From: Streptomyces tateyamensis
GTDB taxonomy: Bacteria; Actinomycetota; Actinomycetes; Streptomycetales; Streptomycetaceae
Assembly (NCBI RefSeq): GCF_003205575.1
Contig: NZ_PYBW01000047.1
Location: 1 to 64,000 of the forward strand
Direction: 5' to 3'
DNA length: 64,000 nt
Part shown: positions 1-64,000 of the stretch, one piece after another
How the letters are laid out: every line of letters begins with the position of its first letter
Position numbering within the stretch: position 1 is the stretch's first letter
The notes under the pieces: model-generated
Told to the model about the DNA's origin: nothing
Database searches by the model: none
Seen by the model: only the letters and a program-made list of their open reading frames with translations
Made by a program: the position numbers and the translations under genes

Positions 1-1563
1 CCGGGGCAGCGCCGCGACCACGGCCGCGTGCGCCTCGACCGGAGTCAGCGCCGAACCCGGCGGCAGCTCCATGGTCGCGGTCAACTCGCCGTTGGCGAAG
101 CTGACTTCGGCCGCCAGATCGAGAGCCGAGCGGACCAGTGCGGCCACCGCCTCGAGTTCCACCCAGCTGCCGGCCACCAGGCGCCAGCCCGGGCGGTCGC
201 GCCGGGCCCGGGGCAGGCCGGTCAGCTGCGGCAACTCGGCCAGCAGGAAGTCGCGTTCGCCCGCGACCTCGATCAGGTGCAGCAGCGCCCGAGCCAGTTG
301 CTCGCCCTGCTCGCGCGGGAACAGCTGCGGGTCCAGGCGCAGGCTGAGCGCGACCTCGCCGCGCAGCCGCCAGACGTCCAGCATGATCCGGGTCGCCGCG
401 CTCTCGGGCGGCAGCCAGACGAACTCCGGGTCCGCCGTGGGCGCCTGGTAGCGGGCCACTGCCTCGTCCGGCACCGTGGAGCTGAGGTCGTTGAGCACCA
501 TGTGCCGCACGTAGCGCGCCCCGCGCTCGTGGGCCACCCGGTCGATCAGCCCCCACAGCTGCTGCGCGTCGAAGGTGGCGTGCCAGTACCCGGCCAGCGC
601 CGCTGCCTGGGCGTGCCGCAGCAGGGCGTCGAAGCCGGCCGCCGGGTCGTCGAGCGGCACCCGCACCGAGAGCAGCGCGTCCTGGGCCAGCGTGCCGACG
701 TGGCCGGCCAGCACCGCCCGGTTCCGGTTGGCCGACAGGGTCGCCACCACCAGTGTCCGCTGGTCCGCCAGGTGGGCGACCAGCGCGGCGTAGGCGGCCA
801 GCAGCAGGGTGGACGGGCTGGCGCCCGTGCGCCGCACCGCCCGCTCCAGCGCCTGGCCGGCGGTGGCGGAGCGGACCAGCAGGGCGGGCAGCAGGCCGTC
901 CGAGGGCTCGACCCGGTCGTCGGCGAAGACCGTGACCGGGTCCTCGCGCAGGATCCGCTCCCAGCGCCGCAGCGCACCACGCGCCCGGCGCTGTCCGGCG
1001 GTGCTCCGCTCCTGCGCCGCCAGCTCGCGCGGGCTGGGCGAGTCCGACTCCGGCAGCGGCCGGCCGGCCGCCAGCAGCAGCCAGTCGCGGAACAGCAGCG
1101 CCGTTGCGGAGCCGTCCAGTTGGGCGTGCGAGACGACCACCACCAGCCGCACCGGGCGGTCGCCCGAGGTGAGCAGGGTGAGCCGCAGCGGGAAGTCCGT
1201 GGCCGGCTCGAAGGCCTGTGCCCGCCCCTTGCGGCCGAGCTCCTCGCCCAGCCGGTCGGGGTCGTCGCCGTCCGGCACCGGCACCACCGCGACGGTGAAC
1301 TCGCCCTCGGCGAGCTCGACCTGCTCGGTGAAGTGGTCACCGGGGAAGACCGTGCGCAGCGCCGGGTGCCGCTCGGCGAGCGCCCGCAGCGCGTCCAGCG
1401 CGGCCGCCACCGTGGTGCCCGGCGGCACCGGCCAGACGGCCTGCTTGTTGATGGCCTCGGGCGCGTCGTTCAGCATGCACCGGATCATGTTGTCCTGACC
1501 CAGCGTCAGCGGACCGCTGCCCCCGGGGCCGTCGCTGCGGTACCGGACGAGGTGCGGGGTCAC
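1..1563 (-). CDS. Free-standing NRPS condensation-domain protein (partial, C-terminus off window)
   Basis: The frame is open from a GTG at 1563 to the left edge, giving 521 visible codons. The GTG overlaps the stop of the upstream ligase gene (GTGA). Around residues 146-151 it reads SHAQLDG, which fits the HxxxDG catalytic motif of condensation domains and related CoA-dependent acyltransferases. The N-terminal segment with LTLGQDN near residue 20 resembles the entry strand of C domains. No adenylation or carrier domain is fused to it in the visible part. It probably forms an amide or ester bond between acyl groups held on the discrete carriers of this cluster. It is the last visible gene of the minus-strand operon. 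The C-domain superfamily call is good, but donor and acceptor are unknown. Confidence 0.8.
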   Translation of the reverse strand, partial: MTPHLVRYRSDGPGGSGPLTLGQDNMIRCMLNDAPEAINKQAVWPVPPGTTVAAALDALRALAERHPALRTVFPGDHFTEQVELAEGEFTVAVVPVPDGDDPDRLGEELGRKGRAQAFEPATDFPLRLTLLTSGDRPVRLVVVVSHAQLDGSATALLFRDWLLLAAGRPLPESDSPSPRELAAQERSTAGQRRARGALRRWERILREDPVTVFADDRVEPSDGLLPALLVRSATAGQALERAVRRTGASPSTLLLAAYAALVAHLADQRTLVVATLSANRNRAVLAGHVGTLAQDALLSVRVPLDDPAAGFDALLRHAQAAALAGYWHATFDAQQLWGLIDRVAHERGARYVRHMVLNDLSSTVPDEAVARYQAPTADPEFVWLPPESAATRIMLDVWRLRGEVALSLRLDPQLFPREQGEQLARALLHLIEVAGERDFLLAELPQLTGLPRARRDRPGWRLVAGSWVELEAVAALVRSALDLAAEVSFANGELTATMELPPGSALTPVEAHAAVVAALPR

Positions 1564-2441
1564 CGGGGCCGGCCCCCGGTGATCGCGTCCCGGACCGCGG
1601 CCGGCCACTGCCGCGGGTCGGGCCCGTGCGCGTGCAGCAGCGCCAGCGCGATCCGCTCCAGCCCGAAGGCCGCGCACGCGGTCTGCCCGGTGGCCCCGGC
1701 CGCGGTGAAGCCGAACGCCTCCCCGAAGTGGTCCTTGTGCACGTTGGCCGAGGCCACCGCCTGCACCAGCCCGTCCTCCAGTTCCACCCGCAGTTCGTAC
1801 TTGAGCTGCTGGCGGCGCTGGGCGGCCTGGTAGAGCTTGGCGCCGGCGCCGAAGAACGGGTCGTCGGCCACCTCCACCGCGGGCTTGAGCGAGCAGCCGG
1901 TCAGCCAGTCGGCCATCCGGTCCAGCCAGCGCTCCCGCCAGTCCAGGCAGTGCTCCTCGGTGCCGGCGGTGACCAGCTCGGCCATCCGGAAGCTGCGCAG
2001 CCGCCCGGTCTCGGTGGTCCGCTCCTGCCGGAAGCAGCCGGCCTCCACCGCGTAGCGCACCGGCTCGGCCAACTCGCGCCCGGCGAGCGAGGCGTAGACC
2101 GGATAGCAGGCGGCGGGCAGCAGTACCAGGTCGGTGATCTCCTGCCGCTGGTGCCAGGGGCCGCCCTCGCCGGCGAGCGGGGCGAGCGCGGCCCACTCCT
2201 TGGGCGTGCCCGCGTAGCTGTGCACGGTGCCGAGCAGCTGGGGGAAGGAGGCGATGTAGCCGGCCTGCTCCAGGGTGCGGCGGGCGATCACCGGCGGCAC
2301 CGCGAGGCGGCCGAAGGGCTCGTCCGCGGCGAGCGCCGCGATGCCGGTGCGCAGGTCGGCCACCAGGCGCTCGAAGGACTCGGGGTAGCAGTAGACACCG
2401 GGCGCCCCCGTGGGCACCGGGCGGGCGTCGGCTTCGTTCAT
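1560..2441 (-). CDS. Seryl-tRNA synthetase-like amino acid:[carrier protein] ligase
   Basis: This 293-residue protein is a class II aaRS catalytic core without a tRNA-binding arm. Motif 2 reads CFRQERTTETGRLRSFRMAE (136-155) and motif 3 reads AAFGLERIALAL (257-268). Cys136 and Cys256 sit where zinc ligands lie in the atypical SerRS/Bll0957 family, whose members activate small amino acids and load them on a carrier protein instead of tRNA. The ATG at 2441 follows a GGTGG ribosome site and overlaps the stop of the PPTase gene (ATGA). The partner is most likely one of the three carrier proteins here. The family call is strong; the amino acid used is not visible. Confidence 0.85.
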   Translation of the reverse strand: MNEADARPVPTGAPGVYCYPESFERLVADLRTGIAALAADEPFGRLAVPPVIARRTLEQAGYIASFPQLLGTVHSYAGTPKEWAALAPLAGEGGPWHQRQEITDLVLLPAACYPVYASLAGRELAEPVRYAVEAGCFRQERTTETGRLRSFRMAELVTAGTEEHCLDWRERWLDRMADWLTGCSLKPAVEVADDPFFGAGAKLYQAAQRRQQLKYELRVELEDGLVQAVASANVHKDHFGEAFGFTAAGATGQTACAAFGLERIALALLHAHGPDPRQWPAAVRDAITGGRPR

Positions 2442-3121
2442 GGTTCCACCAGGGGTGAGGAGTTGACGGTCGGGTCCGGGCACCAGACCCGCTGGTGCAC
2501 GGTGAACGGCGCGGCGCCGAGCAGGGCGACGGCGGCCCGGTGGCCGGGCGGTCCGGTGAGGTCGAGGACCTGGCAGGGGCCGCCCGCGGTCTCGGTGAGC
2601 AGCCGCGGCGGGCCCAGCAGGGGGTGGCGCAGCCCGTCGGCCAGCCGGCCGCCGAGCGCCTTGACCACGGCCTCCTTGCGGGTCCACTGCCGGGTGAACC
2701 GCTCGGCGGCACGGTGGCCGGCCACCCAGGCCGCCTCGTCGGCGGGGAAGTAGCGCTCGGCCAGCCGCAGCGCGGTCGGCTCGGCGGGCACCGGTTCCAG
2801 GTCCACCCCCACGGCCCGCTGCTCCACGGTGGCGAACAGGGCGAAGCCGCCTGCGGTGGACAGGCTGACGCCCACCGGGCCGGGCAGCTCCGGTTTGCCG
2901 TGCGGACCGCGCTGCCAGCGCAGCGCGGCGGGCGGCCGCCCGCAGCGAACGCCGGCCAGCAGCCGGGCCGCGCCGTGGGCCACCACGAACCGCCGGCGGC
3001 GGCGCGGGTCCGCCGTGCGGCGGGCCCGGTCGCGCTCCTGCGGGTCGAGCAGTGCGGCCAACTCGGCGCAGATATCAGGTGGTTGGTCGGTGGGGATGAG
3101 CCAGAGCTCGACCTCGGTCAC
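2438..3121 (-). CDS. Sfp-type 4'-phosphopantetheinyl transferase
   Basis: The 227-residue protein has the Sfp-family core: HGKPEL (74-79), GVDLE with the metal-binding acidic pair (105-109) and WTRKEAVVK (146-154). It would convert apo carrier proteins of the cluster to the holo form using CoA. The segment normally written NLSHS is LSTAG here, so the usual CoA-contacting histidine is replaced by threonine. I chose GTG 3121 because it overlaps the stop of the upstream gene (GTGA), continuing the translationally coupled chain. A cluster-borne PPTase suits a pathway that depends on free-standing carriers. Confidence 0.9.
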   Translation of the reverse strand: MTEVELWLIPTDQPPDICAELAALLDPQERDRARRTADPRRRRRFVVAHGAARLLAGVRCGRPPAALRWQRGPHGKPELPGPVGVSLSTAGGFALFATVEQRAVGVDLEPVPAEPTALRLAERYFPADEAAWVAGHRAAERFTRQWTRKEAVVKALGGRLADGLRHPLLGPPRLLTETAGGPCQVLDLTGPPGHRAAVALLGAAPFTVHQRVWCPDPTVNSSPLVEP

Positions 3122-3981
3122 TCGGCGGCCTCCAGCACGAACGGTCGTACGGTTTCCGCCGCAGGCTGCCACCGCGCCAGGCAGAGCAAGCCGTCGGCGT
3201 ACTCCGCCAGCAGGACCGGCCGCCGCCCCGGGTGGTGGTCGGCCAGGGCGGACCAGAGTCCGGTGAAGGGCCGGCCCGGATCGGTCCGCACCGGGTCGCT
3301 GCCCGCGGGCGCGGCCGCTCGGGCCAGCCCCGGCCCCAGCAGCAGTGCCTCGCCGGGTCGCCAGGCCCTGGCCAGCAGCTCGGGTACCTGCGCGAGGCCC
3401 ACCCCGACCTGGTCGGTCACGGCCAGGTCAGGGTCCGAGCCGGTCGCCTCGCAGAGCAGCCCGACCGCCCGGTGCCCGTCGGGCCACGGTGCCGGACGGG
3501 CCAACGGGTAGTAGGACTGCGCCTGTTCGGCGACCAGCACCAGTGCGCGCCGCACCGCCCCGTCGCGCGCGTAGGCCTGGGCGATGCGCAGCGCGGTGAA
3601 GACGCCGGCCGCACCCTGGTCGCAGAGCGCGAAGCCCAGCGGGCGGCCCGGGCAGACCTCACCCAGGTGCACCGCGGCGGCCCGCCCGGGCTGCACGTCG
3701 GGTGAGGCGAAGGCCAGCACCAGCAGGTCGACCGGCTCTTTGGGCCCGACCAGCTCGCGCACCAGCGCCTCGCCCAGCTCCGCGTAGGCGTGCCCGCGCC
3801 CGGTCCGCAACGCCTCCCGGTCCGGCTCCAGCCCGTAGGGGCGGACCAGGTCGGAGAGGAAGACCCGCAGGTCCGGATGGTGCGCGGCGGCGCTGTGCCC
3901 GCCGAACTCCCGGGCGAGCACCCGGCGCAGGCCCAGTGCCGGGCCCGGCTCGGCGGCTGCCGGGGGATCGGCGAGGAACAT
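3118..3981 (-). CDS. Ketosynthase/thiolase-fold protein lacking the active-site Cys
   Basis: This 287-residue protein has a thiolase-fold pattern: a GFALCDQGAAGVFTALRIAQ segment near residue 116 aligns with the KAS III nucleophile loop, where CAG is expected and AAG is found, so the nucleophile appears to be alanine. The nearby Cys120 is four positions early. It starts 4 bp after the carrier-protein gene and overlaps the PPTase start. Possible roles are a chain-length-factor-like partner, a decarboxylase (KSQ-like) or a non-elongating acyltransferase. The fold call is moderate and the function unknown. Confidence 0.55.
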   Translation of the reverse strand: MFLADPPAAAEPGPALGLRRVLAREFGGHSAAAHHPDLRVFLSDLVRPYGLEPDREALRTGRGHAYAELGEALVRELVGPKEPVDLLVLAFASPDVQPGRAAAVHLGEVCPGRPLGFALCDQGAAGVFTALRIAQAYARDGAVRRALVLVAEQAQSYYPLARPAPWPDGHRAVGLLCEATGSDPDLAVTDQVGVGLAQVPELLARAWRPGEALLLGPGLARAAAPAGSDPVRTDPGRPFTGLWSALADHHPGRRPVLLAEYADGLLCLARWQPAAETVRPFVLEAAE

Positions 3982-3985
3982 CGGC

Positions 3986-4324
3986 TCAGTCCTCGCCGAT
4001 GGTGTGCCCGGCGACGAAGTCGGCCAGCGAGCCGACCGAGCGCAGGTCGTCCTCGCCGATCTCCTCCACGTCGATCTGCAGCTCCAGGCTGTCCTCCAGT
4101 TCCAGGATCAGCTCCAGCGTGCTGGCCGAGGTGAGCCCGAGATCGTCGAAGAGGCAGGCGTTCTCGGCCACTTCGGCCAGCTCCCGCTTGAGCACCCGGG
4201 GCAGCAGCTCGCCGATGCCGGTGAGCACCCGGGCCCGCAGCTCGGGGTCCGGCGCCGCGGCGTGGCCGGCCGCGGCCTCGGCAGCGGGGTCGGATGCGGA
4301 GAGGTCGATCGCAGAGTCCGTCAC
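3986..4324 (-). CDS. Acyl/peptidyl carrier protein
   Basis: The 112-residue protein is acidic. After a 25-residue Ala/Asp-rich leader it has a carrier-protein fold with the motif DDLGLTSASTLELILELE. Ser66 is the expected phosphopantetheine attachment site. The GTG start at 4324 has AGGGACGG upstream. It lies between the KAS III gene and the Cys-less ketosynthase-like gene, so it is a likely partner for both and for the SerRS-like ligase downstream in the same operon. Confidence 0.85.
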   Translation of the reverse strand: MTDSAIDLSASDPAAEAAAGHAAAPDPELRARVLTGIGELLPRVLKRELAEVAENACLFDDLGLTSASTLELILELEDSLELQIDVEEIGEDDLRSVGSLADFVAGHTIGED

Positions 4325-4432
4325 GGTCCGTCCCTGGAAGGAAGATTGACGAGTGAAGAAAGCGCAGCGGGCCGCAGGGGCCCGAGGCCGGAAGAAGGGT
4401 GGGCCGCTCAGTGGTGAAATGCTGAGGGTCGC

Positions 4433-5365
4433 TCAGTGTTCGAGCACCATGGCCGAGAAGGTCGCGCCGAGGCCGGCCGCCGCGATCAGGTACCGGTCGC
4501 CCGACCGGAGGAGACCACGAGCGGTGGCAGTGCGGTGGTTGATGAACGCGTCCGCAGCGAAACTGTGCCCCACCTCGGGCACATTGTCCAGCACCACCCG
4601 CTCCACCGGGAAGCCGACCAGGCGGCAGAGCCGTTGCCAGGACACCCGGTTGACGTTGTGCGGGAGCACCAGGGCGAGCGCGTCCCAGCCGAGGCCGGCC
4701 CGCGCCAGGGCGGCCGTCATCACCTCGGCCATCGCCTCCGGGTAGGCCTTCTGGTAGCGGACCAGCAGCTCGGGATCCTCGGCCAGGCGCCCGTCGAACT
4801 CGCCCAGCTGCCGACTGGCGTAGCAGAGCACCCGGTCGGGGCCGTCCCCGGAGGCGACCAGGCAGGCGGCCGCGCCCTCGCCGAAGAAGGAGGTCTCCGG
4901 CACCAGCTGGGCGTCCCGGGTGAAGGTCTTCTCGCCGGCCAGCACCAGCGCGAGCGCCTCCGGGTCACCGTCGGCGGTCAGCAACCGGCCCGCCAGGTCG
5001 ACGGCCAGCAGCGAGGCGGCGCAGGCGTGGTGGGTGACGGTGAAGGAGCGGGCCCGGTGCAGGCCGAAGCGGTCCAGCAGGCCGGGCAGCGGATCGAGCG
5101 GGTAGGGCACGCCGACCGGCATGCTGCGGGCGTACAGCACGTACCGGACCAGGTGCTCGCGGCCGGGCAGCTCGGTGAGCGCCGACAGGGCGCCGGCCAG
5201 CAGGGTCTCCAGGTCGCCCGAGGGATCGAGCCGGACCCGGTCCAGGCCGTGGAAACGACGCAACAACGTAATCTGACGGCTCGTCAGACCGAGCTTGGCA
5301 CCGAGCTGTTCGACCGACACGGAGGAAGGGGGGAGATGGACGGCGACTGCCGCCAGTGCGGTCAC
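4433..5365 (-). CDS. KAS III-like beta-ketoacyl-ACP synthase
   Basis: The 310-residue protein has the nucleophile loop HHACAASLLAVDLA with Cys115, a PHNVN segment for the catalytic histidine, and EVGHSFAADAF where KAS III normally has GNTSAAS, so the usual Asn is His. That variant occurs in KAS III-like enzymes that do more than fatty-acid initiation. It may prime a chain on the adjacent carrier or perform a single condensation. I prefer the GTG at 5365 over the ATG at 5401 because the protein then begins directly with the first beta-strand. It heads the minus-strand operon, divergent from the glycosyltransferase. Confidence 0.8.
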   Translation of the reverse strand: MTALAAVAVHLPPSSVSVEQLGAKLGLTSRQITLLRRFHGLDRVRLDPSGDLETLLAGALSALTELPGREHLVRYVLYARSMPVGVPYPLDPLPGLLDRFGLHRARSFTVTHHACAASLLAVDLAGRLLTADGDPEALALVLAGEKTFTRDAQLVPETSFFGEGAAACLVASGDGPDRVLCYASRQLGEFDGRLAEDPELLVRYQKAYPEAMAEVMTAALARAGLGWDALALVLPHNVNRVSWQRLCRLVGFPVERVVLDNVPEVGHSFAADAFINHRTATARGLLRSGDRYLIAAAGLGATFSAMVLEH

Positions 5366-5439
5366 CCGGGCTACTATGCCCGCGCCCCGCGGACCGCACA
5401 AGCCGCCGCCGGTCCCACCAGCCGCTCGGAGGCCCCCAG

Positions 5440-6588
5440 ATGACCACTTCCGCCCTGCGCTGCCTGCTGGTCGTTCCGCCGCTGGCCGGCCACGTGCTGC
5501 CCGCGCTCGCCCTGGCCGACGAACTGCGGGCGCGCGGCCACCAGGTGGCCTGGGCCGGCTCCGGTGCGGGACTGCGGGCGCTGCTCGGCGAGCAGGAACC
5601 GGTGCTCTCCACCGGCAGCCGGTTGTTCCGCCCGCAGGGCGGCAGCGGCGAGGCGGCGATCCGCTCGCTCTGGGAGGGCTTCGTGGTGCCGTATGCCCGG
5701 TTCACCAGGAAGGCGCTGACCGGGATCGTCGAGCAGTGGCGCCCGGACGTGCTGCTGGTCGATCAGCACACGCCGGCCGGCGCACTGGTGGCGCGGCGCG
5801 CGGGGCTGCCCTGGGTGACTCTGGCGCCCTCGGCGCTCGAGCTGGTGGAGCGCCTGACGCCGCGGCAGGCCCAGTGGCGGGACGAGCTGTTGCGCGCACT
5901 GTGGGCCGGGGCCGGGCTGCCCGCCGAGGAGTACGCCGATCCGCGGTTCTCGCCCGCCCTGGTGCTGGCCTTCACCGGGCGGGCGCTGCTGGGCGAGGTG
6001 GCGCTGCCCGGTCAGGTCGCGCTGGTCGGGCCGTTGCTGGGCCGTCGTCCGGTGGCCGAGCCCTTCCCGTGGGAGCGGCTGGACCCGGACCGCACCCCGG
6101 TGCTGGTCAGCCTGGGCACGCTGGCAGCCGACGTGGCCGGGGACTTCCACCAGCGGGTGGCCCGGGCGCTGGCCCCGCTCGCCGACCGGGTGCAGGGCAT
6201 CGTGGCCGGTGCCCCGGGCGAACTGCCCGGCCACGTGCTGGCGGTGGACCGGGTGCCGACGCTGGAGCTGCTGCGCCGCGCCGAGTTTGGCGCGGTGCTG
6301 TGCCACGGCGGGATGAACACCACCTGCGAGGCGCTGGCCCACGGGGTCCCGGTGGTGGCCGCGCCGATCCGGCACGACCAGCCGGTGACCGCGGTCCAGC
6401 TGGTGGCCGCGGGCGCGGGCCGACAGGTGGACTTCGCCACCGCGAGCCCGGCCGAACTGCGCGCCGCACTGACGGCCGTACTCGAACAGCCCGGCTACCG
6501 GACGGCCGCCGCCGCCCTGGCAGCGGACTTCCGGGCGGCCGGCGGGGCGCCTGCGGCCGCCCGCCGGATCGAGGAAGTGGCAGCCTGA
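5440..6588 (+). CDS. GT1-family (MGT/UGT-type) glycosyltransferase
   Basis: This 382-residue GT-B enzyme begins with LLVVPPLAGHVLPALALADE, whose His is in the place of the GT1 catalytic base. Its C-terminal donor-binding motif reads CHGGMNTTCEALAHGVP, followed by APIRHDQP. Such enzymes transfer a sugar from a nucleotide sugar to a small-molecule acceptor. A clear CGGAGG site lies 7 bases before the ATG. It is divergent from the KAS III operon and probably glycosylates the cluster product. No deoxysugar genes are visible, so an ordinary UDP- or dTDP-sugar may be used. Confidence 0.88.
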   Translation: MTTSALRCLLVVPPLAGHVLPALALADELRARGHQVAWAGSGAGLRALLGEQEPVLSTGSRLFRPQGGSGEAAIRSLWEGFVVPYARFTRKALTGIVEQWRPDVLLVDQHTPAGALVARRAGLPWVTLAPSALELVERLTPRQAQWRDELLRALWAGAGLPAEEYADPRFSPALVLAFTGRALLGEVALPGQVALVGPLLGRRPVAEPFPWERLDPDRTPVLVSLGTLAADVAGDFHQRVARALAPLADRVQGIVAGAPGELPGHVLAVDRVPTLELLRRAEFGAVLCHGGMNTTCEALAHGVPVVAAPIRHDQPVTAVQLVAAGAGRQVDFATASPAELRAALTAVLEQPGYRTAAAALAADFRAAGGAPAAARRIEEVAA

Positions 6589-6601
6589 CCACTGGACTTC
6601 A

Positions 6602-6641
6602 TGGTCCAGACCATTGTTTTCCAGGGTCCGCGCACCATAGG
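6602..6641 (+). promoter_or_regulatory. Promoter with a DasR/GntR-like operator ahead of the exporter genes
   Basis: TGGTCCAGACCA (6602-6613), inside the inverted repeat ATGGTC-CA-GACCAT, differs by one central base from the DasR site core TGGTCTAGACCA. It directly abuts a possible -35 TTGTTT (6614-6619), with a weak -10 CATAGG 16 bases on (6636-6641). The position suggests control of the ABC exporter. This is inferred from sequence similarity only. Confidence 0.5.
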
Positions 6642-6732
6642 GTGACCGGCGACCCCGGGGATCTCGCCAGGCGCTGCCCATGTCGCCGCGCCCCGGGTGC
6701 TTCGCCGATCCCACCGACCCCGGGAGTCTCGG

Positions 6733-7677
6733 TTGATCGTCACCAAGGGACTGCGGAAGAGCTTCCGGTCCCGTCGCTCCGCCCCCGTCGACGCGGTTCG
6801 GGGCCTGGATCTCACTGTCGAACCCGGTGAGATCTTCGGCCTGCTCGGACCGAACGGCGCGGGCAAGACCACCACCATGCGGATGCTCGCCACACTGGTC
6901 CGCCCCGACGACGGCGAGGTCACCCTGGCCGGCGCCGACCTGCGCACCGAGCCGCACGAGGTGCGGCGCCGGATCGGCTACGTCGCCCAGGGCGGCGGCA
7001 CCACCGACGGCGCCAGTGCCCGCGAGGAACTGGTGCTGCAGGCCAGGTTCTACGGGATCGGCAAGGCCGAGGCCGGCCGGCGGGCCGAGCAGGCGCTGGC
7101 CGCCTTCGAGCTCACCGAGTTCGCGGACCGCCCGTGCGCCGGCTACTCCGGCGGCCAGCGCCGCCGGGTCGACCTCGCCCTCGGCGTGATCCACCGGCCC
7201 CGCCTGCTGATCCTGGACGAGCCCACGGTCGGCCTGGACCCGCAGAGCCGGGCCCAGGTCTGGGCCGAGGTGCGCCGGCTGCGCGAGGAGGGCATGACCG
7301 TCCTGCTGACCACCCACTACCTGGACGAGGCCGACGCGCTCTGCGACCGGATCGCCATCGTGGACCACGGCGAACTGGTCGCCGAGGGCGCCCCGGAGCA
7401 GCTCAAACGGGAGATCTCCGGCGACGTGGTGACCCTGGAGCTGGCCGCGGCGGACGCCGAGGCCGCCGAGAAGGTGCTCACCGGGCTGGACTGCGTGCAC
7501 CGCATCGAGCCGCGCGAGGGCGACGAGCTGCGGCTGTACGTCACCGACGGCGCGAGCGCCATCCCGCAACTGCTGCACGCGCTGGCCGAGGCCGGGCTGC
7601 GGCCCGAGCAGACCCGGCTGCAGCGGCCCAGCCTGGACGACGTCTTCCTGGCCAGGACCGGACGGACCATCTCCTGA
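6733..7677 (+). CDS. ABC exporter ATP-binding protein (DrrA-type)
   Basis: The 314-residue ATPase has Walker A GPNGAGKTTT, signature YSGGQRR, Walker B LLILDEPT and the DrrA-like C-terminal extension ending in SLDDVFL. I chose TTG 6733 because GGGAG lies six bases upstream; a GTG at 6697 would add 12 residues without a ribosome site. It pairs with the permease 33 bp downstream, forming a two-component exporter of the daunorubicin-resistance type. In this cluster it should export the product or provide self-resistance. Confidence 0.93.
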   Translation: MIVTKGLRKSFRSRRSAPVDAVRGLDLTVEPGEIFGLLGPNGAGKTTTMRMLATLVRPDDGEVTLAGADLRTEPHEVRRRIGYVAQGGGTTDGASAREELVLQARFYGIGKAEAGRRAEQALAAFELTEFADRPCAGYSGGQRRRVDLALGVIHRPRLLILDEPTVGLDPQSRAQVWAEVRRLREEGMTVLLTTHYLDEADALCDRIAIVDHGELVAEGAPEQLKREISGDVVTLELAAADAEAAEKVLTGLDCVHRIEPREGDELRLYVTDGASAIPQLLHALAEAGLRPEQTRLQRPSLDDVFLARTGRTIS

Positions 7678-7710
7678 CCCCAGGTCAGGAAGCACTGAGC
7701 GGAGCACGCG

Positions 7711-8469
7711 TTGAAACTGGCCCGGGACACCTGGCTGATCTTCCAGCGGCAGCTGCTGCTGATGTGGCGCACCCCGATCTGGCTCATCGTCGGAGTCGTC
7801 CAACCCCTGTTCTACCTGCTGCTGTTCGCCCCGCTGCTGCGCCCGGTGCTGGCGCCGGGCGGCAGCTACGCGCAGGCCTACCGGATCTACGTGCCGGGCC
7901 TGCTGACCGCACTGGTCATCATGGGCGGCCTGTTCACGGGCTTCTCGCTGCTGGGCGAGCTGCGTGCGGGCATCATCGAGCGGACCCGGGTCACTCCGGT
8001 CAGCCGCACCGCGCTGCTGCTCGGCCGGGCGATGCGGGAGGTGGTGGCGCTGCTGGTGCAGGCGGTGATCATCACCCTGGTGGCGCTGCCGTTCGGGCTC
8101 ACGGTGCCGTTCGGGCTGCTGCTGCTGGCCTACCTGCTGCTCGGGCTGCTGGCGCTGATGGCCTCCTCGGTCTCCTTCGGGCTGGCTCTGATGGTGCGCA
8201 GCGACGCGGCGCTGGCCCCGGTGCTGAACACCATCGCGCAGCCGATCGCGCTGCTCTCCGGGGTGCTGCTGCCGCTCTCGCTGGCCCCCGGCTGGCTGCG
8301 GGCGGTGGCCGACTGGAACCCGTTCTACTGGGCCGTGGAGGGCATCCGGGCACTGTTCGCCGGCCACCTGGGTGACGCCTCGGTCTGGCGCAGCCTGGTG
8401 CTGGTCTCGGCGCTCACGGTGGTCGCGGTGCTCTGGTCGGCGCGGCTGTTCACCGACCGGGTGCGCTGA
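7711..8469 (+). CDS. ABC-2 type exporter permease (DrrB-type)
   Basis: The 252-residue membrane protein has about six hydrophobic segments, starting near residue 25 (LIVGVVQPLFYLLLFAPLL), and the ABC-2 signature region around LGELRAGIIERTRVTPVSR. The TTG start follows GCGGAG. It is the transmembrane partner of the preceding ATPase. A strong hairpin 21 bases after the stop ends the two-gene unit. Confidence 0.92.
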   Translation: MKLARDTWLIFQRQLLLMWRTPIWLIVGVVQPLFYLLLFAPLLRPVLAPGGSYAQAYRIYVPGLLTALVIMGGLFTGFSLLGELRAGIIERTRVTPVSRTALLLGRAMREVVALLVQAVIITLVALPFGLTVPFGLLLLAYLLLGLLALMASSVSFGLALMVRSDAALAPVLNTIAQPIALLSGVLLPLSLAPGWLRAVADWNPFYWAVEGIRALFAGHLGDASVWRSLVLVSALTVVAVLWSARLFTDRVR

Positions 8470-8490
8470 CACCCGCGCGGGCGCGCGCTT

Positions 8491-8523
8491 AGCGGGGCCC
8501 TCCGCCAGGCGGAGGGCCCCGCT
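8491..8523. terminator. Bidirectional hairpin terminator
   Basis: A perfect 16-bp stem (8491-8506 with 8508-8523; arms AGCGGGGCCCTCCGCC and its complement) lies between the convergent permease and esterase genes, so it can stop transcription from both sides. Confidence 0.9.
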
Positions 8524-8534
8524 ACACGTGCTGC

Positions 8535-9470
<936 letters not shown>

Positions 9471-9530
9471 CTAATGATCCTTCATTTCCGCTGGATCGAC
9501 GGAATCCGGGCCGTTGCAACTGACGGACGC

Positions 9531-10349
9531 TCAGTCGGCGGTGGCCTCAAGGTAGATCGTCTCGTCGTTGCGGAAGACGGTGTCCAACTCGGCCAGATCG
9601 GTCCGGGCGCCCTGCTGGAAGGAGCACCGGCGCATTCGGTCGGCCGCGAAACCCGCCTCGCCCAGTACGTGGCGCAGTTCGGCCTCGTCGTAAATCCAGC
9701 GGTGGCCGTAGTGGTAGAAGATCTGGTTCAGCATGAAGGCCGGGCGCTCCGGCATCGGCGGCCCGACCCGCATCAGCCGCAGTCGGCGCCGGTGGCGGGC
9801 GAAGAAGCCGCCGGCCGGGTCGGCGTAGCCGGCGATGTAGCGGGCCAGGTCGGGGGTGGTGAGGCGGAGCACGCCGCCCGGGCGCAGCACTCGGCGCACC
9901 TCGCGCAGCCAGCCGACGGCGACCGGCAGCGGGATGTGCTCGATCAGGTGCTCCGCGTACACCCAGTCCACGGCGGCGTCGGCGAACGGCAGCGGCCGGG
10001 CCACGTCCAGCATGGTGAACAGCGCCGATCCGTCGATCCGGTACACCCGGCCGAATTCGGTGCGGGAATTCCCGTGGTGCATCGCGGTGATGTCCGAGCC
10101 GAGTCCGCGCGGATGCCGGGTGCGGAATGCGGCGAATTCGATCCCGTCCAGACCGAGGGCGGCGAAATCCGCCGCGGTGTGCGGAAGATTCTCCGCCGCC
10201 ACCTCGATCGACCCGCATTCGGCGAGTTCCGCGGAGAATTCCGCCATGCGTGCCGCGAGTGCCTCGGGGTCCTCCCAGTCCCAGTCCCGGGAGGGGTCGC
10301 CGGGCGGTCCCGAGAGGCCGCTTCTTGGCGCGTCCACGTTCAAATCCAC
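9531..10349 (-). CDS. SAM-dependent class I methyltransferase
   Basis: The 272-residue protein contains LPFADAAVDWVYAEHLIEHI and REVRRVLRPGGVLRLTTPDL, the post-II and post-III motifs of the Methyltransf_11 fold. The start is GTG 10349, preceded by a strong GGGAGGGAG; the frame is open further upstream but runs into the divergent promoter region. A usual GxGxG motif I is not obvious, so SAM binding should be treated with some caution. It likely methylates the cluster product or an intermediate. Confidence 0.75.
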   Translation of the reverse strand: MDLNVDAPRSGLSGPPGDPSRDWDWEDPEALAARMAEFSAELAECGSIEVAAENLPHTAADFAALGLDGIEFAAFRTRHPRGLGSDITAMHHGNSRTEFGRVYRIDGSALFTMLDVARPLPFADAAVDWVYAEHLIEHIPLPVAVGWLREVRRVLRPGGVLRLTTPDLARYIAGYADPAGGFFARHRRRLRLMRVGPPMPERPAFMLNQIFYHYGHRWIYDEAELRHVLGEAGFAADRMRRCSFQQGARTDLAELDTVFRNDETIYLEATAD

Positions 10350-10420
10350 AGGGCCGGACTCCCTCCCGGTGGGCCGGGCGACCCACTCCGGGCAGGCAGC
10401 GTAGGCGGCTGCCCGACCAT

Positions 10421-10460
10421 TGGTATAGACCTTGACCCGGGAAATTTCCTGTGCCAGGGT
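10421..10460 (+). promoter_or_regulatory. Promoter of the main biosynthetic operon with a TGGT-N2-AGACC site
   Basis: TGGTATAGACCT (10421-10432) overlaps by one base a good -35, TTGACC (10432-10437). After a 17-base spacer comes CAGGGT (10455-10460) as a -10. The operator-like site resembles the direct repeats reported in streptomycete chitinase promoters (TGGTCCAGACCT), which bind DasR. Its placement relative to the -35 matches the site at 6602. Confidence 0.5.
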
Positions 10461-10525
10461 CGGGGCCACGGGGAAAGCACTACGAGAAGTCAACCATTAC
10501 CGACTCTGTCTGCCATGGAGTGGCG

Positions 10526-11914
10526 TTGACTGGTTATCCCGCTCCAACAGCACGATTCTCCCCAACGGCCCGACTTTCCGAAGGCGTGGCGGGTTGGGTC
10601 GACCACTACCTGCTTTCCGGCGACCCGGCCGAACCCTGCCTGCACCTCGGCGAGCCGGTGAACCGGCACCATCTGCGGCGCCTGGTCGACGACCGCCGAC
10701 AACAGTTGGCGGCGGTCGGACTGACCGCCGGCGGAACGGTGGCCTTACGGCTGCCGCCCTCGCTGGACTACGTCACCACACTGCTCGCGGCGTGGCGGCT
10801 CGGCGCCCAGGTGGCGCTGCTCGACCACCGGCTGACCCTCGCCGAGACCGAACGGGCACTGCACCGGCTGCGGCCGCAGTACCTGATCGGCCCGGAGTCC
10901 GTCGAACCACTGACGGACGGTCAACCGGCTACCAGTGCGCACGTACTGGTCCAGCTCAGCTCCGGTTCCACCGGTCCGTCCAAGGTGATCGCCCGCACCT
11001 CGGCCGACCTGGTCCGCGAGCTGGACTGCTACCGGCAACTGGCGCACTACCCGGGGCGCGGCGAACGGATCGTGCTGCTCGCCTCGATGGTCCACGTGCT
11101 CGGTCTGGTGGGCGGGTTGCTGCACAGCCTGCGCTCCGGCCTCGAACTCGTGGTGCCGCAGCGGCTCACCCCGCCGGGCATCCTGGCGGCGGTGCGGGCC
11201 GCGGAGGTCCCCACCACCCTGCTCGGCGTGCCGTTCTACGCCGAACTGCTGGCCCGGATGGCGCAGCCGCCGCCCACTCCCCAGCTGGTCCGGATGATCG
11301 TGGCCGGCGAGCTGGTCCGGCCCAGCGTGCCCGCAGCCTTCGCGGCCCGCTACGGCGTACCGCTGGGCACCATGTACGGGATGACGGAGATCGGCGTCAT
11401 CGCCACCGACCTGACCGGCGAGCTGTACCCGTCGGTGCGGCCGGTGGCCGGGATGCGGGCCGAACTGATCGACGGTGAACTCCACCTGGCCCAACCGGAG
11501 TCGCCGTACCTCGGCCTGACCGACCCGGGACGCTGGTCGGACGGCCTGCTGCACACCAGGGACGCGGCCGACCTCGACCGGACGACCGGCCTGATCACCG
11601 TGCGCGGCCGGCAGGACTCGCAGGTCTCGATCGGCGGGCTCAAGGTCGACCTCACCGAGGTCGAGCAGACCCTGGCCGCGCTGCCCGGCGTGCGCGAGGC
11701 CGTGGTGGCCTTCGCCGACGGCGCGATCGAGGCCTACGCGGCGGCCGACACCACCGCCGAGCTGCTGCGCGCCGAGCTGGCCGGGCAACTGGCCGGCTAC
11801 AAGCTGCCGCGCCGGCTCACCCTGCTGCCGGCCCTGCCGCGCACGGCCACCGGCAAGGTGCTGCGGGACGCGCAGGCGCTGCGCGCCGCGGCCGCCGCGG
11901 TCCACCCAAGTTGA
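10526..11914 (+). CDS. AMP-forming acyl/aryl-CoA or carrier-protein ligase (TTA codon)
   Basis: This ANL-superfamily protein is about 462 residues. It has the P-loop LSSGSTGPSKV, the A5-type YGMTEIG, the hinge GRQDSQVSIGGLKVDL and the C-terminal lysine in LPRTATGKVLR. It activates a carboxylic acid as the adenylate and passes it to CoA or, more likely here, to the carrier encoded immediately downstream. TTG 10526 has GGAG five bases upstream; a GTG at 10451 would lie inside the promoter. The gene has a TTA leucine codon at 10745-10747, so translation should depend on the bldA tRNA. Confidence 0.85.
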   Translation: MTGYPAPTARFSPTARLSEGVAGWVDHYLLSGDPAEPCLHLGEPVNRHHLRRLVDDRRQQLAAVGLTAGGTVALRLPPSLDYVTTLLAAWRLGAQVALLDHRLTLAETERALHRLRPQYLIGPESVEPLTDGQPATSAHVLVQLSSGSTGPSKVIARTSADLVRELDCYRQLAHYPGRGERIVLLASMVHVLGLVGGLLHSLRSGLELVVPQRLTPPGILAAVRAAEVPTTLLGVPFYAELLARMAQPPPTPQLVRMIVAGELVRPSVPAAFAARYGVPLGTMYGMTEIGVIATDLTGELYPSVRPVAGMRAELIDGELHLAQPESPYLGLTDPGRWSDGLLHTRDAADLDRTTGLITVRGRQDSQVSIGGLKVDLTEVEQTLAALPGVREAVVAFADGAIEAYAAADTTAELLRAELAGQLAGYKLPRRLTLLPALPRTATGKVLRDAQALRAAAAAVHPS

Positions 11915-11937
11915 CGACCCCCCCGAGGAGAACTCCC

Positions 11938-12207
11938 ATGCAGGACCAGATCCGTGGCTTCGTGCTGGCCGCACTGACCGCGATGAACTACGACGTCTCC
12001 GAGGCGACCGGCCAGACCGACCTCGGCCCGGCCGGACTGGACCTGGAGTCGCTGGCCCTGGCCGACCTCGCGGTGCAGGTCGAGGAGGAGTTCGGGGTGC
12101 GCTTCGACCTGGACGACATGGAGAGCACCGCCCTGATGACCATCGACGAGTTCACTGCCGAGGTGGCCCGCCGGGTCGAGGCGGCGCCGGTGGGCGGCCC
12201 CGCGTGA
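11938..12207 (+). CDS. Acyl carrier protein
   Basis: The 89-residue carrier has Ser38 in GLDLESLALADLAVQVEEEF as the expected phosphopantetheine site. An AGGAG-type ribosome site precedes ATG 11938. It follows the ligase by 23 bp and overlaps the second carrier gene (GTGA). Direct loading by the preceding ligase is the simplest reading. Confidence 0.88.
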   Translation: MQDQIRGFVLAALTAMNYDVSEATGQTDLGPAGLDLESLALADLAVQVEEEFGVRFDLDDMESTALMTIDEFTAEVARRVEAAPVGGPA

Positions 12208-12593
12208 CGGTCACCCGGGAGGCGGTGCTGGAGATGCTGGCCGCCTTCGGCGAGCGGGCACCGCAGCAGGTCGACGAGGAGATCGGCTCGCTCGAACTGA
12301 CCTGGCTGCTGTCCGAGGCCGAGCAGCGCTACGGCGTCGAGCTGGACCCGGAGAGCCCGGAGCTGGCCACCGTGCACACGGTGGGGCAGGCCGTCGCGGC
12401 GCTGCAGACGCTGGTGCCGCCTCAGGCGGCCCTCGCCCCGTCGCGGCCCCCGGCATCCGCTCCCGCCGCACCGTCCGACAGCCCGAGCAGCTCCAGTACC
12501 AGGGCCCTGGGGGTACCTCCCGGCCGCAGGCCGGGGGAGCCGCTCCTCGACGGGCAGAGGCTGCCTGACGCGGCACCGGTTGCCGACGTATGA
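12204..12593 (+). CDS. Second carrier protein with an abnormal Pro/Ser-rich tail
   Basis: The first about 75 residues form a carrier fold with IGSLELTWLLSEAEQRYG, in which the Ser of GSLE should carry phosphopantetheine. The next about 55 residues are a low-complexity Pro/Ala/Ser tail that includes a translated palindrome (12517-12539). Despite this tail the stop still overlaps the next ATG (ATGA at 12590-12593), so coupling to the ketosynthase gene is kept. GTG 12204 overlaps the previous stop. Confidence 0.78.
   Translation: MTVTREAVLEMLAAFGERAPQQVDEEIGSLELTWLLSEAEQRYGVELDPESPELATVHTVGQAVAALQTLVPPQAALAPSRPPASAPAAPSDSPSSSSTRALGVPPGRRPGEPLLDGQRLPDAAPVADV
12510..12539. repeat. REP-like palindrome inside a coding sequence
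   Basis: The stretch after GGGGGTACC contains CTCCCGGCC-gca-GGCCGGGGGAG (12517-12539), an imperfect hairpin that resembles the short mobile palindromes scattered through streptomycete genomes. It is translated as part of the carrier-protein tail. Confidence 0.5.
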
Positions 12594-13588
12594 CTGCGGT
12601 ACCGGTGCTGGTGACCGGGTTGGCGGTACGGTCGGGGACCTTCGCCCCGGTGACCCGGTTCGACGTGTCGAACCGTCAGGCCGTGGTGGCCGCCACCCAA
12701 CCGGGGGACCCGGACCTGGCGGGGCAGTTGGCCGAGGTGCTCACCGAGGTCGGCGTCCAGGGCTCGCCCGTGCTGCTCGCACTGCACGGGGACGAGCGGG
12801 CGCGGCCGATCACGGCCGGGCTCGCCGCCCGGTTCGGCGTCGACCCGCGGGTCTACACCGGCGCCTGCGTCGCCGCCTCGACCGCCGTCGCGGACGCCGC
12901 CGCGCTGATCGCGGCCGGCCGGGCCGAGCGCCTGGTGGTGGCGGCCGGCTACCTGGTGGAGCCGGACACCTTCGCGGTCTTCGACGCGGGGCGGGCGCTG
13001 TCCCGCAGCGGCGTGCTGCGTCCGTTCAGCCGGGGGCGGGACGGACTGCTGCTCGGCGACGCCGTGGTCGCCCTCGCGTTGGAGGCCGGGCCGGCCGCCG
13101 GGCGGTCCGCACTGGCCCGGATCACCGGCTGGGGCCGGGCCGGGGACGGCTACCACGTCTGCCGGCCCGATCCGAGCGGGGCGGGGCTGGCCCGGGCGAT
13201 CCGGGCCGCGCTGGACCGGGCGGGCGTGGGCGCGGCGCAGGTGGGCTGGCTGAACGCCAACGGGACGGGTTCGCCGATCGGCGACGCGGCCGAGGCGGCG
13301 GCGCTGGCCCTGGCCTTCGGCGAGCAGCTCGCCGAACTGCCGGTCAGCTCCACCAAGAGCCTGCACGGACACGCCCTCGAGGCTTCCGCGCTGCTCGAAC
13401 TCGCAGTGACCATAGATGTGTTGGCAGAAGGGAAGGTGCCGGTGAACGCCGGGTGGCTGGGGCCGGACGAGCAGTGCCGGCTGAACGTGGTGGTCGACGC
13501 ACCGCGTACCCTGGCCGCGCCCCACCTGCTCACCGTCAACTCCGCGTTCGGCGGCGCCAACACCGCGCTGCTGGTCGGTGCGCCGTGA
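12590..13588 (+). CDS. Beta-ketoacyl synthase with one catalytic His replaced by Asn
   Basis: The protein has 332 residues against about 410 for usual KAS I/II, and the N-terminal part is shortened. The nucleophile is kept in TGACVAAS (Cys93), Lys256 in STKS and His261 in HGHALEAS. The first histidine, normally NAHGTGT, is NANGTGS, giving Asn224. A C-N-H triad could favour a different partial reaction, such as acyl transfer or condensation without decarboxylation; this is inference. It is coupled by overlapping codons to the carrier upstream and the ketosynthase-like protein downstream. Confidence 0.8.
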   Translation: MTAVPVLVTGLAVRSGTFAPVTRFDVSNRQAVVAATQPGDPDLAGQLAEVLTEVGVQGSPVLLALHGDERARPITAGLAARFGVDPRVYTGACVAASTAVADAAALIAAGRAERLVVAAGYLVEPDTFAVFDAGRALSRSGVLRPFSRGRDGLLLGDAVVALALEAGPAAGRSALARITGWGRAGDGYHVCRPDPSGAGLARAIRAALDRAGVGAAQVGWLNANGTGSPIGDAAEAAALALAFGEQLAELPVSSTKSLHGHALEASALLELAVTIDVLAEGKVPVNAGWLGPDEQCRLNVVVDAPRTLAAPHLLTVNSAFGGANTALLVGAP

Positions 13589-14076
13589 TGGTCGAGCTGG
13601 CCCGGGCGGCCTGGCCGGAGCCCGGGGACACCGAACTGCCGCGGCTGGCCGGGTTCACCGTGTCCAGTTTCAACCCGCTGGTGGCCGAGACCGCCGACCG
13701 CTGCCTGACCCGGTGGCACGGCGCGGCCCCGCTCGGCGCCGTCGGGCGGACCGCCCTGGTGCTGGTGAGCAGCAGCGGCGACGTGGGCACCGCGCGCGCC
13801 ATCGCCGGTGCGGTCGCGGACGGGCGCCGGGTGCCGCCGCTGCTCTTCTTCCAGTCCAACCCGAACGCCGTGCTCGGCCACCTGGCGGCCCGCTGGCTGC
13901 TGACCGGCCCCGTGTTGGCGCTCGGCAGCGGCGGCGAGCCGGTCGGGCTGGCCGAGGCCGAGCTGTTGCTCAGCGGCGGCGAGGCCGACCTGGTGCTGCT
14001 GGTCGCCGCCGAACAGGCCACCGCCGACGGGGAGTCGGACCACGCCACCGCGGTGCTGCTGGCGCCCGCCCACTGA
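13588..14076 (+). CDS. Small ketosynthase-like protein without nucleophile
   Basis: The 162-residue protein resembles the N-terminal half of a ketosynthase. RTALVLVSSSGDVGTARAI and FFQSNPNAVLGHLAARWLL match the segments leading to the active site, but the expected ACSS loop is replaced by GSGGEPVG. The C-terminal histidine half is absent. It follows the C-N-H ketosynthase directly (TGATG), so a heterodimer, with this protein as a truncated chain-length-factor-like subunit, is plausible. The assignment rests on motif resemblance only. Confidence 0.55.
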   Translation: MVELARAAWPEPGDTELPRLAGFTVSSFNPLVAETADRCLTRWHGAAPLGAVGRTALVLVSSSGDVGTARAIAGAVADGRRVPPLLFFQSNPNAVLGHLAARWLLTGPVLALGSGGEPVGLAEAELLLSGGEADLVLLVAAEQATADGESDHATAVLLAPAH

Positions 14077-14105
14077 TCTTCCGTTCCAGACGAGAGAGCG
14101 ATCCC

Positions 14106-15716
14106 ATGAGCAACCGCAGTCTCCGCGCCGTGCTGGCCGCGGACGAGCAGCTCGGCGCCGGCAACGTCCTGACCACCCGGATGCGGCTGGACCTGGACGT
14201 CGACGCGCCGGCGCTGGCCTTCGACACGCCCGTCGACCAGTACCCGGCCCGCCTGTCACTGACGGTACGTCAACTTGACGAACTGGTAAGGGGTCGGGCC
14301 GCGGCGCTGGCCGAGCTCGGGATCCGCCCGCGGGACCCGGTGGTGGTGTTCGCCACCGCCGCCGCCGACCAGGTGCTCGGCTTCCTGGCGCTGGCCCGGC
14401 TCGGCGCGATCCCGGCGCTGCTCAACCCGCTGCTCGACGCCGAGCGGGCGGCCCGCTACATCGCCCGGCTCGGCGCGGTCGGAGTGCTGGCCGACGCCGA
14501 GCACCGGGTGGCGCTGGCCGACGCCGAGCTGGCCGGCACCCCGCTGCTGCCGGAGCTCGACGGCGACCCCGACCAGGCGCCCGAGCCCTACCCGCACTGG
14601 TCCGGCGACCCGGTGGCGATCACCCACTCCTCCGGCACCACCGGCCTGCCCAAAGCCGTGCTGCACTCGCACGAGAGCCTGTTCGCCGCGATCCGGCACC
14701 GCTACTCGCTGCCCCGCGCGCAGGGCGCCGACCGGGTGCTCAGCGCACTGCCGGCCGCGCACGCCGCCACCTTGATCGCGGTCAACCTGGCGCTCGGCTC
14801 CGGCGCCGAGCTGCTGCTGCTCTCCCAGCCGAGCGGCGCCCAGGTGCTGGACGAGATCGAAAGCTGGCGACCGCACGGCGTCTTCGGCTTCGCCGCCACC
14901 TGGGCGGCGCTCGCCCGGTTCGACCTGGCGCGGCGCCGGTTGGACTCGGTCTCGCTGTGGTGGAACACCGGCGACTGCGCGCACGAGGCGCACATCCGCC
15001 GCCTGGTCGCGGTCGGCAGCCGGGAGCAGGCCACCCGGGCCGGGCGCACCCGGCTGCCCGGCTCGGTCTTCGTCGACGGCCTGGGCTCCACCGAGATGGG
15101 CCACTCGCACTTCTTCCTCACCCACACCCCCGAGTCCCAGCGGTACGGCCGCTGCGTCGGCAAGCCGCACACCTTCGTCGACTGCCAGGTGGTCGGCCCG
15201 GACGGCACCGAGCTGGGCCCCGGCGAGGTGGGCGAGCTGATCACCAAGTCGCCGACGCTGGCGCTGGGTTACTGGAACGACTCGGTGACCACCCAGCGCA
15301 CCCGGCTGCGCGGCTACTTCCGCACCGGCGACCTGGTGCACCGGGACGAGGAGGGCTACTACTACCACGTCGACCGGCTGGTGGACGCGGTCGAACTGCC
15401 CGGCGGCGCCCGGTTGTACACCGCGCTGTCGGAGGAGCGGGTGCTGGCCGCCTGCCCCGAGGTGGCGGACTGCACCGTGGTGGCCCGGCGGGTGGACGAG
15501 CAGGTGGTCACCGACATCCTGCTGCAGCTGGCCGCCGGAGCCGACCCGGCGGTGGACCGCACCGCCGAGGTGGTCGCCGCGCTGGAGCCGGCGGTGGCCC
15601 GCACCGTCCGCCAGGTCAGCGTGGTGGCCGACGCGGCGATCCCGCTGGGGCCCACCGGCAAGGTCCGCAAGGTGCTGCTGCGCGAGCGGCAGCCGGCCGA
15701 GCTGGGCGCCCGGTGA
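14106..15716 (+). CDS. Second AMP-forming acyl/aryl ligase
   Basis: This 536-residue ANL enzyme has ITHSSGTTGLPKAVLHSHE (P-loop), VDGLGSTEMGHS, YFRTGDLVHRDEEGYYYHVD and the catalytic lysine in PLGPTGKVRK. It is distinct from the first ligase in length and in its acid-binding residues. Two ligases and three carriers suggest at least two activated acids in addition to the amino acid loaded by the SerRS-like enzyme. The ATG at 14106 lies 29 bases after the previous stop with a GAGAG site. Confidence 0.87.
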   Translation: MSNRSLRAVLAADEQLGAGNVLTTRMRLDLDVDAPALAFDTPVDQYPARLSLTVRQLDELVRGRAAALAELGIRPRDPVVVFATAAADQVLGFLALARLGAIPALLNPLLDAERAARYIARLGAVGVLADAEHRVALADAELAGTPLLPELDGDPDQAPEPYPHWSGDPVAITHSSGTTGLPKAVLHSHESLFAAIRHRYSLPRAQGADRVLSALPAAHAATLIAVNLALGSGAELLLLSQPSGAQVLDEIESWRPHGVFGFAATWAALARFDLARRRLDSVSLWWNTGDCAHEAHIRRLVAVGSREQATRAGRTRLPGSVFVDGLGSTEMGHSHFFLTHTPESQRYGRCVGKPHTFVDCQVVGPDGTELGPGEVGELITKSPTLALGYWNDSVTTQRTRLRGYFRTGDLVHRDEEGYYYHVDRLVDAVELPGGARLYTALSEERVLAACPEVADCTVVARRVDEQVVTDILLQLAAGADPAVDRTAEVVAALEPAVARTVRQVSVVADAAIPLGPTGKVRKVLLRERQPAELGAR

Positions 15717-16996
15717 GCCGCCCGGCACGGGGCCCGGCCGCGGTGGTCACCGGCCTGGGCCTGCTCACCCCGCTGGGGCGCGGTGCGGACCAGGTGCTGG
15801 GCGCCCTGCTGGCCGGGCGGTCCGGGCTGGTCCGCCCGCCTTCCGGGCACCCGGTGGCCGGCCTGCTGACCGAGGCCGGGATCGCCCCCGCGGTGGACGG
15901 CGGTGAGGTGCTGCCCGTCACCGAGGCCAGGTGCGTGGACCGGTTCGCACTGCTGGCCCTGGCCGCGGCCGAGGACGCCGTCCAGGACGCGAAACTGATG
16001 GTCGGTCAGAACGCGGACCCGCACCGGGTGGCCGTGGTGGTCGGCACCGGCGGCGGTGGCCTGGAGACCTACGAGGCACAGGCCCGCGCCCGCCAGGAGC
16101 GCGGCCGCCCGGCGGTCAGCCCGTACCTGCTGCCCGGCATGCTGAGCAACATGGCGGCCGCCCGGATCGCCATCAAGTACGGGATCCGCGGCTACAGTTC
16201 GGCTCCGGTCACGGCCTGCGCGGCCGGCGCCCAGGCGGTCGCCGAGGCGCTGCGGCTGATCCGGGCCGACGAGGCGGACGTGGTGGTGTGCGGCGGCACC
16301 GACGCCTCGCTGCACCCCACGGTGGCTGCCGCCTTCTACAACTCCCGCGCGCTGGCGTCTGGTTGGGAAGCACCGAAGCTGGCCTCGCGGCCCTTCGACC
16401 GGCGGCGCAACGGCTTCGTGCTCGGTGAGGGCGCCGGCGTCCTGGTGATCGAACGGGCCGAGCACGCGGCGGCCCGCGGCGCGGCCGGCTACGCCGAACT
16501 GCTCGGCTGGGGCGCCTCCACCGACGCCCACCACCCGACCACGCCGCGCCCCGACGGCGCGGGTGCGGCCGACGCGATGCGAGCGGCGCTGCGCAGTGCC
16601 GGGCTCGCCGCCGCCGACCTCGACTACGTCAACGCGCACGGCACCGGCACCAAGCTCGGCGACCGGGCCGAAGCCGCGGCGCTGCGGGCCGTGTTCGGCG
16701 AGCACGGCCCGGCCGTCAGCTCCACCAAGGGCGCCTTGGGCCACCTGCTCGGCGCGGCCGGCGCGGTGGAGGCCGCGATCTCGGTGCTGGCGCTGGCCGG
16801 CCGGGTGCTGCCGCCCACCGCCAACCTGGACGAGGTCGACCCGCAGTGCGAGCTGGACCACGTCCGCACCACCCGGCGCGGACCGCTGCGCGCCGTGCTC
16901 TCCAACTCCTTCGCGTTCGGCGGCCACAACCTCTGCCTGGTCTTCGGCCCGCCGCCCACCCCCGTCACCAAGCACCCCGTGGGAGACCCCTCGTGA
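15713..16996 (+). CDS. Beta-ketoacyl-ACP synthase II (complete C-H-H triad)
   Basis: The 427-residue KAS II begins VVTGLGLLTPLG and has VTACAAGAQAVAEAL (Cys169), YVNAHGTGTKLGD (His309) and GALGHLLGAAG (His344). It is the only ketosynthase here with a textbook triad, so it is the best candidate for decarboxylative elongation on the discrete carriers. GTG 15713 overlaps the ligase stop, and the next gene starts within its stop. Confidence 0.92.
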   Translation: MSRPARGPAAVVTGLGLLTPLGRGADQVLGALLAGRSGLVRPPSGHPVAGLLTEAGIAPAVDGGEVLPVTEARCVDRFALLALAAAEDAVQDAKLMVGQNADPHRVAVVVGTGGGGLETYEAQARARQERGRPAVSPYLLPGMLSNMAAARIAIKYGIRGYSSAPVTACAAGAQAVAEALRLIRADEADVVVCGGTDASLHPTVAAAFYNSRALASGWEAPKLASRPFDRRRNGFVLGEGAGVLVIERAEHAAARGAAGYAELLGWGASTDAHHPTTPRPDGAGAADAMRAALRSAGLAAADLDYVNAHGTGTKLGDRAEAAALRAVFGEHGPAVSSTKGALGHLLGAAGAVEAAISVLALAGRVLPPTANLDEVDPQCELDHVRTTRRGPLRAVLSNSFAFGGHNLCLVFGPPPTPVTKHPVGDPS

Positions 16997-17988
16997 CCGT
17001 GCAGGACATCGCCTACGTGGAGTTCCACGTGGCAGACGCGGACAAGACCGCCGTCGGCCTGGCGACCGACTACGGCTTCGCCCTGCGCCACCTGCCCGGA
17101 CCGCAGCGCCCGGGCACCACCGCCCGGCTGGCCGTGCAGGGCAGCGTCCGGCTGGTGCTGGTCAGCGCCGCGGACCCCGAGCACCCGGTGGCCGAGTCGG
17201 TGCGCCGGCACGGCGACGCGGTGGCCGCGCTCGCGCTGCGCTGCACCGACCCCGGCGCGGTGCGGGCGGCCGCGCTGGCGGCCGGGGCCGTCGAGCTGCC
17301 GGAGCGCGGACTGGTCGGCGGCTTCGGCGAGTTGGCGCTGCGTCCGGTCGCCGCCGACGACCCGGTGCTGGCCGCGGCCGGCCCCGCCGGGCTGCTGCGC
17401 TCGCTGGACCACGTGGCGATCTGCGTGCCCGGCGGCGAGCTGGCCGGCACCGTCGACTACGCCGCCCGGGCGCTGGGACTGCGCGAGATCTTCGGCGAGT
17501 TCATCGAGGTGGGCGCGCAGGCGATGGACTCCAAGGTGGTGCAGAGCGAGTCCACCGGGGTGACCTTCACCCTGCTGGAGCCGGACCTGAGCCGCGAACC
17601 CGGCCAGATCGACGCCTTCCTGGCCGGCCACGGCGGCACCGGCGTGCAACACCTGGCCTTCGAGACCGGGGACATCGCCCGGGCGGTGCGCGAGAGCACC
17701 GAGCGCGGCGTGGAGTTCCTCGTCACCCCCGGTGCCTACTACGAGCAGCTCGCCGAGCGGGTGGCCGAGTGCGCCATCCCGGTGGAGACCCTGCGCGAGC
17801 TGCACATCCTGGTCGACGAGGACCACGGGGGCCAGCTGTTCCAGATCTTCGCCCGCTCCACCCACCCGCGGCGCACCTTCTTCCTGGAGCTGATCGAGCG
17901 GCGCGGCGCCGGCACCTTCGGCACGGCGAACATCAAGGCCCTCTACGAGGCGGTCGAGCGCCAGCGCGCCGCCGCCGGCGACCACTGA
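16993..17988 (+). CDS. 4-hydroxymandelate synthase/HPPD-family Fe(II) dioxygenase
   Basis: The 331-residue protein is a double vicinal-oxygen-chelate enzyme with iron ligands His140 (LDHVAI), His220 (GVQHLAF) and Glu299 (FFLEL). The family oxidises 4-hydroxyphenylpyruvate or a related arylpyruvate. The segment FTLLEPDLSREPGQID lacks the NEP and SQI residues typical of HPPD, which favours hydroxymandelate synthase, but I cannot settle this by eye. It is about 30 residues shorter than most family members. In the operon it would provide a benzylic alpha-hydroxy acid or a related aryl unit for one of the ligases. Confidence 0.85.
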   Translation: MTVQDIAYVEFHVADADKTAVGLATDYGFALRHLPGPQRPGTTARLAVQGSVRLVLVSAADPEHPVAESVRRHGDAVAALALRCTDPGAVRAAALAAGAVELPERGLVGGFGELALRPVAADDPVLAAAGPAGLLRSLDHVAICVPGGELAGTVDYAARALGLREIFGEFIEVGAQAMDSKVVQSESTGVTFTLLEPDLSREPGQIDAFLAGHGGTGVQHLAFETGDIARAVRESTERGVEFLVTPGAYYEQLAERVAECAIPVETLRELHILVDEDHGGQLFQIFARSTHPRRTFFLELIERRGAGTFGTANIKALYEAVERQRAAAGDH

Positions 17989-18008
17989 CCGACGGGAGGA
18001 TCGGCGCG

Positions 18009-18989
18009 ATGACCGACCTGACAACCGAGCTGACGACCGAGCTGACGGCCGAACTGACAACTGAGCCGGCGACCGAGCTGACGGCCCCCCGGTTCACCCT
18101 CACCGAGCAGGAGGCGGCACTGCTGCCCAGCAACGGCGAGGTGCTGGGGTACCTGAAGCACGGCTGGTACCTGTCCCGGCGGCTGTTCAGCGACGCCGAG
18201 CTGGACACCCTGCAGGCCGCCACCGAGAGCTACTACGCGGGCCTCAAGGACCGCGAACTCCCGCTGCGCCCGCCGAACCTGGCCGCCTGGACGCCCGCCG
18301 ACGGGGAGGTGCAGCGGCACAACGACTACGTGCACTACGAGAGCGAGGCGATCCGCGAGATCCTCTGCAAGCCGCTGCTCGGCGCGGTGGCGGCCCGGCT
18401 GGCCCAGGCCGAGCAGATCCGGGTCTTCCAGGCCACCCTGATCCTCAAGCCGCCGAACCCGGCCGAGCCGAGCAACCTGGTGCCCTGGCACTTCGACAAG
18501 CACTACTGGCAGACCTCCACCTCGCAGCGGATGCTCACCGCCTTCATCCCGTTCCACGACTGCGGCACCGAGCAGGGCACCATCACCATGGTGGACGGCA
18601 GCCACCAGTGGCAGGAGCTGCCGGGCGGCGACGACTCCAGCCGCCACTTCGCCCGCCGCGACCGCTCCGAGCTGGAGGAACTGCTGGCGCGAAACGCGGA
18701 GTTCAACGGCGCCGAGGTGACCAGGATCCCGGTGCAGATCCCGCGCGGGCACGTCTCCTTCCACCACTGCCGCACCTACCACGGCAGCGGGCCCAACCTG
18801 GCGAGCCACCCGCGCCGGGCCGTCTCGCTGCACCTGCAGGACGGCGGCAACCGCTACCGGCCGTTCCGGCGGCCCGACGGCACGCCGGTGGTGTACAACC
18901 ACGACGTGCTGGTGCGGCGCACCGCGGACGGGCAGCCGGACTACGCCGACCCCGCGTACTGCCCGGTGGTCTGGCAGGAACCGCGGTGA
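18009..18989 (+). CDS. PhyH-family Fe(II)/2-oxoglutarate dioxygenase
   Basis: The 326-residue protein has the HxD...H facial triad in WHFDKHYW (His161, Asp163) and RTYHGSGPN (His258), with the 2-oxoglutarate Arg near residue 270. It resembles phytanoyl-CoA dioxygenases, which often hydroxylate carrier- or CoA-bound chains. Its first 26 residues are a Thr/Glu/Leu repeat encoded by a 12-bp tandem array. GGGAGGA precedes ATG 18009. Confidence 0.85.
   Translation: MTDLTTELTTELTAELTTEPATELTAPRFTLTEQEAALLPSNGEVLGYLKHGWYLSRRLFSDAELDTLQAATESYYAGLKDRELPLRPPNLAAWTPADGEVQRHNDYVHYESEAIREILCKPLLGAVAARLAQAEQIRVFQATLILKPPNPAEPSNLVPWHFDKHYWQTSTSQRMLTAFIPFHDCGTEQGTITMVDGSHQWQELPGGDDSSRHFARRDRSELEELLARNAEFNGAEVTRIPVQIPRGHVSFHHCRTYHGSGPNLASHPRRAVSLHLQDGGNRYRPFRRPDGTPVVYNHDVLVRRTADGQPDYADPAYCPVVWQEPR
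18018..18086 (+). repeat. 12-bp tandem repeat in the PhyH gene 5' end
   Basis: About six units of a 12-bp repeat (consensus CTGACGACCGAG), the fifth diverged, encode a TTEL-type peptide repeat at the N-terminus of the dioxygenase. The array can change length without frameshift. Confidence 0.8.
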
Positions 18990-19966
18990 CCCAGGTCTCC
19001 TCGCCGACGCTGGAGACCCCGGCCGAGCGGTACCGGATGATGCGGCTGATCCGGGAGTTCGAGACGCGGGCGCTGGCGCTGGTCCGCGAGGGGCTGATCG
19101 TCGGCGGGACCCACCCGTACACCGGGCAGGAGGCGGTGGCGGTCGGCGTCTGCGCGGCGCTGCGGACCGGCGACCAGCTGACCAGCACCCACCGCGGCCA
19201 CGGCCACGTGCTCGCCAAGGGCGCCGACCCGGGGCGGCTGCTGGCCGAACTGCTGGGCCGGGAGAACGGGTTGAACCACGGACGGGGCGGATCGATGCAT
19301 GCTGCCGACCTCTCGCTCGGCATCCTGGGTGCCAACGGCATGGTCGGCGCCGGCGCCCCGATCGCGGTCGGCGCCGCCTGGGCGGCGGGGCGGCGCGGCC
19401 GCGACACCGTGGTGGCCGCCTTCTTCGGCGACGGCGCGTTGAACCAGGGGGTGCTGCTGGAGTCGCTCAACCTGGCTGCGATCTGGCGGGTGCCGGTGGT
19501 CTTCGTCTGCGAGAACAACGGCTACGCCACCACGCTGCCGGCCAGTGCCGGGGTCGCGGGCAGCGCGGTGGGGCGGGCGGCGGCCTTCGGCATCCCGGCC
19601 GAGACGGTGGACGGGATGGACGTGGCCGCTGTCGCCGCGGCGGCCGGGCGCGCGGCGGCCCGGGCCCGGGCGGGCCAGGGGCCGAGCTTCCTGGAGTGCC
19701 GCACCTACCGGTTCGAGGGCCACCACACCGTGGAGCGGCGGATGAAGCTGAGCTACCGGGACGCGGCCGAGGTGGCCGCCTGGCGGGCGCGTGACCCGCT
19801 GCTGCTCGACCCGCCCGCCGAGGCCGCGTCGATCGATGCCGAGGTGGCCGAACTGCTGGACCGGGCCGAGGAGTTCGCGCGGGCCGGGGCGGTGCCGGCG
19901 GCGACCGGGGCGAGCCGCTACCTGTATGCCGACGGGCTGCGGGCCAGGGCGGGGGCGGGCGCATGA
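18986..19966 (+). CDS. 2-oxoacid dehydrogenase E1 alpha subunit
   Basis: The 326-residue protein contains the thiamine-diphosphate motif GDGALNQGVLLESLNLAA...ENNGYA (about 148-181) and the E1-alpha region GGSMHAADLSLGILGANGMV. It forms the heterotetrameric E1 with the next gene and decarboxylates a 2-oxoacid to a ThDP-bound acyl. There is no E2 or E3 nearby. In some pathways (for example naphthyridinomycin and ecteinascidin type) E1-like proteins feed a two-carbon unit to a carrier protein. GTG 18986 overlaps the dioxygenase stop. Confidence 0.9.
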   Translation: MTQVSSPTLETPAERYRMMRLIREFETRALALVREGLIVGGTHPYTGQEAVAVGVCAALRTGDQLTSTHRGHGHVLAKGADPGRLLAELLGRENGLNHGRGGSMHAADLSLGILGANGMVGAGAPIAVGAAWAAGRRGRDTVVAAFFGDGALNQGVLLESLNLAAIWRVPVVFVCENNGYATTLPASAGVAGSAVGRAAAFGIPAETVDGMDVAAVAAAAGRAAARARAGQGPSFLECRTYRFEGHHTVERRMKLSYRDAAEVAAWRARDPLLLDPPAEAASIDAEVAELLDRAEEFARAGAVPAATGASRYLYADGLRARAGAGA

Positions 19967-20940
19967 GTTGGCTCTCCTACCCCAAGGCGCTCAACCGGGC
20001 GCTGGCCGACGCACTGGCCGAGGACGAGACGGTCTGCGTGCTCGGCGAGGACGTCGGCGCCGGGATGGCCGGGGTCACGCTCGGCCTGCGGGACCGGTTC
20101 GGGGCCGGCCGGATCGTCGACACCCCGCTCTCCGAACAGGCCTTCACCTCGATGGGGGTGGGGGCGGCGCTGGCCGGGATGCGGCCGGTGATCGAGCTGC
20201 AGATCCCCTCGCTGCTCTTCCTGGCCTTCGAACAGATCGCCAACCAGGCACACAAGTTCTCGTTGATGACGGGGGGTCAGGCCAGGGTCCCGCTGACCGT
20301 GGTGGTTCCCGGCTCGGGCTCCCGGCTCGGCTGGGCCGGCCAGCACTCGGACCAGCCGTACAGCCTGTTCGCCCACGTCGGGGTGAAGACCGTGGTGCCG
20401 GCCACCCCGAGCGACGCCTACGGCCTGCTCGCCACCGCGATCCGCGACGACGACCCGGTGCTGCTCTTCGCGCCGGCCGGCGCGCTGCCGGTGCGCGAGG
20501 ACGTGGTGGCGCCGCTGGTCCCGATCCCGCTCGGCTCGGCCCGGATCCACCGGCCCGGCACCGAGGTGACGGTGCTGGCGATCGGCCACCTGGTGCACGA
20601 GGCGCTCGCGGTGGCCGAGGAACTGGCGGGGGAGGTGGACATCGAGGTGCTCGACCCGCGCACGCTGCACCCCTTCGACTGGGAGGCGCTCGGCGACTCG
20701 CTGGAGCGCACCGGCCGCCTGGTCGTGCTGGACGACGCCAACCGCAGCTGCGGCTTCGCGGCCGAGGTACTGGCCACCGCGAGCGAGGAGTTCCGCCTGG
20801 TCGCCCCACCGCGCCGGGTGACCCGCCCGGACGGCGCGGTGCTGCCCTTCGCCCCCGAGCTGGACCGCGCGCTGCAGCCGAGCCGCGAGCAGCTGCGGAC
20901 AGCGGTCCGGGGGGTGCTGAAGGGGGGCTGGGCCTGGTGA
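19963..20940 (+). CDS. 2-oxoacid dehydrogenase E1 beta subunit
   Basis: The 325-residue transketolase-like protein has GEDVGAGMAGVTLGL, DTPLSEQAFTSMGVGAALAG and the C-terminal LDPRTLHPFDWEAL, all typical of E1 beta. ATG overlaps the E1-alpha stop (ATGA), so the two subunits are made in equal amounts. It is the last gene of the eleven-gene operon; I saw no strong terminator after it. Confidence 0.9.
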   Translation: MSWLSYPKALNRALADALAEDETVCVLGEDVGAGMAGVTLGLRDRFGAGRIVDTPLSEQAFTSMGVGAALAGMRPVIELQIPSLLFLAFEQIANQAHKFSLMTGGQARVPLTVVVPGSGSRLGWAGQHSDQPYSLFAHVGVKTVVPATPSDAYGLLATAIRDDDPVLLFAPAGALPVREDVVAPLVPIPLGSARIHRPGTEVTVLAIGHLVHEALAVAEELAGEVDIEVLDPRTLHPFDWEALGDSLERTGRLVVLDDANRSCGFAAEVLATASEEFRLVAPPRRVTRPDGAVLPFAPELDRALQPSREQLRTAVRGVLKGGWAW

Positions 20941-20982
20941 AATCCGGTGGTCGGCGCCGGCCCGGGCTGCTTGGATCCCGGC

Positions 20983-21414
20983 ATGACGACTGAGCTGCCC
21001 GAAGGCTACGAGATCTCCACCGACCCGGCCCGGCTGGACCGCGAGCTGGTCCACCGCTGGCTGGCCGAGGAGTCGTACTGGGCGAAGGGGAGGCCACGGG
21101 ACAAGCACGAGCAGGCGGTGGCCAACTCGCTCAACTTCGGGCTCTACGAGGCCGGCACCGGCGCCCAGGTCGGCTATGCCCGGGTGGTCACCGACCGCGC
21201 CACCTTCGCCTGGCTCTGCGACGTCTTCGTGGCCGAGGCGGCCCGCGGCCTGGGCCTCGGCACCGCCCTGGCCGCAGCGGTGCGCGACGAACTGATGCCC
21301 CTCGGCCTGCGCCGCGTGATGCTGGCCACCCTGGACGCGCACGGCGTGTACGCGAAGGTCGGCTTCGAGCCGCTGACGGTCACCGAGAAGTGGATGCTCC
21401 TCGGTGAGCAGTGA
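20983..21414 (+). CDS. GNAT-family N-acetyltransferase
   Basis: This 143-residue protein has the GNAT acetyl-CoA loop as VAEAARGLGLGTALAAAVRDEL and a C-terminal VYAKVGFEPL. It starts 42 bases after the E1-beta gene and overlaps the next gene by 11 bases. The substrate is unknown. It may lie outside the biosynthetic cluster. Confidence 0.85.
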   Translation: MTTELPEGYEISTDPARLDRELVHRWLAEESYWAKGRPRDKHEQAVANSLNFGLYEAGTGAQVGYARVVTDRATFAWLCDVFVAEAARGLGLGTALAAAVRDELMPLGLRRVMLATLDAHGVYAKVGFEPLTVTEKWMLLGEQ

Positions 21415-22075
21415 CCTGAGCGAGCGGGCCCGGCTGCTCTGGGCCGGGCTGGGCCGGGCGGACTTCCCCGAAGCGGGCGTGAGCGTCGTGGTCTCCCCGG
21501 ACTCGGGGCTCTGCCCGCCGGGGTGGTGCGGGGCGGTCACGCTCGGGGACGGCACGCTGGTCACGGCCCCCACCGACCGGGCGGCGCAGCGGCTGCGCGC
21601 CGTGCCGGTGGCCGACCTGGCCCGGCACCCCGAGGCCACCGAGGTGATCGGCCCCGCCCACCTCGCCTACCTGGACCGGGCCGAGTTCCGCCCGATCGGG
21701 CAGCCCGCCGTGCACCTGCCCCACGACGACCCAGCCCTGGTCGCGCTGCGCGCCAGGGCCACCGCGCCGGAGGCGGACGAGACCGACCTGGCGAACCTGA
21801 GTTTTGCCGTCCTCGCCCCGGACGGACGGGCCCTGGCGGCGGCCGGGTACCACGTCTGGCCCGGTGGCGCCGCCCAGCTCAACGTCTTCGCCGACCCCGG
21901 CGAGCGCAACCGGGGCCATGCCCGGTCCGCCGCCGCTGCGGCCGTCGCCCATGCGCTGGCGGCCGACCTGCTGCCGCAGTGGCGGGCGCGCCCGGCGGCC
22001 TCGCGTCGGGTGGCCGCCGGGCTGGGGTTCCGGGAGCTCGGGGTCCAGTACTGCCTGCGGCTGCCGACGGAGTGA
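21404..22075 (+). CDS. GNAT-like acetyltransferase
   Basis: The 223-residue protein has an N-terminal half without a recognised motif and a GNAT-like C-terminal half (AQLNVFADPGERNRGHARSAAAAAVAHAL...GLGFRELGVQYCLRL broken by a divergent P-loop). The GTG at 21404 lies within the end of the previous gene, so the two are translationally coupled. The substrate cannot be predicted. Confidence 0.7.
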   Translation: MSSDLSERARLLWAGLGRADFPEAGVSVVVSPDSGLCPPGWCGAVTLGDGTLVTAPTDRAAQRLRAVPVADLARHPEATEVIGPAHLAYLDRAEFRPIGQPAVHLPHDDPALVALRARATAPEADETDLANLSFAVLAPDGRALAAAGYHVWPGGAAQLNVFADPGERNRGHARSAAAAAVAHALAADLLPQWRARPAASRRVAAGLGFRELGVQYCLRLPTE

Positions 22076-22080
22076 CCGGC

Positions 22081-22281
22081 TCACTTCGCCAGGGTGGCAG
22101 CGACCAGGGCGTTGGCGTGGCCGTGGCCCAGGCCGTGGTCGGACTTGAGCCAGGCGACCAGCTCCATGTGCTTGGTCAGCGGGGAGGAGCGGATCAGCTC
22201 CTGCCACTGCGTGACCGGGCGGCCGTACTTCTGCTCGATCGCGGGGAAGTAGCTGGCGGGGTCCTTGACCGGCTGGGTCAT
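22081..22281 (-). CDS. Small DUF4287-like protein
   Basis: The 66-residue protein begins MTQPVKDPASYFPAIEQKYG and ends in GHGHANALVAATLAK, a pattern I recognise as the DUF4287 type. AAGGAG seven bases before the ATG at 22281 fixes the start. The function is unknown. It converges on the GNAT gene with five bases between the stops. Confidence 0.75.
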   Translation of the reverse strand: MTQPVKDPASYFPAIEQKYGRPVTQWQELIRSSPLTKHMELVAWLKSDHGLGHGHANALVAATLAK

Positions 22282-22347
22282 GGTGTTCTCCTTCGCAAGG
22301 TGCGGCGCGTGCTGGCCTGCCACCAGAGTGCGGGCCGGCACTGACAC

Positions 22348-22791
22348 TCAGGCCCGCCACTCGACCGCCGGGGGCACCACCCGCCCGCACAGCGGGTGGC
22401 CCTTGGCGTCGGTGAGGGCGAGCCGGCCCACCAGCAGCCCGGATGCGCGGGCGGCGGCGAGGACCGGTGACGGCACGTCGGCCAGCATCAGCTTGGCGCG
22501 CCGGAACATCCGTGCCTGCTCCTCACCCGGCGGCCGCCCGAGCCAGCTCAGGTAGACGAACCGGCCGCCGAGCCGGTTCTGCACGTACGGGCCGCGCAGC
22601 TCGCCCTCGGCGGTGAACTCGCAGGGCAGCGCCCAGCTCACCGCCTCGGCGTCCCCGGGCTGGGGGTCGAGCAGGTCGGCGGGCCGGTCCCGGCGCTGGA
22701 CGGCGACCTCGATCGCCGCGGCCCCCGGGAACCGGAGCCCGGGCCCGCAGGTGCGGCCCGGCAGGGTGTGGCCCTCGATGCGCAGCTGCAT
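22348..22791 (-). CDS. DUF5990-type conserved protein
   Basis: The 147-residue protein starts MQLRIEGHTLPGRTCGPG and contains VAVQRRDRPADLLDPQPGDA, matching from memory a conserved actinobacterial family of unknown function (DUF5990). It is probably cytoplasmic. It lies four bases downstream of the phosphoribosyltransferase stop, so both may be cotranscribed. Confidence 0.7.
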   Translation of the reverse strand: MQLRIEGHTLPGRTCGPGLRFPGAAAIEVAVQRRDRPADLLDPQPGDAEAVSWALPCEFTAEGELRGPYVQNRLGGRFVYLSWLGRPPGEEQARMFRRAKLMLADVPSPVLAAARASGLLVGRLALTDAKGHPLCGRVVPPAVEWRA

Positions 22792-22795
22792 GGCG

Positions 22796-23464
22796 TCAGT
22801 GTGCCAGCAGGCGGCGGACCTCCTGGTCGGTGGTCTGGTCGAAGTCCTCGTAGTACTGCCCGACCGCCTGGAAGTCCGCCGGGGTGCTCAGGCAGACCAG
22901 GTCGTCGGCGAGCGGGCCCAGCAGCCGCAGCGCCTCGGGGGCGGTGACCGGGAGGGCGAGCAGCAGCTGGGCCACCTCGCGGCGGCGCAGCACTGCCATC
23001 GCGGCCCGCACCGTCGCCCCGGTGGCCACCCCGTCGTCGACCACCACGACCGAGCGCCCGGCCAGCTCCAGCGGCGGCGCGGCGCCGCGCAGCAGCTCGG
23101 TCCGCTCGGCGACCTCCAGGGCGGTGGCGTGCGCCAGCCGCTCCAGCTGGTCGGGCCCGATGCCCAGGGCGGTCACGATGTCGTGGTTGAACAGCCGGAT
23201 CCCGCCCTCGCCGACCGCGCCCAGCGCCAGCTCCGGCTGGCCGGGTGCGCCGATCTTGCGGACCACCAGGATGTCCAGCGGCGCGCCGAGCGCTTCGGCC
23301 ACCTCGTGGGCGACCGGCACCCCGCCGCGCGGCAGCCCCAGCACCACCGGGTCGTCGGCCCGCCAGGCGGCCACCCGCTCGCCCAGCAGCCGTCCGGCCT
23401 CGGTCCGGTCACGGAACCTGGTCCGCCGGCCCGAGTCGTGGAACGAGTCATGGAAGACGGTCAT
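22796..23464 (-). CDS. Phosphoribosyltransferase
   Basis: The 222-residue type I PRTase has the PRPP-binding loop [17 protein letters not shown] and an N-terminal [31 protein letters not shown] upstream of ATG 23464 is a near-perfect ribosome site. This clade is usually annotated only as phosphoribosyltransferase, often with unknown base specificity. It is divergent from the urease operon. Confidence 0.85.
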
Positions 23465-23633
23465 CTGCTTCACCTCCTTCCAGCCTGCCACTCGAACGAG
23501 CGGTGAGCGCAGCGACACGCGGCACCCCCTACTGCAACCGGCCGCCGCTCCGCTACCGTTACCGCCACGAGAACGTCCCCCGCGGCACAGCGCTGTGTCC
23601 GCGCCCTCTGAACTCCCCTTGAGGTGCGCGCAG

Positions 23634-23936
23634 ATGAGGCTCACCCCCCACGAGCAGGAACGCCTGCTGATCCACGTCGCCGCCGAGGTGGCCGCCGCTC
23701 GGCGGGCCCGCGGGCTGCGGCTCAACCACCCCGAGGCGGTCGCGGTGATCACCTCCCACCTGCTGGAGGGCGCCCGGGACGGGCGCAGCGTCGCCGAGCT
23801 GATGGAGTCCGGTGGCCGGGTGCTCTCCAGAGCCGACGTGATGGACGGGATCGCCGAGATGATCCCCGACGTGCAGGTCGAGGCGACCTTCCCGGACGGG
23901 ACCAAGCTGGTCACGGTTCACGGACCGATCCGGTGA
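23634..23936 (+). CDS. ureA: Urease gamma subunit
   Basis: The 100-residue protein shows the UreA signature: [40 protein letters not shown] and [20 protein letters not shown]. It is the small structural subunit of nickel urease, which hydrolyses urea to ammonia and carbamate. It heads an operon ureA-B-C-F-G-D in which all genes overlap. A separate gamma subunit is usual in actinomycetes. Confidence 0.97.
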
Positions 23937-24262
23937 CGGCCGAACAGGAAGTGATCCCGGGTCAGATCCTCTACGGCGAGGGCGCGGTCACGCTCAACGC
24001 GGGCCGCCCGGTGACCAGGCTGGTGGTCCGCAACGGCGCGGACCGCCCGGTGCAGGTCGGCTCGCACTACCACTTCGCCGAGGCCAACCCCGGGCTGGAG
24101 TTCGACCGCGAGGCCGCCCACGGGCTGCGGCTGGACGTGCCGGCCGGCACCGCGGTGCGGTTCGAGCCCGGGATCCCGATCGAGGTGGCACTGGTGCCGA
24201 TCGGCGGCCGGCGCGAGGTGCCCGGTCTGCGCGGCGCGGTCGGCGGGCGGCTCGATGGCTGA
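23933..24262 (+). CDS. ureB: Urease beta subunit
   Basis: The 109-residue protein contains [19 protein letters not shown] and [20 protein letters not shown], typical of UreB. GTG 23933 overlaps the ureA stop. With ureA and ureC it forms the urease apoenzyme trimer. Confidence 0.97.
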
Positions 24263-25964
24263 GCTCTCGCGCGAGCGGTACGCCGAGCTGTACGGGCCGA
24301 CCGCCGGCGACCTGATCCGGCTGGCCGACACCGCGCTGCTGATCGAGGTGGAGCGGGACGACTGCGCGGGCGGGGACGAGGTGGTGTTCGGCGGCGGGAA
24401 GGTGATCCGCGAGTCGATGGGCCAGGCCCGCACCGCCCGGGCCGAGGGCGCGCCGGACACCGTGATCACCGGCGCGGTGGTGCTGGACCACTGGGGCGTG
24501 GTCAAGGCCGACGTCGGGATCCGCGACGGCCGGATCACCGCGCTCGGCAAGGCCGGCAACCCGGACACCATGGACGGGGTGCACCCGGGCCTGGTGATCG
24601 GCCCGGAGACCGAGGTGATCTCCGGCAACGGCCGGATCCTGACGGCCGGCGCGATCGACGCCCACGTGCACTTCACCGCGCCGCAGCTGGCGGCCGAGGC
24701 GATCGGCTCCGGGATCACCACCATGATCGGCGGCGGCACCGGCCCGGCCGAGGGCACCAAGGCCACCACCGTCACCCCGGGCGGCTGGCACCTGACCCGG
24801 ATGTTCGCCGCGCTGGACGGGCTGCCGGTCAACATCGGGCTGACGGCCAAGGGCAGCACCGTCAATCCGGCCGCGCTCCACGCCCAGCTGCGGGCCGGCG
24901 CGCTCGGGTTCAAGATCCACGAGGACTGGGGCGCCACCCCGGCCGTGATCGACGCCTGCCTGCGGGTCTGCGAGGCCACCGGCGCGCAGCTCGCACTGCA
25001 CACCGACACGCTGAACGAGGCCGGCTTCGTGGCCGACACGCTCGCCGCCATCGCCGGGCGCGGGGTGCACGCGTACCACACCGAGGGCGCCGGCGGCGGC
25101 CACGCCCCGGACATCATCACCGTCGTCGGCGAGCTCAACATCCTGCCCAGCTCGACCAATCCGACCCGCCCGCACACCGTCAACACGCTCGACGAGCACC
25201 TCGACATGCTGATGGTCTGCCACCACCTGAACCCCTCGGTGCCCGAGGACCTGGCCTTCGCCGAGTCGCGGATCCGGCCCAGCACCATCGCCGCCGAGGA
25301 CATCCTGCACGACCTGGGCGCGATCTCGATCATCAGTTCCGACTCGCAGGCGATGGGCCGGATCGGTGAGGTCGTCTGCCGCACCTGGCAGACCGCGCAC
25401 TGCATGAAGCTGCGGCGCGGCTCGCTGCCCGGCGACGGCCGGGCGGACAACCAGCGGGCCCGCCGGTACGTGGCCAAGTACACCATCAACCCGGCGGTGG
25501 CCCACGGGATCGACCACGAGGTGGGGTCGGTGGAGCCGGGCAAGCTGGCCGACCTGGTGCTCTGGTCGCCGGCCTTCTTCGGCGTCAAACCCGACCTGGT
25601 GCTCAAGGGCGGCCAGATCGCCTGGGCCCAGCTGGGCGACGCCAACGCCTCCATCCCGACCCCGCAACCCGTGCTGCCGCGGCCGATGTTCGGCGCCTTC
25701 GGGCGGGCCCCGGCGGCCAACTCGGTCAACTTCACCTCGCAGCAGGCGCTGGCCGACGGCCTGCCGGAACGCCTGGGCCTGGGCAAGGCGTTCAGCGCGA
25801 TCCGGGACACCCGGGGCGTGACCAAGGACCAGATGGTCAACAACAGCGCCCGCCCAGACGTGCGGGTGGACCCGGACAGCTTCCGGGTGACCATCGACGG
25901 GGAGCTGGTGGTGCCCGCACCGGCCGCCGAACTCCCGCTCGCCCAACGTTACTTCCTCTTCTGA
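24255..25964 (+). CDS. ureC: Urease alpha (catalytic) subunit
   Basis: The 569-residue protein is full length. It has the nickel ligands in AIDAHVHFT, the carbamylated lysine region [15 protein letters not shown], and the mobile flap [20 protein letters not shown] with the catalytic histidine. It ends in RYFLF as most UreC do. It overlaps ureB by eight bases. Confidence 0.98.
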
Positions 25965-26597
25965 TGACGGCCGCCCTGCTGCTCCTGGCGGACGGGAGGT
26001 TCCCGGCCGGCGGGCACGCCCACTCCGGTGGCGCCGCCGCCGCGGTGGCCGCGGGCACGGTGACCGACGTGCCCTCGCTGGAGCGGTTCCTGCTCGGGCG
26101 GCTGCACACGGTCGGGCTGACCGCCGCCGGGCTCGCCGCAGCCGCCGCCCGCACCGCCGACCCCGCCGAGCTGGCCGAACTCGACCGGGCCACCGAGGCC
26201 CGCACCCCGTCCGCGGCGCTGCGCGCGGTCAGCCGCCGGCTCGGGCGCCAACTGCTGCGCGCGGCCCGGGCGGGCTGGCCCGCCGACGCCGGGCTGGCCG
26301 CACTGCCGGCCGGCACCCACCACCCGGTGGTGCTCGGCACCGCCGCCCGGGCAGCCGGCCTGACCGACCGTCGGGCCGCCGAGCTGGCCGTCCACGAGGC
26401 GGTCAGCGGCCCGGCCACCGCGGCGCTGCGGCTGCTCGGCCTGGACCCGTACCAGCTGGTGGCCGTGCTGGCCCGGCTGGCCCCCCAGCTCGACCTGGTG
26501 GCCGAGCGGGCCGCCACCGCCACCCGGCTGCCCGCTGCCTCGGCACCGCTGCTCGACCTGTACGGCGAGCGGTACGACTCCTGGAAGGTGAAACTCT

Positions 26598-26608
<11 letters not shown>
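25964..26608 (+). CDS. ureF: Urease accessory protein UreF
   Basis: The 214-residue protein starts [19 protein letters not shown], the hallmark of UreF, and ends [18 protein letters not shown]. UreF bridges UreD and UreG in nickel insertion into urease. The start is joined to the ureC stop (TGATG). Confidence 0.95.
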
Positions 26609-27259
<651 letters not shown>

Positions 27260-27269
<10 letters not shown>

Positions 27270-28111
27270 GCGCGGGGCCGGCCCGGATCGAGGCCGAGCT
27301 GGACGGGCGCGGCCGCACCGTGCTGCCGGTGCTCGCGGGGGCCGGCCCGGTGGCGCTGCGACAGTGGCGGCGGCCCCCGCCGGGGGAGCCGGCCGAGGTG
27401 GCGATGGTCGGCAGCATGGCCGGCCCGCTCGGCGGCGACCGGTACGGGGTGCGGGTGACGGTCGGTCCGGGCGCCCGGCTGCGGGTGACCAGCGTGGCGG
27501 CCACCGTCTCGCTGCCCGGCGACGGCCCGGCCCACTGCACCCTGGAGCTGTCCGTCGCGCCCGGCGGCCTGCTGGACTGGCGACCGGAACCGGTGGTCGC
27601 GGCGGCCGGCAGCCACCTGCTGCTGGAGACCCGGGTCGAGCTGGCCGCGGGTGCCGCGCTGCTGCTGCGCGAGGAGCAGGTGCTGGGCCGTCGGCACGAC
27701 TGGACCAGCGGCGCGGGACCGGGCCGGCTCACCGCCACCCTGACAGTGCGTCAGGACGGGGTCGAGATCCTCGCCCAGCAGACCGACCTGGGTCCGGGGG
27801 CCCCGGGCTGGGACGGCCCGGCGGTGCTCGGCCCGCACCGGGCCCTCGGGCAGCTGCTCGCCGTCCACCGGCCGCTGCACCCGCCCGAGGAGGAAGCAGC
27901 GCCGGACGGGGGAGCGGTCCTGCTCACCCTGCCCGGCAGCGGCGCCCGGCTGCTCACCGCGCTGGCCCCGGACGCCCTGCTGCTGCGCCGCCTGCTGACC
28001 GGACGCGAAGGTCCCGCCCACCGGGAGGCGGACGGGACCGGGGCGACGCAACGGCAGGCTCAGCCGGCCTGCGCCGGGCGGTTGCCCCGCTTGTCCAGCG
28101 AGGCCAGGTAG
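27260..28111 (+). CDS. ureD: Urease accessory protein UreD
   Basis: The 283-residue protein matches UreD in [20 protein letters not shown] and [14 protein letters not shown]. It is the scaffold that holds apo-urease during metallocentre assembly. Its last 52 bases overlap the end of the convergent ctaG-like gene, so the final about 30 residues, which are atypical, may simply be read-through past the conserved LLLRRLL end. Confidence 0.92.
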
Positions 28112-29040
28112 GCGTTGTAGGCGACCAGTTCCGCGTCGCCGTCGCGGTCGGCGGCCCGGTCGGTGCGGGTCGCCTGGCGCTGCTCGGACTTGGCCCACTG
28201 GAAGACCAGCGCGATCAGCACCACGGCGGTCGGGATCTCGCCGAACGCCCAGGTGATCCCGCCGGCCGTCTTCTGGTCGGCCATCAGGTCGGTGCCGGGC
28301 GGCGCGCCCGCGGCGTTGAAGGTGGTGACCAGCTGGGTGGTGGCCATCATCACCGCCACGCCGAAGAAGGCGTGGAACGGCATCCCCATGAACAGCTCCA
28401 AGATCCGCAGCACGTGGCCGGGCCGGTGCGGGCCCGGGTCCACGCCCATGATCGGCCAGAAGAAGAGCAGGCCGGCCCCGAGGAAGTGGACCATCATTCC
28501 CAGGTGGCCGATCCGCGACTGCATCAGGTTGTCGAAGATCGGGGTGAAGTAGAGGCCGTACAGGCTCGCGATGAAGAGCGGGATGGTGAAGGCGGGGTGG
28601 GAGACCACCTTGACGTACCGGCTGTGCAGCAGTGCCACCAGCAGCTCGCGCGGCCCGCGCGGGCGGCCCTTGCCGGCCGGGTGCAGCGCGCGCAGCGACA
28701 GCGTGATCGGCGCGCCGAGCAGCAGCAGGATCGGCGCCAGCATGCTGAGCACCATGTGCTGGATCATGTGCGCGCTGAACAGCACCATGCCGTAGTCGTT
28801 CAGCCCGGAGCAGGTGACGGCGATCACCGTCAGCACGCCGAGCACCCAGGCGATGCTGCGGCCCACCGGCCAGGAGTCGCCGCGCCGCAGCAGCCGGACC
28901 ACGCCCGTGCCGTACAGGCCCAGCGCCAGCAGGCTGCCGAGCAGGAAGGGCCAGTCGGGGGACCAGGCGAGCACCGAGTGCAGCGAGAACGGGCCGAGCA
29001 TCCCGCCCCCGTGGTGGTGCATCCCCGTCATGCCGTCCAT
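28060..29040 (-). CDS. CtaG-like cytochrome c oxidase assembly membrane protein
   Basis: The 326-residue protein has an N-terminal His/Met-rich segment (MTGMHHHGGGML) that may bind copper, then about seven membrane segments with the conserved HMIQHMVLSMLAPILLLLGAP and GHLGMMVHFLGAGLLFFWP. It belongs to the caa3-type CtaG family, linked to copper insertion in cytochrome c oxidase. The ATG at 29040 is chosen because upstream sequence is compositionally non-coding. The cytoplasmic tail is charged. Confidence 0.88.
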   Translation of the reverse strand: MDGMTGMHHHGGGMLGPFSLHSVLAWSPDWPFLLGSLLALGLYGTGVVRLLRRGDSWPVGRSIAWVLGVLTVIAVTCSGLNDYGMVLFSAHMIQHMVLSMLAPILLLLGAPITLSLRALHPAGKGRPRGPRELLVALLHSRYVKVVSHPAFTIPLFIASLYGLYFTPIFDNLMQSRIGHLGMMVHFLGAGLLFFWPIMGVDPGPHRPGHVLRILELFMGMPFHAFFGVAVMMATTQLVTTFNAAGAPPGTDLMADQKTAGGITWAFGEIPTAVVLIALVFQWAKSEQRQATRTDRAADRDGDAELVAYNAYLASLDKRGNRPAQAG

Positions 29041-29147
29041 CGGCGGTCCCGCTTTCCCTCGTGCCCGGGGACGACCGGTGCCGCCGCGGGTCCGGTTCGT
29101 CCGTTTTTCGGGCTCCACACTACGGGCGCCCCGGGGCCTCCGGACGC

Positions 29148-29168
29148 GCGGGGGCCCCGGGCCCCCGC
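29148..29168. terminator. Hairpin terminator after the secreted Ig-domain protein gene
   Basis: GCGGGGGCCC-C-GGGCCCCCGC is a perfect 10-bp stem 42 bases past the stop of the minus-strand gene ending at 29210. Confidence 0.65.
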
Positions 29169-29209
29169 CGGGTGGCGGGAGCTCGGGGCTCAGGGGCACC
29201 GCTCGTGGG

Positions 29210-31099
29210 TCAGGAGACGTTGAGCGCGGTGTCGTCGACCACGAAGCTGGTCTGCAGCGAGGAGTCCTCGGTGCCGGTGAACTTCAGGGTGACGGACTTG
29301 CCGGCGTAGGAGGAGAGGTCGAAGGACTTCTGCACGTAGCCGGTGGCGGCGTTGACGTTGGAGTAGGTGGCCAGGGTGGTGGTGTTGGCGGCCACGGTCA
29401 GCTTGTCGTAGGCGGTCGAACCGGTCTCGGCGGTGTCGATGTGCAGCCAGAAGCTGAAGGTGGCGTGGCAGCCGGCCGGGATGGTGACGGTCTGGGACAG
29501 GGTGTCGGTGTGGGCGGAGCCGTAGCCGTTCATCCAGGCCTTCCAGGACCCGCTGTGGGCGGCCTCGGAGGAGCTGTTGTCGATGACGCCGGCGGAGGCG
29601 GTCCACGGGGCGGCGCTACCGGTCTCGAAGCCGGCGTTGCCGAGCAGCTGGCCGGCGGTGCAGCCGCCGCCACCGGCGGGGTTGATGGTCCAGGAGAAGC
29701 TGGCCGAGCCGCTCGCGTTGGTGGTGTCCTTCGCGGTGACGGTGACCGAGGAGGTGCCCGCGGTGGTCGGGGTGCCGGAGATCAGGCCGGAGGAGGCGTT
29801 GATCGACAGGCCGGCCGGCAGGCCGGTGGCCGAGTAGGTCAGGGTCTGGCCGGAGGCCGAGTCACTCGCGGTGACCTGCAGGCTGGCCGCGGTGCCCACG
29901 GTGCCGGTCTGGCTGCCCGGGTTGTTCACGGTGACCGTGTTGCCCTGCGAGCCGCCGCCCACGATCGGGTGCGAGATGGCGCAGGAGTTGGTGTCGTTGG
30001 ACCAGCTGGCCTGCTCCGAGTAGGTCCCGAAGGAGCCGAAGGAGATGTTGGCCGCGCCGCCCGCGGTGCCCGGGGAGAGCCAGGCGCACTCGTCGGAGTT
30101 CTCCTGGCCGTTGTACGAGCTGCCGGAGACGTGGTTGGTCCAGCCGCCCGCCGGGTTCTGGTCGGAGAGCGTCTCGTGCCACTCGTGGCCCAGGGTCATC
30201 GTCCAACCGTCGAGCGTCCCGGGGGAGTTGACGAAGCCGACGCCGCAGCCCGCGCCCGAGTCCATGTTGTACGGCTGGTTGGAGAAGGCGAAGTCGCCCA
30301 CGTCCGAGCTGACCGCGCCGCCGGTGAGGGTGGAGTCACCGTTGTAGTCGTGCCAGGCGCAGTACTGGCCCTGGTAGTTGTCCGGGTTGGTGCCGTGCGG
30401 CGACAGGATCACGTAGTACGCGTGCCGGTTCGAGGCCGCCGTGGTGTTGCCGAAGTGGTGCGCCGCGTTCAGCGCCTCCTGGCCGAGCTGGTGGCCACTG
30501 GCCGCGGACGGCGAGGCGGCCGAGTTGTCGTACCAGACACCGGCCAGTACGCCACCGCTCTGGTACGGGATGAAGTTGGCGTTGCTCGGGCAGCTGACCG
30601 CGCCGGAGGCCACGTTCGGGCCGTCGCACCACTGGGTCAGCTCGGCCGACCAGAGCTCGTTGTTGGTGCCGATGCCCTTGAACATCTGCTGGGCGGCACC
30701 GGCGGCGCCGGCCGAGTCGCCGGAGAACTTCGCGTTGCCGTTGGCATCGGTGCTCTGGGTGCCCCACTGGTTACCGTAGAACACCAGGTAAACCTGGGAC
30801 TTGGCGCCGCTCATGACGCCGATGCCGTCGATCCCGCCGCCGTAGGACAGGGTCTGCGGGCCGGTGGCCGCGTGCGGGGCCGGCATCGAGGCGAGTGACT
30901 CGTTGATCCGGTTCTGCTTGTCGATGGTCGGCATCACGTGCTGACTGTGGTTCGTCGAAGCCGAGTTGGTCACTGCGGTGCCGGTCTGCGCGACCGCCTG
31001 GGGTGCGGCGAAGGCGAGCATGGCGCCGGTGACGAGCGACAGCGATGCGAGGCCGGTCATGGCTACTCGTGCCGCGCCGCGGAAACGGGGGGTGCCCAT
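29210..31099 (-). CDS. Secreted Ig-domain protein with metalloprotease-like motif
   Basis: This 629-residue protein starts with a Sec signal peptide ending near VAQTG (residue 39). Residues 40 to about 375 form an extracellular domain containing [20 protein letters not shown], similar to the HE-x(4,5)-SD segments of some actinobacterial exported peptidase-like proteins but not a true HExxH. A cadherin-like putative Ig domain follows ([13 protein letters not shown] to [11 protein letters not shown]), and a C-terminal beta-sandwich resembling a carbohydrate- or protein-binding jelly roll (about 485-629). It is Asn/Ser/Gly-rich as secreted proteins are. Enzymatic activity is possible but not proven. 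Confidence 0.75.
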
Positions 31100-31404
31100 G
31101 GTGTGGGGGGTTCCTCTCTCCTGCCGATCGCCCCGCGCCGGTCGGCGCGGGCGGGGTCGGATGCGTGGGACAGGACGACGGGCGCACCAGTGGTGCGGAC
31201 CGGAGGTGACTGCAGGGCGCGGGAGCGGAGAGCAACGGAGAAAGCACAGCGCTCTCGTCCTGCTCCGGTGGGGGAGTGGTACCTGCCGTGCCGAAACGCA
31301 CGGTTTCTTACGGTCTGACAGGTGGTGCGCCGTTCGCTGCGGTGAAGCAAACCAGAGTTGGCGAAGCCCGGTCAACGGTGCGGACGGGCTTTTCGTCTAC
31401 CGAC

Positions 31405-31418
31405 CGACCGATCGGTCG
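31405..31418. promoter_or_regulatory. Perfect palindrome, candidate TetR-type operator
   Basis: CGACCGATCGGTCG is fully self-complementary and embedded in ACCGACCGATCGGTCGAGA. It lies about 300 bases upstream of the secreted-protein start. No TetR gene is adjacent. Confidence 0.35.
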
Positions 31419-31628
31419 AGACGATCTCGGACAGACCGGGCCGAGGGGGCGGGTTCCGGACCATCCTGAGATGGCGTTAAACCCGCCTGGCGCGGAGTGA
31501 ATCGGTGCCCGAGAATGTCACGCCGCCGGCCGGGTCGCCGGGCCGCACAGCTGCGGTCCGACCCCGCAGCCCCGCGGCGGGGTCGGCCCCCAGCACCGTG
31601 ACGGCGCCGCCGGGATCCAGCCAGACGC

Positions 31629-31645
31629 GCTTGCCTCCGGCAAGC
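31629..31645. terminator. Small hairpin after the P450 gene
   Basis: GCTTGCC-TCC-GGCAAGC, a perfect 7-bp stem, lies 33 bases past the P450 stop on the minus strand. It is short, so termination is uncertain. Confidence 0.4.
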
Positions 31646-31677
31646 CGAACCTGACGGGTTTTCGCGGCGGCGGTTCG

Positions 31678-32907
31678 TCAGCGCCCCCAGCGCACCGGCA
31701 GCGCCACCGGCCCGCGGGTGATCCCGTACGGGTGCCAGCTCAGTTCCTCCACCGGGACCGCCAGCTCCAGGTCCGGGAACCGGCGCAGCAGCGTGCCGAC
31801 GGCGACCTCGCCCTCCAGCCGGGCCAGCGGGGCGCCCAGGCAGTAGTGGATGCCGTGGCCGAACGAGACGTGCCGCGGGTCGGGCCGGGTCACGTCCAGC
31901 ACGTCCCCGCCCTCGACGTCGCGCCCGGCCGCGGTCAGGCCGAGCTGGACCACGTCGCCGCGCCGGATCTTCGTCCCGGCCAGCTCCAGGTCCTCGGCGG
32001 CGAACCGGAACGGGGCGAACTCCACCGGGGCGTCGAAGCGCAGGAACTCCTCGACCGCGCCAGGCAGCAGCGCCGGGTCGGCCCGCAGCAGCTCGGCCTG
32101 CTCGGGGTGGGTGAGCAGCGCGAGCGCGGCATTGGCCAGCAGGTTGACCGTGGTGTCGTGCCCGGCCACCACCAGCAGTGCGGCGGTGCCCAGCAGTTCG
32201 ACGTCGGACAGCCGCCCGTCCTGCTCGTCGTTGACCGCGACCAGCGCCGAGAGCAGGCCCTCGTCCGGCTCTGCCCGCTTGGCGTCCAGCAGTCGGGCGA
32301 GGTAGTCGCTGAGCTTCTGCGCCCCCTCGCGCTGCAGGTGCACCGGAGCGGTGATCGCCTCGTGCGACCAGCTGCGGAAGTCCTCGCGGTGCTCCTCGGG
32401 CACCCCGAGCAGCTCGCAGATCACCGTCATCGGCAGCGGGCCGGCGAAGGCGGCCACCAGGTCCGCCTGCCCGGCCGGGGCCATCGCGTCCAGCAGCCGG
32501 TCGGTGATCTCCTGCACCCGCGGGCGCAGCAGCTCGGTGCGGCGGCCGGTGAAGGCGCCCGCCACCAGCTTGCGCAGCCGGGTGTGGTGCGGCGGATCGG
32601 CGGTCAGCATGTTGCCGCCGAAGCCGCTGCCCGGCTTGTTGCCGGTGAACCCGATGGCGTCCAGCGCCTCCTGGGCGGTGGCGGCGTCCTTGACCAGCGC
32701 CGGGTGGACGGCCGCCTCCCGGACCGCCTGTTGCCCCACCACCAGCCAGACCTCCAGGCCGCTGGGCTGGCGCACCCGCTGCACCGGCCCGGCGGCCCGC
32801 AGCCGCTGGTAGTGCTGGTGCGCGGTGCTGCGGAACTCGGGGGAGATGGTGGCGGCTATCGGGCAGCCGCCGGCCGAGCCGGCGTCAGGAGTACTCACAG
32901 TGTCCAT
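31678..32907 (-). CDS. Cytochrome P450
   Basis: The 409-residue soluble P450 has the I-helix AGHDTTVN, the ExxR motif EEFLR and the heme-binding FGHGIHYCLGAPLARLE with its cysteine ligand. ADPPHHTRLRKLV is the C-helix. The class is CYP105/107-like by motif, but I cannot place the subfamily. No ferredoxin gene is adjacent, so redox partners come from elsewhere. A possible -10 TACAGT (32914-32919) lies seven bases upstream of the ATG, which would make the mRNA leaderless or nearly so. Confidence 0.93.
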   Translation of the reverse strand: MDTVSTPDAGSAGGCPIAATISPEFRSTAHQHYQRLRAAGPVQRVRQPSGLEVWLVVGQQAVREAAVHPALVKDAATAQEALDAIGFTGNKPGSGFGGNMLTADPPHHTRLRKLVAGAFTGRRTELLRPRVQEITDRLLDAMAPAGQADLVAAFAGPLPMTVICELLGVPEEHREDFRSWSHEAITAPVHLQREGAQKLSDYLARLLDAKRAEPDEGLLSALVAVNDEQDGRLSDVELLGTAALLVVAGHDTTVNLLANAALALLTHPEQAELLRADPALLPGAVEEFLRFDAPVEFAPFRFAAEDLELAGTKIRRGDVVQLGLTAAGRDVEGGDVLDVTRPDPRHVSFGHGIHYCLGAPLARLEGEVAVGTLLRRFPDLELAVPVEELSWHPYGITRGPVALPVRWGR

Positions 32908-32985
32908 GGGGGCACTGTAATCCGTCGGTGCGTCAGCTCTCTTGCGAAACCAGGGTGTTCGCGTTCCGCCGGCCGGCCGCCGGAT

Positions 32986-33008
32986 GCCCCGCCGCAGGTC
33001 GGCGGGGC
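32986..33008. terminator. Hairpin terminator after pfkA
   Basis: GCCCCGCCG-caggt-CGGCGGGGC is a perfect 9-bp stem 21 bases beyond the pfkA stop. Confidence 0.75.
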
Positions 33009-33029
33009 GTCCGAAGGCTCGCGCGGCCG

Positions 33030-34055
33030 TCAGATGACGGTCTCGGCCTCGACGTAGCGGTCGGCCGGCACGGTCTTCAGGTCCGCGACCGCCTCGCCCA
33101 GCGGGACCAGGTTGATCTGGGTGCCCTGCAACGCGGTGATGTGGCCGAAGGCACCCTTGTGCGCGGCCTCCACCGCGTGCCAGCCGAACCGGGTGGCCAG
33201 CACCCGGTCGTAGGCGGTCGGGGTGCCGCCGCGCTGGGTGTGGCCCAGGATCACCGGGCGGGCCTCCTTGCCCAGGCGGTGCTCCAGTTCGCCGGAGAGC
33301 TGGGTGGCGATGCCGGTGAACCGCTCGTGGCCGTAGATGTCCCGGGTGCCCTCCTCCCAGTGCATGGTGCCGGGCTCCGGCTTGGCGCCCTCGGCGCAGA
33401 CCACGATGGCGAACTTCTTGCCGCGCTCGAAGCGCTCCCGGACCACCTCGGTGAGCTTGTCGATGTGGAACGGGCGCTCCGGCACCACGATCGCGTGGGC
33501 GCCGGCCGCCATGCCCGCGTTGAGCGCGATCCAGCCGGTGTGACGGCCCATCACCTCGACCACCATGACCCGCTGGTGCGACTCGGCGGTGGTCTTCAGC
33601 CGGTCCAGCGCCTCGGTGGCCACCGAGACGGCGGTGTCGAAGCCGAAGGTGACGTCGGTGCAGGCGATGTCGTTGTCGATGGTCTTCGGCACGCCGACCA
33701 CCGGCAGGCCCGCGTCGCTCATCAGCTTGGCGGCCTTCAGGGTGCCCTCGCCGCCGATCGGGATCACGGCGTCGATGCCCAGGTCGGCGCAGTACTTCTT
33801 GGCCCGCTCGACCCCGTCGCGCAGGTGGCTGGGCTGGACCCGGGACGAGCCCAGGATGGTGCCGCCCTGGGCGAGGATGCCGCTGACCGAGTCGAGGGTC
33901 AGCGGGCGGTGGACGCCCTCCAGGAGACCGCGCCAGCCGTCCTGGAAACCGATCACCTCGTCGCCGTGGTCGACCACCCCCCGGTGGACCACGGAGCGGA
34001 TCACGGCGTTCAGGCCGGGGCAGTCGCCACCGCTGGTCAGCACACCAATACGCAT
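33030..34055 (-). CDS. pfkA: 6-phosphofructokinase
   Basis: The 341-residue protein has the PFK signatures LTSGGDCPGLNAVIR, PIGGEGTLKAA, PKTIDNDI and MGRHTGWIAL. The residues GGEGT replace the GGDGS of ATP-dependent enzymes; the Asp-to-Glu/Gly region determines ATP or PPi use and would need checking. It phosphorylates fructose 6-phosphate in glycolysis. ATG 34055 begins the conserved MRIGVLT. Confidence 0.95.
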   Translation of the reverse strand: MRIGVLTSGGDCPGLNAVIRSVVHRGVVDHGDEVIGFQDGWRGLLEGVHRPLTLDSVSGILAQGGTILGSSRVQPSHLRDGVERAKKYCADLGIDAVIPIGGEGTLKAAKLMSDAGLPVVGVPKTIDNDIACTDVTFGFDTAVSVATEALDRLKTTAESHQRVMVVEVMGRHTGWIALNAGMAAGAHAIVVPERPFHIDKLTEVVRERFERGKKFAIVVCAEGAKPEPGTMHWEEGTRDIYGHERFTGIATQLSGELEHRLGKEARPVILGHTQRGGTPTAYDRVLATRFGWHAVEAAHKGAFGHITALQGTQINLVPLGEAVADLKTVPADRYVEAETVI

Positions 34056-34314
34056 CTGTCTCTGCAACTCCCCTGGGGGCACCGCCAGCCGCTGGGCCGG
34101 CGGTAGAACCGGACAGCCGGACCACCGCCTGGTGAGGGCGGGACCAGATAACGGACATTCAACCCGAATCTGATCGTAACTACCCGCACCTCCGGCCAGG
34201 TGGCGGGCAGGCGCGGGGGCGGCGTCGTCGGCGCGCCCGCGCGGTTTTTCAGCCGGTTGCCGAGGAGGGTGTGCATCCGGTGTAGCTCATTGTGGTACTT
34301 CTGCGCCGGCCCGG

Positions 34315-34352
34315 CTCCCGGCGCCGGATGTTGGACATCCGGGCGCCGGGAG
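34315..34352. terminator. Hairpin terminator after the murT-gatD operon
   Basis: A 17-bp stem with one bulged G (34315-34331 with 34335-34352, loop TGG) lies 18 bases past the gatD stop. Confidence 0.85.
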
Positions 34353-34370
34353 AAGTTCACCGGTCGGGCG

Positions 34371-35423
34371 TCAGGCGGGCTGCCGGGTGGCGGCGATCCG
34401 CTCGGCGCGCAGCGCGTCGTACCAGGTGGTGTCGGCCGGCGGCAGCGCGTTCACGTCCAGCGCCAGCTTGATCAGCAGGTCGGCCACGGCGGGGTTGCGG
34501 GCCATCACCGGGCCGTGCAGGTAGGTGCCGAAGACGGTGTCCCGCCAGGCGCCCTCGGTGCGGCTGCCGTCGCCGTTGCCGCCGCCCGCGGTGACCTGGG
34601 CCAGCGGTGCCACGCCCTGGCCCAGGTGGGTCACGCCCTGGTGGTTCTCGAACCCGGTCAGGGTGGGCAGGTTCAGCCGCGGGTCCGGCTCGGCCAGCAC
34701 GTCGCCGACGCTGCGCGCGCCCTCGCCGCGGGTGGACCAGACGTCCAGCAGGCCCAGGCCCGGCTCGCGCTGGCCCAGGTCGTTGATGAACTCGTGGCCC
34801 AGGATCTGGTAGCCCGCGCAGACCGAGAAGACGATCGCACCGTTGTCCACCGCGCGCGGCAGGCCCGAGTCCTGGCGCAGCCGCTCGGCGGCCAGCCGCT
34901 GCGGGCGGTCCTCGCCGCCGCCGATCAGGTAGATGTCACCGCTGGTCGGCACCGGCTGGTCGGAGCGCACGTCGATCCGCTGCACGTTCAGCCCGCGCTG
35001 GCGGGCCCGGCGCTCGACCACCAGGGCGTTGCCCCGGTCGCCGTAGGTGCTGAGCAGGTCGGGGTAGATCCAGACCAGCCGCAGGCTGCTTTCGCTCATC
35101 CGAGAAGGCCTTCCGTAACTCTGCTGCTGCTGCGGCTGCTGCTGCGCCGGCGGGGGCGGCGGCGCGGCGGGCTGGCCGTACGGCTGCGCGGGCGGCTGGC
35201 CGTAGGGCTGGCCCGGCTGGGGCTGGCCGTAGCCGGGCTGCGGCGGCTGCTGCTGCCCGTACCCGGGGTGGGGCTGGCCCGGCTGCTGCTGCCCGTACCC
35301 GGGCTGCGGCTGGCCCGGCTGCCCGTAGCCGGGCTGCTGCGGCTGCTGCCCGTGCCCCGGTATGGGCTGCTGCGGCTGCTGCGGGTAGCCCTGCGGGGGG
35401 CCGAAACCGTCGGGGGTGCTCAT
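34371..35423 (-). CDS. gatD: Lipid II isoglutaminyl synthase glutaminase subunit with disordered N-terminal extension
   Basis: The catalytic part begins at residue 109 (MSESSLRLVWIYPDLLSTYGD) and has the glutaminase cysteine in VFSVCAGYQILG and histidine in GTYLHGPVMARNP. GatD supplies ammonia to MurT, which amidates D-Glu of lipid II. The reading frame extends 108 residues upstream with PGYGQQ-type repeats rich in Pro, Gln, Gly and Tyr. The extension starts at ATG 35423, which overlaps the murT stop (ATGA), so it is probably translated. An internal start at 35099 preceded by GGAAGG could give a normal-length form. Confidence 0.9.
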   Translation of the reverse strand: MSTPDGFGPPQGYPQQPQQPIPGHGQQPQQPGYGQPGQPQPGYGQQQPGQPHPGYGQQQPPQPGYGQPQPGQPYGQPPAQPYGQPAAPPPPPAQQQPQQQQSYGRPSRMSESSLRLVWIYPDLLSTYGDRGNALVVERRARQRGLNVQRIDVRSDQPVPTSGDIYLIGGGEDRPQRLAAERLRQDSGLPRAVDNGAIVFSVCAGYQILGHEFINDLGQREPGLGLLDVWSTRGEGARSVGDVLAEPDPRLNLPTLTGFENHQGVTHLGQGVAPLAQVTAGGGNGDGSRTEGAWRDTVFGTYLHGPVMARNPAVADLLIKLALDVNALPPADTTWYDALRAERIAATRQPA

Positions 35424-36691
35424 CCGCCCGCCACCACCTTGCGCAGCTGCTGGAAGGCCGTGTAGTTGGCGATCGCCTCGATCCGCCCCGGCGGCGCCAT
35501 CCGGACCGCCTCCTCCAGCGTCTCCACCACGTGGAACTGGAGCCCGGCCACCTCCAGCCGGACCGCCAGGTCCAGCCGGCGCTGCCCCATCACGAAGATC
35601 GGGTGCCCGTGCAGCCGCTCGTAGTCCACGTCCCAGAGCCAGGAGGTGTCGGTGCCGTCCGCGTCGAGCGCGTTCACCGACAGCACCACCGGCGCCGGCG
35701 GGGCGTCGATCAGCGAGAAGGTCTCCAGCCAGCCGGCGGGGTTCTTGGCCAGCAGCAGCCGCACGTCGCGGCCCTGGTAGTTGACCACGTCGTAGCGGCC
35801 GGCCACCGCGGCCACCGACTGCATCCGCTCCAGCGCCACCTGCGGCGGCACACCGAAGACCGCGGCCACCGCGGCCGAGCTGGTCGCGTTGGCCAGGTTG
35901 GCCCGGCCCGGCAGCTGCAGCTGGATCGGCCAGGCGGCGCCGTTCGGGTCGATCACGTGGCTGCCCTGCAGCGCCCAGTGCGGCTGCGGGCGGCGGAAGC
36001 CGCAGTCCTGGCAGAACCAGTCGTCGCCCGGACGCTGCATCACACCGCCGCAGGACGGGCAGGACCAGGCGTCCTCCTTCCAGGCCTGACCGGCGGCCAC
36101 CCAGACCACCCGGCTGCAGGAGGAGGCGGCCCAGGTCACCAGCGGGTCGTCCGCGTTGGCGATGATCACGGCCTCGGTGTGCTGCAGGCCCTCGCGCCAG
36201 CGCTCGGCCAGCATCCGGGTCTCGGCGGCGCGGTCCAGCTGGTCGCGGGAGAGGTTGAGCAGCGCTATGGCCTTCGGCCTGGTGTCCCGGGCCACCCCGG
36301 CCAGGTACTTCTCGTCCACCTCGATCACGCCGTAGCGCGAGTCCGAGCCGCCGGCCAGGGCGGCGGTGATGCCGGCCGGCATGTTGGCGCCCAGCGCGTT
36401 GGAGACCACCGGGCCGGCCGCGCGCAGCGCCTCGGCGATCAGCCGGGTGGTGGTGGTCTTTCCGTTGGTGGCCGAGACCAGCACCACGTCGAGGTGCTCG
36501 GCCAGCCGGGCCAGCAGGTCGGGGTCGAGCTTGAGGGCGACCTTCCCGCCGATCACCGAGCCGCTGCCGCGGCCGACCGAACGGGAGGCGGCGGCGGCCA
36601 TCCGGCCCGCGGTGACGGCGAGCTTGGAGCGGGCGGGCAGTGAGGAGTCGCGCGCGCCGGTGGCCGCGGCCTCCGATCCGGTGCCTGGCAT
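35420..36691 (-). CDS. murT: Lipid II isoglutaminyl synthase Mur-ligase subunit
   Basis: The 423-residue Mur ligase-like protein has the ATP loop SATNGKTTTTR, a four-cysteine zinc ribbon (CPSCGG...CQDCGF) that is diagnostic of MurT, and a C-terminal DUF1727-type domain with WLWDVDYERL. With GatD it converts D-glutamate in the peptidoglycan stem to D-isoglutamine. GGAGGAA precedes ATG 36691. Confidence 0.96.
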   Translation of the reverse strand: MPGTGSEAAATGARDSSLPARSKLAVTAGRMAAAASRSVGRGSGSVIGGKVALKLDPDLLARLAEHLDVVLVSATNGKTTTTRLIAEALRAAGPVVSNALGANMPAGITAALAGGSDSRYGVIEVDEKYLAGVARDTRPKAIALLNLSRDQLDRAAETRMLAERWREGLQHTEAVIIANADDPLVTWAASSCSRVVWVAAGQAWKEDAWSCPSCGGVMQRPGDDWFCQDCGFRRPQPHWALQGSHVIDPNGAAWPIQLQLPGRANLANATSSAAVAAVFGVPPQVALERMQSVAAVAGRYDVVNYQGRDVRLLLAKNPAGWLETFSLIDAPPAPVVLSVNALDADGTDTSWLWDVDYERLHGHPIFVMGQRRLDLAVRLEVAGLQFHVVETLEEAVRMAPPGRIEAIANYTAFQQLRKVVAGG

Positions 36692-36881
36692 GCTCAGGGG
36701 TTCCTCCTCTGGCGAACGACCCCCCGGGACGGACGTCGGCGGCGGGCCGAGCCGGTCCACCGCGTCCGGACCGCCGGGTGGCGGGGACGGGCTCAGCCTA
36801 ACGGCTCCTCGCCACCGGGCCGAGTCGCGGGCCCCCGGTCCTGCGTGCTCAGCGTCCTGACGGCGGCCCAGGGACAGGCCT

Positions 36882-36910
36882 GGCGGCCGCCCCGGGTCGG
36901 GGCGGCCGCC
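36882..36910. terminator. Hairpin terminator after the ACT-GNAT gene
   Basis: GGCGGCCGCCCC pairs perfectly with GGGGCGGCCGCC around a 5-base loop, 22 bases beyond the stop at 36933. Confidence 0.88.
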
Positions 36911-36932
36911 GGGCGCACGACGGGGCGCGGGG

Positions 36933-38339
36933 TCAGGGACGGCCGGGCACGCTCGGCCACGGGCTGGGCAACTGCTCTGCGGCGCCCGCCAGGTGGGCGG
37001 TGATCACCAGGGTGCCGTCCTCCACCTGGTAGTCCAGCGGGAGCGCCAGTCGCCGCATCGCGCCGATCAGCGCGGTGTTGCCGGCCTGGGTGACCGCGTA
37101 CACGGTGGCCACCCCGGCCTCGGCGGCCAGTGCGGCCATCCGGCGCAGCAGGTCCAGGCCGAGGCCGCGGCGCTGCCAGTCGTCCTCCACCAGGACCGCG
37201 AGCTCGGCGCTGTCGTCGTCCCACATCAGGTGGGCCAGCGCCACCAGCCGGCCGTCCGCGGTCTCCACCGCGAGGGTCTGGCCGTGCCGGGGGTCCAGCA
37301 GGTGGTCCAGGTAGCGGTCCGCGTCGGCCACCGGGCCGTGGTAGCGCTTGCGCAGCGTGGCCGCGGTGCAGCGGCCGTGCATGGCCAGCGCCGCCGCCTT
37401 GTCGTCGGGGGCGGCCCGGCGCACCGTCAGGTCGGTGCCGGCCGGCAGGCTCAGCCGGTCGGCCACCTTGGGGACCCGGGGGCCGAGCACCGCGTCCAGC
37501 TCGACCAGCGCCTTGGCCCGGGCGAACTCGGTGGGCGTGAACGGCAGGTGCGGACGGCTCAGCTCGATCAGCTCGCCGCCCGGGCCGGGCAGCCGCATCA
37601 GGTGCCCCGCCAGGCTCGGCGCGGCGGCCGCGTCGGCCGCGGCCGGGAAGGACCGGATGGTCACCTGCCCGAACAGCTGGCGCAGCGCCACCGGCAGCTC
37701 GGCCGCGTCCAGCGCCGTCCGGGTGGCCAGTGCCAGCACGTGGGTCGGCACGTCCACCAGGTCGTGGGCGTCGGCCGGGTCGGTCCAGATCTCCCGGCCG
37801 CCGGCCCGGGCCACCGCCTCGGTGAGCTCGGCGCGGGGCAGCGAGCGCGGTGCCCGCAGCAGGAACTCGTCCACCGTGGCGTCCGGCAGCGGGTGGGTCT
37901 GCAGCGAGACGATGCTGACCCGCAGCGCGGCGAGCGCCGCACAGACCGTGGCCAGGCTGCCCGGGGCGTCCGAGACGGTGGTCCGCACCCGCCACAGCCG
38001 GCCCTCCGCCGCCAGCACCCCGGCCGGCTCGGCGGCCTCCGCGGCCGGCTCGGGCCCTGGGCGCGGCCCCGGCGGTCCGTGCGGGTGCCGGTGCGCCCAC
38101 CAGGCGTGGCCCACCGCGGTGGCGAGCAGGGCGAGTGCGGACGCGGCCAGCAGCACCGGGCCGTGCTGACCGTGCACCACGATGTTGGCGACCAGGTCGG
38201 CGATGGCCACCGCGAGGAAGACGCCGGCCAGCTCAACGCTGGTGTGCCGCCAGCGCTCGCTTCTGGCCCGGCGCCGGGCCGCCCGGGACGGGCCGGACTG
38301 AGTCGGCGGGCAGTGGGTAGTAATCGGCGATTGAGTCAT
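36933..38339 (-). CDS. Membrane-ACT-GNAT fusion protein
   Basis: The 468-residue protein combines three parts: an N-terminal region with two membrane segments (about 37-56 and 63-83), an ACT-type domain beginning VRTTVSDAPGSLATVCAALAAL (about 118-190), and a C-terminal GNAT domain with LTVRRAAPDDKAAALAMHGRC and the acetyl-CoA loop DDWQRRGLGLDLLRRM. ACT domains commonly sense amino acids, so the acetyltransferase may be controlled by a small ligand. The acetylated substrate is unknown. Confidence 0.8.
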   Translation of the reverse strand: MTQSPITTHCPPTQSGPSRAARRRARSERWRHTSVELAGVFLAVAIADLVANIVVHGQHGPVLLAASALALLATAVGHAWWAHRHPHGPPGPRPGPEPAAEAAEPAGVLAAEGRLWRVRTTVSDAPGSLATVCAALAALRVSIVSLQTHPLPDATVDEFLLRAPRSLPRAELTEAVARAGGREIWTDPADAHDLVDVPTHVLALATRTALDAAELPVALRQLFGQVTIRSFPAAADAAAAPSLAGHLMRLPGPGGELIELSRPHLPFTPTEFARAKALVELDAVLGPRVPKVADRLSLPAGTDLTVRRAAPDDKAAALAMHGRCTAATLRKRYHGPVADADRYLDHLLDPRHGQTLAVETADGRLVALAHLMWDDDSAELAVLVEDDWQRRGLGLDLLRRMAALAAEAGVATVYAVTQAGNTALIGAMRRLALPLDYQVEDGTLVITAHLAGAAEQLPSPWPSVPGRP

Positions 38340-38430
38340 GACACCACGATGACGCGTGGGTGTTTCGCGATCACGAATCTGTTATGACCGCGCGGTAAAT
38401 GTCTTCGGGAAGCGTCAGGTCGCCGGACGG

Positions 38431-39864
38431 TTACTGTGGGTGCATCAGGTCGGCCGCGGCGGCCCGGACTTCGGCCAGCAGGACGGCCAGGTCCGACTCG
38501 GTGGCGGCGGCGTTGATCAGACAGGCCCGCAGCGCCTCCCGGCCGGCCAGCACGGTGCCGGTGACGAAGGCCCGCCCGCGCTTCTGCACCGCGAGCGGCA
38601 GTGCCCGGTTGAGCGCGTCCAGCGCCGCCTCGTCCAGCCCGGCCGGGCGGGCCCGGAACGCGGTGATCGAGGTCTCCACCGGGGCCAGCAGCTCCAGCTC
38701 GGGATCGGCGGCCACCAGCTCGCCCAGCCGGCGGGCCAGCGCGGTGCAGTGCGCCACGTCGGCGGCCAGGCCGGCCCGGCCGCGGTGGGCCAGGGTGGCC
38801 CACACCTTGAGCGAGCGGAACGGGCGGGTCTGCTCGATGCCGTACTCGGAGAACCAGCCGAAGCCGTCGCCCTCCTCGTCGCGCAGGTAGGAGGGGACCA
38901 GGCTGAAGGTGCCGCGCAGCTGGGCGGCGTCGCGGACCAGCGCGCAGCCGCAGTCCACCGGGACGCCGAGCCACTTGTGCGGGTCCAGCGCCAGCGAGTC
39001 CGCCCGGTCCAGCCCGGCGTAGCGGTGCGCGATCGCCGGGTCGAGCACGCCGAAGGCGCCGTAGGCCCCGTCCACGTGCAGCCACAGCTCCTCCTGCTCG
39101 CACAGGTCGGCGAGCGCGTCGAGGCGGTCCACCGCGCCGGTGTTGACGGTGCCGGCCGAGGCGGCGACCAGGAACGGCAGCCGGCCGGCCGCGCGGTCGG
39201 CGGCGATCGCCGCGCGCAGCCCGTCCGGGTCGATCCGGCCCTGGGCGTCGGCCGGGACCACGCGCAGCTGTCGGCTGCCGATGCCGAGCAGCTCGGCGGC
39301 CTTGCGCACGCAGGAGTGGGTCTCGCCGGTGGCGTAGCCGACCAGCGGGGGCAGGCCGGACAGGCCGTCCTCGCGCAGGTCCCAGCCGGCCCGGGCGGCG
39401 GCGCGCTGCCGGGCGGCGGCCAGGCAGACGATGGTGGCCATCGAGGCGCCGGAGGTGAGCAGCCCGCCGGCGCCGTCGGCCGCGGGGTAGCCGACCAGCT
39501 CGGCGATCCAGCGCACCACCGCGCGCTCCAGGTGCACGTCGGCGTGGTCGCCGCCGGCCGAGCTGGGGTTGACCGCGGCGGCCGCCAGGGTGGCCAGCAC
39601 GCCGGCCGGGGCGGGGGCGGCGTTGACCCAGCCGAAGAACCGCGGGTGCCCGTTGCCCATCGGCGCGGTCATCACCTCGGCGGCGATCACCTGGAGCAGC
39701 TCGGTCAGCTCGCGGCCCTGCTCGGGCAGCGGTGCCTCCAGCAGGGCCTGGCGGGCGGCCGGGTCCATCGGCTGCCAGACCGGACCGTCCGGCACCGCCG
39801 CCAGGTAGTCGGCCACCAGGTCGGCGGCGGCGCGGGCGGCGGTGCGGAAGTTCGGGTCAGCCAT
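38431..39864 (-). CDS. PLP-dependent (aromatic) L-amino-acid decarboxylase-like protein
   Basis: The 477-residue group II decarboxylase has the PLP lysine in LALDPHKWLGVPVDCG, HVDGAYGAFG, and the GHPRFFGWVNAAPAP N-terminal substrate region. Likely reactions are decarboxylation of aromatic amino acids or a related PLP reaction. A -10-like TACGAT (39872-39877) ends seven bases before ATG 39864, so the mRNA may be leaderless; an alternative ATG at 39873 would overlap it. Confidence 0.87.
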   Translation of the reverse strand: MADPNFRTAARAAADLVADYLAAVPDGPVWQPMDPAARQALLEAPLPEQGRELTELLQVIAAEVMTAPMGNGHPRFFGWVNAAPAPAGVLATLAAAAVNPSSAGGDHADVHLERAVVRWIAELVGYPAADGAGGLLTSGASMATIVCLAAARQRAAARAGWDLREDGLSGLPPLVGYATGETHSCVRKAAELLGIGSRQLRVVPADAQGRIDPDGLRAAIAADRAAGRLPFLVAASAGTVNTGAVDRLDALADLCEQEELWLHVDGAYGAFGVLDPAIAHRYAGLDRADSLALDPHKWLGVPVDCGCALVRDAAQLRGTFSLVPSYLRDEEGDGFGWFSEYGIEQTRPFRSLKVWATLAHRGRAGLAADVAHCTALARRLGELVAADPELELLAPVETSITAFRARPAGLDEAALDALNRALPLAVQKRGRAFVTGTVLAGREALRACLINAAATESDLAVLLAEVRAAAADLMHPQ

Positions 39865-39884
39865 GCTGATCATCGTACGGCCGG

Positions 39885-41000
39885 TCAGTCCAGCGACCCC
39901 GACAGGTGCGCCGAGGAGCGGCAGTAGCGGGCGATCTCCTGGTTCGTCAGCTTCCCGCACAGCCGCCCGGCCGCTCCGGCATCGGTGTAGTTGACGGTGT
40001 AGTAGCTGACGATCCCGTCCACGCAGGCCTTCTTCTGCCAGCCGTCGGCCGCGGTGGCGCACTGCTGGCCCACCCAGTCCTCGCGGTCCAGGTTGTACTT
40101 CATCAGCCGTGAGCCGACACCCCGCGAGCAGTCGTTCGCCCCGCCACTGGCCTGGGCGTTCAGGCACCACTTGAGCGCCTGGGCGTAGATCTCGGGGTGG
40201 TTGGCGTAGTCGTGTGAGGAGAGGTAGTAGGTCGGGGCGTAGAAGAAGCAGGCCGACTGGAACAGGGACGGCTGCTCGGGGCACGGGTACAGCGGCTCGG
40301 CGGCCAGCTTGTCCGCCGGGACCAGTGCCTTGGCCTTTTCGTCCTCCTCGTCCGGGCCGAACAACTGCATGTACAGGCCCTCGGAGCAGGTGACGATCCG
40401 GCTCGCGGAGCCGAACTTGCTGCACAGGTCACGCGCCTTGTCCAAGTTCTGGTTGCTGACGAACATGGTGCCGTGGCCCACCCCGTGCACGCACGGGCCG
40501 GTCATCTGCGGCTGGCAGAGCTTGAGCAGGTCGCTACCCGGGTCGGTGGAGGCGATCAGCATCTCCTCCACCGCGCCGTGCAGGTAGCCGGCCGCGCAGG
40601 TGTCGTGCGGGAAGGAGAGCACCTTCTGGAAGTCGTGGTTGTACCGCTTCACCGCCGCGTGCCCGAGCTCGTGCGCGATCGGGTGGCAGAACCGCACGGT
40701 GTACGGCTTGTCCTTGCTGATCCGGTCCAGGTCCGCCAGCGCGACGCCCGGGTCGGTGGACTCCATCTCGGCCATCAGCTTGTTGCGCAGGGTGGACCGG
40801 GTCCACACCGCGGGGTCCCCGGTGGGCGAGGCGGCGGCAGAGGGGGCGCTCCTGGCCGGCCCGGTGCCGGCCGGCACCGCCTGGCCCACCTGAGCCGCCG
40901 CCGGGGCGGCGTCGGGCACCCAGTGGGTGACGGCGAGCGCGCCGAGCCCCAGGGCCGCGAGCAGCACGGCGGTCACGAACGCGAAGAAACGCGGGTGCAT
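39885..41000 (-). CDS. Exported cysteine-rich protein with HELGH zinc motif
   Basis: The 371-residue protein has an N-terminal membrane/signal segment (FFAFVTAVLLAALGLGALAV) and an Ala/Pro linker to about residue 60. The folded part has many cysteines spaced through CHPIAHELGHAAVKRY, CAAGYLHGAVEEML, CVHGVGHGTMF and further C-x-G repeats. HELGH matches the HExxH zinc-protease consensus, and the later HG/GH motifs may be further ligands or repeats. I do not recognise the family. It could be an extracytoplasmic metallopeptidase stabilised by disulfides. Confidence 0.65.
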   Translation of the reverse strand: MHPRFFAFVTAVLLAALGLGALAVTHWVPDAAPAAAQVGQAVPAGTGPARSAPSAAASPTGDPAVWTRSTLRNKLMAEMESTDPGVALADLDRISKDKPYTVRFCHPIAHELGHAAVKRYNHDFQKVLSFPHDTCAAGYLHGAVEEMLIASTDPGSDLLKLCQPQMTGPCVHGVGHGTMFVSNQNLDKARDLCSKFGSASRIVTCSEGLYMQLFGPDEEDEKAKALVPADKLAAEPLYPCPEQPSLFQSACFFYAPTYYLSSHDYANHPEIYAQALKWCLNAQASGGANDCSRGVGSRLMKYNLDREDWVGQQCATAADGWQKKACVDGIVSYYTVNYTDAGAAGRLCGKLTNQEIARYCRSSAHLSGSLD

Positions 41001-41159
41001 GGCTTCTCAGATCCCCCGACGATCAGTGTGGACAGGCACTCGCCCATCCTCCCCGCTCCGGCGGCCGAAGCCGACACCAGGTGGGCCATCCGGGGCGTGT
41101 GCGTGGGTGTGGCACCATGCCAGGACGTCCCTTTCGCCGAGCCGCCCCGGGAGTCCGGA

Positions 41160-41702
41160 ATGTCCACCACCGTCCCTGACCTGGCCTTCCGCCCTGCCAC
41201 CGAGGCCGACGTGACCGCGCTGGTGGAGCTGGTGGAGTCGGCCTACCGGGGCGAGGCCAGCCGGGCCGGTTGGACCACCGAGGCCGACCTGCTGGACGGT
41301 CAGCGCACCGATCCGCAGTCGCTCGCCGAGCTGCTGGCCGTCGCCGGCACCCTGGTGCTGCTCGCCGAGGACGCCGCCACCGGTGAGCTGCTCGCCTGCT
41401 GCCAGGTCGAGCGGCGCGGTGCCGGCGCCTACTTCGGCATGTTCTCGGTCCGCCCGGCCCTGCAGGGCGGCGGGGTCGGGCGGGCGGTGCTGGCCGAGGC
41501 CGAGCGGATCGCCCGCGAGGAGTGGCGGGCCACCACGCTGGAGATGACGGTCATCGTCCAGCGCACCGACCTGATCGCCTGGTACGAGCGGCGCGGTTTC
41601 ACCCGCACCGGCGAGCTCTCCCCGTTCCCCTACGGCGACGAGCGGTTCGGGCAGCCGAAGCGGCCCGACCTGGCCTTCGAGAAGCTGGTGAAGGTGCTCT
41701 GA
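41160..41702 (+). CDS. GNAT-family N-acetyltransferase
   Basis: The 180-residue protein has LAFRPATEADVTALVELVESAYRG, the CoA loop PALQGGGVGRAVLAEAE and the C-terminal WYERRGFTRTGELSPFPYG, a standard GNAT layout. GGGAG lies seven bases before ATG 41160. It converges with the phosphodiesterase gene; the two stops lie in a small hairpin (41699-41713). Confidence 0.9.
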   Translation: MSTTVPDLAFRPATEADVTALVELVESAYRGEASRAGWTTEADLLDGQRTDPQSLAELLAVAGTLVLLAEDAATGELLACCQVERRGAGAYFGMFSVRPALQGGGVGRAVLAEAERIAREEWRATTLEMTVIVQRTDLIAWYERRGFTRTGELSPFPYGDERFGQPKRPDLAFEKLVKVL

Positions 41703-41709
41703 CGTCCCG

Positions 41710-42606
41710 TCAGGCGCCCGCCGGGTGCGGCACCGGGGCCGTGGCCGGGGTGAACGGGCGGCCGTCCAGGGTCCAGTGCGGGTCCGGCACGATCTCCAGC
41801 GCCTGGTAGACGTGCGCGGCCACGTCCACGTGGCGGACCGGCTGCACCGGGGCGCCCGGCACCAGGCCCGGGCCGCAGGCGGCCACCCAGGCGGTGCGCT
41901 CCAGGGTGCTGCGCCCGCCGTGGCCGCCCTGGTCCAGGTGGCCGTGGTCGGTGACCACGATGACGGTCCACTCCTCCTCGGCGTACCCGGGGCGGGAGCG
42001 GACGGCAGCGAGCAGCCGGCCGAGCCGGGCGTCGGCGGTCTCGATCGAGCGGCGGTACTCCTCGCCGCAGCCCAGGAAGTGCGCCGTCTCGTCCACCGCG
42101 CCCAGGTAGACGAAGCTCGCCTGCGGGTCGTCGTCCCCGGTCAGCACGGTGACCGCCTCGGCGGTGGCCCGCTCGTCACAGACCTCCCAGGCCTCGGGCG
42201 TGTCCTCCAGCGGCCCGATGTAGGCCAGCCGGCCCGGCGCCGCGAAGAGCGGGCCGCCCTCGCGGGCCAGGAAGAGCGGGTCCCAGCCGCCGACCGCGAA
42301 GGTGCGGCGGCGGTGGGTGCGAGCCAGCCGGGTGGTGAAGTCGGGGAAGACGTCCAGCCGGTTGCCGCCGAGGTGGTTGCCGAAGACGCCGTGCTTGGCC
42401 ACGGTCACGCCGGTGACGATGGTGGCCCAGCACGGTCCGGACATGGTCGGGGTCGCCTCGTCCACCTCGACCGGGGCGAGGAAGCCGGCGGCGGCCACCT
42501 GGTCCAGGGCGGGGGTGGCGAGCTGGCCGAGCAGGTCCAGCCGGACGCCGTCGATGCCGACCACCAGGACACGACGCGGGCCGGCGGGCCAGAGGCTGGA
42601 CGACAC
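41710..42606 (-). CDS. Alkaline-phosphatase-superfamily phosphodiesterase/pyrophosphatase
   Basis: The 298-residue protein begins RRVLVVGIDGVRLDLL, has a nucleophile region ATPTMSGPCWATIVTG and metal ligands in VVTDHGHLDQGGHGG, matching the nucleotide pyrophosphatase/phosphodiesterase fold. It hydrolyses phosphate esters of unknown identity and has no clear signal peptide from the chosen GTG 42606, which follows GGAGTCCCC. Confidence 0.87.
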   Translation of the reverse strand: MSSSLWPAGPRRVLVVGIDGVRLDLLGQLATPALDQVAAAGFLAPVEVDEATPTMSGPCWATIVTGVTVAKHGVFGNHLGGNRLDVFPDFTTRLARTHRRRTFAVGGWDPLFLAREGGPLFAAPGRLAYIGPLEDTPEAWEVCDERATAEAVTVLTGDDDPQASFVYLGAVDETAHFLGCGEEYRRSIETADARLGRLLAAVRSRPGYAEEEWTVIVVTDHGHLDQGGHGGRSTLERTAWVAACGPGLVPGAPVQPVRHVDVAAHVYQALEIVPDPHWTLDGRPFTPATAPVPHPAGA

Positions 42607-42736
42607 GGGGACTCCGATCTGCGGGGGAGCGGTGGAAAGTTGTCCAGCCACCTTAGTCAGTCCGGAAGGAACGGTTCCGTGTGCTAGGCGGGCTTGCGGC
42701 ACAACTGTTCGCCCCGGCGTCACCAAGAGTTCGCCG

Positions 42737-43126
42737 TCAGCCCGCCAGGACGGCGGTGCGGGCGGCCTTGTCCGCGAAGGTCTGGCGCCGTCGGTCCCAG
42801 ATCGGCCAGAACCAGCCCAGGAAGAAGGGCAGCGAGTCCAGCGCGTGCGCCAGGTCGCGCAGGAAGGCCCGCAGCGGGCCGACCGGGGTGGTGGTGTCCA
42901 GCAGGAACAGGTGGATTCCCATCAGCCGGCGGCCCCAGCTCTGGCCGGTCCGCCCCGCCAGGTACCACCGGTTGTAGCCGAGCAGCGCGAGTGAGAGCAC
43001 GGCCAGGCCCAGCTGCAGGCGGGGCGAGCCGGGGGCCACCACGCCCGCGATGATGTTCGGCGCGGCGCAGGCCAGGAAGTCGATCAGGTAGGACACGACC
43101 CGCACCGACCAGTAGGCGTAGCCCAC
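42737..43126 (-). CDS. RDD-family membrane protein
   Basis: The 129-residue protein has three hydrophobic segments and the RDD arginine/aspartate residues around VVSYLIDFLACAAPN and GQSWGRRLMGI. The family is of uncertain, possibly transport-related function. GGGAGG eight bases before GTG 43126 sets the start. Confidence 0.82.
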   Translation of the reverse strand: MGYAYWSVRVVSYLIDFLACAAPNIIAGVVAPGSPRLQLGLAVLSLALLGYNRWYLAGRTGQSWGRRLMGIHLFLLDTTTPVGPLRAFLRDLAHALDSLPFFLGWFWPIWDRRRQTFADKAARTAVLAG

Positions 43127-43220
43127 CGCAAACCTCCCGCCGCACGCACCGTCACCCCGTCCCCACCCAGCCTGCCGCCCCGGGTCGGCACCGCAACCCC
43201 ACCCGGGCCAACCGGCTGAT

Positions 43221-43280
43221 CCGCCGTCACCCCCCGTCACCCGAGGTCATCTACTGTCAGCCGCCGACGGGTGACGGCGG
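43221..43280. terminator. Nested alternative hairpins after the AfsR-like gene
   Basis: Two left arms compete for one right arm: CCGCCGTCAC (43221-43230) pairs with GTGACGGCGG (43271-43280), and CCGTCACCCG (43234-43243) pairs with CGGGTGACGG (43268-43277). Both are perfect 10-bp stems with long loops. Confidence 0.5.
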
Positions 43281-43281
43281 G

Positions 43282-46200
43282 TCAGCAGGCGGCGCGGGTG
43301 GTGGCGAGCAGGGTGTGCAGACGGGCGGCCTCGGGGACGCCGAGGCGGGTGGCCAGCACGAGGGCCTCGCGGAGCTGGGCGGTGCCCTCGGCGGGGCGCC
43401 CGGCGGCCAGGTCGCCCTCGCCCAGTCCGATCAGGGCCCGCAGCTGTTCGAGCGGGGAGCCGACCGCCAGGGCCGCCTCCAGGGCGGTGGCGAACTCGCA
43501 GCGGGCCCGGTCCGGGTCGCCCGCCGCGGTGAGCAGCCGGCCCAGGATGTTGCGGGTCTCCGCCTCGCCCGCCACGTCCGCCCGCTCCCGGTTGAGCCCG
43601 AGCGCCGCCCGCAGGTGCCCCTCGGCCCCGCCGTGGTCCCCCTGCGCCAGCAGTACGTCCCCCAGGTACGCCAGCACCCGGGACTCGGCGAACCGGTCCC
43701 CCTGCTCGCGGTACAGGGTCAGCGCCGCCCGCAGGTTCTCCGCCGCCGCGGCGTGCCGGCCGGTGGCGTGCCGCAGCACCCCCAGGTACGCCACGGTGTT
43801 CATCCGCCCGCGCGCTTCGTCCAGCTCGTGGTACATCTCGCTGGCCCGCAGCAGGTCCTGCTCGGCCGCCTCGTACTGCCCGGTGACCAGCCGGACCGCG
43901 CCGACCGCCATCAGCGCGTTGGCCTGTCCGATCCGGTTGCCCAGGCCCCGGTAGAGGGCGAGGGCCTGACGGTGCGCCGCCTCGGCCGCCGGGTAACGGC
44001 CGGTCAGCTGCTGCAGTGAGCCCAGGCTGGCCAGTGCGTACGCCTCGCCCGGCCGGTCGCCGCGGGCCCGGCAGATCGCCAGCGCCTGCTGCAGGCTGGC
44101 CTCGGAGCCGCGCAGGTCGCCGGTGAGCTGCTGGATCAGGCTCAGCTCGCTGAGCGCGGCGGTCTCGCCGGTGCGGTTGCCCAGGTCCCGGTAGAGCGCC
44201 AGCGCCCGGGTCGCGTACCCGGTGGCCTCGGCGTAGTCCCCGGTGATCCGGCCCAGGATGCCCAGCTGGCTGAGCGACTCCGCCTCGCCGGGCAGGTCCC
44301 GGGCCCGCCGGGCCAGCTCCAGCGCCTCGGTGAACAGGTCCAGCGCCCCCGCGTTGTCCCCGAAGGTGCGCGCCATCGCCCCCAGCTGCACCAGGGCGGC
44401 GGACTGCCCGGTGGCGTCGTCAAGCTCCCGGAACAGCTCCAGCGCCCGCAGCAGGCGGGCGCGCCCGGCCTCGTGCTCGCCGGTCAGGCGCTGGAAGGTG
44501 CCCAGGTGGGTGAGGGCCTCGGCCTGGCCGAGCCGGTCGCCGATCCGCTCGGCGGTCTCCAGCGCGGTCAGGTGCAGCGCCCGGGCCTGGCTCCAGTGCC
44601 CCTGGGCCCGCAGGAAGTCGTGCAGCGCGGCGGGCAGCCGCACCGCGTACTCCGGGTGCCCGTTCCCGGCCGCGTACTCCACGGCGGCCTGCAGGTTGTT
44701 GCGCTCCAGCTTGAGCCAGGTGGAGGCCTCGTGCTCGTCCGTCATGGCCGGCACCGCGGTGCGCTGGGCCGGCACGCCCCAGCGCCGGCTGGCCAGCTGG
44801 CGGCCGGCCTCCACGGTGGTGGCCAGGTAGCAGTCGAGCAGCCGGGCCACCGCGGCCCGCCGCACCTCGGGGCCGTCGCCGTCGCCGAGCGCGCGGGCGT
44901 GCTCGCGGATCAGGTCGTGCATCCGGTAGCGGCCGCGGACCGGCTCGTCCACCAGGTGGTGGTCCTCCAGTTCCTCCAGCAGCCGGCGCACGGTGGGCAG
45001 GTCGGTGCCGTCCAGCGCGGCGGCGGCCCGGGCGTCGAAGTGGTCGCCGGGGTAGAGGCCGAGCCGGCGGAACAGTCGGCGCTGGGCCGGCGTCAGGTCC
45101 CGGTAGGAGAGGTCGAAGGCGGCCGCCACCGAGACGTCCTCGGCGCTGAGCGCGGCCAGCCGGCCGGCCGCCGCGGCCAGGTCGGGCACCAGGTCGGCCA
45201 CCGTCCAGGTGCGGCGGTGGCGCAGCCGGGCCGCGGTCAGGTGGATGGCCAGCGGCAGGTAGCCGCAGAGCCGGACCAGTTCCACCACGGCCGGGTGGCC
45301 GGGGGTCAGGTCGGTCCGCCCGGCGGTGGCGGTGAACAGCGCGGCGGCCTCGTGCGGCGGCAGCACGCCCAGCGTCATCGGGACCGCGTCGCCGAGCGCG
45401 GGCAGCCGGCGCCGGCTGGTCACCAGCACCAGCGAACCGGGAGTGCCGGGCAGCAGCGGGCGGACCTGCTCGCTGCCGCTGGCGTCGTCGAGCAGCAGCA
45501 GCATCCGGCGCCCGGCCAGCCGGCTGCGCCACAGGTTGGCCCGGGCGTCCAGGTCCGGCGGGATCTGCTGCGGGGCGACCCCGATGGTCAGCAGCAGCGC
45601 GTACAGCGCCTCGGCGGGGGCGACGGCGGGGGTGCCGGGGGTGTGCGCGTGCAGCGGCAGGAAGATCTGGCCGTCCGGGAAGTCGGCGGCCAGCCGGTGC
45701 GCCGCGTGCACCGCGAGCGCGCTCTTGCCCACCCCGGGCATCCCGTCCAGCACGTGGATGCCGACCAGCTCGCCGCCCGCCCGGGCGGTGCGGCAGGCGG
45801 CCAGCAGGTGCTCCAGCTCCTCGTGCCGCCCGGTGAAGCCCGCCACGTCCCGGGGCAGCCCGGCGCCGGCGGCCACCGCCAGGCCCGGCTCGGGCTCCGG
45901 CGGCGCCGGAGCGGCGGGCGGCTCGGGACCGACCAGGTCGCCGTTCAGCACCTCCTGGTGGGCGGCCCGCACGCTGGGGCCCGGCTCGATGCCGAGCTCG
46001 TCGATCAGGGTGGTGCGCAGCCGGCGGTACACGGCCAGCGCCTCGGCCCGCTGGTCGGTGCGGTGCAGGGCCAGCATCAGCTGCCGGTGGAAGGACTCGC
46101 GCAGCGGGTGCTCGGCGGTCAGCCGGCCCAGCTCCGGGATCAGCCCGTGCGGCCGGCCGAGCTCCAGCTCGGCGTCGAACTGCCACTCCAGCGCCTGCAA

Positions 46201-46692
46201 CTGCAGCTCGCGCAGCCGCTGCACGTAGGGCTCGGCCTCCTCGGCCATGGCCGGCAGGTCGGTCAGCGGGGTGCCGCGCCACAGCCGCAGCGCCTCGGCG
46301 GTCAGCAGGCCGACCCGCTGCCAGTCCTCCTCGCGGCGGGCGCTGCGGGCGGCCTCGAGCCGCTCGGTGAAGACTTCGCTGTCCAGTTCCCCGGGGGCTA
46401 CCTGGAGCAGGTACCCCGGCGGTACGGTGCGCAGGCGGACCGGTCCGCCCGGGCCGAGCAGCCGGCGCAGCTGGACCACGTGGTTGTTCAGGGAGGTGGG
46501 GGCGGTGGCGGGCGGCTGCTCGCCCCAGAGCGCGCTGGTCAGCCGGTCCCGGGAGACCACCCGGTTCGGCTCCAGCAGCAGCATGGCCAGCAGGGCGCGG
46601 ACCTTGGGCGAGCTGACCGGCAGGGCGGTGCCGTCCGGGCGCTGGACCGCCAGGGGTCCGAGCAGCCCGAACCGCAGCGTGTCGCCGGGCAT
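43282..46692 (-). CDS. AfsR-like SARP regulator with NB-ARC and TPR domains
   Basis: From ATG 46692 the protein has 1136 residues. It contains a winged-helix DNA-binding domain (RFGLLGPLAVQ to LQVAPGEL), a bacterial transcriptional activation domain (about 105-250), an NB-ARC ATPase with P-loop GMPGVGKSALAVHAA and Walker B LLLLDDASG, and about ten tetratricopeptide repeats in the last 430 residues. Such proteins activate secondary-metabolite genes in response to signals sensed by the TPR region. A GATAAT -10 (46739-46744) overlaps the alternative ATG 46740, so I prefer 46692, which has AAGGCGG upstream. Confidence 0.93.
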   Translation of the reverse strand: MPGDTLRFGLLGPLAVQRPDGTALPVSSPKVRALLAMLLLEPNRVVSRDRLTSALWGEQPPATAPTSLNNHVVQLRRLLGPGGPVRLRTVPPGYLLQVAPGELDSEVFTERLEAARSARREEDWQRVGLLTAEALRLWRGTPLTDLPAMAEEAEPYVQRLRELQLQALEWQFDAELELGRPHGLIPELGRLTAEHPLRESFHRQLMLALHRTDQRAEALAVYRRLRTTLIDELGIEPGPSVRAAHQEVLNGDLVGPEPPAAPAPPEPEPGLAVAAGAGLPRDVAGFTGRHEELEHLLAACRTARAGGELVGIHVLDGMPGVGKSALAVHAAHRLAADFPDGQIFLPLHAHTPGTPAVAPAEALYALLLTIGVAPQQIPPDLDARANLWRSRLAGRRMLLLLDDASGSEQVRPLLPGTPGSLVLVTSRRRLPALGDAVPMTLGVLPPHEAAALFTATAGRTDLTPGHPAVVELVRLCGYLPLAIHLTAARLRHRRTWTVADLVPDLAAAAGRLAALSAEDVSVAAAFDLSYRDLTPAQRRLFRRLGLYPGDHFDARAAAALDGTDLPTVRRLLEELEDHHLVDEPVRGRYRMHDLIREHARALGDGDGPEVRRAAVARLLDCYLATTVEAGRQLASRRWGVPAQRTAVPAMTDEHEASTWLKLERNNLQAAVEYAAGNGHPEYAVRLPAALHDFLRAQGHWSQARALHLTALETAERIGDRLGQAEALTHLGTFQRLTGEHEAGRARLLRALELFRELDDATGQSAALVQLGAMARTFGDNAGALDLFTEALELARRARDLPGEAESLSQLGILGRITGDYAEATGYATRALALYRDLGNRTGETAALSELSLIQQLTGDLRGSEASLQQALAICRARGDRPGEAYALASLGSLQQLTGRYPAAEAAHRQALALYRGLGNRIGQANALMAVGAVRLVTGQYEAAEQDLLRASEMYHELDEARGRMNTVAYLGVLRHATGRHAAAAENLRAALTLYREQGDRFAESRVLAYLGDVLLAQGDHGGAEGHLRAALGLNRERADVAGEAETRNILGRLLTAAGDPDRARCEFATALEAALAVGSPLEQLRALIGLGEGDLAAGRPAEGTAQLREALVLATRLGVPEAARLHTLLATTRAAC

Positions 46693-46795
46693 GCCGGTAC
46701 CGCCTTGTCGGGCCTGGTCGGCCCCCTGTTGATGGTCCATTATCCGGATGTTACCCGGCCGTGAGCGGCCTGCAGCAGACTCTTCACGACCGAGC

Positions 46796-46840
46796 CCGGC
46801 TGGGTCGGTGCCGAACAGGGGAGGGCACCGACCCAGCCGG
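46796..46840. other. 17-bp perfect hairpin in a gene-free intergenic region
   Basis: CCGGCTGGGTCGGTGCC pairs fully with its complement (46824-46840) around an 11-base loop. No recognised gene ends here: it lies 104 bases upstream of the AfsR-like start and 39 bases before a small ORF on the other strand. It may be a terminator of an unseen transcript, an attenuator or a regulator site. Confidence 0.6.
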
Positions 46841-46879
46841 TCCGGATCGGCTGCACCGCTTCACGAGGGAGGTAGACCG

Positions 46880-46927
46880 ATGGCCATTCAGCCGTCCACC
46901 ACGCGGCGCGACACCGCCTGGATCTGA
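46880..46927 (+). CDS. Possible 15-residue leader peptide or small ORF
   Basis: GAGGGAGGT (46865-46873) lies seven bases before an ATG that opens a 15-codon frame (MAIQPSTTRRDTAWI) and a TGA. The ribosome site is stronger than at most genes here. A bulged hairpin follows 39 bases later. The short length and unknown conservation keep confidence low. Confidence 0.4.
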   Translation: MAIQPSTTRRDTAWI

Positions 46928-46966
46928 CCCCACCGGGTCGAGGTCCGCCAGCCGTACCGTCCTGCA

Positions 46967-46997
46967 CCGTCAGTTCCCGCCGCACCGGGACTGACGG
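46967..46997 (+). terminator. Bulged hairpin after the small ORF
   Basis: CCGTCAGT-T-CCCG pairs with CGGGACTGACGG with one unpaired T. Its position after the small ORF resembles a leader-peptide/attenuator arrangement. Confidence 0.4.
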
Positions 46998-47140
46998 TCC
47001 CGATTCCGCCGCACCCCGCTGCCCGGGACCGCAACACGCCGACGCTTGGCCGACAGTGCCGAGTGGGAGGGCGCAGGTCGGGTAAGTGTTGGACACAGCA
47101 GGGGCCGCCCGGGTCCTCGAGCCGTGAGGGGTGTGAGGTC

Positions 47141-47332
47141 ATGACCGACAACGCCACCGAGTTCGCCGTCGACGCGCTGGACCCGGAGGACCTGGAGGAC
47201 TTGGAGTCCGGGGCGGCGGAGGAGTCGATCCCGCCGCGCGCCGAGCTCCCGCTCTCCGCCGCCGCCGACGTGGCCGATGCCGTCGAGCAGACCCGCCAGG
47301 TCCCGGTCGACGACGACGAGTACCCGCGCTGA
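47141..47332 (+). CDS. Small acidic hypothetical protein
   Basis: The 63-residue protein is highly acidic (DPEDLEDLESG, ending VPVDDDEYPR) and has no membrane segment. The pattern ELPLSAAADVADAVEQ resembles small acidic proteins common in Streptomyces that carry LPL...DVxEQ. A GAGGTC site precedes ATG 47141. It converges on asnB. The function is unknown. Confidence 0.7.
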   Translation: MTDNATEFAVDALDPEDLEDLESGAAEESIPPRAELPLSAAADVADAVEQTRQVPVDDDEYPR

Positions 47333-47378
47333 CGCCTGCCGGCACCCGGGCCGACCCGCACCGCCCCGGCCCGGACCG

Positions 47379-49229
47379 TCACAGCCGTAGCGAGACCGGA
47401 CGCTCGCGCAGCCAGCTGTCCAGCGCGAGCACCATCTCGGTGGCGCCCCGGGTCAGCTGCGGGTCCTGCCCGTCGGCCAGCACCGAGCCGACCAGGGCCC
47501 GGTTCCACAGCCCCTGCACCGGCGCCTGCGGATCGCCGGCCACGGTCCGCAGCCCGGTCCGCAGCGCCAGCGGGTAGCCCGGGTCCTGGGTGGCCGGGTA
47601 GGGGCTCTTCACCCGCTCGAGGATCTTCCGTGGCAGCACGTCGGCCGTCGCCGCCCGCAGCAGGCTCTTCTCCCGCCCGTCGAAGACCTTCATCGCCCAC
47701 GGCGTGTTGTACACGTACTCGACCAGCCGGTGGTCGCAGAACGGCACCCGCACCTCCAGGCCGCTGGCCATGCTCATCCGGTCCTTGCGGTCCAGCAGGG
47801 TGCGGACGAACCGGGTCAGGTGCAGGTGGCAGATCTCCCGCATCCGGCGCTCGCGGCCCTCGGCCCCCGGCAGGTGCTCGACCTCGGCCAGCGCGGTCGC
47901 GTAGCTGTCGCCCAGGTAGGCCGGCAGGTCCAGGGCGGCCAGCAGGTCCGGGTCCAGCAGCCCGGTCCGCGGCAGCCCGTTCGGGCCGAGCACCTGCTGC
48001 TGCGCGGCGATCCACGGGAAGGTGGGCGCGGCCACCGCGGCCGGCCGGTGGAACCAGGCGTAGCCGCCGAACAGCTCGTCCGCCGACTCTCCGGACAGTG
48101 CCACCGTGGAGTGCCGGCGGACCTCTTGGAACAGCAGGTAGAGCGAGGTGTCCATGTCGCCGAACCCGGTCGGCACGTCGGCGGCGCGCAGCACCGCGCC
48201 CCGGTGCTCCGGGTCGATCAGTGCGGCCGCGTCCAGCACGATGTCGGCGTGGTCGGCACCCACGTGCTCGGCCAGCAGGTGGGCGAACGGGCCGTCCAGG
48301 GTGGGCCGCAGTTCGTCGGGGCGGAAGTGGTCGGCCTGCCCGGCGAAGTCCACCGCGAAGGAGCGCACCGGCCCGGCCCCGGCCTCGGCGAGCGCCCTGG
48401 CCGCCAGCGCCGTGATCGCGCTGGAGTCCAGCCCGCCGGAGAGCAGCGAGCACAGCGGCACGTCGGAGATCAGCTGGCGGCGCACGATGTCGTGCAGCAG
48501 CTCGCGCACGGTGGTGACGGTGGCCGCCAGGTCGTCGGTGTGCTCCACCGCGGCCAGCCGCCAGTACTGGCGGTCCGTCAGGCCCTCGCGGCGCACCGTG
48601 ACGACGTGTCCGGGCCGCACCTCGTACAGGTCCCGGTAGATCGCCTGTCCCGGGTTCTTGGCCAGCGTGAACAGCTCGCGCAGCCCGTCCAGGTCCACCA
48701 CCGCCTCGACCGCGGGGTGGGCCAGCACCGCCTTCTGCTCGGAGCCGAACAGCACCCCGTCCGGGGTGCGGTGGAAGAACAGCGGCTTGACCCCCATCCG
48801 GTCGCGGACCAGCAGCAGCTGCTCCTGCCGGGCGTCCCACAGGGCGAAGGCGAACATCCCGTTGAGGCGGTCGACGAAGGCGCCGCCCCACTGCAGGTAG
48901 GCGTGCAGCACCACTTCGGTGTCGCTGCGGGTGCGGAACCGGTGGCCCAGGCCTTCGAGCTCGGCGCGCAGTTCCAGGTGGTTGTAGACCTCGCCGCTGT
49001 AGGTCAGCGCGGCCAGCAGCCGGCCGTCCTGCTCGACGGTCATCGGCTGGGCGCCGCCCTCGACGTCGATCACGGCCAGCCGGCGGTGGCCGAGGCCGGC
49101 GTGCGGGCTCAGGTGGATCCCCCCGGCGTCCGGGCCGCGGCAGGCCATCGTCCCCGTCATCGCCGCCAGTACCGGGCGCTGCTGGGTCAGGTCCTGGTCG
49201 AACGCCACCCAGCCGGCTATTCCGCACAT
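47379..49229 (-). CDS. asnB: Asparagine synthetase (glutamine-hydrolysing)
   Basis: The 616-residue protein starts MCGIAGWVAFD, so after Met removal Cys2 is the glutaminase nucleophile; this selects ATG 49229 over 49235. GEVYNHLELRAEL and RSDTEVVLHAY complete the glutaminase domain, and SLLSGGLDSSAI is the ATP-binding loop of the synthetase domain. It makes asparagine from aspartate, ATP and glutamine. A full glutaminase domain argues against a lasso-peptide cyclase. Confidence 0.95.
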   Translation of the reverse strand: MCGIAGWVAFDQDLTQQRPVLAAMTGTMACRGPDAGGIHLSPHAGLGHRRLAVIDVEGGAQPMTVEQDGRLLAALTYSGEVYNHLELRAELEGLGHRFRTRSDTEVVLHAYLQWGGAFVDRLNGMFAFALWDARQEQLLLVRDRMGVKPLFFHRTPDGVLFGSEQKAVLAHPAVEAVVDLDGLRELFTLAKNPGQAIYRDLYEVRPGHVVTVRREGLTDRQYWRLAAVEHTDDLAATVTTVRELLHDIVRRQLISDVPLCSLLSGGLDSSAITALAARALAEAGAGPVRSFAVDFAGQADHFRPDELRPTLDGPFAHLLAEHVGADHADIVLDAAALIDPEHRGAVLRAADVPTGFGDMDTSLYLLFQEVRRHSTVALSGESADELFGGYAWFHRPAAVAAPTFPWIAAQQQVLGPNGLPRTGLLDPDLLAALDLPAYLGDSYATALAEVEHLPGAEGRERRMREICHLHLTRFVRTLLDRKDRMSMASGLEVRVPFCDHRLVEYVYNTPWAMKVFDGREKSLLRAATADVLPRKILERVKSPYPATQDPGYPLALRTGLRTVAGDPQAPVQGLWNRALVGSVLADGQDPQLTRGATEMVLALDSWLRERPVSLRL

Positions 49230-49499
49230 GTGCATCTGCCCTTCTGGTCGTCCCGAACTCCGTCGCAGTGCGTTCCGTGTGCGACTGGTGACGCTACGCC
49301 GCACTGGTGGGCGTGGCCATCGTGCGGACCGAAATGGCCGAACTGCGGTGACAGGACGGCCGGTCGGGAGCTTGCGCGGCGCCGGTGCGCCTTGTCCCCG
49401 GTGCGGGCGTAGCGTTGATCGGTAGTGCGGAACGGGTCCCCCTCCAGGGGCCCGCGGGCCGCCAAGGGGCCCACCGCGAACCCTCCAGTGGAGGTCGGG

Positions 49500-50042
49500 A
49501 TGAGACTGCGGGACGAACTTCCGGTCGACCACCGCCTGGGCCGGGTCTACCGGTACGGCGCGGGCGTGGCCGGTCTGCTGCTGCTGATCTGGGGCTGCTT
49601 CGGCCTGGCCGGCGCGCCGGGTTTCCTGGACACCCAGGGCAACAACGTGGCGGGCATGTCCAGCAACGGGGCACTGGGCGTGCTCTCGGTGGTCTTCGGC
49701 GCGATCCTGATGATCGGCGCGGTGATCGGCGGGAACATCGCCTCCTGGATCAACATGGTGGTCGGCCTGATCTTCTTCGTGGCCGGCTTCGTGGGCCTGG
49801 CCGCGCTGGACAGCGGCTGGAACCACCTGGCGTTCCGGATGGCCAACGTGCTCTTCAGCTTCGTCTTCGGGCTGGTGATCGCCACCTTCGGGATGTACGG
49901 CCGGGTCAGCGGGCGCCTGCCGCACGACAACCCGTACTGGCGCGAGCGGCACGGCGGCGACCCGCGCGAGGAGGAGGAGATCGCCGGCCGGTGGCACGTG
50001 CCGGCCTTCAAGACCGTGCTCAAGCCGACCGTGCACCACTGA
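49500..50042 (+). CDS. DUF4383 membrane protein
   Basis: The 180-residue protein has four hydrophobic segments (first at about 22-42) and the layout of the DUF4383 family common in actinobacteria. GGAGGTCGGG sits immediately before ATG 49500. The function is unknown. Confidence 0.78.
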   Translation: MRLRDELPVDHRLGRVYRYGAGVAGLLLLIWGCFGLAGAPGFLDTQGNNVAGMSSNGALGVLSVVFGAILMIGAVIGGNIASWINMVVGLIFFVAGFVGLAALDSGWNHLAFRMANVLFSFVFGLVIATFGMYGRVSGRLPHDNPYWRERHGGDPREEEEIAGRWHVPAFKTVLKPTVHH

Positions 50043-50113
50043 GACCGGTTACGGATCGCTGACGCGTTAGCCGGTTGCCCCGTCCGCGGCGGGTGGTGTG
50101 CCCATCATGGGAC

Positions 50114-50959
50114 ATGCACTCCCACCACCTCGAGCAGCGGGCCGAGATCGGCGTGATCGGCGGCTCCGGCCTCTACGCCCTGCTGGACCAGGTCACCGAG
50201 ATCACCGTCGGCACCCCCTACGGAGCGCCCAGCGACTCGCTCTTCCTCGGCGAGATCGCGGGGCGCTCCGTCGCGTTCCTGCCCCGGCACGGCCGCGGGC
50301 ACAAGTTGCCACCGCACCGGATCAACTACCGGGCCAACCTCTGGGCGCTGCACGCCCTGGGCGTGCGCCAGGTGGTCGCCCCGTGTGCGGTGGGCGGCCT
50401 GCGGCCCGAGTACGGCCCGGGCACGCTACTGGTGCCCGACCAGTTCGTGGACCGCACCAGCGGCCGGGTGCAGACCTTCTACGACGGGCTGCCGCTGCCC
50501 GACGGCACGGTGCCCGAGGTGGTGCACGTCTCCGCCGCCGACCCGTACTGCCCGGTCGGTCGGGCGGCCGCGCTGGCCGCCGCCCGCGACCAGGACTGGC
50601 CCCCGATGGACGGCGGGACCCTGGTGGTGATCGAGGGCCCGCGGTTCTCCACCCGGGCCGAGTCGCGCTGGTTCACCGCCAACGGCTGGTCGGTGGTCGG
50701 CATGACCGGCCATCCGGAGGCCGTGCTCGCCCGTGAACTGGGGCTCTGCTACACCTCGCTGGCCCTGGTCACCGACCTGGACGCCGGCGTGGAGACCGGG
50801 GAGGGCGTCACCCACGCCGAGGTCTTGGCGGTCTTCGCGCGCAACGTGGACCGGCTGCGCGGAGTGCTCTTCAAGGCCGTCGAGGCGCTGCCCGCCACCC
50901 GGGACTGCATCTGCTCGCACGCGCTGGACGGGGTGGCGACCGGCCTGCCCGGGTTCTGA
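50114..50959 (+). CDS. S-methyl-5'-thioadenosine phosphorylase (PNP family 2)
   Basis: The 281-residue protein contains IGVIGGSGLY, FLPRHGRGHKLPPHRINYRANLWAL broken by the phosphate-binding RHG, the TLVVIEGPRFSTRAESR substrate loop and VVGMTGHPEAVLAREL. It cleaves MTA, from polyamine or homoserine-lactone type metabolism, to adenine and methylthioribose-1-phosphate. The GMTGHPE segment (instead of NMTxxPE) hints at altered base preference. ATG 50114 is close to a weak promoter; no strong ribosome site is seen. Confidence 0.88.
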   Translation: MHSHHLEQRAEIGVIGGSGLYALLDQVTEITVGTPYGAPSDSLFLGEIAGRSVAFLPRHGRGHKLPPHRINYRANLWALHALGVRQVVAPCAVGGLRPEYGPGTLLVPDQFVDRTSGRVQTFYDGLPLPDGTVPEVVHVSAADPYCPVGRAAALAAARDQDWPPMDGGTLVVIEGPRFSTRAESRWFTANGWSVVGMTGHPEAVLARELGLCYTSLALVTDLDAGVETGEGVTHAEVLAVFARNVDRLRGVLFKAVEALPATRDCICSHALDGVATGLPGF

Positions 50960-50981
50960 CCCGGCGTCGGCCGGACCGGCA

Positions 50982-51749
50982 CTAGAAGGCCGAGTGGGCG
51001 AACCAGTGGTCCAGCAGCTGCCGGTCGCCCGCCGTCTCGAACCGGCCGGCCGCCAGCTCGAGGCGTCCGTACAGGAGCAGCAGCAGGTCCGCCGCGGTGC
51101 CGCCCAGGCTCGCGTCGGGAGCCGGGTACGCGGCCGTCTCGACCAGGCCGAAGCCGTCCGGCCGCAGCTGGACGGTCCAGTCGCCGCCGCCGTCGGTGGC
51201 CGTGAAGCGGATCGTCCGGCCGGTGCCGCGCAGCTCGGCCACGCCCGGCGCGAACAGGGTCGCGAACGGCAGGTTGGTCAGGAACTCGTCGATGCCGTCG
51301 ACCGCGAGCGCGTGGTCGACGGCCGGCGTGCGGCCGAGCGCCAGTTCGGCGTCCACCCGGTGCACCAGGGTCTCGAAGAGCATCCGGCGGATCCAGAACC
51401 GGGCGTGCTGGTCGGCGCCCCAGGCCCACATCGGCAGCTCCGGGTCGGTCGCGGCGAAGGTCGCGGCGGCCAGGGAGGCGCCGCGGGCCAGCCACTCGGG
51501 GTGGTCGGCCGGGTCGGCGGGCAGCTGCAGGTCCACCTCGCGGCTGGTCGGGCGCTCCTGGACGCGCTGGTCCAGCAGCTTGCTGAACCACCGGTGCACA
51601 CTGCCGGCGTGCACCGCGAGGTTGCTCAGCGTCCAGCCCGGGCAGCTGGGCACCTCAGTGGTCGGGTCGGCGCCGAGCAGCAGTTCGGCGAACCGTTCGG
51701 TCTCGGCGGCCACGGCGGCCTGGTGGGTGGCGCTGGGCAGGGCGGGCAT
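50982..51749 (-). CDS. Maleylpyruvate isomerase-like mycothiol-dependent protein
   Basis: The 255-residue protein has the MDMPI N-terminal DinB-like bundle: PSCPGWTLSNLAVHAGSVHRWF and MLFETLVHRVDAELALG, whose histidines form a metal site. Members are mycothiol-dependent isomerases or S-transferases; most are uncharacterised. GAGGCG precedes ATG 51749. Confidence 0.83.
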   Translation of the reverse strand: MPALPSATHQAAVAAETERFAELLLGADPTTEVPSCPGWTLSNLAVHAGSVHRWFSKLLDQRVQERPTSREVDLQLPADPADHPEWLARGASLAAATFAATDPELPMWAWGADQHARFWIRRMLFETLVHRVDAELALGRTPAVDHALAVDGIDEFLTNLPFATLFAPGVAELRGTGRTIRFTATDGGGDWTVQLRPDGFGLVETAAYPAPDASLGGTAADLLLLLYGRLELAAGRFETAGDRQLLDHWFAHSAF

Positions 51750-51846
51750 GAGGGTCGCCTCTCGGGAGCACTGGGCCGGCACACCGGACGGTGGCCGGCC
51801 AGTACTTCATCATGTCAAATATTCAGGTGCTAGACCACCTTGCTGC

Positions 51847-52290
51847 TCAGCGCCGCCCGGCGCGCCGCCGGGCCAGCACCGCCCAGCCGGCCGTGGCCAC
51901 GGCCAGCCCGGCCAGCGCCGCCAGCGCGAGCAGGTAGTTGCGCAGGTAGGGCAGCGGCAGCACGGTCGCGTTGACCCGCGGGGTGCCCGCGCGCAGCGCG
52001 GCCGGCAGGGCGACGGCGGTCAGCGCGAGCGCGGTGACCGCCAGCACCGTGAGCACCGAGCGCGCGAGCGTGCCCACCCGCGGCGCCACCAGGCGGGCGA
52101 AGAGCACGGTGGCCAGGCAGACCAGTGGCAGCCAGATCCCGTCGTGCAGCACCAGGCCGCCCGCCGCCCAGCCCAGCACGTCGAGCGGGTCGGTGATGTA
52201 GTGGTCGTGCAGCAGCCCGTACAGGCCGTAGCCGATCAGTGCCGCCCCGCCCAGTGCGGTAGCGGCCCGCAGCACGGTGCCCGCCCTCAT
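51847..52290 (-). CDS. Small membrane protein linked to the Moco oxidoreductase
   Basis: The 147-residue protein has four hydrophobic segments and no recognised motif apart from LHDGIWLPLVCLATVLFARL. ATG 52290 overlaps the stop of the oxidoreductase gene, so they form a coupled pair. It may anchor or support electron transfer. Confidence 0.75.
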   Translation of the reverse strand: MRAGTVLRAATALGGAALIGYGLYGLLHDHYITDPLDVLGWAAGGLVLHDGIWLPLVCLATVLFARLVAPRVGTLARSVLTVLAVTALALTAVALPAALRAGTPRVNATVLPLPYLRNYLLALAALAGLAVATAGWAVLARRRAGRR

Positions 52291-53450
52291 CACAGCACCT
52301 CCAGGCGGGCGACCCACTTGGTCTGCAGCACGCCGGGCCGGTTGGGCGCGATGATCCGGGCCGGAAAGCCGTGGTCGGCGGTCAGCTCCTCGCCGTTCAC
52401 CCGCAGGGCCAGCAGGGTGAGCGGGTCGCGGGCGTGGTCGGCCGGCAGCTCGCTGACCGCGTACGGGCCGTCCGCCTCGAAGGAGGTGACCCGCACCCGG
52501 GCGCCCGGAGGCGCACCGGCCCGGTCCAGCAGGTCCCGCACCCGGACCCCGGTCCAGTGCGCGTCCGCGCTCCACCCCTCCACGCAGGCGATCGGCAGCC
52601 GGACCGTCACCTGCGCCATCGCCCGCAGGTCGGCCAGGGTGAGCCGGTAGGCCCGCGGGCCGTCCACCACGAGCTGCCAGTCGGCGGGCGCGGTGGTGGT
52701 CCCGGCCTGGGCGGCGGTGCGGTTGATCGGCAGCCCCAGCGGGCCGAGGTCCGGGCGGCGAGGCGCGAACAGGTCGAGCCGGCGCAGCCCGGGCACCGTC
52801 TGGCCGGCCGTGGTCAGGGTGACCGCGCCGACCGAGACCGCCACCGCCGTCAGGAAGCCGCGCCGCTCGACCAGGGCCGGCCGCACCCGGCGCCAGTGCT
52901 CGGCGATCAGCGGCGCCTTGGCCGCCACGTGCACCAGCAGGCCGCCGGTGGCCAGCCAGCCCAGCCAGAAGTGCGTCTGCCGGAACGGGAACGGCCAGGG
53001 GTACCACTGCAGCGTGTTCAGCAGCCCGGTGAACAGCTCCAGCAGCAGCGCGGCCACCAGCACCGCGATCCCGACGCGCTCCAGGGCGTGCCGCACCCCG
53101 CGCACCGGCGGCCACTCGAACAGTCGCGGGTACACGGTCCACAGCTTGGCGCCCAGCAGCGGGACGGCCGCGATGCCGCTGATGACGTGCAGGCCCTGGG
53201 TCACCCGGTAGCCGTCCACCGGACGGCTCGGCAGGTGGTCGCGCAGCCAGCTGGGCGGATCCTGCAGCACGTGGCTGAACAGGCCGGTCGCGAAGCAGAT
53301 CAGCAGCGCGGCACCGAGCCAGCGGCCGATCACGACGGCGGTGCGAGGTTCGTGCAGCGGGGAGCGGAACGCCCCCTCGGGCAGCGGCCCGCGGCGCAGC
53401 AGCGCCTGGAGGCGGGCGGCGCGGGGGGTGCGGGAAGTCTTGAGGTCCAC
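52290..53450 (-). CDS. Membrane-anchored molybdopterin-dependent oxidoreductase (sulfite-oxidase type)
   Basis: The 386-residue protein has four membrane helices with histidines typical of a cytochrome-b561-like anchor (about 45-215), then a sulfite-oxidase-fold domain with the molybdenum cysteine in LPIACVEGWSADAHWTG. It lacks an obvious heme domain. The GTG at 53450 is preceded by GGAGGG with no spacer and by TCTGAT six bases upstream, which fits a leaderless mRNA. The motif at 53498 lies 48 bases upstream. Confidence 0.85.
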   Translation of the reverse strand: MDLKTSRTPRAARLQALLRRGPLPEGAFRSPLHEPRTAVVIGRWLGAALLICFATGLFSHVLQDPPSWLRDHLPSRPVDGYRVTQGLHVISGIAAVPLLGAKLWTVYPRLFEWPPVRGVRHALERVGIAVLVAALLLELFTGLLNTLQWYPWPFPFRQTHFWLGWLATGGLLVHVAAKAPLIAEHWRRVRPALVERRGFLTAVAVSVGAVTLTTAGQTVPGLRRLDLFAPRRPDLGPLGLPINRTAAQAGTTTAPADWQLVVDGPRAYRLTLADLRAMAQVTVRLPIACVEGWSADAHWTGVRVRDLLDRAGAPPGARVRVTSFEADGPYAVSELPADHARDPLTLLALRVNGEELTADHGFPARIIAPNRPGVLQTKWVARLEVL

Positions 53451-53497
53451 CCCTCCATCAGACCGCGCCGGCGGCCCGAGTCGGCGCTGCGACCTGC

Positions 53498-53513
53498 TTA
53501 CGGAAGTCCTACG
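53498..53513 (+). promoter_or_regulatory. Two-component motif copy 1 (TTACGGAAGTCCTACG)
   Basis: This copy lies 48 bases upstream of the oxidoreductase start, in inverted orientation relative to the gene, and overlaps the stop codon of the XRE regulator gene. It is identical over 16 bases to copy 4. Confidence 0.75.
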
Positions 53514-54367
53514 GGCCCCGGATGCAGTGCCGGGTCGGCCGTCCAGCTGCCCAGCAGCCGCAGCGCGTCGGCGGTCGCCGAGCCCGGCTCGGCGTTGTAG
53601 ACGCACAGCGTCTGGTCCGGGTCGCCCGGCGACTGGAAGGACTCGTAGGCGAAGTGCAGTTCGCCGACCTCGGGGTGGTGGTAGGACGCGCTGCCGTGGG
53701 TCCGCCGGAGCACCCGGTCGTCGTTCCACCAGATGGTGAACTCCGGGCAACGCAGTGTCAGTTCGCCGACCAGGGCGGCGAGCCGGCGGTCGTGCGGGTG
53801 GTGGCCGGCCTCGAACCGCAGGATCGCCACCGTCTCGGCGGCGATCCGGGCCCAGTCGCCGACCCGGTCGCGGGCAGCGGGGTCGAGCAGGTAGTAGCGG
53901 GCCAGGTTGCGGCGGGTGGCCGGCAGCGCATCGAAGTCGGTGAGCACCTCGCGGGCCAGCCGGTTGGCGGCCAGCACGTCGGTGCGCCGACCCAGCACCA
54001 AGGCCGGCACCTGCTCCAGCGTATGCAGCATCAGGTGCAGCCCCGGGCGCACCCGTTGCGCGGCGGCGGGACCCGGGCGGGCCGGGAGCGGGCGGGCCAG
54101 CAGGTCGTCCAGCTGCTCGCGCTCCGCCTGGTCCAGCCGCAGCGCGCGGGCCAGCGCGTCCACCACCTCGGCGGAAGGGTGGCCGGAGCGCCCCTGCTCC
54201 AGGCGGGTGTAGTACTCGGTGCTGACCCCGGCCAGCCGGGCCACCTCGTCGCGGCGCAGCCCGGGGACCCGCCGCGCGCGGCCGCCGGCCGACAGCCCCG
54301 CCTGCGCGGGGGTGAGGCCGGCCCGGCGGGAGCGGAGGAAGTCGGCCAGCTCGCTGCTACGGTCCAT
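53498..54367 (-). CDS. XRE-family transcriptional regulator with MmyB-like ligand domain
   Basis: The 289-residue protein has an N-terminal helix-turn-helix (LRRDEVARLAGVSTEYYTRLEQGR, here as two blocks around the recognition helix) and a C-terminal domain with LILDFDALPATRRNLARYYLLDP-like and NDDRVLRRTHGSASYHHPEVG segments, as in the MmyB family. Such regulators often control a neighbouring oxidoreductase. It stops at TAA within motif copy 1. Confidence 0.88.
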   Translation of the reverse strand: MDRSSELADFLRSRRAGLTPAQAGLSAGGRARRVPGLRRDEVARLAGVSTEYYTRLEQGRSGHPSAEVVDALARALRLDQAEREQLDDLLARPLPARPGPAAAQRVRPGLHLMLHTLEQVPALVLGRRTDVLAANRLAREVLTDFDALPATRRNLARYYLLDPAARDRVGDWARIAAETVAILRFEAGHHPHDRRLAALVGELTLRCPEFTIWWNDDRVLRRTHGSASYHHPEVGELHFAYESFQSPGDPDQTLCVYNAEPGSATADALRLLGSWTADPALHPGPVGLP

Positions 54368-54485
54368 GCGCCCATTGTGGGCCCGCGAACCGGGCCGGCG
54401 GCGGGCCCAAGGTGGTCCTGTCAGTACCTGCCTGGGCGGGGCGGGTGCGGCTGCGGAGCACGGCTTGCGGCGCCGGCCCGTCTCC

Positions 54486-54501
54486 TTACGGAAGTGGGAC
54501 G
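54486..54501 (+). promoter_or_regulatory. Two-component motif copy 2 (TTACGGAAGTGGGACG)
   Basis: It starts 66 bases upstream of the GTG of the GT87 gene. A -10-like CAGGGT (54540-54545) follows, six bases before the start codon. No -35 is visible, as expected for an activator-dependent promoter. Confidence 0.75.
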
Positions 54502-54551
54502 GCGCGCGGGCGGGAGCCGGTGCACGCCGGTTGCGGTGGCAGGGTGACGGT

Positions 54552-55886
54552 GTGTCCGACACCCGCCGGCTCTGCGCCGCCCTGCTCCCGCTCACCGCCC
54601 TGGTCGCCGCCCTCGCGCTGACCTTCACCACCGGGGGCACCCTCGGGCACCCCGGCCCGCTGGCCCTCTGGTACCCCGTGGACCTGGTGCTTTTCGCGGT
54701 GGCGGTGTGGGCGCTGCGCCGGTTGCCGGCCCGGCAGGTGTCCGCGCTGGTGCTGGCCGGCGCGGTCGCGGCCGCCGCGGTGGCGCTGGTGGCGGCGCCG
54801 CGCACCAGTGACGACGCCTACCGGTACCTGTGGGACGGTCAGGTGCAGGCAGCCGGCCACTCGCCCTACGCCTACCCGCCGGACGCACCCCAGCTGGCCG
54901 GCCTGCGGGCCCGGGCCCCCGAGCTCTACCCCGTGACCGGCTCCTGCACGGGATGGGACCTGCGGCGCGCCGCGCCCGGCTTCTGCAGCCACGTCAACCG
55001 GCCCGCGGTGGTCACCATCTACCCCGCCGTGGCCGAGTACTGGTTCCTCGGGCTGCACCTGGTGGCGCACGGGCACGGGGTGCGGGCCGCCCAGGCGGGC
55101 GGCGCGCTGCTTGCGGTCGCGCTGACCGCGCTGCTGCTGGCGGTGCTGGCGCCGCGGCGGCGGTGGCAGGCCGCCCTGTGGGGGTGGTTCCCCGGGGTCG
55201 CGGTGTGGGCGGTCAACGACGCGCACGTGGACACGCTCGGGGCGCTGTTGGCGGTGGCCGGCCTGACGCTGACCGCCCGCGGGCGCGGCTGGTGGGGCGG
55301 GGCGGTGCTGGGGGCGGCGGCCGCGGTCAAGCTGCTGCCCGCGCTGGTCCTGCCGGGCGCGGCGGCGCGGGGGCGGGGCCCGGGGTGGTCGGTGCGGGTG
55401 CTGCTCGCCGCCGCGGGGGTGTTCCTGCTGAGCTACCTGCCGTACCTGCTGCTCTCCGGGCCCAAGGTGCTCGGCTTCCTGCCTGGCTACCTGCACGACG
55501 AGGGGTACGAGGGGGCGCAGCCGCGGCGGTTCGCGCTGCTGCGGCTGGTGCTGCCGGACTCGCTCGCCGCGCTGGCGGCGGGGGTGGTGGTGGTCGCGGT
55601 CGCGCTGCTGGTGCTGCGCACCGGCGACCCGGCCCGGCCCTGGGACGGGGCGCTGCTGGTCAGCGGCACCGCGCTGCTGGCGCTCACCCCGGCCTACCCC
55701 TGGTACGGGCTGCTGGTGGTGGCGCTGGTGGGGCTGGCCGGCCGGTGGGAGTGGCTCGCGGTGCCGGCGGCGGGGGAGGCGGCGTACCTGACCCAGGGCG
55801 GGGCGCAGCTGGCGGGGTACGCGGTGGCGCTCGCGGTGGTGGCGGGGGCGGCTGCGGTCCGCCACCGCCGGGGGCGGCGGGCGTGA
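54552..55886 (+). CDS. GT87-type polyprenol-phosphate-mannose-dependent mannosyltransferase
   Basis: The 444-residue protein has about ten membrane segments and the conserved loop SDDAYRYLWDGQVQAAGHSP, whose Asp pair fits GT-C catalytic acids. Such enzymes add mannose from polyprenyl phosphate-mannose to cell-envelope glycans. GTG 54552 is likely the first transcribed codon. A strong hairpin follows the stop. Confidence 0.85.
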   Translation: MSDTRRLCAALLPLTALVAALALTFTTGGTLGHPGPLALWYPVDLVLFAVAVWALRRLPARQVSALVLAGAVAAAAVALVAAPRTSDDAYRYLWDGQVQAAGHSPYAYPPDAPQLAGLRARAPELYPVTGSCTGWDLRRAAPGFCSHVNRPAVVTIYPAVAEYWFLGLHLVAHGHGVRAAQAGGALLAVALTALLLAVLAPRRRWQAALWGWFPGVAVWAVNDAHVDTLGALLAVAGLTLTARGRGWWGGAVLGAAAAVKLLPALVLPGAAARGRGPGWSVRVLLAAAGVFLLSYLPYLLLSGPKVLGFLPGYLHDEGYEGAQPRRFALLRLVLPDSLAALAAGVVVVAVALLVLRTGDPARPWDGALLVSGTALLALTPAYPWYGLLVVALVGLAGRWEWLAVPAAGEAAYLTQGGAQLAGYAVALAVVAGAAAVRHRRGRRA

Positions 55887-55896
55887 GCCGACTGCT

Positions 55897-55936
55897 GCGC
55901 CCTCCGCCGCGGGCTGTCTGCCGCGGCGGAGGGCGC
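55897..55936. terminator. Bidirectional hairpin terminator
   Basis: A perfect 16-bp stem, GCGCCCTCCGCCGCGG with its complement around GCTGTCTG, separates the convergent GT87 and dodecin genes. Confidence 0.92.
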
Positions 55937-55950
55937 CTGGTGACGGCGGG

Positions 55951-56169
55951 TCAGGACGGCACGTCGTCCAGCCGGAAACCGACCTTCACCGTCACCTGGT
56001 AGTGCTTGATCGCGCCGTCCTCCACATGGCCGCGCACCTGCACCACCTCGAACCAGTCGATGTTGCGCAGCGTCTGCGAGGCGCGGGCCAGCGCGTTGCG
56101 GATCGCGGCGTCGCTGCTCTCGTGCGAGGAACCGACGATCTCGGTCAGCCGGTAGGTGTGTTCGGACAT
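55951..56169 (-). CDS. Dodecin (flavin-storage protein)
   Basis: The 72-residue protein matches dodecin: MSEHTYRLTEIVGSS, RNIDWFEVVQVRGHVEDG with the flavin-stacking Trp, and HYQVTVKVGFRLDD. It forms a dodecamer that stores flavins or CoA. GGAGGCC precedes ATG 56169. Confidence 0.93.
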   Translation of the reverse strand: MSEHTYRLTEIVGSSHESSDAAIRNALARASQTLRNIDWFEVVQVRGHVEDGAIKHYQVTVKVGFRLDDVPS

Positions 56170-56269
56170 GGAGGCCTCCGGGGCGGGCGGGGTGCGGAGC
56201 GGCTGTCCCCTCCACCGTGGCCCATCCCGCCCACGCCCGCGAGCGGGACCGGTCCGCCCGGGTGCCCGC

Positions 56270-56989
56270 TCAGGGCCCGTCCGGCCGGTCCCGGCCGGCC
56301 CGCCGCACGGCCACGAAGTGGCGCCCCTGCGCCGTCCAGCGCTCGTACTCGCGCAGGCCCGCGTGCTCGGCCAGGCGCAGCGCCGCGTCCGTACCCAGCC
56401 GGGCCCAGCGGAACGGGGGCCCGGTGCGCCCGGCCGCGTCCTCGACCCGGACGGTGACCCGCTCGTCCACCGGGTGCGGCTCCACCTCCGCGAGCAGCAC
56501 CCCGCCGGGGGCGAGCAGGTGGGCGACCCGGCGCAGCAGGGCGAGCGGGTCGCCGCCGATGCCCAGGTTGCCGTCGGCCAGCAGGGCGGTGCCCCAGCGG
56601 CCCTCGCCGGGGAGCCGGTCGAAGACCGAGCGGCAGAGCGCCGCCCCGCCCAGGCCCCTGGTGCGGGCCACCGCGGTGGGGGTGAGGTCCACGCCGAGCG
56701 CGGGCAGCCCGAGCGCGAGCAGCTCGGTCACCAGCCGCCCGGGCCCGCACCCGATGTCCAGCACCGGCCGGGCCGCCGTCAGGCAGCGCCGCAGCAGGCT
56801 CCGGTCGGCCGGCCCGGGCGGGGCGCACCAGTCCTCGACGGCCAGCGGGTGCCGGCCGCCGTCGGAGCGCCGCAGCCAGAGCGGCCCGCGCCCGGTGCGC
56901 ATCGCCTCGGCGAACGGGTCGTCGGCCCAGGGCCGCACCTGAGGCGGCGTCAGCTCGACCGGGCCGGCCACCAGTTCCGCCGCGCTCAC
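56270..56989 (-). CDS. SAM-dependent methyltransferase
   Basis: The 239-residue class I methyltransferase has motif I LDIGCGPGRLVTELL and LLAPGGVLLAEVEP. GTG 56989 overlaps the stop of the GT2-DUF2064 gene, forming a two-gene operon. The substrate may be the product of that enzyme. Confidence 0.88.
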   Translation of the reverse strand: MSAAELVAGPVELTPPQVRPWADDPFAEAMRTGRGPLWLRRSDGGRHPLAVEDWCAPPGPADRSLLRRCLTAARPVLDIGCGPGRLVTELLALGLPALGVDLTPTAVARTRGLGGAALCRSVFDRLPGEGRWGTALLADGNLGIGGDPLALLRRVAHLLAPGGVLLAEVEPHPVDERVTVRVEDAAGRTGPPFRWARLGTDAALRLAEHAGLREYERWTAQGRHFVAVRRAGRDRPDGP

Positions 56990-58308
56990 CGGTGCACCCG
57001 GGCCGCGTGCCAGCTGCGTGCGAAAGCGCTGTCCGGTGCCAGCGCCGCCACCGCCGCCGCGTCCTCCGCCGTGTCCACGTCGCGCAGCTGCGGCAGCCGG
57101 GCCACCCGCAGCCCCGCCCGCGCCAGCCGGTCCGCCACCTCGGCCCCCGTGGTCGGCGTCGACATCGCCACCCCGAGCAGCACCCGCTCGGCCAGCGCCG
57201 CGCTCGGCCGGGCCAGCCCCAGTGCCCAGAACCCCCCGTCGGCGGCCGGCCCGAACCAGGCGTCCACGCCCTCGCGGGCCACCGGTGCCAGCGGCTCGGC
57301 CAGCATCGGGGCGGTCAGCTGCGGCGTGTCCATCCCGACCAGCAGGGCGGGCGCCTGCGGGGCCAGCTCGGCGGCGGCCGCGAAGGCGGCCGCCAGCCGG
57401 ACCTCCAGTCCGCCGCCGACCTGCGGCAGCACCGTCCAGCCGGGCGGCAGCCAGTCGCCGTCCAGCGCCCCGTCCAGCACCAGCAGCCGGCGTCCGGCCG
57501 GCACGGTGGACAGCGTGCGCAGCGTGTCCACCAGCGCTGCCCGGGCCAGCTCGGCGGCGAGCTGCGGGGTACACGGCGGGCAGAGCCGGGTCTTCACCCG
57601 GCCCGGCACCGGTGCCTTGGCGATCACCAGCAGGGTGGCGGGCGGCGCGGCCAGCACCGCCCGCATGTCGCGCACCGCCTGCCGGGTGCCGCGCACCGTG
57701 CCGGTCACCTTGGAGCGGCCGGACCTGGGCCGGTAGTCCACGTCCACCTCGGCGATCCGCAGCCCGGCCGCGCTGGCGCCGAGCACCATCTCCAGCGGGT
57801 AGCCGGAGCGCCGGTCGCCCAGGCCCAGGGCGAGCAGCCGGTCCCGCCGGGCGGCCCGCATCGGGCCCAGGTCGTGCAGGTCGGCGCCGGTGCGGGCCCG
57901 CAGCCGGCGGGCCAGCACCGCGTTGGCGACCCGCGCGTGGGCCGGCCAGGCGGCGCGGGTGGTGGGCCTGCGCCGGCCGAGCACCAGGTCGGCCCGGCCG
58001 GCCAGCACCGGGTCCACCACCCGGGGCAGCTGGGCCGGGTCGAGCGAGCCGTCGCAGTCCAGGAAGCAGACCAGCTCGGCGGTGGCGGCGAGCAGCCCGG
58101 TGTGGCAGGCGGCGCCGAAGCCGCGCCGCGGCTCGGTGCGCACGGTGGCGCCGAGCGAGCGAGCCAGCTCGGCCGAGCCGTCCCGGGAGCCGTTGTCCAC
58201 CACGATGGCGCGCCAGCCGGGCGGGATCCGGCCGAGCACCCAGGGCAGCGCCGCCGCCTCGTCCAGGCAGGGCAGCACCACGTCCACGCAGGAAGGAGAA
58301 GGAGTCAC
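56986..58308 (-). CDS. GT2 glycosyltransferase fused to a DUF2064 (cofC/rSAM-type) domain
   Basis: The 440-residue protein has an N-terminal family 2 glycosyltransferase (VLPCLDEAAALPWVL, VVDNGSRDGSAELAR, FLDCDGSLDPAQ) and from about residue 230 a DUF2064 nucleotide-transferase-like domain (IAKAPVPGRVKTRLCPPCTP, LVGMDTPQLTAPM). The fusion suggests that one protein both activates and transfers a sugar; that is inference. GTG 58308 is preceded at six bases by the -10 TAGCGT, so it looks leaderless. Confidence 0.87.
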   Translation of the reverse strand: MTPSPSCVDVVLPCLDEAAALPWVLGRIPPGWRAIVVDNGSRDGSAELARSLGATVRTEPRRGFGAACHTGLLAATAELVCFLDCDGSLDPAQLPRVVDPVLAGRADLVLGRRRPTTRAAWPAHARVANAVLARRLRARTGADLHDLGPMRAARRDRLLALGLGDRRSGYPLEMVLGASAAGLRIAEVDVDYRPRSGRSKVTGTVRGTRQAVRDMRAVLAAPPATLLVIAKAPVPGRVKTRLCPPCTPQLAAELARAALVDTLRTLSTVPAGRRLLVLDGALDGDWLPPGWTVLPQVGGGLEVRLAAAFAAAAELAPQAPALLVGMDTPQLTAPMLAEPLAPVAREGVDAWFGPAADGGFWALGLARPSAALAERVLLGVAMSTPTTGAEVADRLARAGLRVARLPQLRDVDTAEDAAAVAALAPDSAFARSWHAARVHR

Positions 58309-58355
58309 CCCGCCACGCTAGGCACCGGAACCGGTCCGAGCGTGGCAACGCCACC

Positions 58356-58371
58356 TTACGGAAGTCGGACG
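58356..58371 (+). promoter_or_regulatory. Two-component motif copy 3 (TTACGGAAGTCGGACG)
   Basis: It lies 48 bases upstream of the GT2-DUF2064 start in inverted orientation, the same geometry as copy 1 to its gene, and 27 bases before copy 4. Confidence 0.75.
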
Positions 58372-58382
58372 GCCGCCAGGTG

Positions 58383-58398
58383 TTACGGAAGTCCTACG
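58383..58398 (+). promoter_or_regulatory. Two-component motif copy 4 (TTACGGAAGTCCTACG)
   Basis: It starts 68 bases upstream of the response-regulator GTG, with a -10 TATGCT (58438-58443) seven bases before that codon. It is identical to copy 1 and suggests autoregulation. Confidence 0.78.
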
Positions 58399-58450
58399 AT
58401 CCGCCCGGGGGCGGACGGGGCACCGCGCCGGGCTGCCTATGCTCAGAGGC

Positions 58451-59197
58451 GTGACCGAGACTTCCGCGCCGCCCCCCGCCCGGATCCTGGTGGTGGACGA
58501 CGACCCCACCGTGGCCGAGGTGGTGGCCGGCTACCTGCACCGGGCCGGCTACGCGGTGGACCGGGCCGCTGACGGGCGCGCCGCCCTGGAGCGCGCCGCG
58601 CTGGGCCGGCCCGACCTGGTGGTGCTCGACCTGATGCTGCCCGAGCTGGACGGCCTGGAGGTCTGCCGGCGGCTGCGCGCCGCCGGTGGACCGGGCCCGG
58701 CGGTGCTGATGCTGACCGCCAAGGGCGAGGAGGCCGACCGGATCCTGGGCCTGGAGCTGGGCGCGGACGACTACGTGACCAAGCCGTTCAGCCCGCGCGA
58801 GCTGGTGCTGCGGATCGGCGCGGTGCTGCGCCGCCAGGGCGCGGCAGCGGCGGTGCCGGCCGGCACCGCCGCGCTGCGGGCCGGTGACCTGCGACTGGAC
58901 CGGCCGGGCCGCCGGGCCTTCCGGGCCGACCGCGAACTCGCGCTCACCCAGCGCGAGTTCGACCTGCTGGCGTTCTTCCTGCAGCACCCCGGGCAGGCCT
59001 TCGGGCGGGAGGAGCTGATGCGGCAGGTGTGGGGCTGGGACTTCGGCGACCTGTCCACCGTCACCGTGCACGTGCGCCGGCTGCGCGAGAAGGTCGAGGA
59101 CGACCCGGCCGCGCCCCGCCTGATCAGCACCGTGTGGGGCGTCGGCTACCGCTTCGACCCGGCCCCGGTCGATTCCGCCGAGGGAGTCGTGGCATGA
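58451..59197 (+). CDS. OmpR-family response regulator
   Basis: The 248-residue protein has a receiver domain with the acidic pocket VVDDDP, phosphoacceptor Asp60 in LVVLDLMLPELDG and Lys in VTKPFSPREL, then a winged helix (LTQREFDLLAFFLQHPGQAF, VTVHVRRLREKVEDDP). GTG 58451 has AGAGG and motif copy 4 upstream. It overlaps the kinase gene (ATGA). It is the natural candidate to bind the five-copy motif. Confidence 0.95.
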   Translation: MTETSAPPPARILVVDDDPTVAEVVAGYLHRAGYAVDRAADGRAALERAALGRPDLVVLDLMLPELDGLEVCRRLRAAGGPGPAVLMLTAKGEEADRILGLELGADDYVTKPFSPRELVLRIGAVLRRQGAAAAVPAGTAALRAGDLRLDRPGRRAFRADRELALTQREFDLLAFFLQHPGQAFGREELMRQVWGWDFGDLSTVTVHVRRLREKVEDDPAAPRLISTVWGVGYRFDPAPVDSAEGVVA

Positions 59198-60351
59198 AGG
59201 ACCTGCTGCTGATCGCGCTGTTCGCGGCGCTGGGGGCCGGGGCCGCCGGCCTGGTCGGCTGGCCGGCGGTGCGTCAGCTGCGCCGCCGCTCGGTGGCGCT
59301 CTCGCTCTTCGCGGTGGCCGTGGTGACGGTGGCCGCGATGACGGCGGGCACCCTCGCGGTGGCCCAGGCGATGTTCCTGTCGCACCACGACCTCGGCGTG
59401 GTGATCACGGTGACCTGCATGGCCGCCGTGGTCTCGCTGCTCACCGCCGCGGTGCTGGGCCGCCAGGTGGTGGCCGGCAGCCGGGCGCTGACCGTGGCCG
59501 CGCGCACCGTCGGCAGTGCCGACGGGTTCGCCGCGCCGAACGGCCCGCTGGGCGCCGAACTCGCCGAGCTGAGCGCGGAGCTCGCCGCCACCAGCGCCCG
59601 GCTGGCCGAGTCCAGGCAGCGCGAGCAGGCGCTGGAGGCGTCCCGTCGCGAGCTGGTCGCCTGGATCTCGCACGACCTGCGCACCCCGCTGGCCGGCCTG
59701 CGCGCGATGGCCGAGGCGCTGGAGGACGGGGTGGCCGAGGAGCCGGCCCGCTACCACGCCCGGATCCGCACCGAGGTGGACCGGCTCACCGGCATGGTGG
59801 ACGACCTGTTCGAGCTGTCCCGGATCCAGTCCGGCGCGCTCACCCTGAACCCGTCCCGGGTCTCCGCCTACGACCTGGTGGGCGACGCCATCGCCGGCGC
59901 CCACCCGCTGGCCCGCGAGCGCGGGGTACAGCTGCACGGCGACCGGGTCGAGCCGGTGCCGGTGGAGGTGGACGGCCGGGAGATCACCCGGGTGCTGGGC
60001 AACCTGCTGGTCAACGCGATCCGCGCCACCCCGGCGGACGGGGTGGTGGCGGTGGCCGCCCGGCGGGAGGCGGACCGGGTGGTGCTCTCGGTCACCGACA
60101 GCTGCGGCGGCATCCCGGAGGCCGACCTGGCCCGGGTCTTCGAGACCGGCTGGCGCGGCGGCACCGCCCGCACCCCGCGGGCGGTGCGCCCGGACGCGGT
60201 GCAGCACCACGGCGACACCGGGGCAGGCCTGGGCCTGGCGATCGTGCGCGGCATCGTCGAGGCGCACGAGGGCCGCGCCAGCGTGCGCAACGTAGCCGGC
60301 GGCTGCTGCTTCGAGATCGCCCTGCCGGCGGCGCCGGTGCTGGTCACCTGA
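59194..60351 (+). CDS. Sensor histidine kinase
   Basis: The 385-residue kinase has two membrane helices near the N-terminus (about 4-24 and 35-60, with a third at about 69-90), a HAMP-like linker, the H-box WISHDLRTPLAGLRAM (His160) and ATPase boxes GNLLVNAIRATP and GAGLGLAIV. There is little extracytoplasmic sequence, so the signal may come from the membrane itself. It pairs with the preceding regulator. Confidence 0.94.
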   Translation: MKDLLLIALFAALGAGAAGLVGWPAVRQLRRRSVALSLFAVAVVTVAAMTAGTLAVAQAMFLSHHDLGVVITVTCMAAVVSLLTAAVLGRQVVAGSRALTVAARTVGSADGFAAPNGPLGAELAELSAELAATSARLAESRQREQALEASRRELVAWISHDLRTPLAGLRAMAEALEDGVAEEPARYHARIRTEVDRLTGMVDDLFELSRIQSGALTLNPSRVSAYDLVGDAIAGAHPLARERGVQLHGDRVEPVPVEVDGREITRVLGNLLVNAIRATPADGVVAVAARREADRVVLSVTDSCGGIPEADLARVFETGWRGGTARTPRAVRPDAVQHHGDTGAGLGLAIVRGIVEAHEGRASVRNVAGGCCFEIALPAAPVLVT

Positions 60352-60455
60352 GGCGTGGTAGGGGTGTCCCGGTCCCGATCCGGGGTGGTGGGGCGGGGCG
60401 GCCCGTGGCCATGTTGGTTCCACGAGCGCGGGTGGTCGAGCGGGGGAGACGGGTC

Positions 60456-61343
60456 ATGGCACGGGTACGGGCGGGCAGCCTGGAGGTCGAGTACCAGGAG
60501 ACCGGCGCGCCGGACGCCCCGGTGCTGCTGCTGATCGCCGGAATCGGGGCCCAACTGACCAGCTGGCCGGACGAGTTCTGTGAACTGCTGGCCGACCGCG
60601 GGTACCGGGTGGTCCGGTTCGACAACCGCGACTGCGGGCTGACCAGCACGCTGGGGCGGCCGACCGGCTACCGGCTCACCGACCTGGCCGAGGACACCGT
60701 GGCCCTGCTGGACGCGCTCGGGGTGCCCGCCGCGCACGTGGTGGGCTCCTCGATGGGCGGGATGGTCGCCCAGCACCTGGCGATCGACCACCCGGACCGG
60801 GTGCTCAGCCTCTGCTCGATCATGTCCCGCCCCGGCGACCCGAGCAGTGGCCAGCCCCGCCCGGACGTGCTCGCGGCCACCTCCGCCCCGCCGTCGGCCC
60901 GGCCGGACGAGGCGGCGGCGAGCGTGGTCTGGTTCCAGCAGCTGGTGGGCTCGCCCGGCTACCCCGTGCCCGTCCAGGAGCTGCGGGCGGCGGCCGAGCT
61001 GGCCCACCGGCGCGCGTTCCGCCCGGAGGGGTCGCTGCGGCAGCTGTTCGCGATCCACGACGCCGCCGACCGCACCGCGGGCCTGGCCTCGGTCACCGTC
61101 CCCACCCTGGTGATCCACGGCGAGCAGGACCCGCTGGTCGGTCCCAGCGGCGGCCGGGCCACCGCCGCCGCCGTGCCGGGCGCCGAGCTGTGGCTGGTCC
61201 CGGGCATGGGCCACGACCTGCCGCGTCCGCTCTGGCCCGCGCTGACCGCCCGGATCGCCGCGAACGCCGCCCGGGCGGACCAGGTGCACCGGGCGGAGGC
61301 GGCGGACCTGGCGGACCGTCGGCCCGAGGCGGTCAGCGGGTAG
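60456..61343 (+). CDS. Alpha/beta hydrolase
   Basis: The 295-residue hydrolase has the nucleophile elbow VVGSSMGGMVAQ, acid GEQDPLVG and GMGHDLP for the histidine. It resembles proline-iminopeptidase/esterase-like hydrolases of unknown substrate. GGGGGAGACGGG precedes ATG 60456. It overlaps the convergent epimerase gene by 11 bases. Confidence 0.85.
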   Translation: MARVRAGSLEVEYQETGAPDAPVLLLIAGIGAQLTSWPDEFCELLADRGYRVVRFDNRDCGLTSTLGRPTGYRLTDLAEDTVALLDALGVPAAHVVGSSMGGMVAQHLAIDHPDRVLSLCSIMSRPGDPSSGQPRPDVLAATSAPPSARPDEAAASVVWFQQLVGSPGYPVPVQELRAAAELAHRRAFRPEGSLRQLFAIHDAADRTAGLASVTVPTLVIHGEQDPLVGPSGGRATAAAVPGAELWLVPGMGHDLPRPLWPALTARIAANAARADQVHRAEAADLADRRPEAVSG

Positions 61344-62388
61344 CGGCCGCCGCGAACTGCGCCATGCCGGCGGTGAACTCCACGGCCGGCCGCCAGCCCA
61401 GCTCGGTGCGCAGCCGGGCCGAGTCCGCCGTGACGTGGCGGACGTCGCCCAGCCGGTACTCGCCGGTCACCACCGGGGCGGGCCCGCCCACGGCGGCGGC
61501 CAGCGCGGCGGCCAGCTCGCCCACGGTGCGGACCGTGCCGCTGCCCGTGTTGTACGCCCGCACCGTGCCCGGGGCGCAGTCGGCGAGTGCGGCCAGGGCC
61601 AGCGCGTTGGCCGCCGCGACGTCCGCCACGTGGACGAAGTCCCGTCGCTGGCGCCCGTCCTCGAACACCTGCGGCGCGCGCCCGGCCGCCAGCGCCGAGC
61701 GGAAGATCGCGGCGACCCCGGCGTACGGGGTGTCGCGCGGCATCCGGGGGCCGTACACGTTGTGGTAACGGAGCGTCAGGACCGCTCCGCCGCAGGCCCG
61801 GGCCCAGGCGGCGGCGAGGTGCTCCTGGGCCAGCTTGGTGCTCGCGTACACGTTGCGCGGGTCGACCGGGGCGTCCTCCGCGGTCAGCCCGGGGAGCAGG
61901 GCGGCGCCGCAGTGCGGACAGGGCGGTTCGAACCGGCCGGCGGCGAGGTCGGCCTGCCGGCGCGGGGCGGCCGGCACCACCCCGTGCGCCGGGCACTCGT
62001 ACCGCCCCTCGCCGTAGACCACCATCGAGCCGGCCAGCAGCAGCCGGTCCACGCCGGCCCGGGCCATCCCGGCCAGCAGCACGGCGGTGCCCAGCTCGTT
62101 GCAGCTCACGTACGCGGGCGCGTCGGCGAAGTCCTGGCCGAGGCCGACCATCGCCGCCTGGTGGCAGACCGCGTCCACCCCGCGCAGCGCCCGGTCCACC
62201 GCGGCCGGGTCGCGCACGTCGCCGACCAGCAGATCTACCCCGGCGGGCAGGTCCACCCCGGCCCGGCCGTGCGGGTGCGCGGCGGGCAGAAGCGCGTCCA
62301 GCACCCGGACCCGGTGGCCGGCCGCCGCCAGCTGCGCGGCGACGGCGGAACCGATGAACCCGGCACCGCCGGTGAGCAGGATCTCCAT
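61333..62388 (-). CDS. NAD-dependent epimerase/dehydratase with a cysteine-cluster insertion
   Basis: The 351-residue extended SDR has the NAD loop TGGAGFIGSAV and the catalytic YASTK. Between them, RYECPAHG and PPCPHCGAAL form a Cys/His group like a zinc knuckle, which usual nucleotide-sugar epimerases lack. The ATG at 62388 is six bases after a -10 TAGCGT and so looks leaderless. Motif copy 5 lies upstream. Confidence 0.87.
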   Translation of the reverse strand: MEILLTGGAGFIGSAVAAQLAAAGHRVRVLDALLPAAHPHGRAGVDLPAGVDLLVGDVRDPAAVDRALRGVDAVCHQAAMVGLGQDFADAPAYVSCNELGTAVLLAGMARAGVDRLLLAGSMVVYGEGRYECPAHGVVPAAPRRQADLAAGRFEPPCPHCGAALLPGLTAEDAPVDPRNVYASTKLAQEHLAAAWARACGGAVLTLRYHNVYGPRMPRDTPYAGVAAIFRSALAAGRAPQVFEDGRQRRDFVHVADVAAANALALAALADCAPGTVRAYNTGSGTVRTVGELAAALAAAVGGPAPVVTGEYRLGDVRHVTADSARLRTELGWRPAVEFTAGMAQFAAAATR

Positions 62389-62438
62389 GCCCCGACGCTA
62401 ACCCGGCGGCGCCGCCCGGCCGGGCCGTCGCGCGCTGC

Positions 62439-62454
62439 TGTCAGACTTCCGTGA
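62439..62454 (-). promoter_or_regulatory. Two-component motif copy 5 (TCACGGAAGTCTGACA)
   Basis: The diverged copy starts 66 bases upstream of the epimerase ATG in direct orientation, the same distance as copy 2 to the GT87 gene. Confidence 0.65.
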
Positions 62455-62639
62455 GATCTCCCGGCGGCTCGGCGGGACCTTCGGCCGGAGCGACTGTCAG
62501 CCGAACACCATGGACTCACTCGAACTGATGGATGATCACCGATCTTGCTGCTTCCGGGCGCCGGACTGCCTACATTGTGCTGTGCGGGGCGTGCTCGGGG
62601 CCGCCCCGGCAGTCGGACGACGCCTGGGAGGGGCCAGCA

Positions 62640-64000
62640 GTGGCAGTCGAAGCAGTGTCAGGGGAGAACAGTCGGGCCGCGGAGCCGGCCGAGGGCGGGC
62701 TGAGCCGCCGTCAGCTGCTCGCTGGTTCCGCCGCGCTGGGCGGCGCGGCCTGGCTGCTGCGCGGGGTGATCACCCCGGACAGCGCGCAGGCCGAGGTGGC
62801 CGGCCCCGCCGTGGCCGCCCCGCCCGCCTTCCCGCCCGGCATCGAGGTCTACCGGCAGAGCTTCGAGAACTGGGCCGGCGAGCTGCACGCCGACCAGTTG
62901 TGGACGTGTGCCCCGCAGACCCCCCAGGACGTGGTCACCCTGGCCAACTGGGCCCGGGCCCAGGGCTGGCGGCTGCGCCCGCAGGGCTTCCGGCACACCT
63001 GGGCCCCGCTCACCGTGGCCGACGCCACCCCGGCCGCCAGTGCCGTCGTGCTGGTCGACACCACCAGGCACCTGACGGGGATCAGCCCCGCCGGCTCGGC
63101 GGGCGCGCCCGCCGTCCGGGCCCAGGCCGGCGCGAGCATGGAGCAGCTGCTGGCCGAGCTGGCCGGCCGCGGCCTCGGCGTCACCCACTGCCCGGCCCCT
63201 GGGGACGTCACGCTCGGCGGCGTGCTCGCCATCGGCGGCCACGGCACCGCCGTACCGGCCGTCGGCGAGAACCCGTTGCCCGGCCAGGGGTACGGCTCGG
63301 TCAGCAACCTGGTCACCGAGCTGACGGCCGTGGTCTGGGACGCCGCCGCCGGCCAGTTCACCCTGCGCACCTTCTCCCGCGCCGATCCGGACTGCGCCGC
63401 GCTGCTGGTCCACCTCGGCCGGGCCTTCGTCACCGAGGCGGTGCTGCGGGCCGCACCCGATCAGCAGTTGCGCTGCCAGAGCCGGGTGGACATCCCCGCC
63501 GGCGAGCTGTTCGCCCCGCAGGGCACCGGCACCGGGCGCCAGTTCGCCGACTTCGTCGCCCGGACGGGTCGGGCGGAGGCGATCTGGTACGCCTTCACCG
63601 ACCGCCCCTGGCTCAAGACCTGGAGCATCACCCCCACCCAGCCGTTCGGCTCCCGAGCGGTCGACCAGCCGTACAACTACCCGTTCTCCGACAGCATCCC
63701 CACCCCCGTCGCCACCCTGGCCGGCGAGCTGGTCGGCGGCTCCTGGGGCCTGGCGCCGACCTTCGGCCAGCTCCAGTTCCTGATCACCGAGCTCGGTCTC
63801 ACCGGCGATCTGACGGATGTGCTGCTCTCCGGCACCCTGCTGCGCGACCTGCTCACCCTGGACGTGGTCACCCACCTGCTCGCCGGCGGCCTGCACTCCG
63901 ACCTGTGGGGCCCCTCCCGCGCCCTGCTCCAGTACGTGCGCCCCACCACCCTGCGGGTCACCGCCAACGGTTATGCGGTGCTCTGCCGGCGGGCCGACAT
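62640..64000 (+). CDS. Tat-exported FAD-linked oxidase, cholesterol-oxidase-like (partial)
   Basis: The frame is open from GTG 62640 to the right edge (453 codons seen). A twin-arginine signal, LSRRQLLAGSAALGG, is near residue 27. The FAD domain of the vanillyl-alcohol-oxidase fold is seen in LGGVLAIGGHGTAVP and GWRLRPQGFRHTWAPL. Context resembles bacterial flavoproteins with a cholesterol-oxidase substrate-binding domain. GGGAGGGG precedes the start. The C-terminus is missing. Confidence 0.85.
   Translation, partial: MAVEAVSGENSRAAEPAEGGLSRRQLLAGSAALGGAAWLLRGVITPDSAQAEVAGPAVAAPPAFPPGIEVYRQSFENWAGELHADQLWTCAPQTPQDVVTLANWARAQGWRLRPQGFRHTWAPLTVADATPAASAVVLVDTTRHLTGISPAGSAGAPAVRAQAGASMEQLLAELAGRGLGVTHCPAPGDVTLGGVLAIGGHGTAVPAVGENPLPGQGYGSVSNLVTELTAVVWDAAAGQFTLRTFSRADPDCAALLVHLGRAFVTEAVLRAAPDQQLRCQSRVDIPAGELFAPQGTGTGRQFADFVARTGRAEAIWYAFTDRPWLKTWSITPTQPFGSRAVDQPYNYPFSDSIPTPVATLAGELVGGSWGLAPTFGQLQFLITELGLTGDLTDVLLSGTLLRDLLTLDVVTHLLAGGLHSDLWGPSRALLQYVRPTTLRVTANGYAVLCRRAD

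Follow-up and report, generated by a model that had tools for sequence, protein, structure and literature searches.

The 64,000-nucleotide stretch of Streptomyces tateyamensis DNA analysed here (hereafter the window; positions 1 to 64,000 of contig NZ_PYBW01000047.1) encodes at 1560-2441, on the minus strand, a protein whose sequence and predicted fold mark it as a Bll0957-type amino acid:carrier-protein ligase and not as a tRNA synthetase. Its gene is paired with that of a separate condensation-domain protein (the C protein), and the pairing is conserved in close relatives and recurs beyond them. We consider it probable, with a good deal of room for doubt, that this SerRS-like ligase does the work of a nonribosomal peptide synthetase (NRPS) adenylation domain in trans, loading a discrete carrier, likely ACP1, that is used by the C protein. 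Carrier-loading relatives of SerRS and free-standing C domains are already known; the literature coverage that we searched suggests that the conserved and recurring combination of the two is new.

The ligase frame opens with an ATG at 2441 and runs to 1560 (293 aa plus stop), according to both gene calling and reading of the sequence. It matches the NCBIfam profile NF005479, 'amino acid--[acyl-carrier-protein] ligase', with an E-value of 1.6e-84 over profile positions 33-316 of 318, and, because its score of 283.6 bits misses the equivalog cut-off of this family (PRK07080; 357 bits), we file it under the wider ligase kind only and not under that equivalog. In a PDB sequence search the Bll0957 entries are the top matches (E 3.4e-57 and 9.3e-57), and the sole other match is a type-2 SerRS (E 1.6e-9), to which only residues 104-287 align. 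The original prediction had named a structure model, its pocket to be compared with that of Bll0957, as one way of checking its reading, and at the level of the fold the outcome was in its favour: with an AlphaFold model (pLDDT 81) as query, Bll0957 chains take Foldseek ranks 1-10, ahead of SerRS (best E 1.1e-30), with TM-scores on query length of 0.76-0.85, the best six lying at 0.83-0.85.

The catalytic centre points the same way. All 55 aligned ligases, one of which is Bll0957, retain C112, E155, C256, R138, E140, R263 and H235, and the alignment puts C112, E155 and C256 on C131, E176 and C279 of Bll0957, which we take to be its zinc ligands, the functions of the kept residues being likewise our assumption; the Cys/Glu/Cys ligand set and the motif 2/3 arginines of the class-II aminoacyl-tRNA synthetase (aaRS) core are both present. 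Next to the zinc ligands the clade of this ligase differs from Bll0957 (in the window, SAN for SFN and TAC for TGC). A reading of the pocket from sequence reveals such differences, and no substrate prediction follows from it; the earlier statement that enzymes of this type load small amino acids had been carried over from Bll0957 and, with the residues beside the zinc ligands altered, cannot simply be extended to this clade. Ratios of dN/dS were below 1 in every comparison, and were set aside as evidence because GC-rich third positions depress dS.

Given a class-II core related to that of SerRS, the protein might instead be a seryl-tRNA synthetase that has diverged and either provides a tRNA-dependent transferase with charged tRNA, as VlmL does, or serves in self-resistance, but we find this scarcely credible. 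An N-terminal tRNA-binding domain is absent, and there is no room for one because the protein has only 293 aa, which makes it smaller than the SerRS chains matched by Foldseek; its closest kin are carrier ligases; elsewhere in the genome a profile search finds three genes that pass the serS cut-off; and the carrier gene ACP1 is present no more than 2.3 kb from the ligase in all 23 of the close loci described below. The NF005479 match, the Bll0957 matches, the predicted fold and the lack of a tRNA-binding domain thus bear out the prediction of a SerRS-like ligase of the carrier type rather than a tRNA synthetase.

The ligase gene is part of a minus-strand operon at window positions 1-5400, in the order KS3a, ACP1, KS3b, PPTase, ligase, C. 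KS3a (4433-5401, its true start probably near 5365) is KSIII-like by PF08541 (E 4.9e-14) and by alignments; it keeps Cys and His, with a His at what we take to be the Asn position of FabH. ACP1 (3986-4324) is an acyl carrier protein (PF00550, E 6.3e-8), and a PDB search with it returned general carriers among the 60 of 103 matches listed and did not single out a partner. KS3b (3118-3981) is KSIII-like by weak matches (fabH, E 0.027; PF08545, E 0.035) and alignments, and has no Cys at the presumed active-site position. The 4'-phosphopantetheinyl transferase (PPTase; 2438-3121, PF01648, E 2.6e-14) directly precedes the ligase. A gap of 4 nt separates ACP1 from KS3b, and 4-nt overlaps join KS3b to PPTase (3118-3121), PPTase to ligase (2438-2441) and ligase to C; a promoter and terminator scan gave nothing above chance. 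To describe the ligase and the C protein as a minimal two-protein unit, as was done before, is to draw the unit too small, for a carrier is required and the operon also holds the PPTase, ACP1 and two KSIII-like proteins.

On the plus strand, genes for a macrolide-type glycosyltransferase, a DrrA-type ABC ATPase and a membrane protein (a permease by reading only) occupy 5440-8469, and hydrolase and methyltransferase genes also belong to the cluster. They are joined by an AMP-binding ligase, AAL (10490-11914; PF00501, E 1.2e-30), by ACP2 (11938-12207; PF00550, E 6.4e-5) and by ACP3 (12204-12593), which matched no family and is taken for a carrier on account of its position and a GSLEL motif. The region 12590-20940, also on the plus strand, encodes an AmcF/AmcG-like KS pair, a second, AvaA6-like, AMP-binding ligase (14106-15716), a FabF-like KS, a 4HPPD-like protein, a PhyH oxygenase and E1 alpha and beta. 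The cluster, an antibiotic-type biosynthetic cluster that belongs to Kitasatospora and has relatives in Actinokineospora, extends to about 20940, and urease genes begin at 23634. The scanned genes of the ligase operon include no AMP-binding A domain; two AMP-binding ligases lie elsewhere in the cluster.

The C protein (1-1563, minus strand) contains a Pfam Condensation domain (PF00668, E 5.7e-19, 68.6 bits against a cut-off of 30.6). Reading of the sequence has its frame open with a GTG at 1563, which creates the 4-nt overlap with the ligase stop (GTGA), the gene caller having chosen an inner ATG at 1488; most relatives begin C either 4 nt before or 4 nt after the ligase stop. Since base 1 of the window is also base 1 of the contig, the frame is still open at the edge and 521 aa are seen, the 3' end being cut off, so that the stand-alone state of the protein rests on its relatives. 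Among the 23 close relatives the C frame is complete and separate in 22, with a length of about 547-690 aa; the exception (L052) has its C gene split between frames, and three loci (L036, L039 and L047) carry two C genes in tandem. Where HHxxxDG is expected the window reads SHAQLDG: the second His, the Asp and the Gly are conserved across the window and 25 of 25 intact close copies, and every one of these sequences has Ser or Cys for the first His. The model of the C protein from one close relative (L032) matches C domains by structural alignment with Z up to 28.5. The window's protein is accordingly best described, from sequence and model, as a C-fold with an altered motif and putative catalysis.

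A search of 199 related genomes gave a ligase match in 62, the window's own genome included. Of the others, 23 are close orthologues with 64-79% identity, and 21 of these belong to the window's genus. The C gene adjoins the ligase on the same strand in every one of the 23 loci, so that the link of the ligase to a separate C protein that had been predicted proves to be a conserved one. While an initial contig scan with the single ligase protein as query found no relatives, a second scan, whose query was an alignment of the window protein with all the close orthologues other than L007 (22 of 23), recovered 27 named loci. Of these, 18 are close (62-74%) and ten of the 18 repeat first-scan genomes; the remaining eight come from Actinokineospora, Solihabitans and one short MAG contig. 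These Actinokineospora/Solihabitans-type loci have two or more C-like genes within about 3 kb of the ligase in eight of eight cases, and seven of the eight place E1 alpha and beta between ligase and C. Overlap of the genes, which the original prediction had treated as the linking feature, is therefore real in the window but not essential to the association. The C-like copies of the Actinokineospora type (n = 16) keep the motif His in 15 and the Asp in all 16, and the Gly is replaced by Ala or Met in all 16.

Extending eight regions to 60 kb showed the window gene order to be kept through E1 beta in five (in one of them, G113, hydrolase and PPTase were not found), and strongly reduced in G003, G053 and G033, where most of the cluster's other half is gone and ACP1, ligase and C are kept. 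A search out to 60 kb turned up neither AMP ligase in these three, and in G033 KS3b and PPTase were not found either and KS3a is a short remnant. The idea that the ligase bypasses an adenylation domain would consequently hold most clearly for the reduced clusters; for the window it must be qualified, because its cluster has two AMP-binding ligases of its own. Carriers are unevenly retained, ACP1 occurring in eight of the eight extended regions, ACP2 in six and ACP3 in five. We favour ACP1 as the substrate because it is the only cluster carrier present in all eight, and the choice is uncertain because in a second type of cluster, considered below, the ACP1 homologue is not the carrier adjacent to the ligase.

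The same comparisons bear on the possibility that ligase and C share a pathway but not a carrier, the ligase loading ACP1 for an acyl or aminoacyl transfer between carriers by KS3a and KS3b, and C acting on an acyl group that one of the AMP ligases has loaded. KS3a, ACP1 and KS3b are neighbouring genes; in L058 and its kin, related genes occur on the opposite strand, 5-9 kb away from ligase and C; and E1 genes rather than C follow the ligase in most of the Actinokineospora-type loci. Moreover, AzsD, which is homologous to KSIII, and the related Tri13 are described (PMC10445470) as moving acyl groups between carriers. However, G033 has held on to ACP1, ligase and C despite its depleted KS pair, and in two further loci, L062 and L063, the ligase-adjacent carrier is joined directly to C. 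We regard this division of labour as unlikely, and prefer a reading in which ligase and C share a carrier.

To see how far the pairing reaches, a C-domain profile built here was searched around less related ligases. The mid-distance set comprised 18 loci, nine from the first scan and all nine second-scan loci below 60% identity, and a C domain was found within 3 kb of the ligase in 13 and within 700 bp in eight. Random placement of the ligase in the same 18 loci gave means of 7.0 and 2.2 respectively, and reached the observed counts in 0.08% (3 kb) and 0.04% (700 bp) of 5000 trials; several of these loci are mutually related, and by our estimate they represent roughly seven or eight independent cases. 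The profile included the C proteins of L055 and L100, which match by construction, although Pfam finds both independently. The C-bearing frame has 429-672 aa in 11 of the 13 and is part of a larger protein in L061 and L105; the C domain is on the opposite strand in L056 and L061, and around five of the 18 ligases the 3-kb range holds no C domain. In a far set of 20 loci, selected from the lower rows of the 199-genome search, C occurs within 3 kb in four (random mean 2.9) and within 700 bp in three (random mean 1.0, reached in 4.8% of trials). These counts indicate that the link between ligase and C belongs mainly to this branch of the family, within which it extends well outside the close loci.

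Three mid-distance loci bear on the carrier. In L058 the gene order is C, carrier, ligase, while in L062 and L063 C and carrier form one frame beside the ligase, for which Pfam reports Condensation and PP-binding and no AMP-binding domain; pairing outside the close set thus includes two C-carrier fusions without an A domain. L058, a type-2 cluster, also encodes the 2,3-diaminopropionate biosynthesis proteins SbnA and SbnB, both scoring above cut-off, as well as carbamoyltransferase-like, decarboxylase-like and ATP-grasp-like proteins, together with relatives of the window's KSIII, ACP and KSIII-like genes; its ACP1 homologue stands beside the ATP-grasp-like protein and the decarboxylase, and a different carrier adjoins the ligase.

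Stand-alone C enzymes of the VibH or SgcC5 kind give ester or capped products. The C protein could likewise move the aminoacyl group to a small molecule, such as a sugar amine, a hydroxyl or another free acceptor, instead of linking two groups that are both held on carriers. Foldseek lists SgcC5 at rank 20 for the C model, and the cluster includes a glycosyltransferase; a 2010 note (PMC2922099) proposed from the neighbourhoods of related ligases that an amino acid is transferred to a cell-surface sugar. Yet the C-carrier fusions, together with the several carriers of the cluster, fit transfer from carrier to carrier equally well, and we judge a small-molecule acceptor improbable.

Our preferred reading, in which the aminoacyl group passes by way of a carrier to C, would proceed as follows. 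The ligase would activate an amino acid with ATP in its zinc-containing class-II synthetase site and load it onto the phosphopantetheine arm of a discrete carrier, for which ACP1 is the likeliest candidate; the operon's own PPTase would convert this carrier to its holo form. The separate C protein would then form an amide from the aminoacyl-carrier, probably with an acyl group supplied by the cluster's other half, and the KS3a/KS3b pair may shuttle acyl groups between carriers. We infer each of these steps, the identity of the carrier and the formation of an amide rather than an ester included. On the side of the proposal we count the universal adjacency in close loci, the mid-distance enrichment, the gene order of L058, the fusions of L062 and L063, the reduced clusters, the kept His, Asp and Gly of the C motif and the A_sub-like tail discussed below. 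On the other side stand the sub-cut-off NF005479 score, the altered first His, the E1 genes between ligase and C, the five mid-distance loci without a nearby C, the weak link in the far set, the Gly change of the Actinokineospora type and the two AMP ligases of the window.

The C proteins of Kitasatospora type continue for about 90 residues past the C domain, and the start of this tail, incomplete here, lies at 1-198 of the window (minus strand). In the L032 model its strands and helices follow what we take to be the order of A_sub. VIA-align, for which ranges record the first and last aligned residue only, places 486 residues of the model on the C-A structure 6p1j, ending at its residue 994, and 489 on SrfA-C (2vsq), ending at its residue 943, both end points being presumably within A_sub; C-only chains align over about 370-410 residues. 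Among the 50 VIA-align rows listed, nine chains reach model residue 530 or beyond, and other chains with C-A titles (6ozv, 6p3i, 6p4u and 6oyf) aligned only as far as residue 449-452. Foldseek alone gave no placement of the tail. In a profile comparison A_sub and AAL came first of 22 profiles besides C, at a probability of only about 7%, with AmL, also an AMP-binding protein, at background level, and a Pfam scan of ten tails found A_sub (PF13193) or another clear family in none, with one chance-level match (E 0.11). A search of the genome with a relative's tail hit the window site at E 1.8e-17 and all others at E 0.06 or worse, and the aligned tails carry no lysine at what is presumably the A10 lysine position. 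The L032 model, its structural alignment and the weak profile ranking suggest that the tail is probably an A_sub remnant without its core.

This invites a broader reading, which we advance only tentatively: that actinobacteria have recurring NRPS modules devoid of an A domain, consisting of a SerRS-derived ligase, a carrier and C, or a C-carrier fusion, and that the Kitasatospora tail is the scar of a lost A domain. If so, a relative of the aaRS would have replaced a resident adenylation domain, leaving an A_sub-like tail without catalytic core, and amino acid:carrier-protein ligases would gain a biological role. Because the pairing with C is conserved and recurrent, up to C-carrier fusion, a few small proteins would suffice for a direct test of a peptide-type role. 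Should that role be true, engineered assembly lines would gain in the ligase a small, exchangeable loader of amino acids, and genome mining a mark for clusters that A-domain-based prediction leaves without a substrate.

According to a 2022 review (PMC9437257), it is unknown what purpose the known ligases serve by aminoacylating carriers, and a 2016 review repeats a suggested link to nonribosomal synthesis (PMC4849084). No published pairing of a SerRS-like ligase with a C domain was found in titles or abstract openings, a coverage outside which most subscription papers lie.

Among characterised proteins the nearest counterpart is Bll0957, the glycine:[carrier protein] ligase of Bradyrhizobium (PDB 3mey, 4h2s), which the window's ligase resembles over nearly the full length of the class-II core (36-40% identity in Foldseek alignments), in its zinc ligands and ATP-binding residues and in the absence of a tRNA-binding domain. 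It differs from Bll0957 in falling below the NF005479 cut-off, in the altered residues by the zinc ligands and in its setting, a biosynthetic cluster with a C protein. The C protein itself recalls C-A didomain NRPS modules (6p1j, 2vsq), in that a C domain is followed by an A_sub-like segment, whereas A_core is absent and the aligned tails offer no lysine at the A10 place. Type II NRPS are built from discrete A, carrier and C proteins, as in SgcC1/C2/C5, and the present system shares with them a free-standing C protein and discrete carriers; unlike them, it has as the probable activating enzyme beside C a SerRS-like ligase in place of an AMP-binding A domain.

The carrier protein gene ACP1, which lies in the same operon as the ligase and the separate condensation (C) protein, is flanked by two KSIII-like genes, KS3a and KS3b (window 3118-5401). 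In alignments, KS3a retains the cysteine and the histidine of the active site and has a further histidine at the position where FabH carries asparagine; KS3b has no cysteine at its active-site position. Judged from these residues, KS3a and KS3b look like an active/inactive KSIII pair.

Elsewhere, the ligase and C genes occur in other arrangements. Two C genes stand in tandem downstream of the ligase in its close orthologue loci L036, L039 and L047. The more distant loci L058, L062 and L063 represent a second cluster type. Its gene content, as read in L058, comprises SbnA/SbnB, KSIII, carriers, C and ligase, together with carbamoyltransferase-, decarboxylase- and ATP-grasp-like proteins; in L062 and L063 the C protein is fused to a carrier.

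A spare SerRS can be a mark of self-resistance, and in the genome of the window three genes (G000:C291, C424 and C101) exceed the serS family cut-off. Three features of the window lie outside the cluster: a urease-type operon (23634-28111), in which a family match confirms the gamma subunit and the remaining subunits are assigned by gene calls and reading by eye only; a PLP decarboxylase (38431-39873), whose top model, diaminobutyrate decarboxylase, scores below its cut-off; and an asparagine synthase (47379-49235) with a family score above cut-off.

Within the cluster, the model nearest to the second AMP ligase (window 14106-15716) is 3-aminoavenalumate diazotase (E 4.6e-131, 438 bits against a cut-off of 975). 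Of two adjoining KS-like genes (window 12590-14076), one matches the family model of cispentacin AmcF (E 1.4e-36) and the other that of AmcG (E 7.1e-11), each below cut-off; together they possibly encode a single-extension KS heterodimer.
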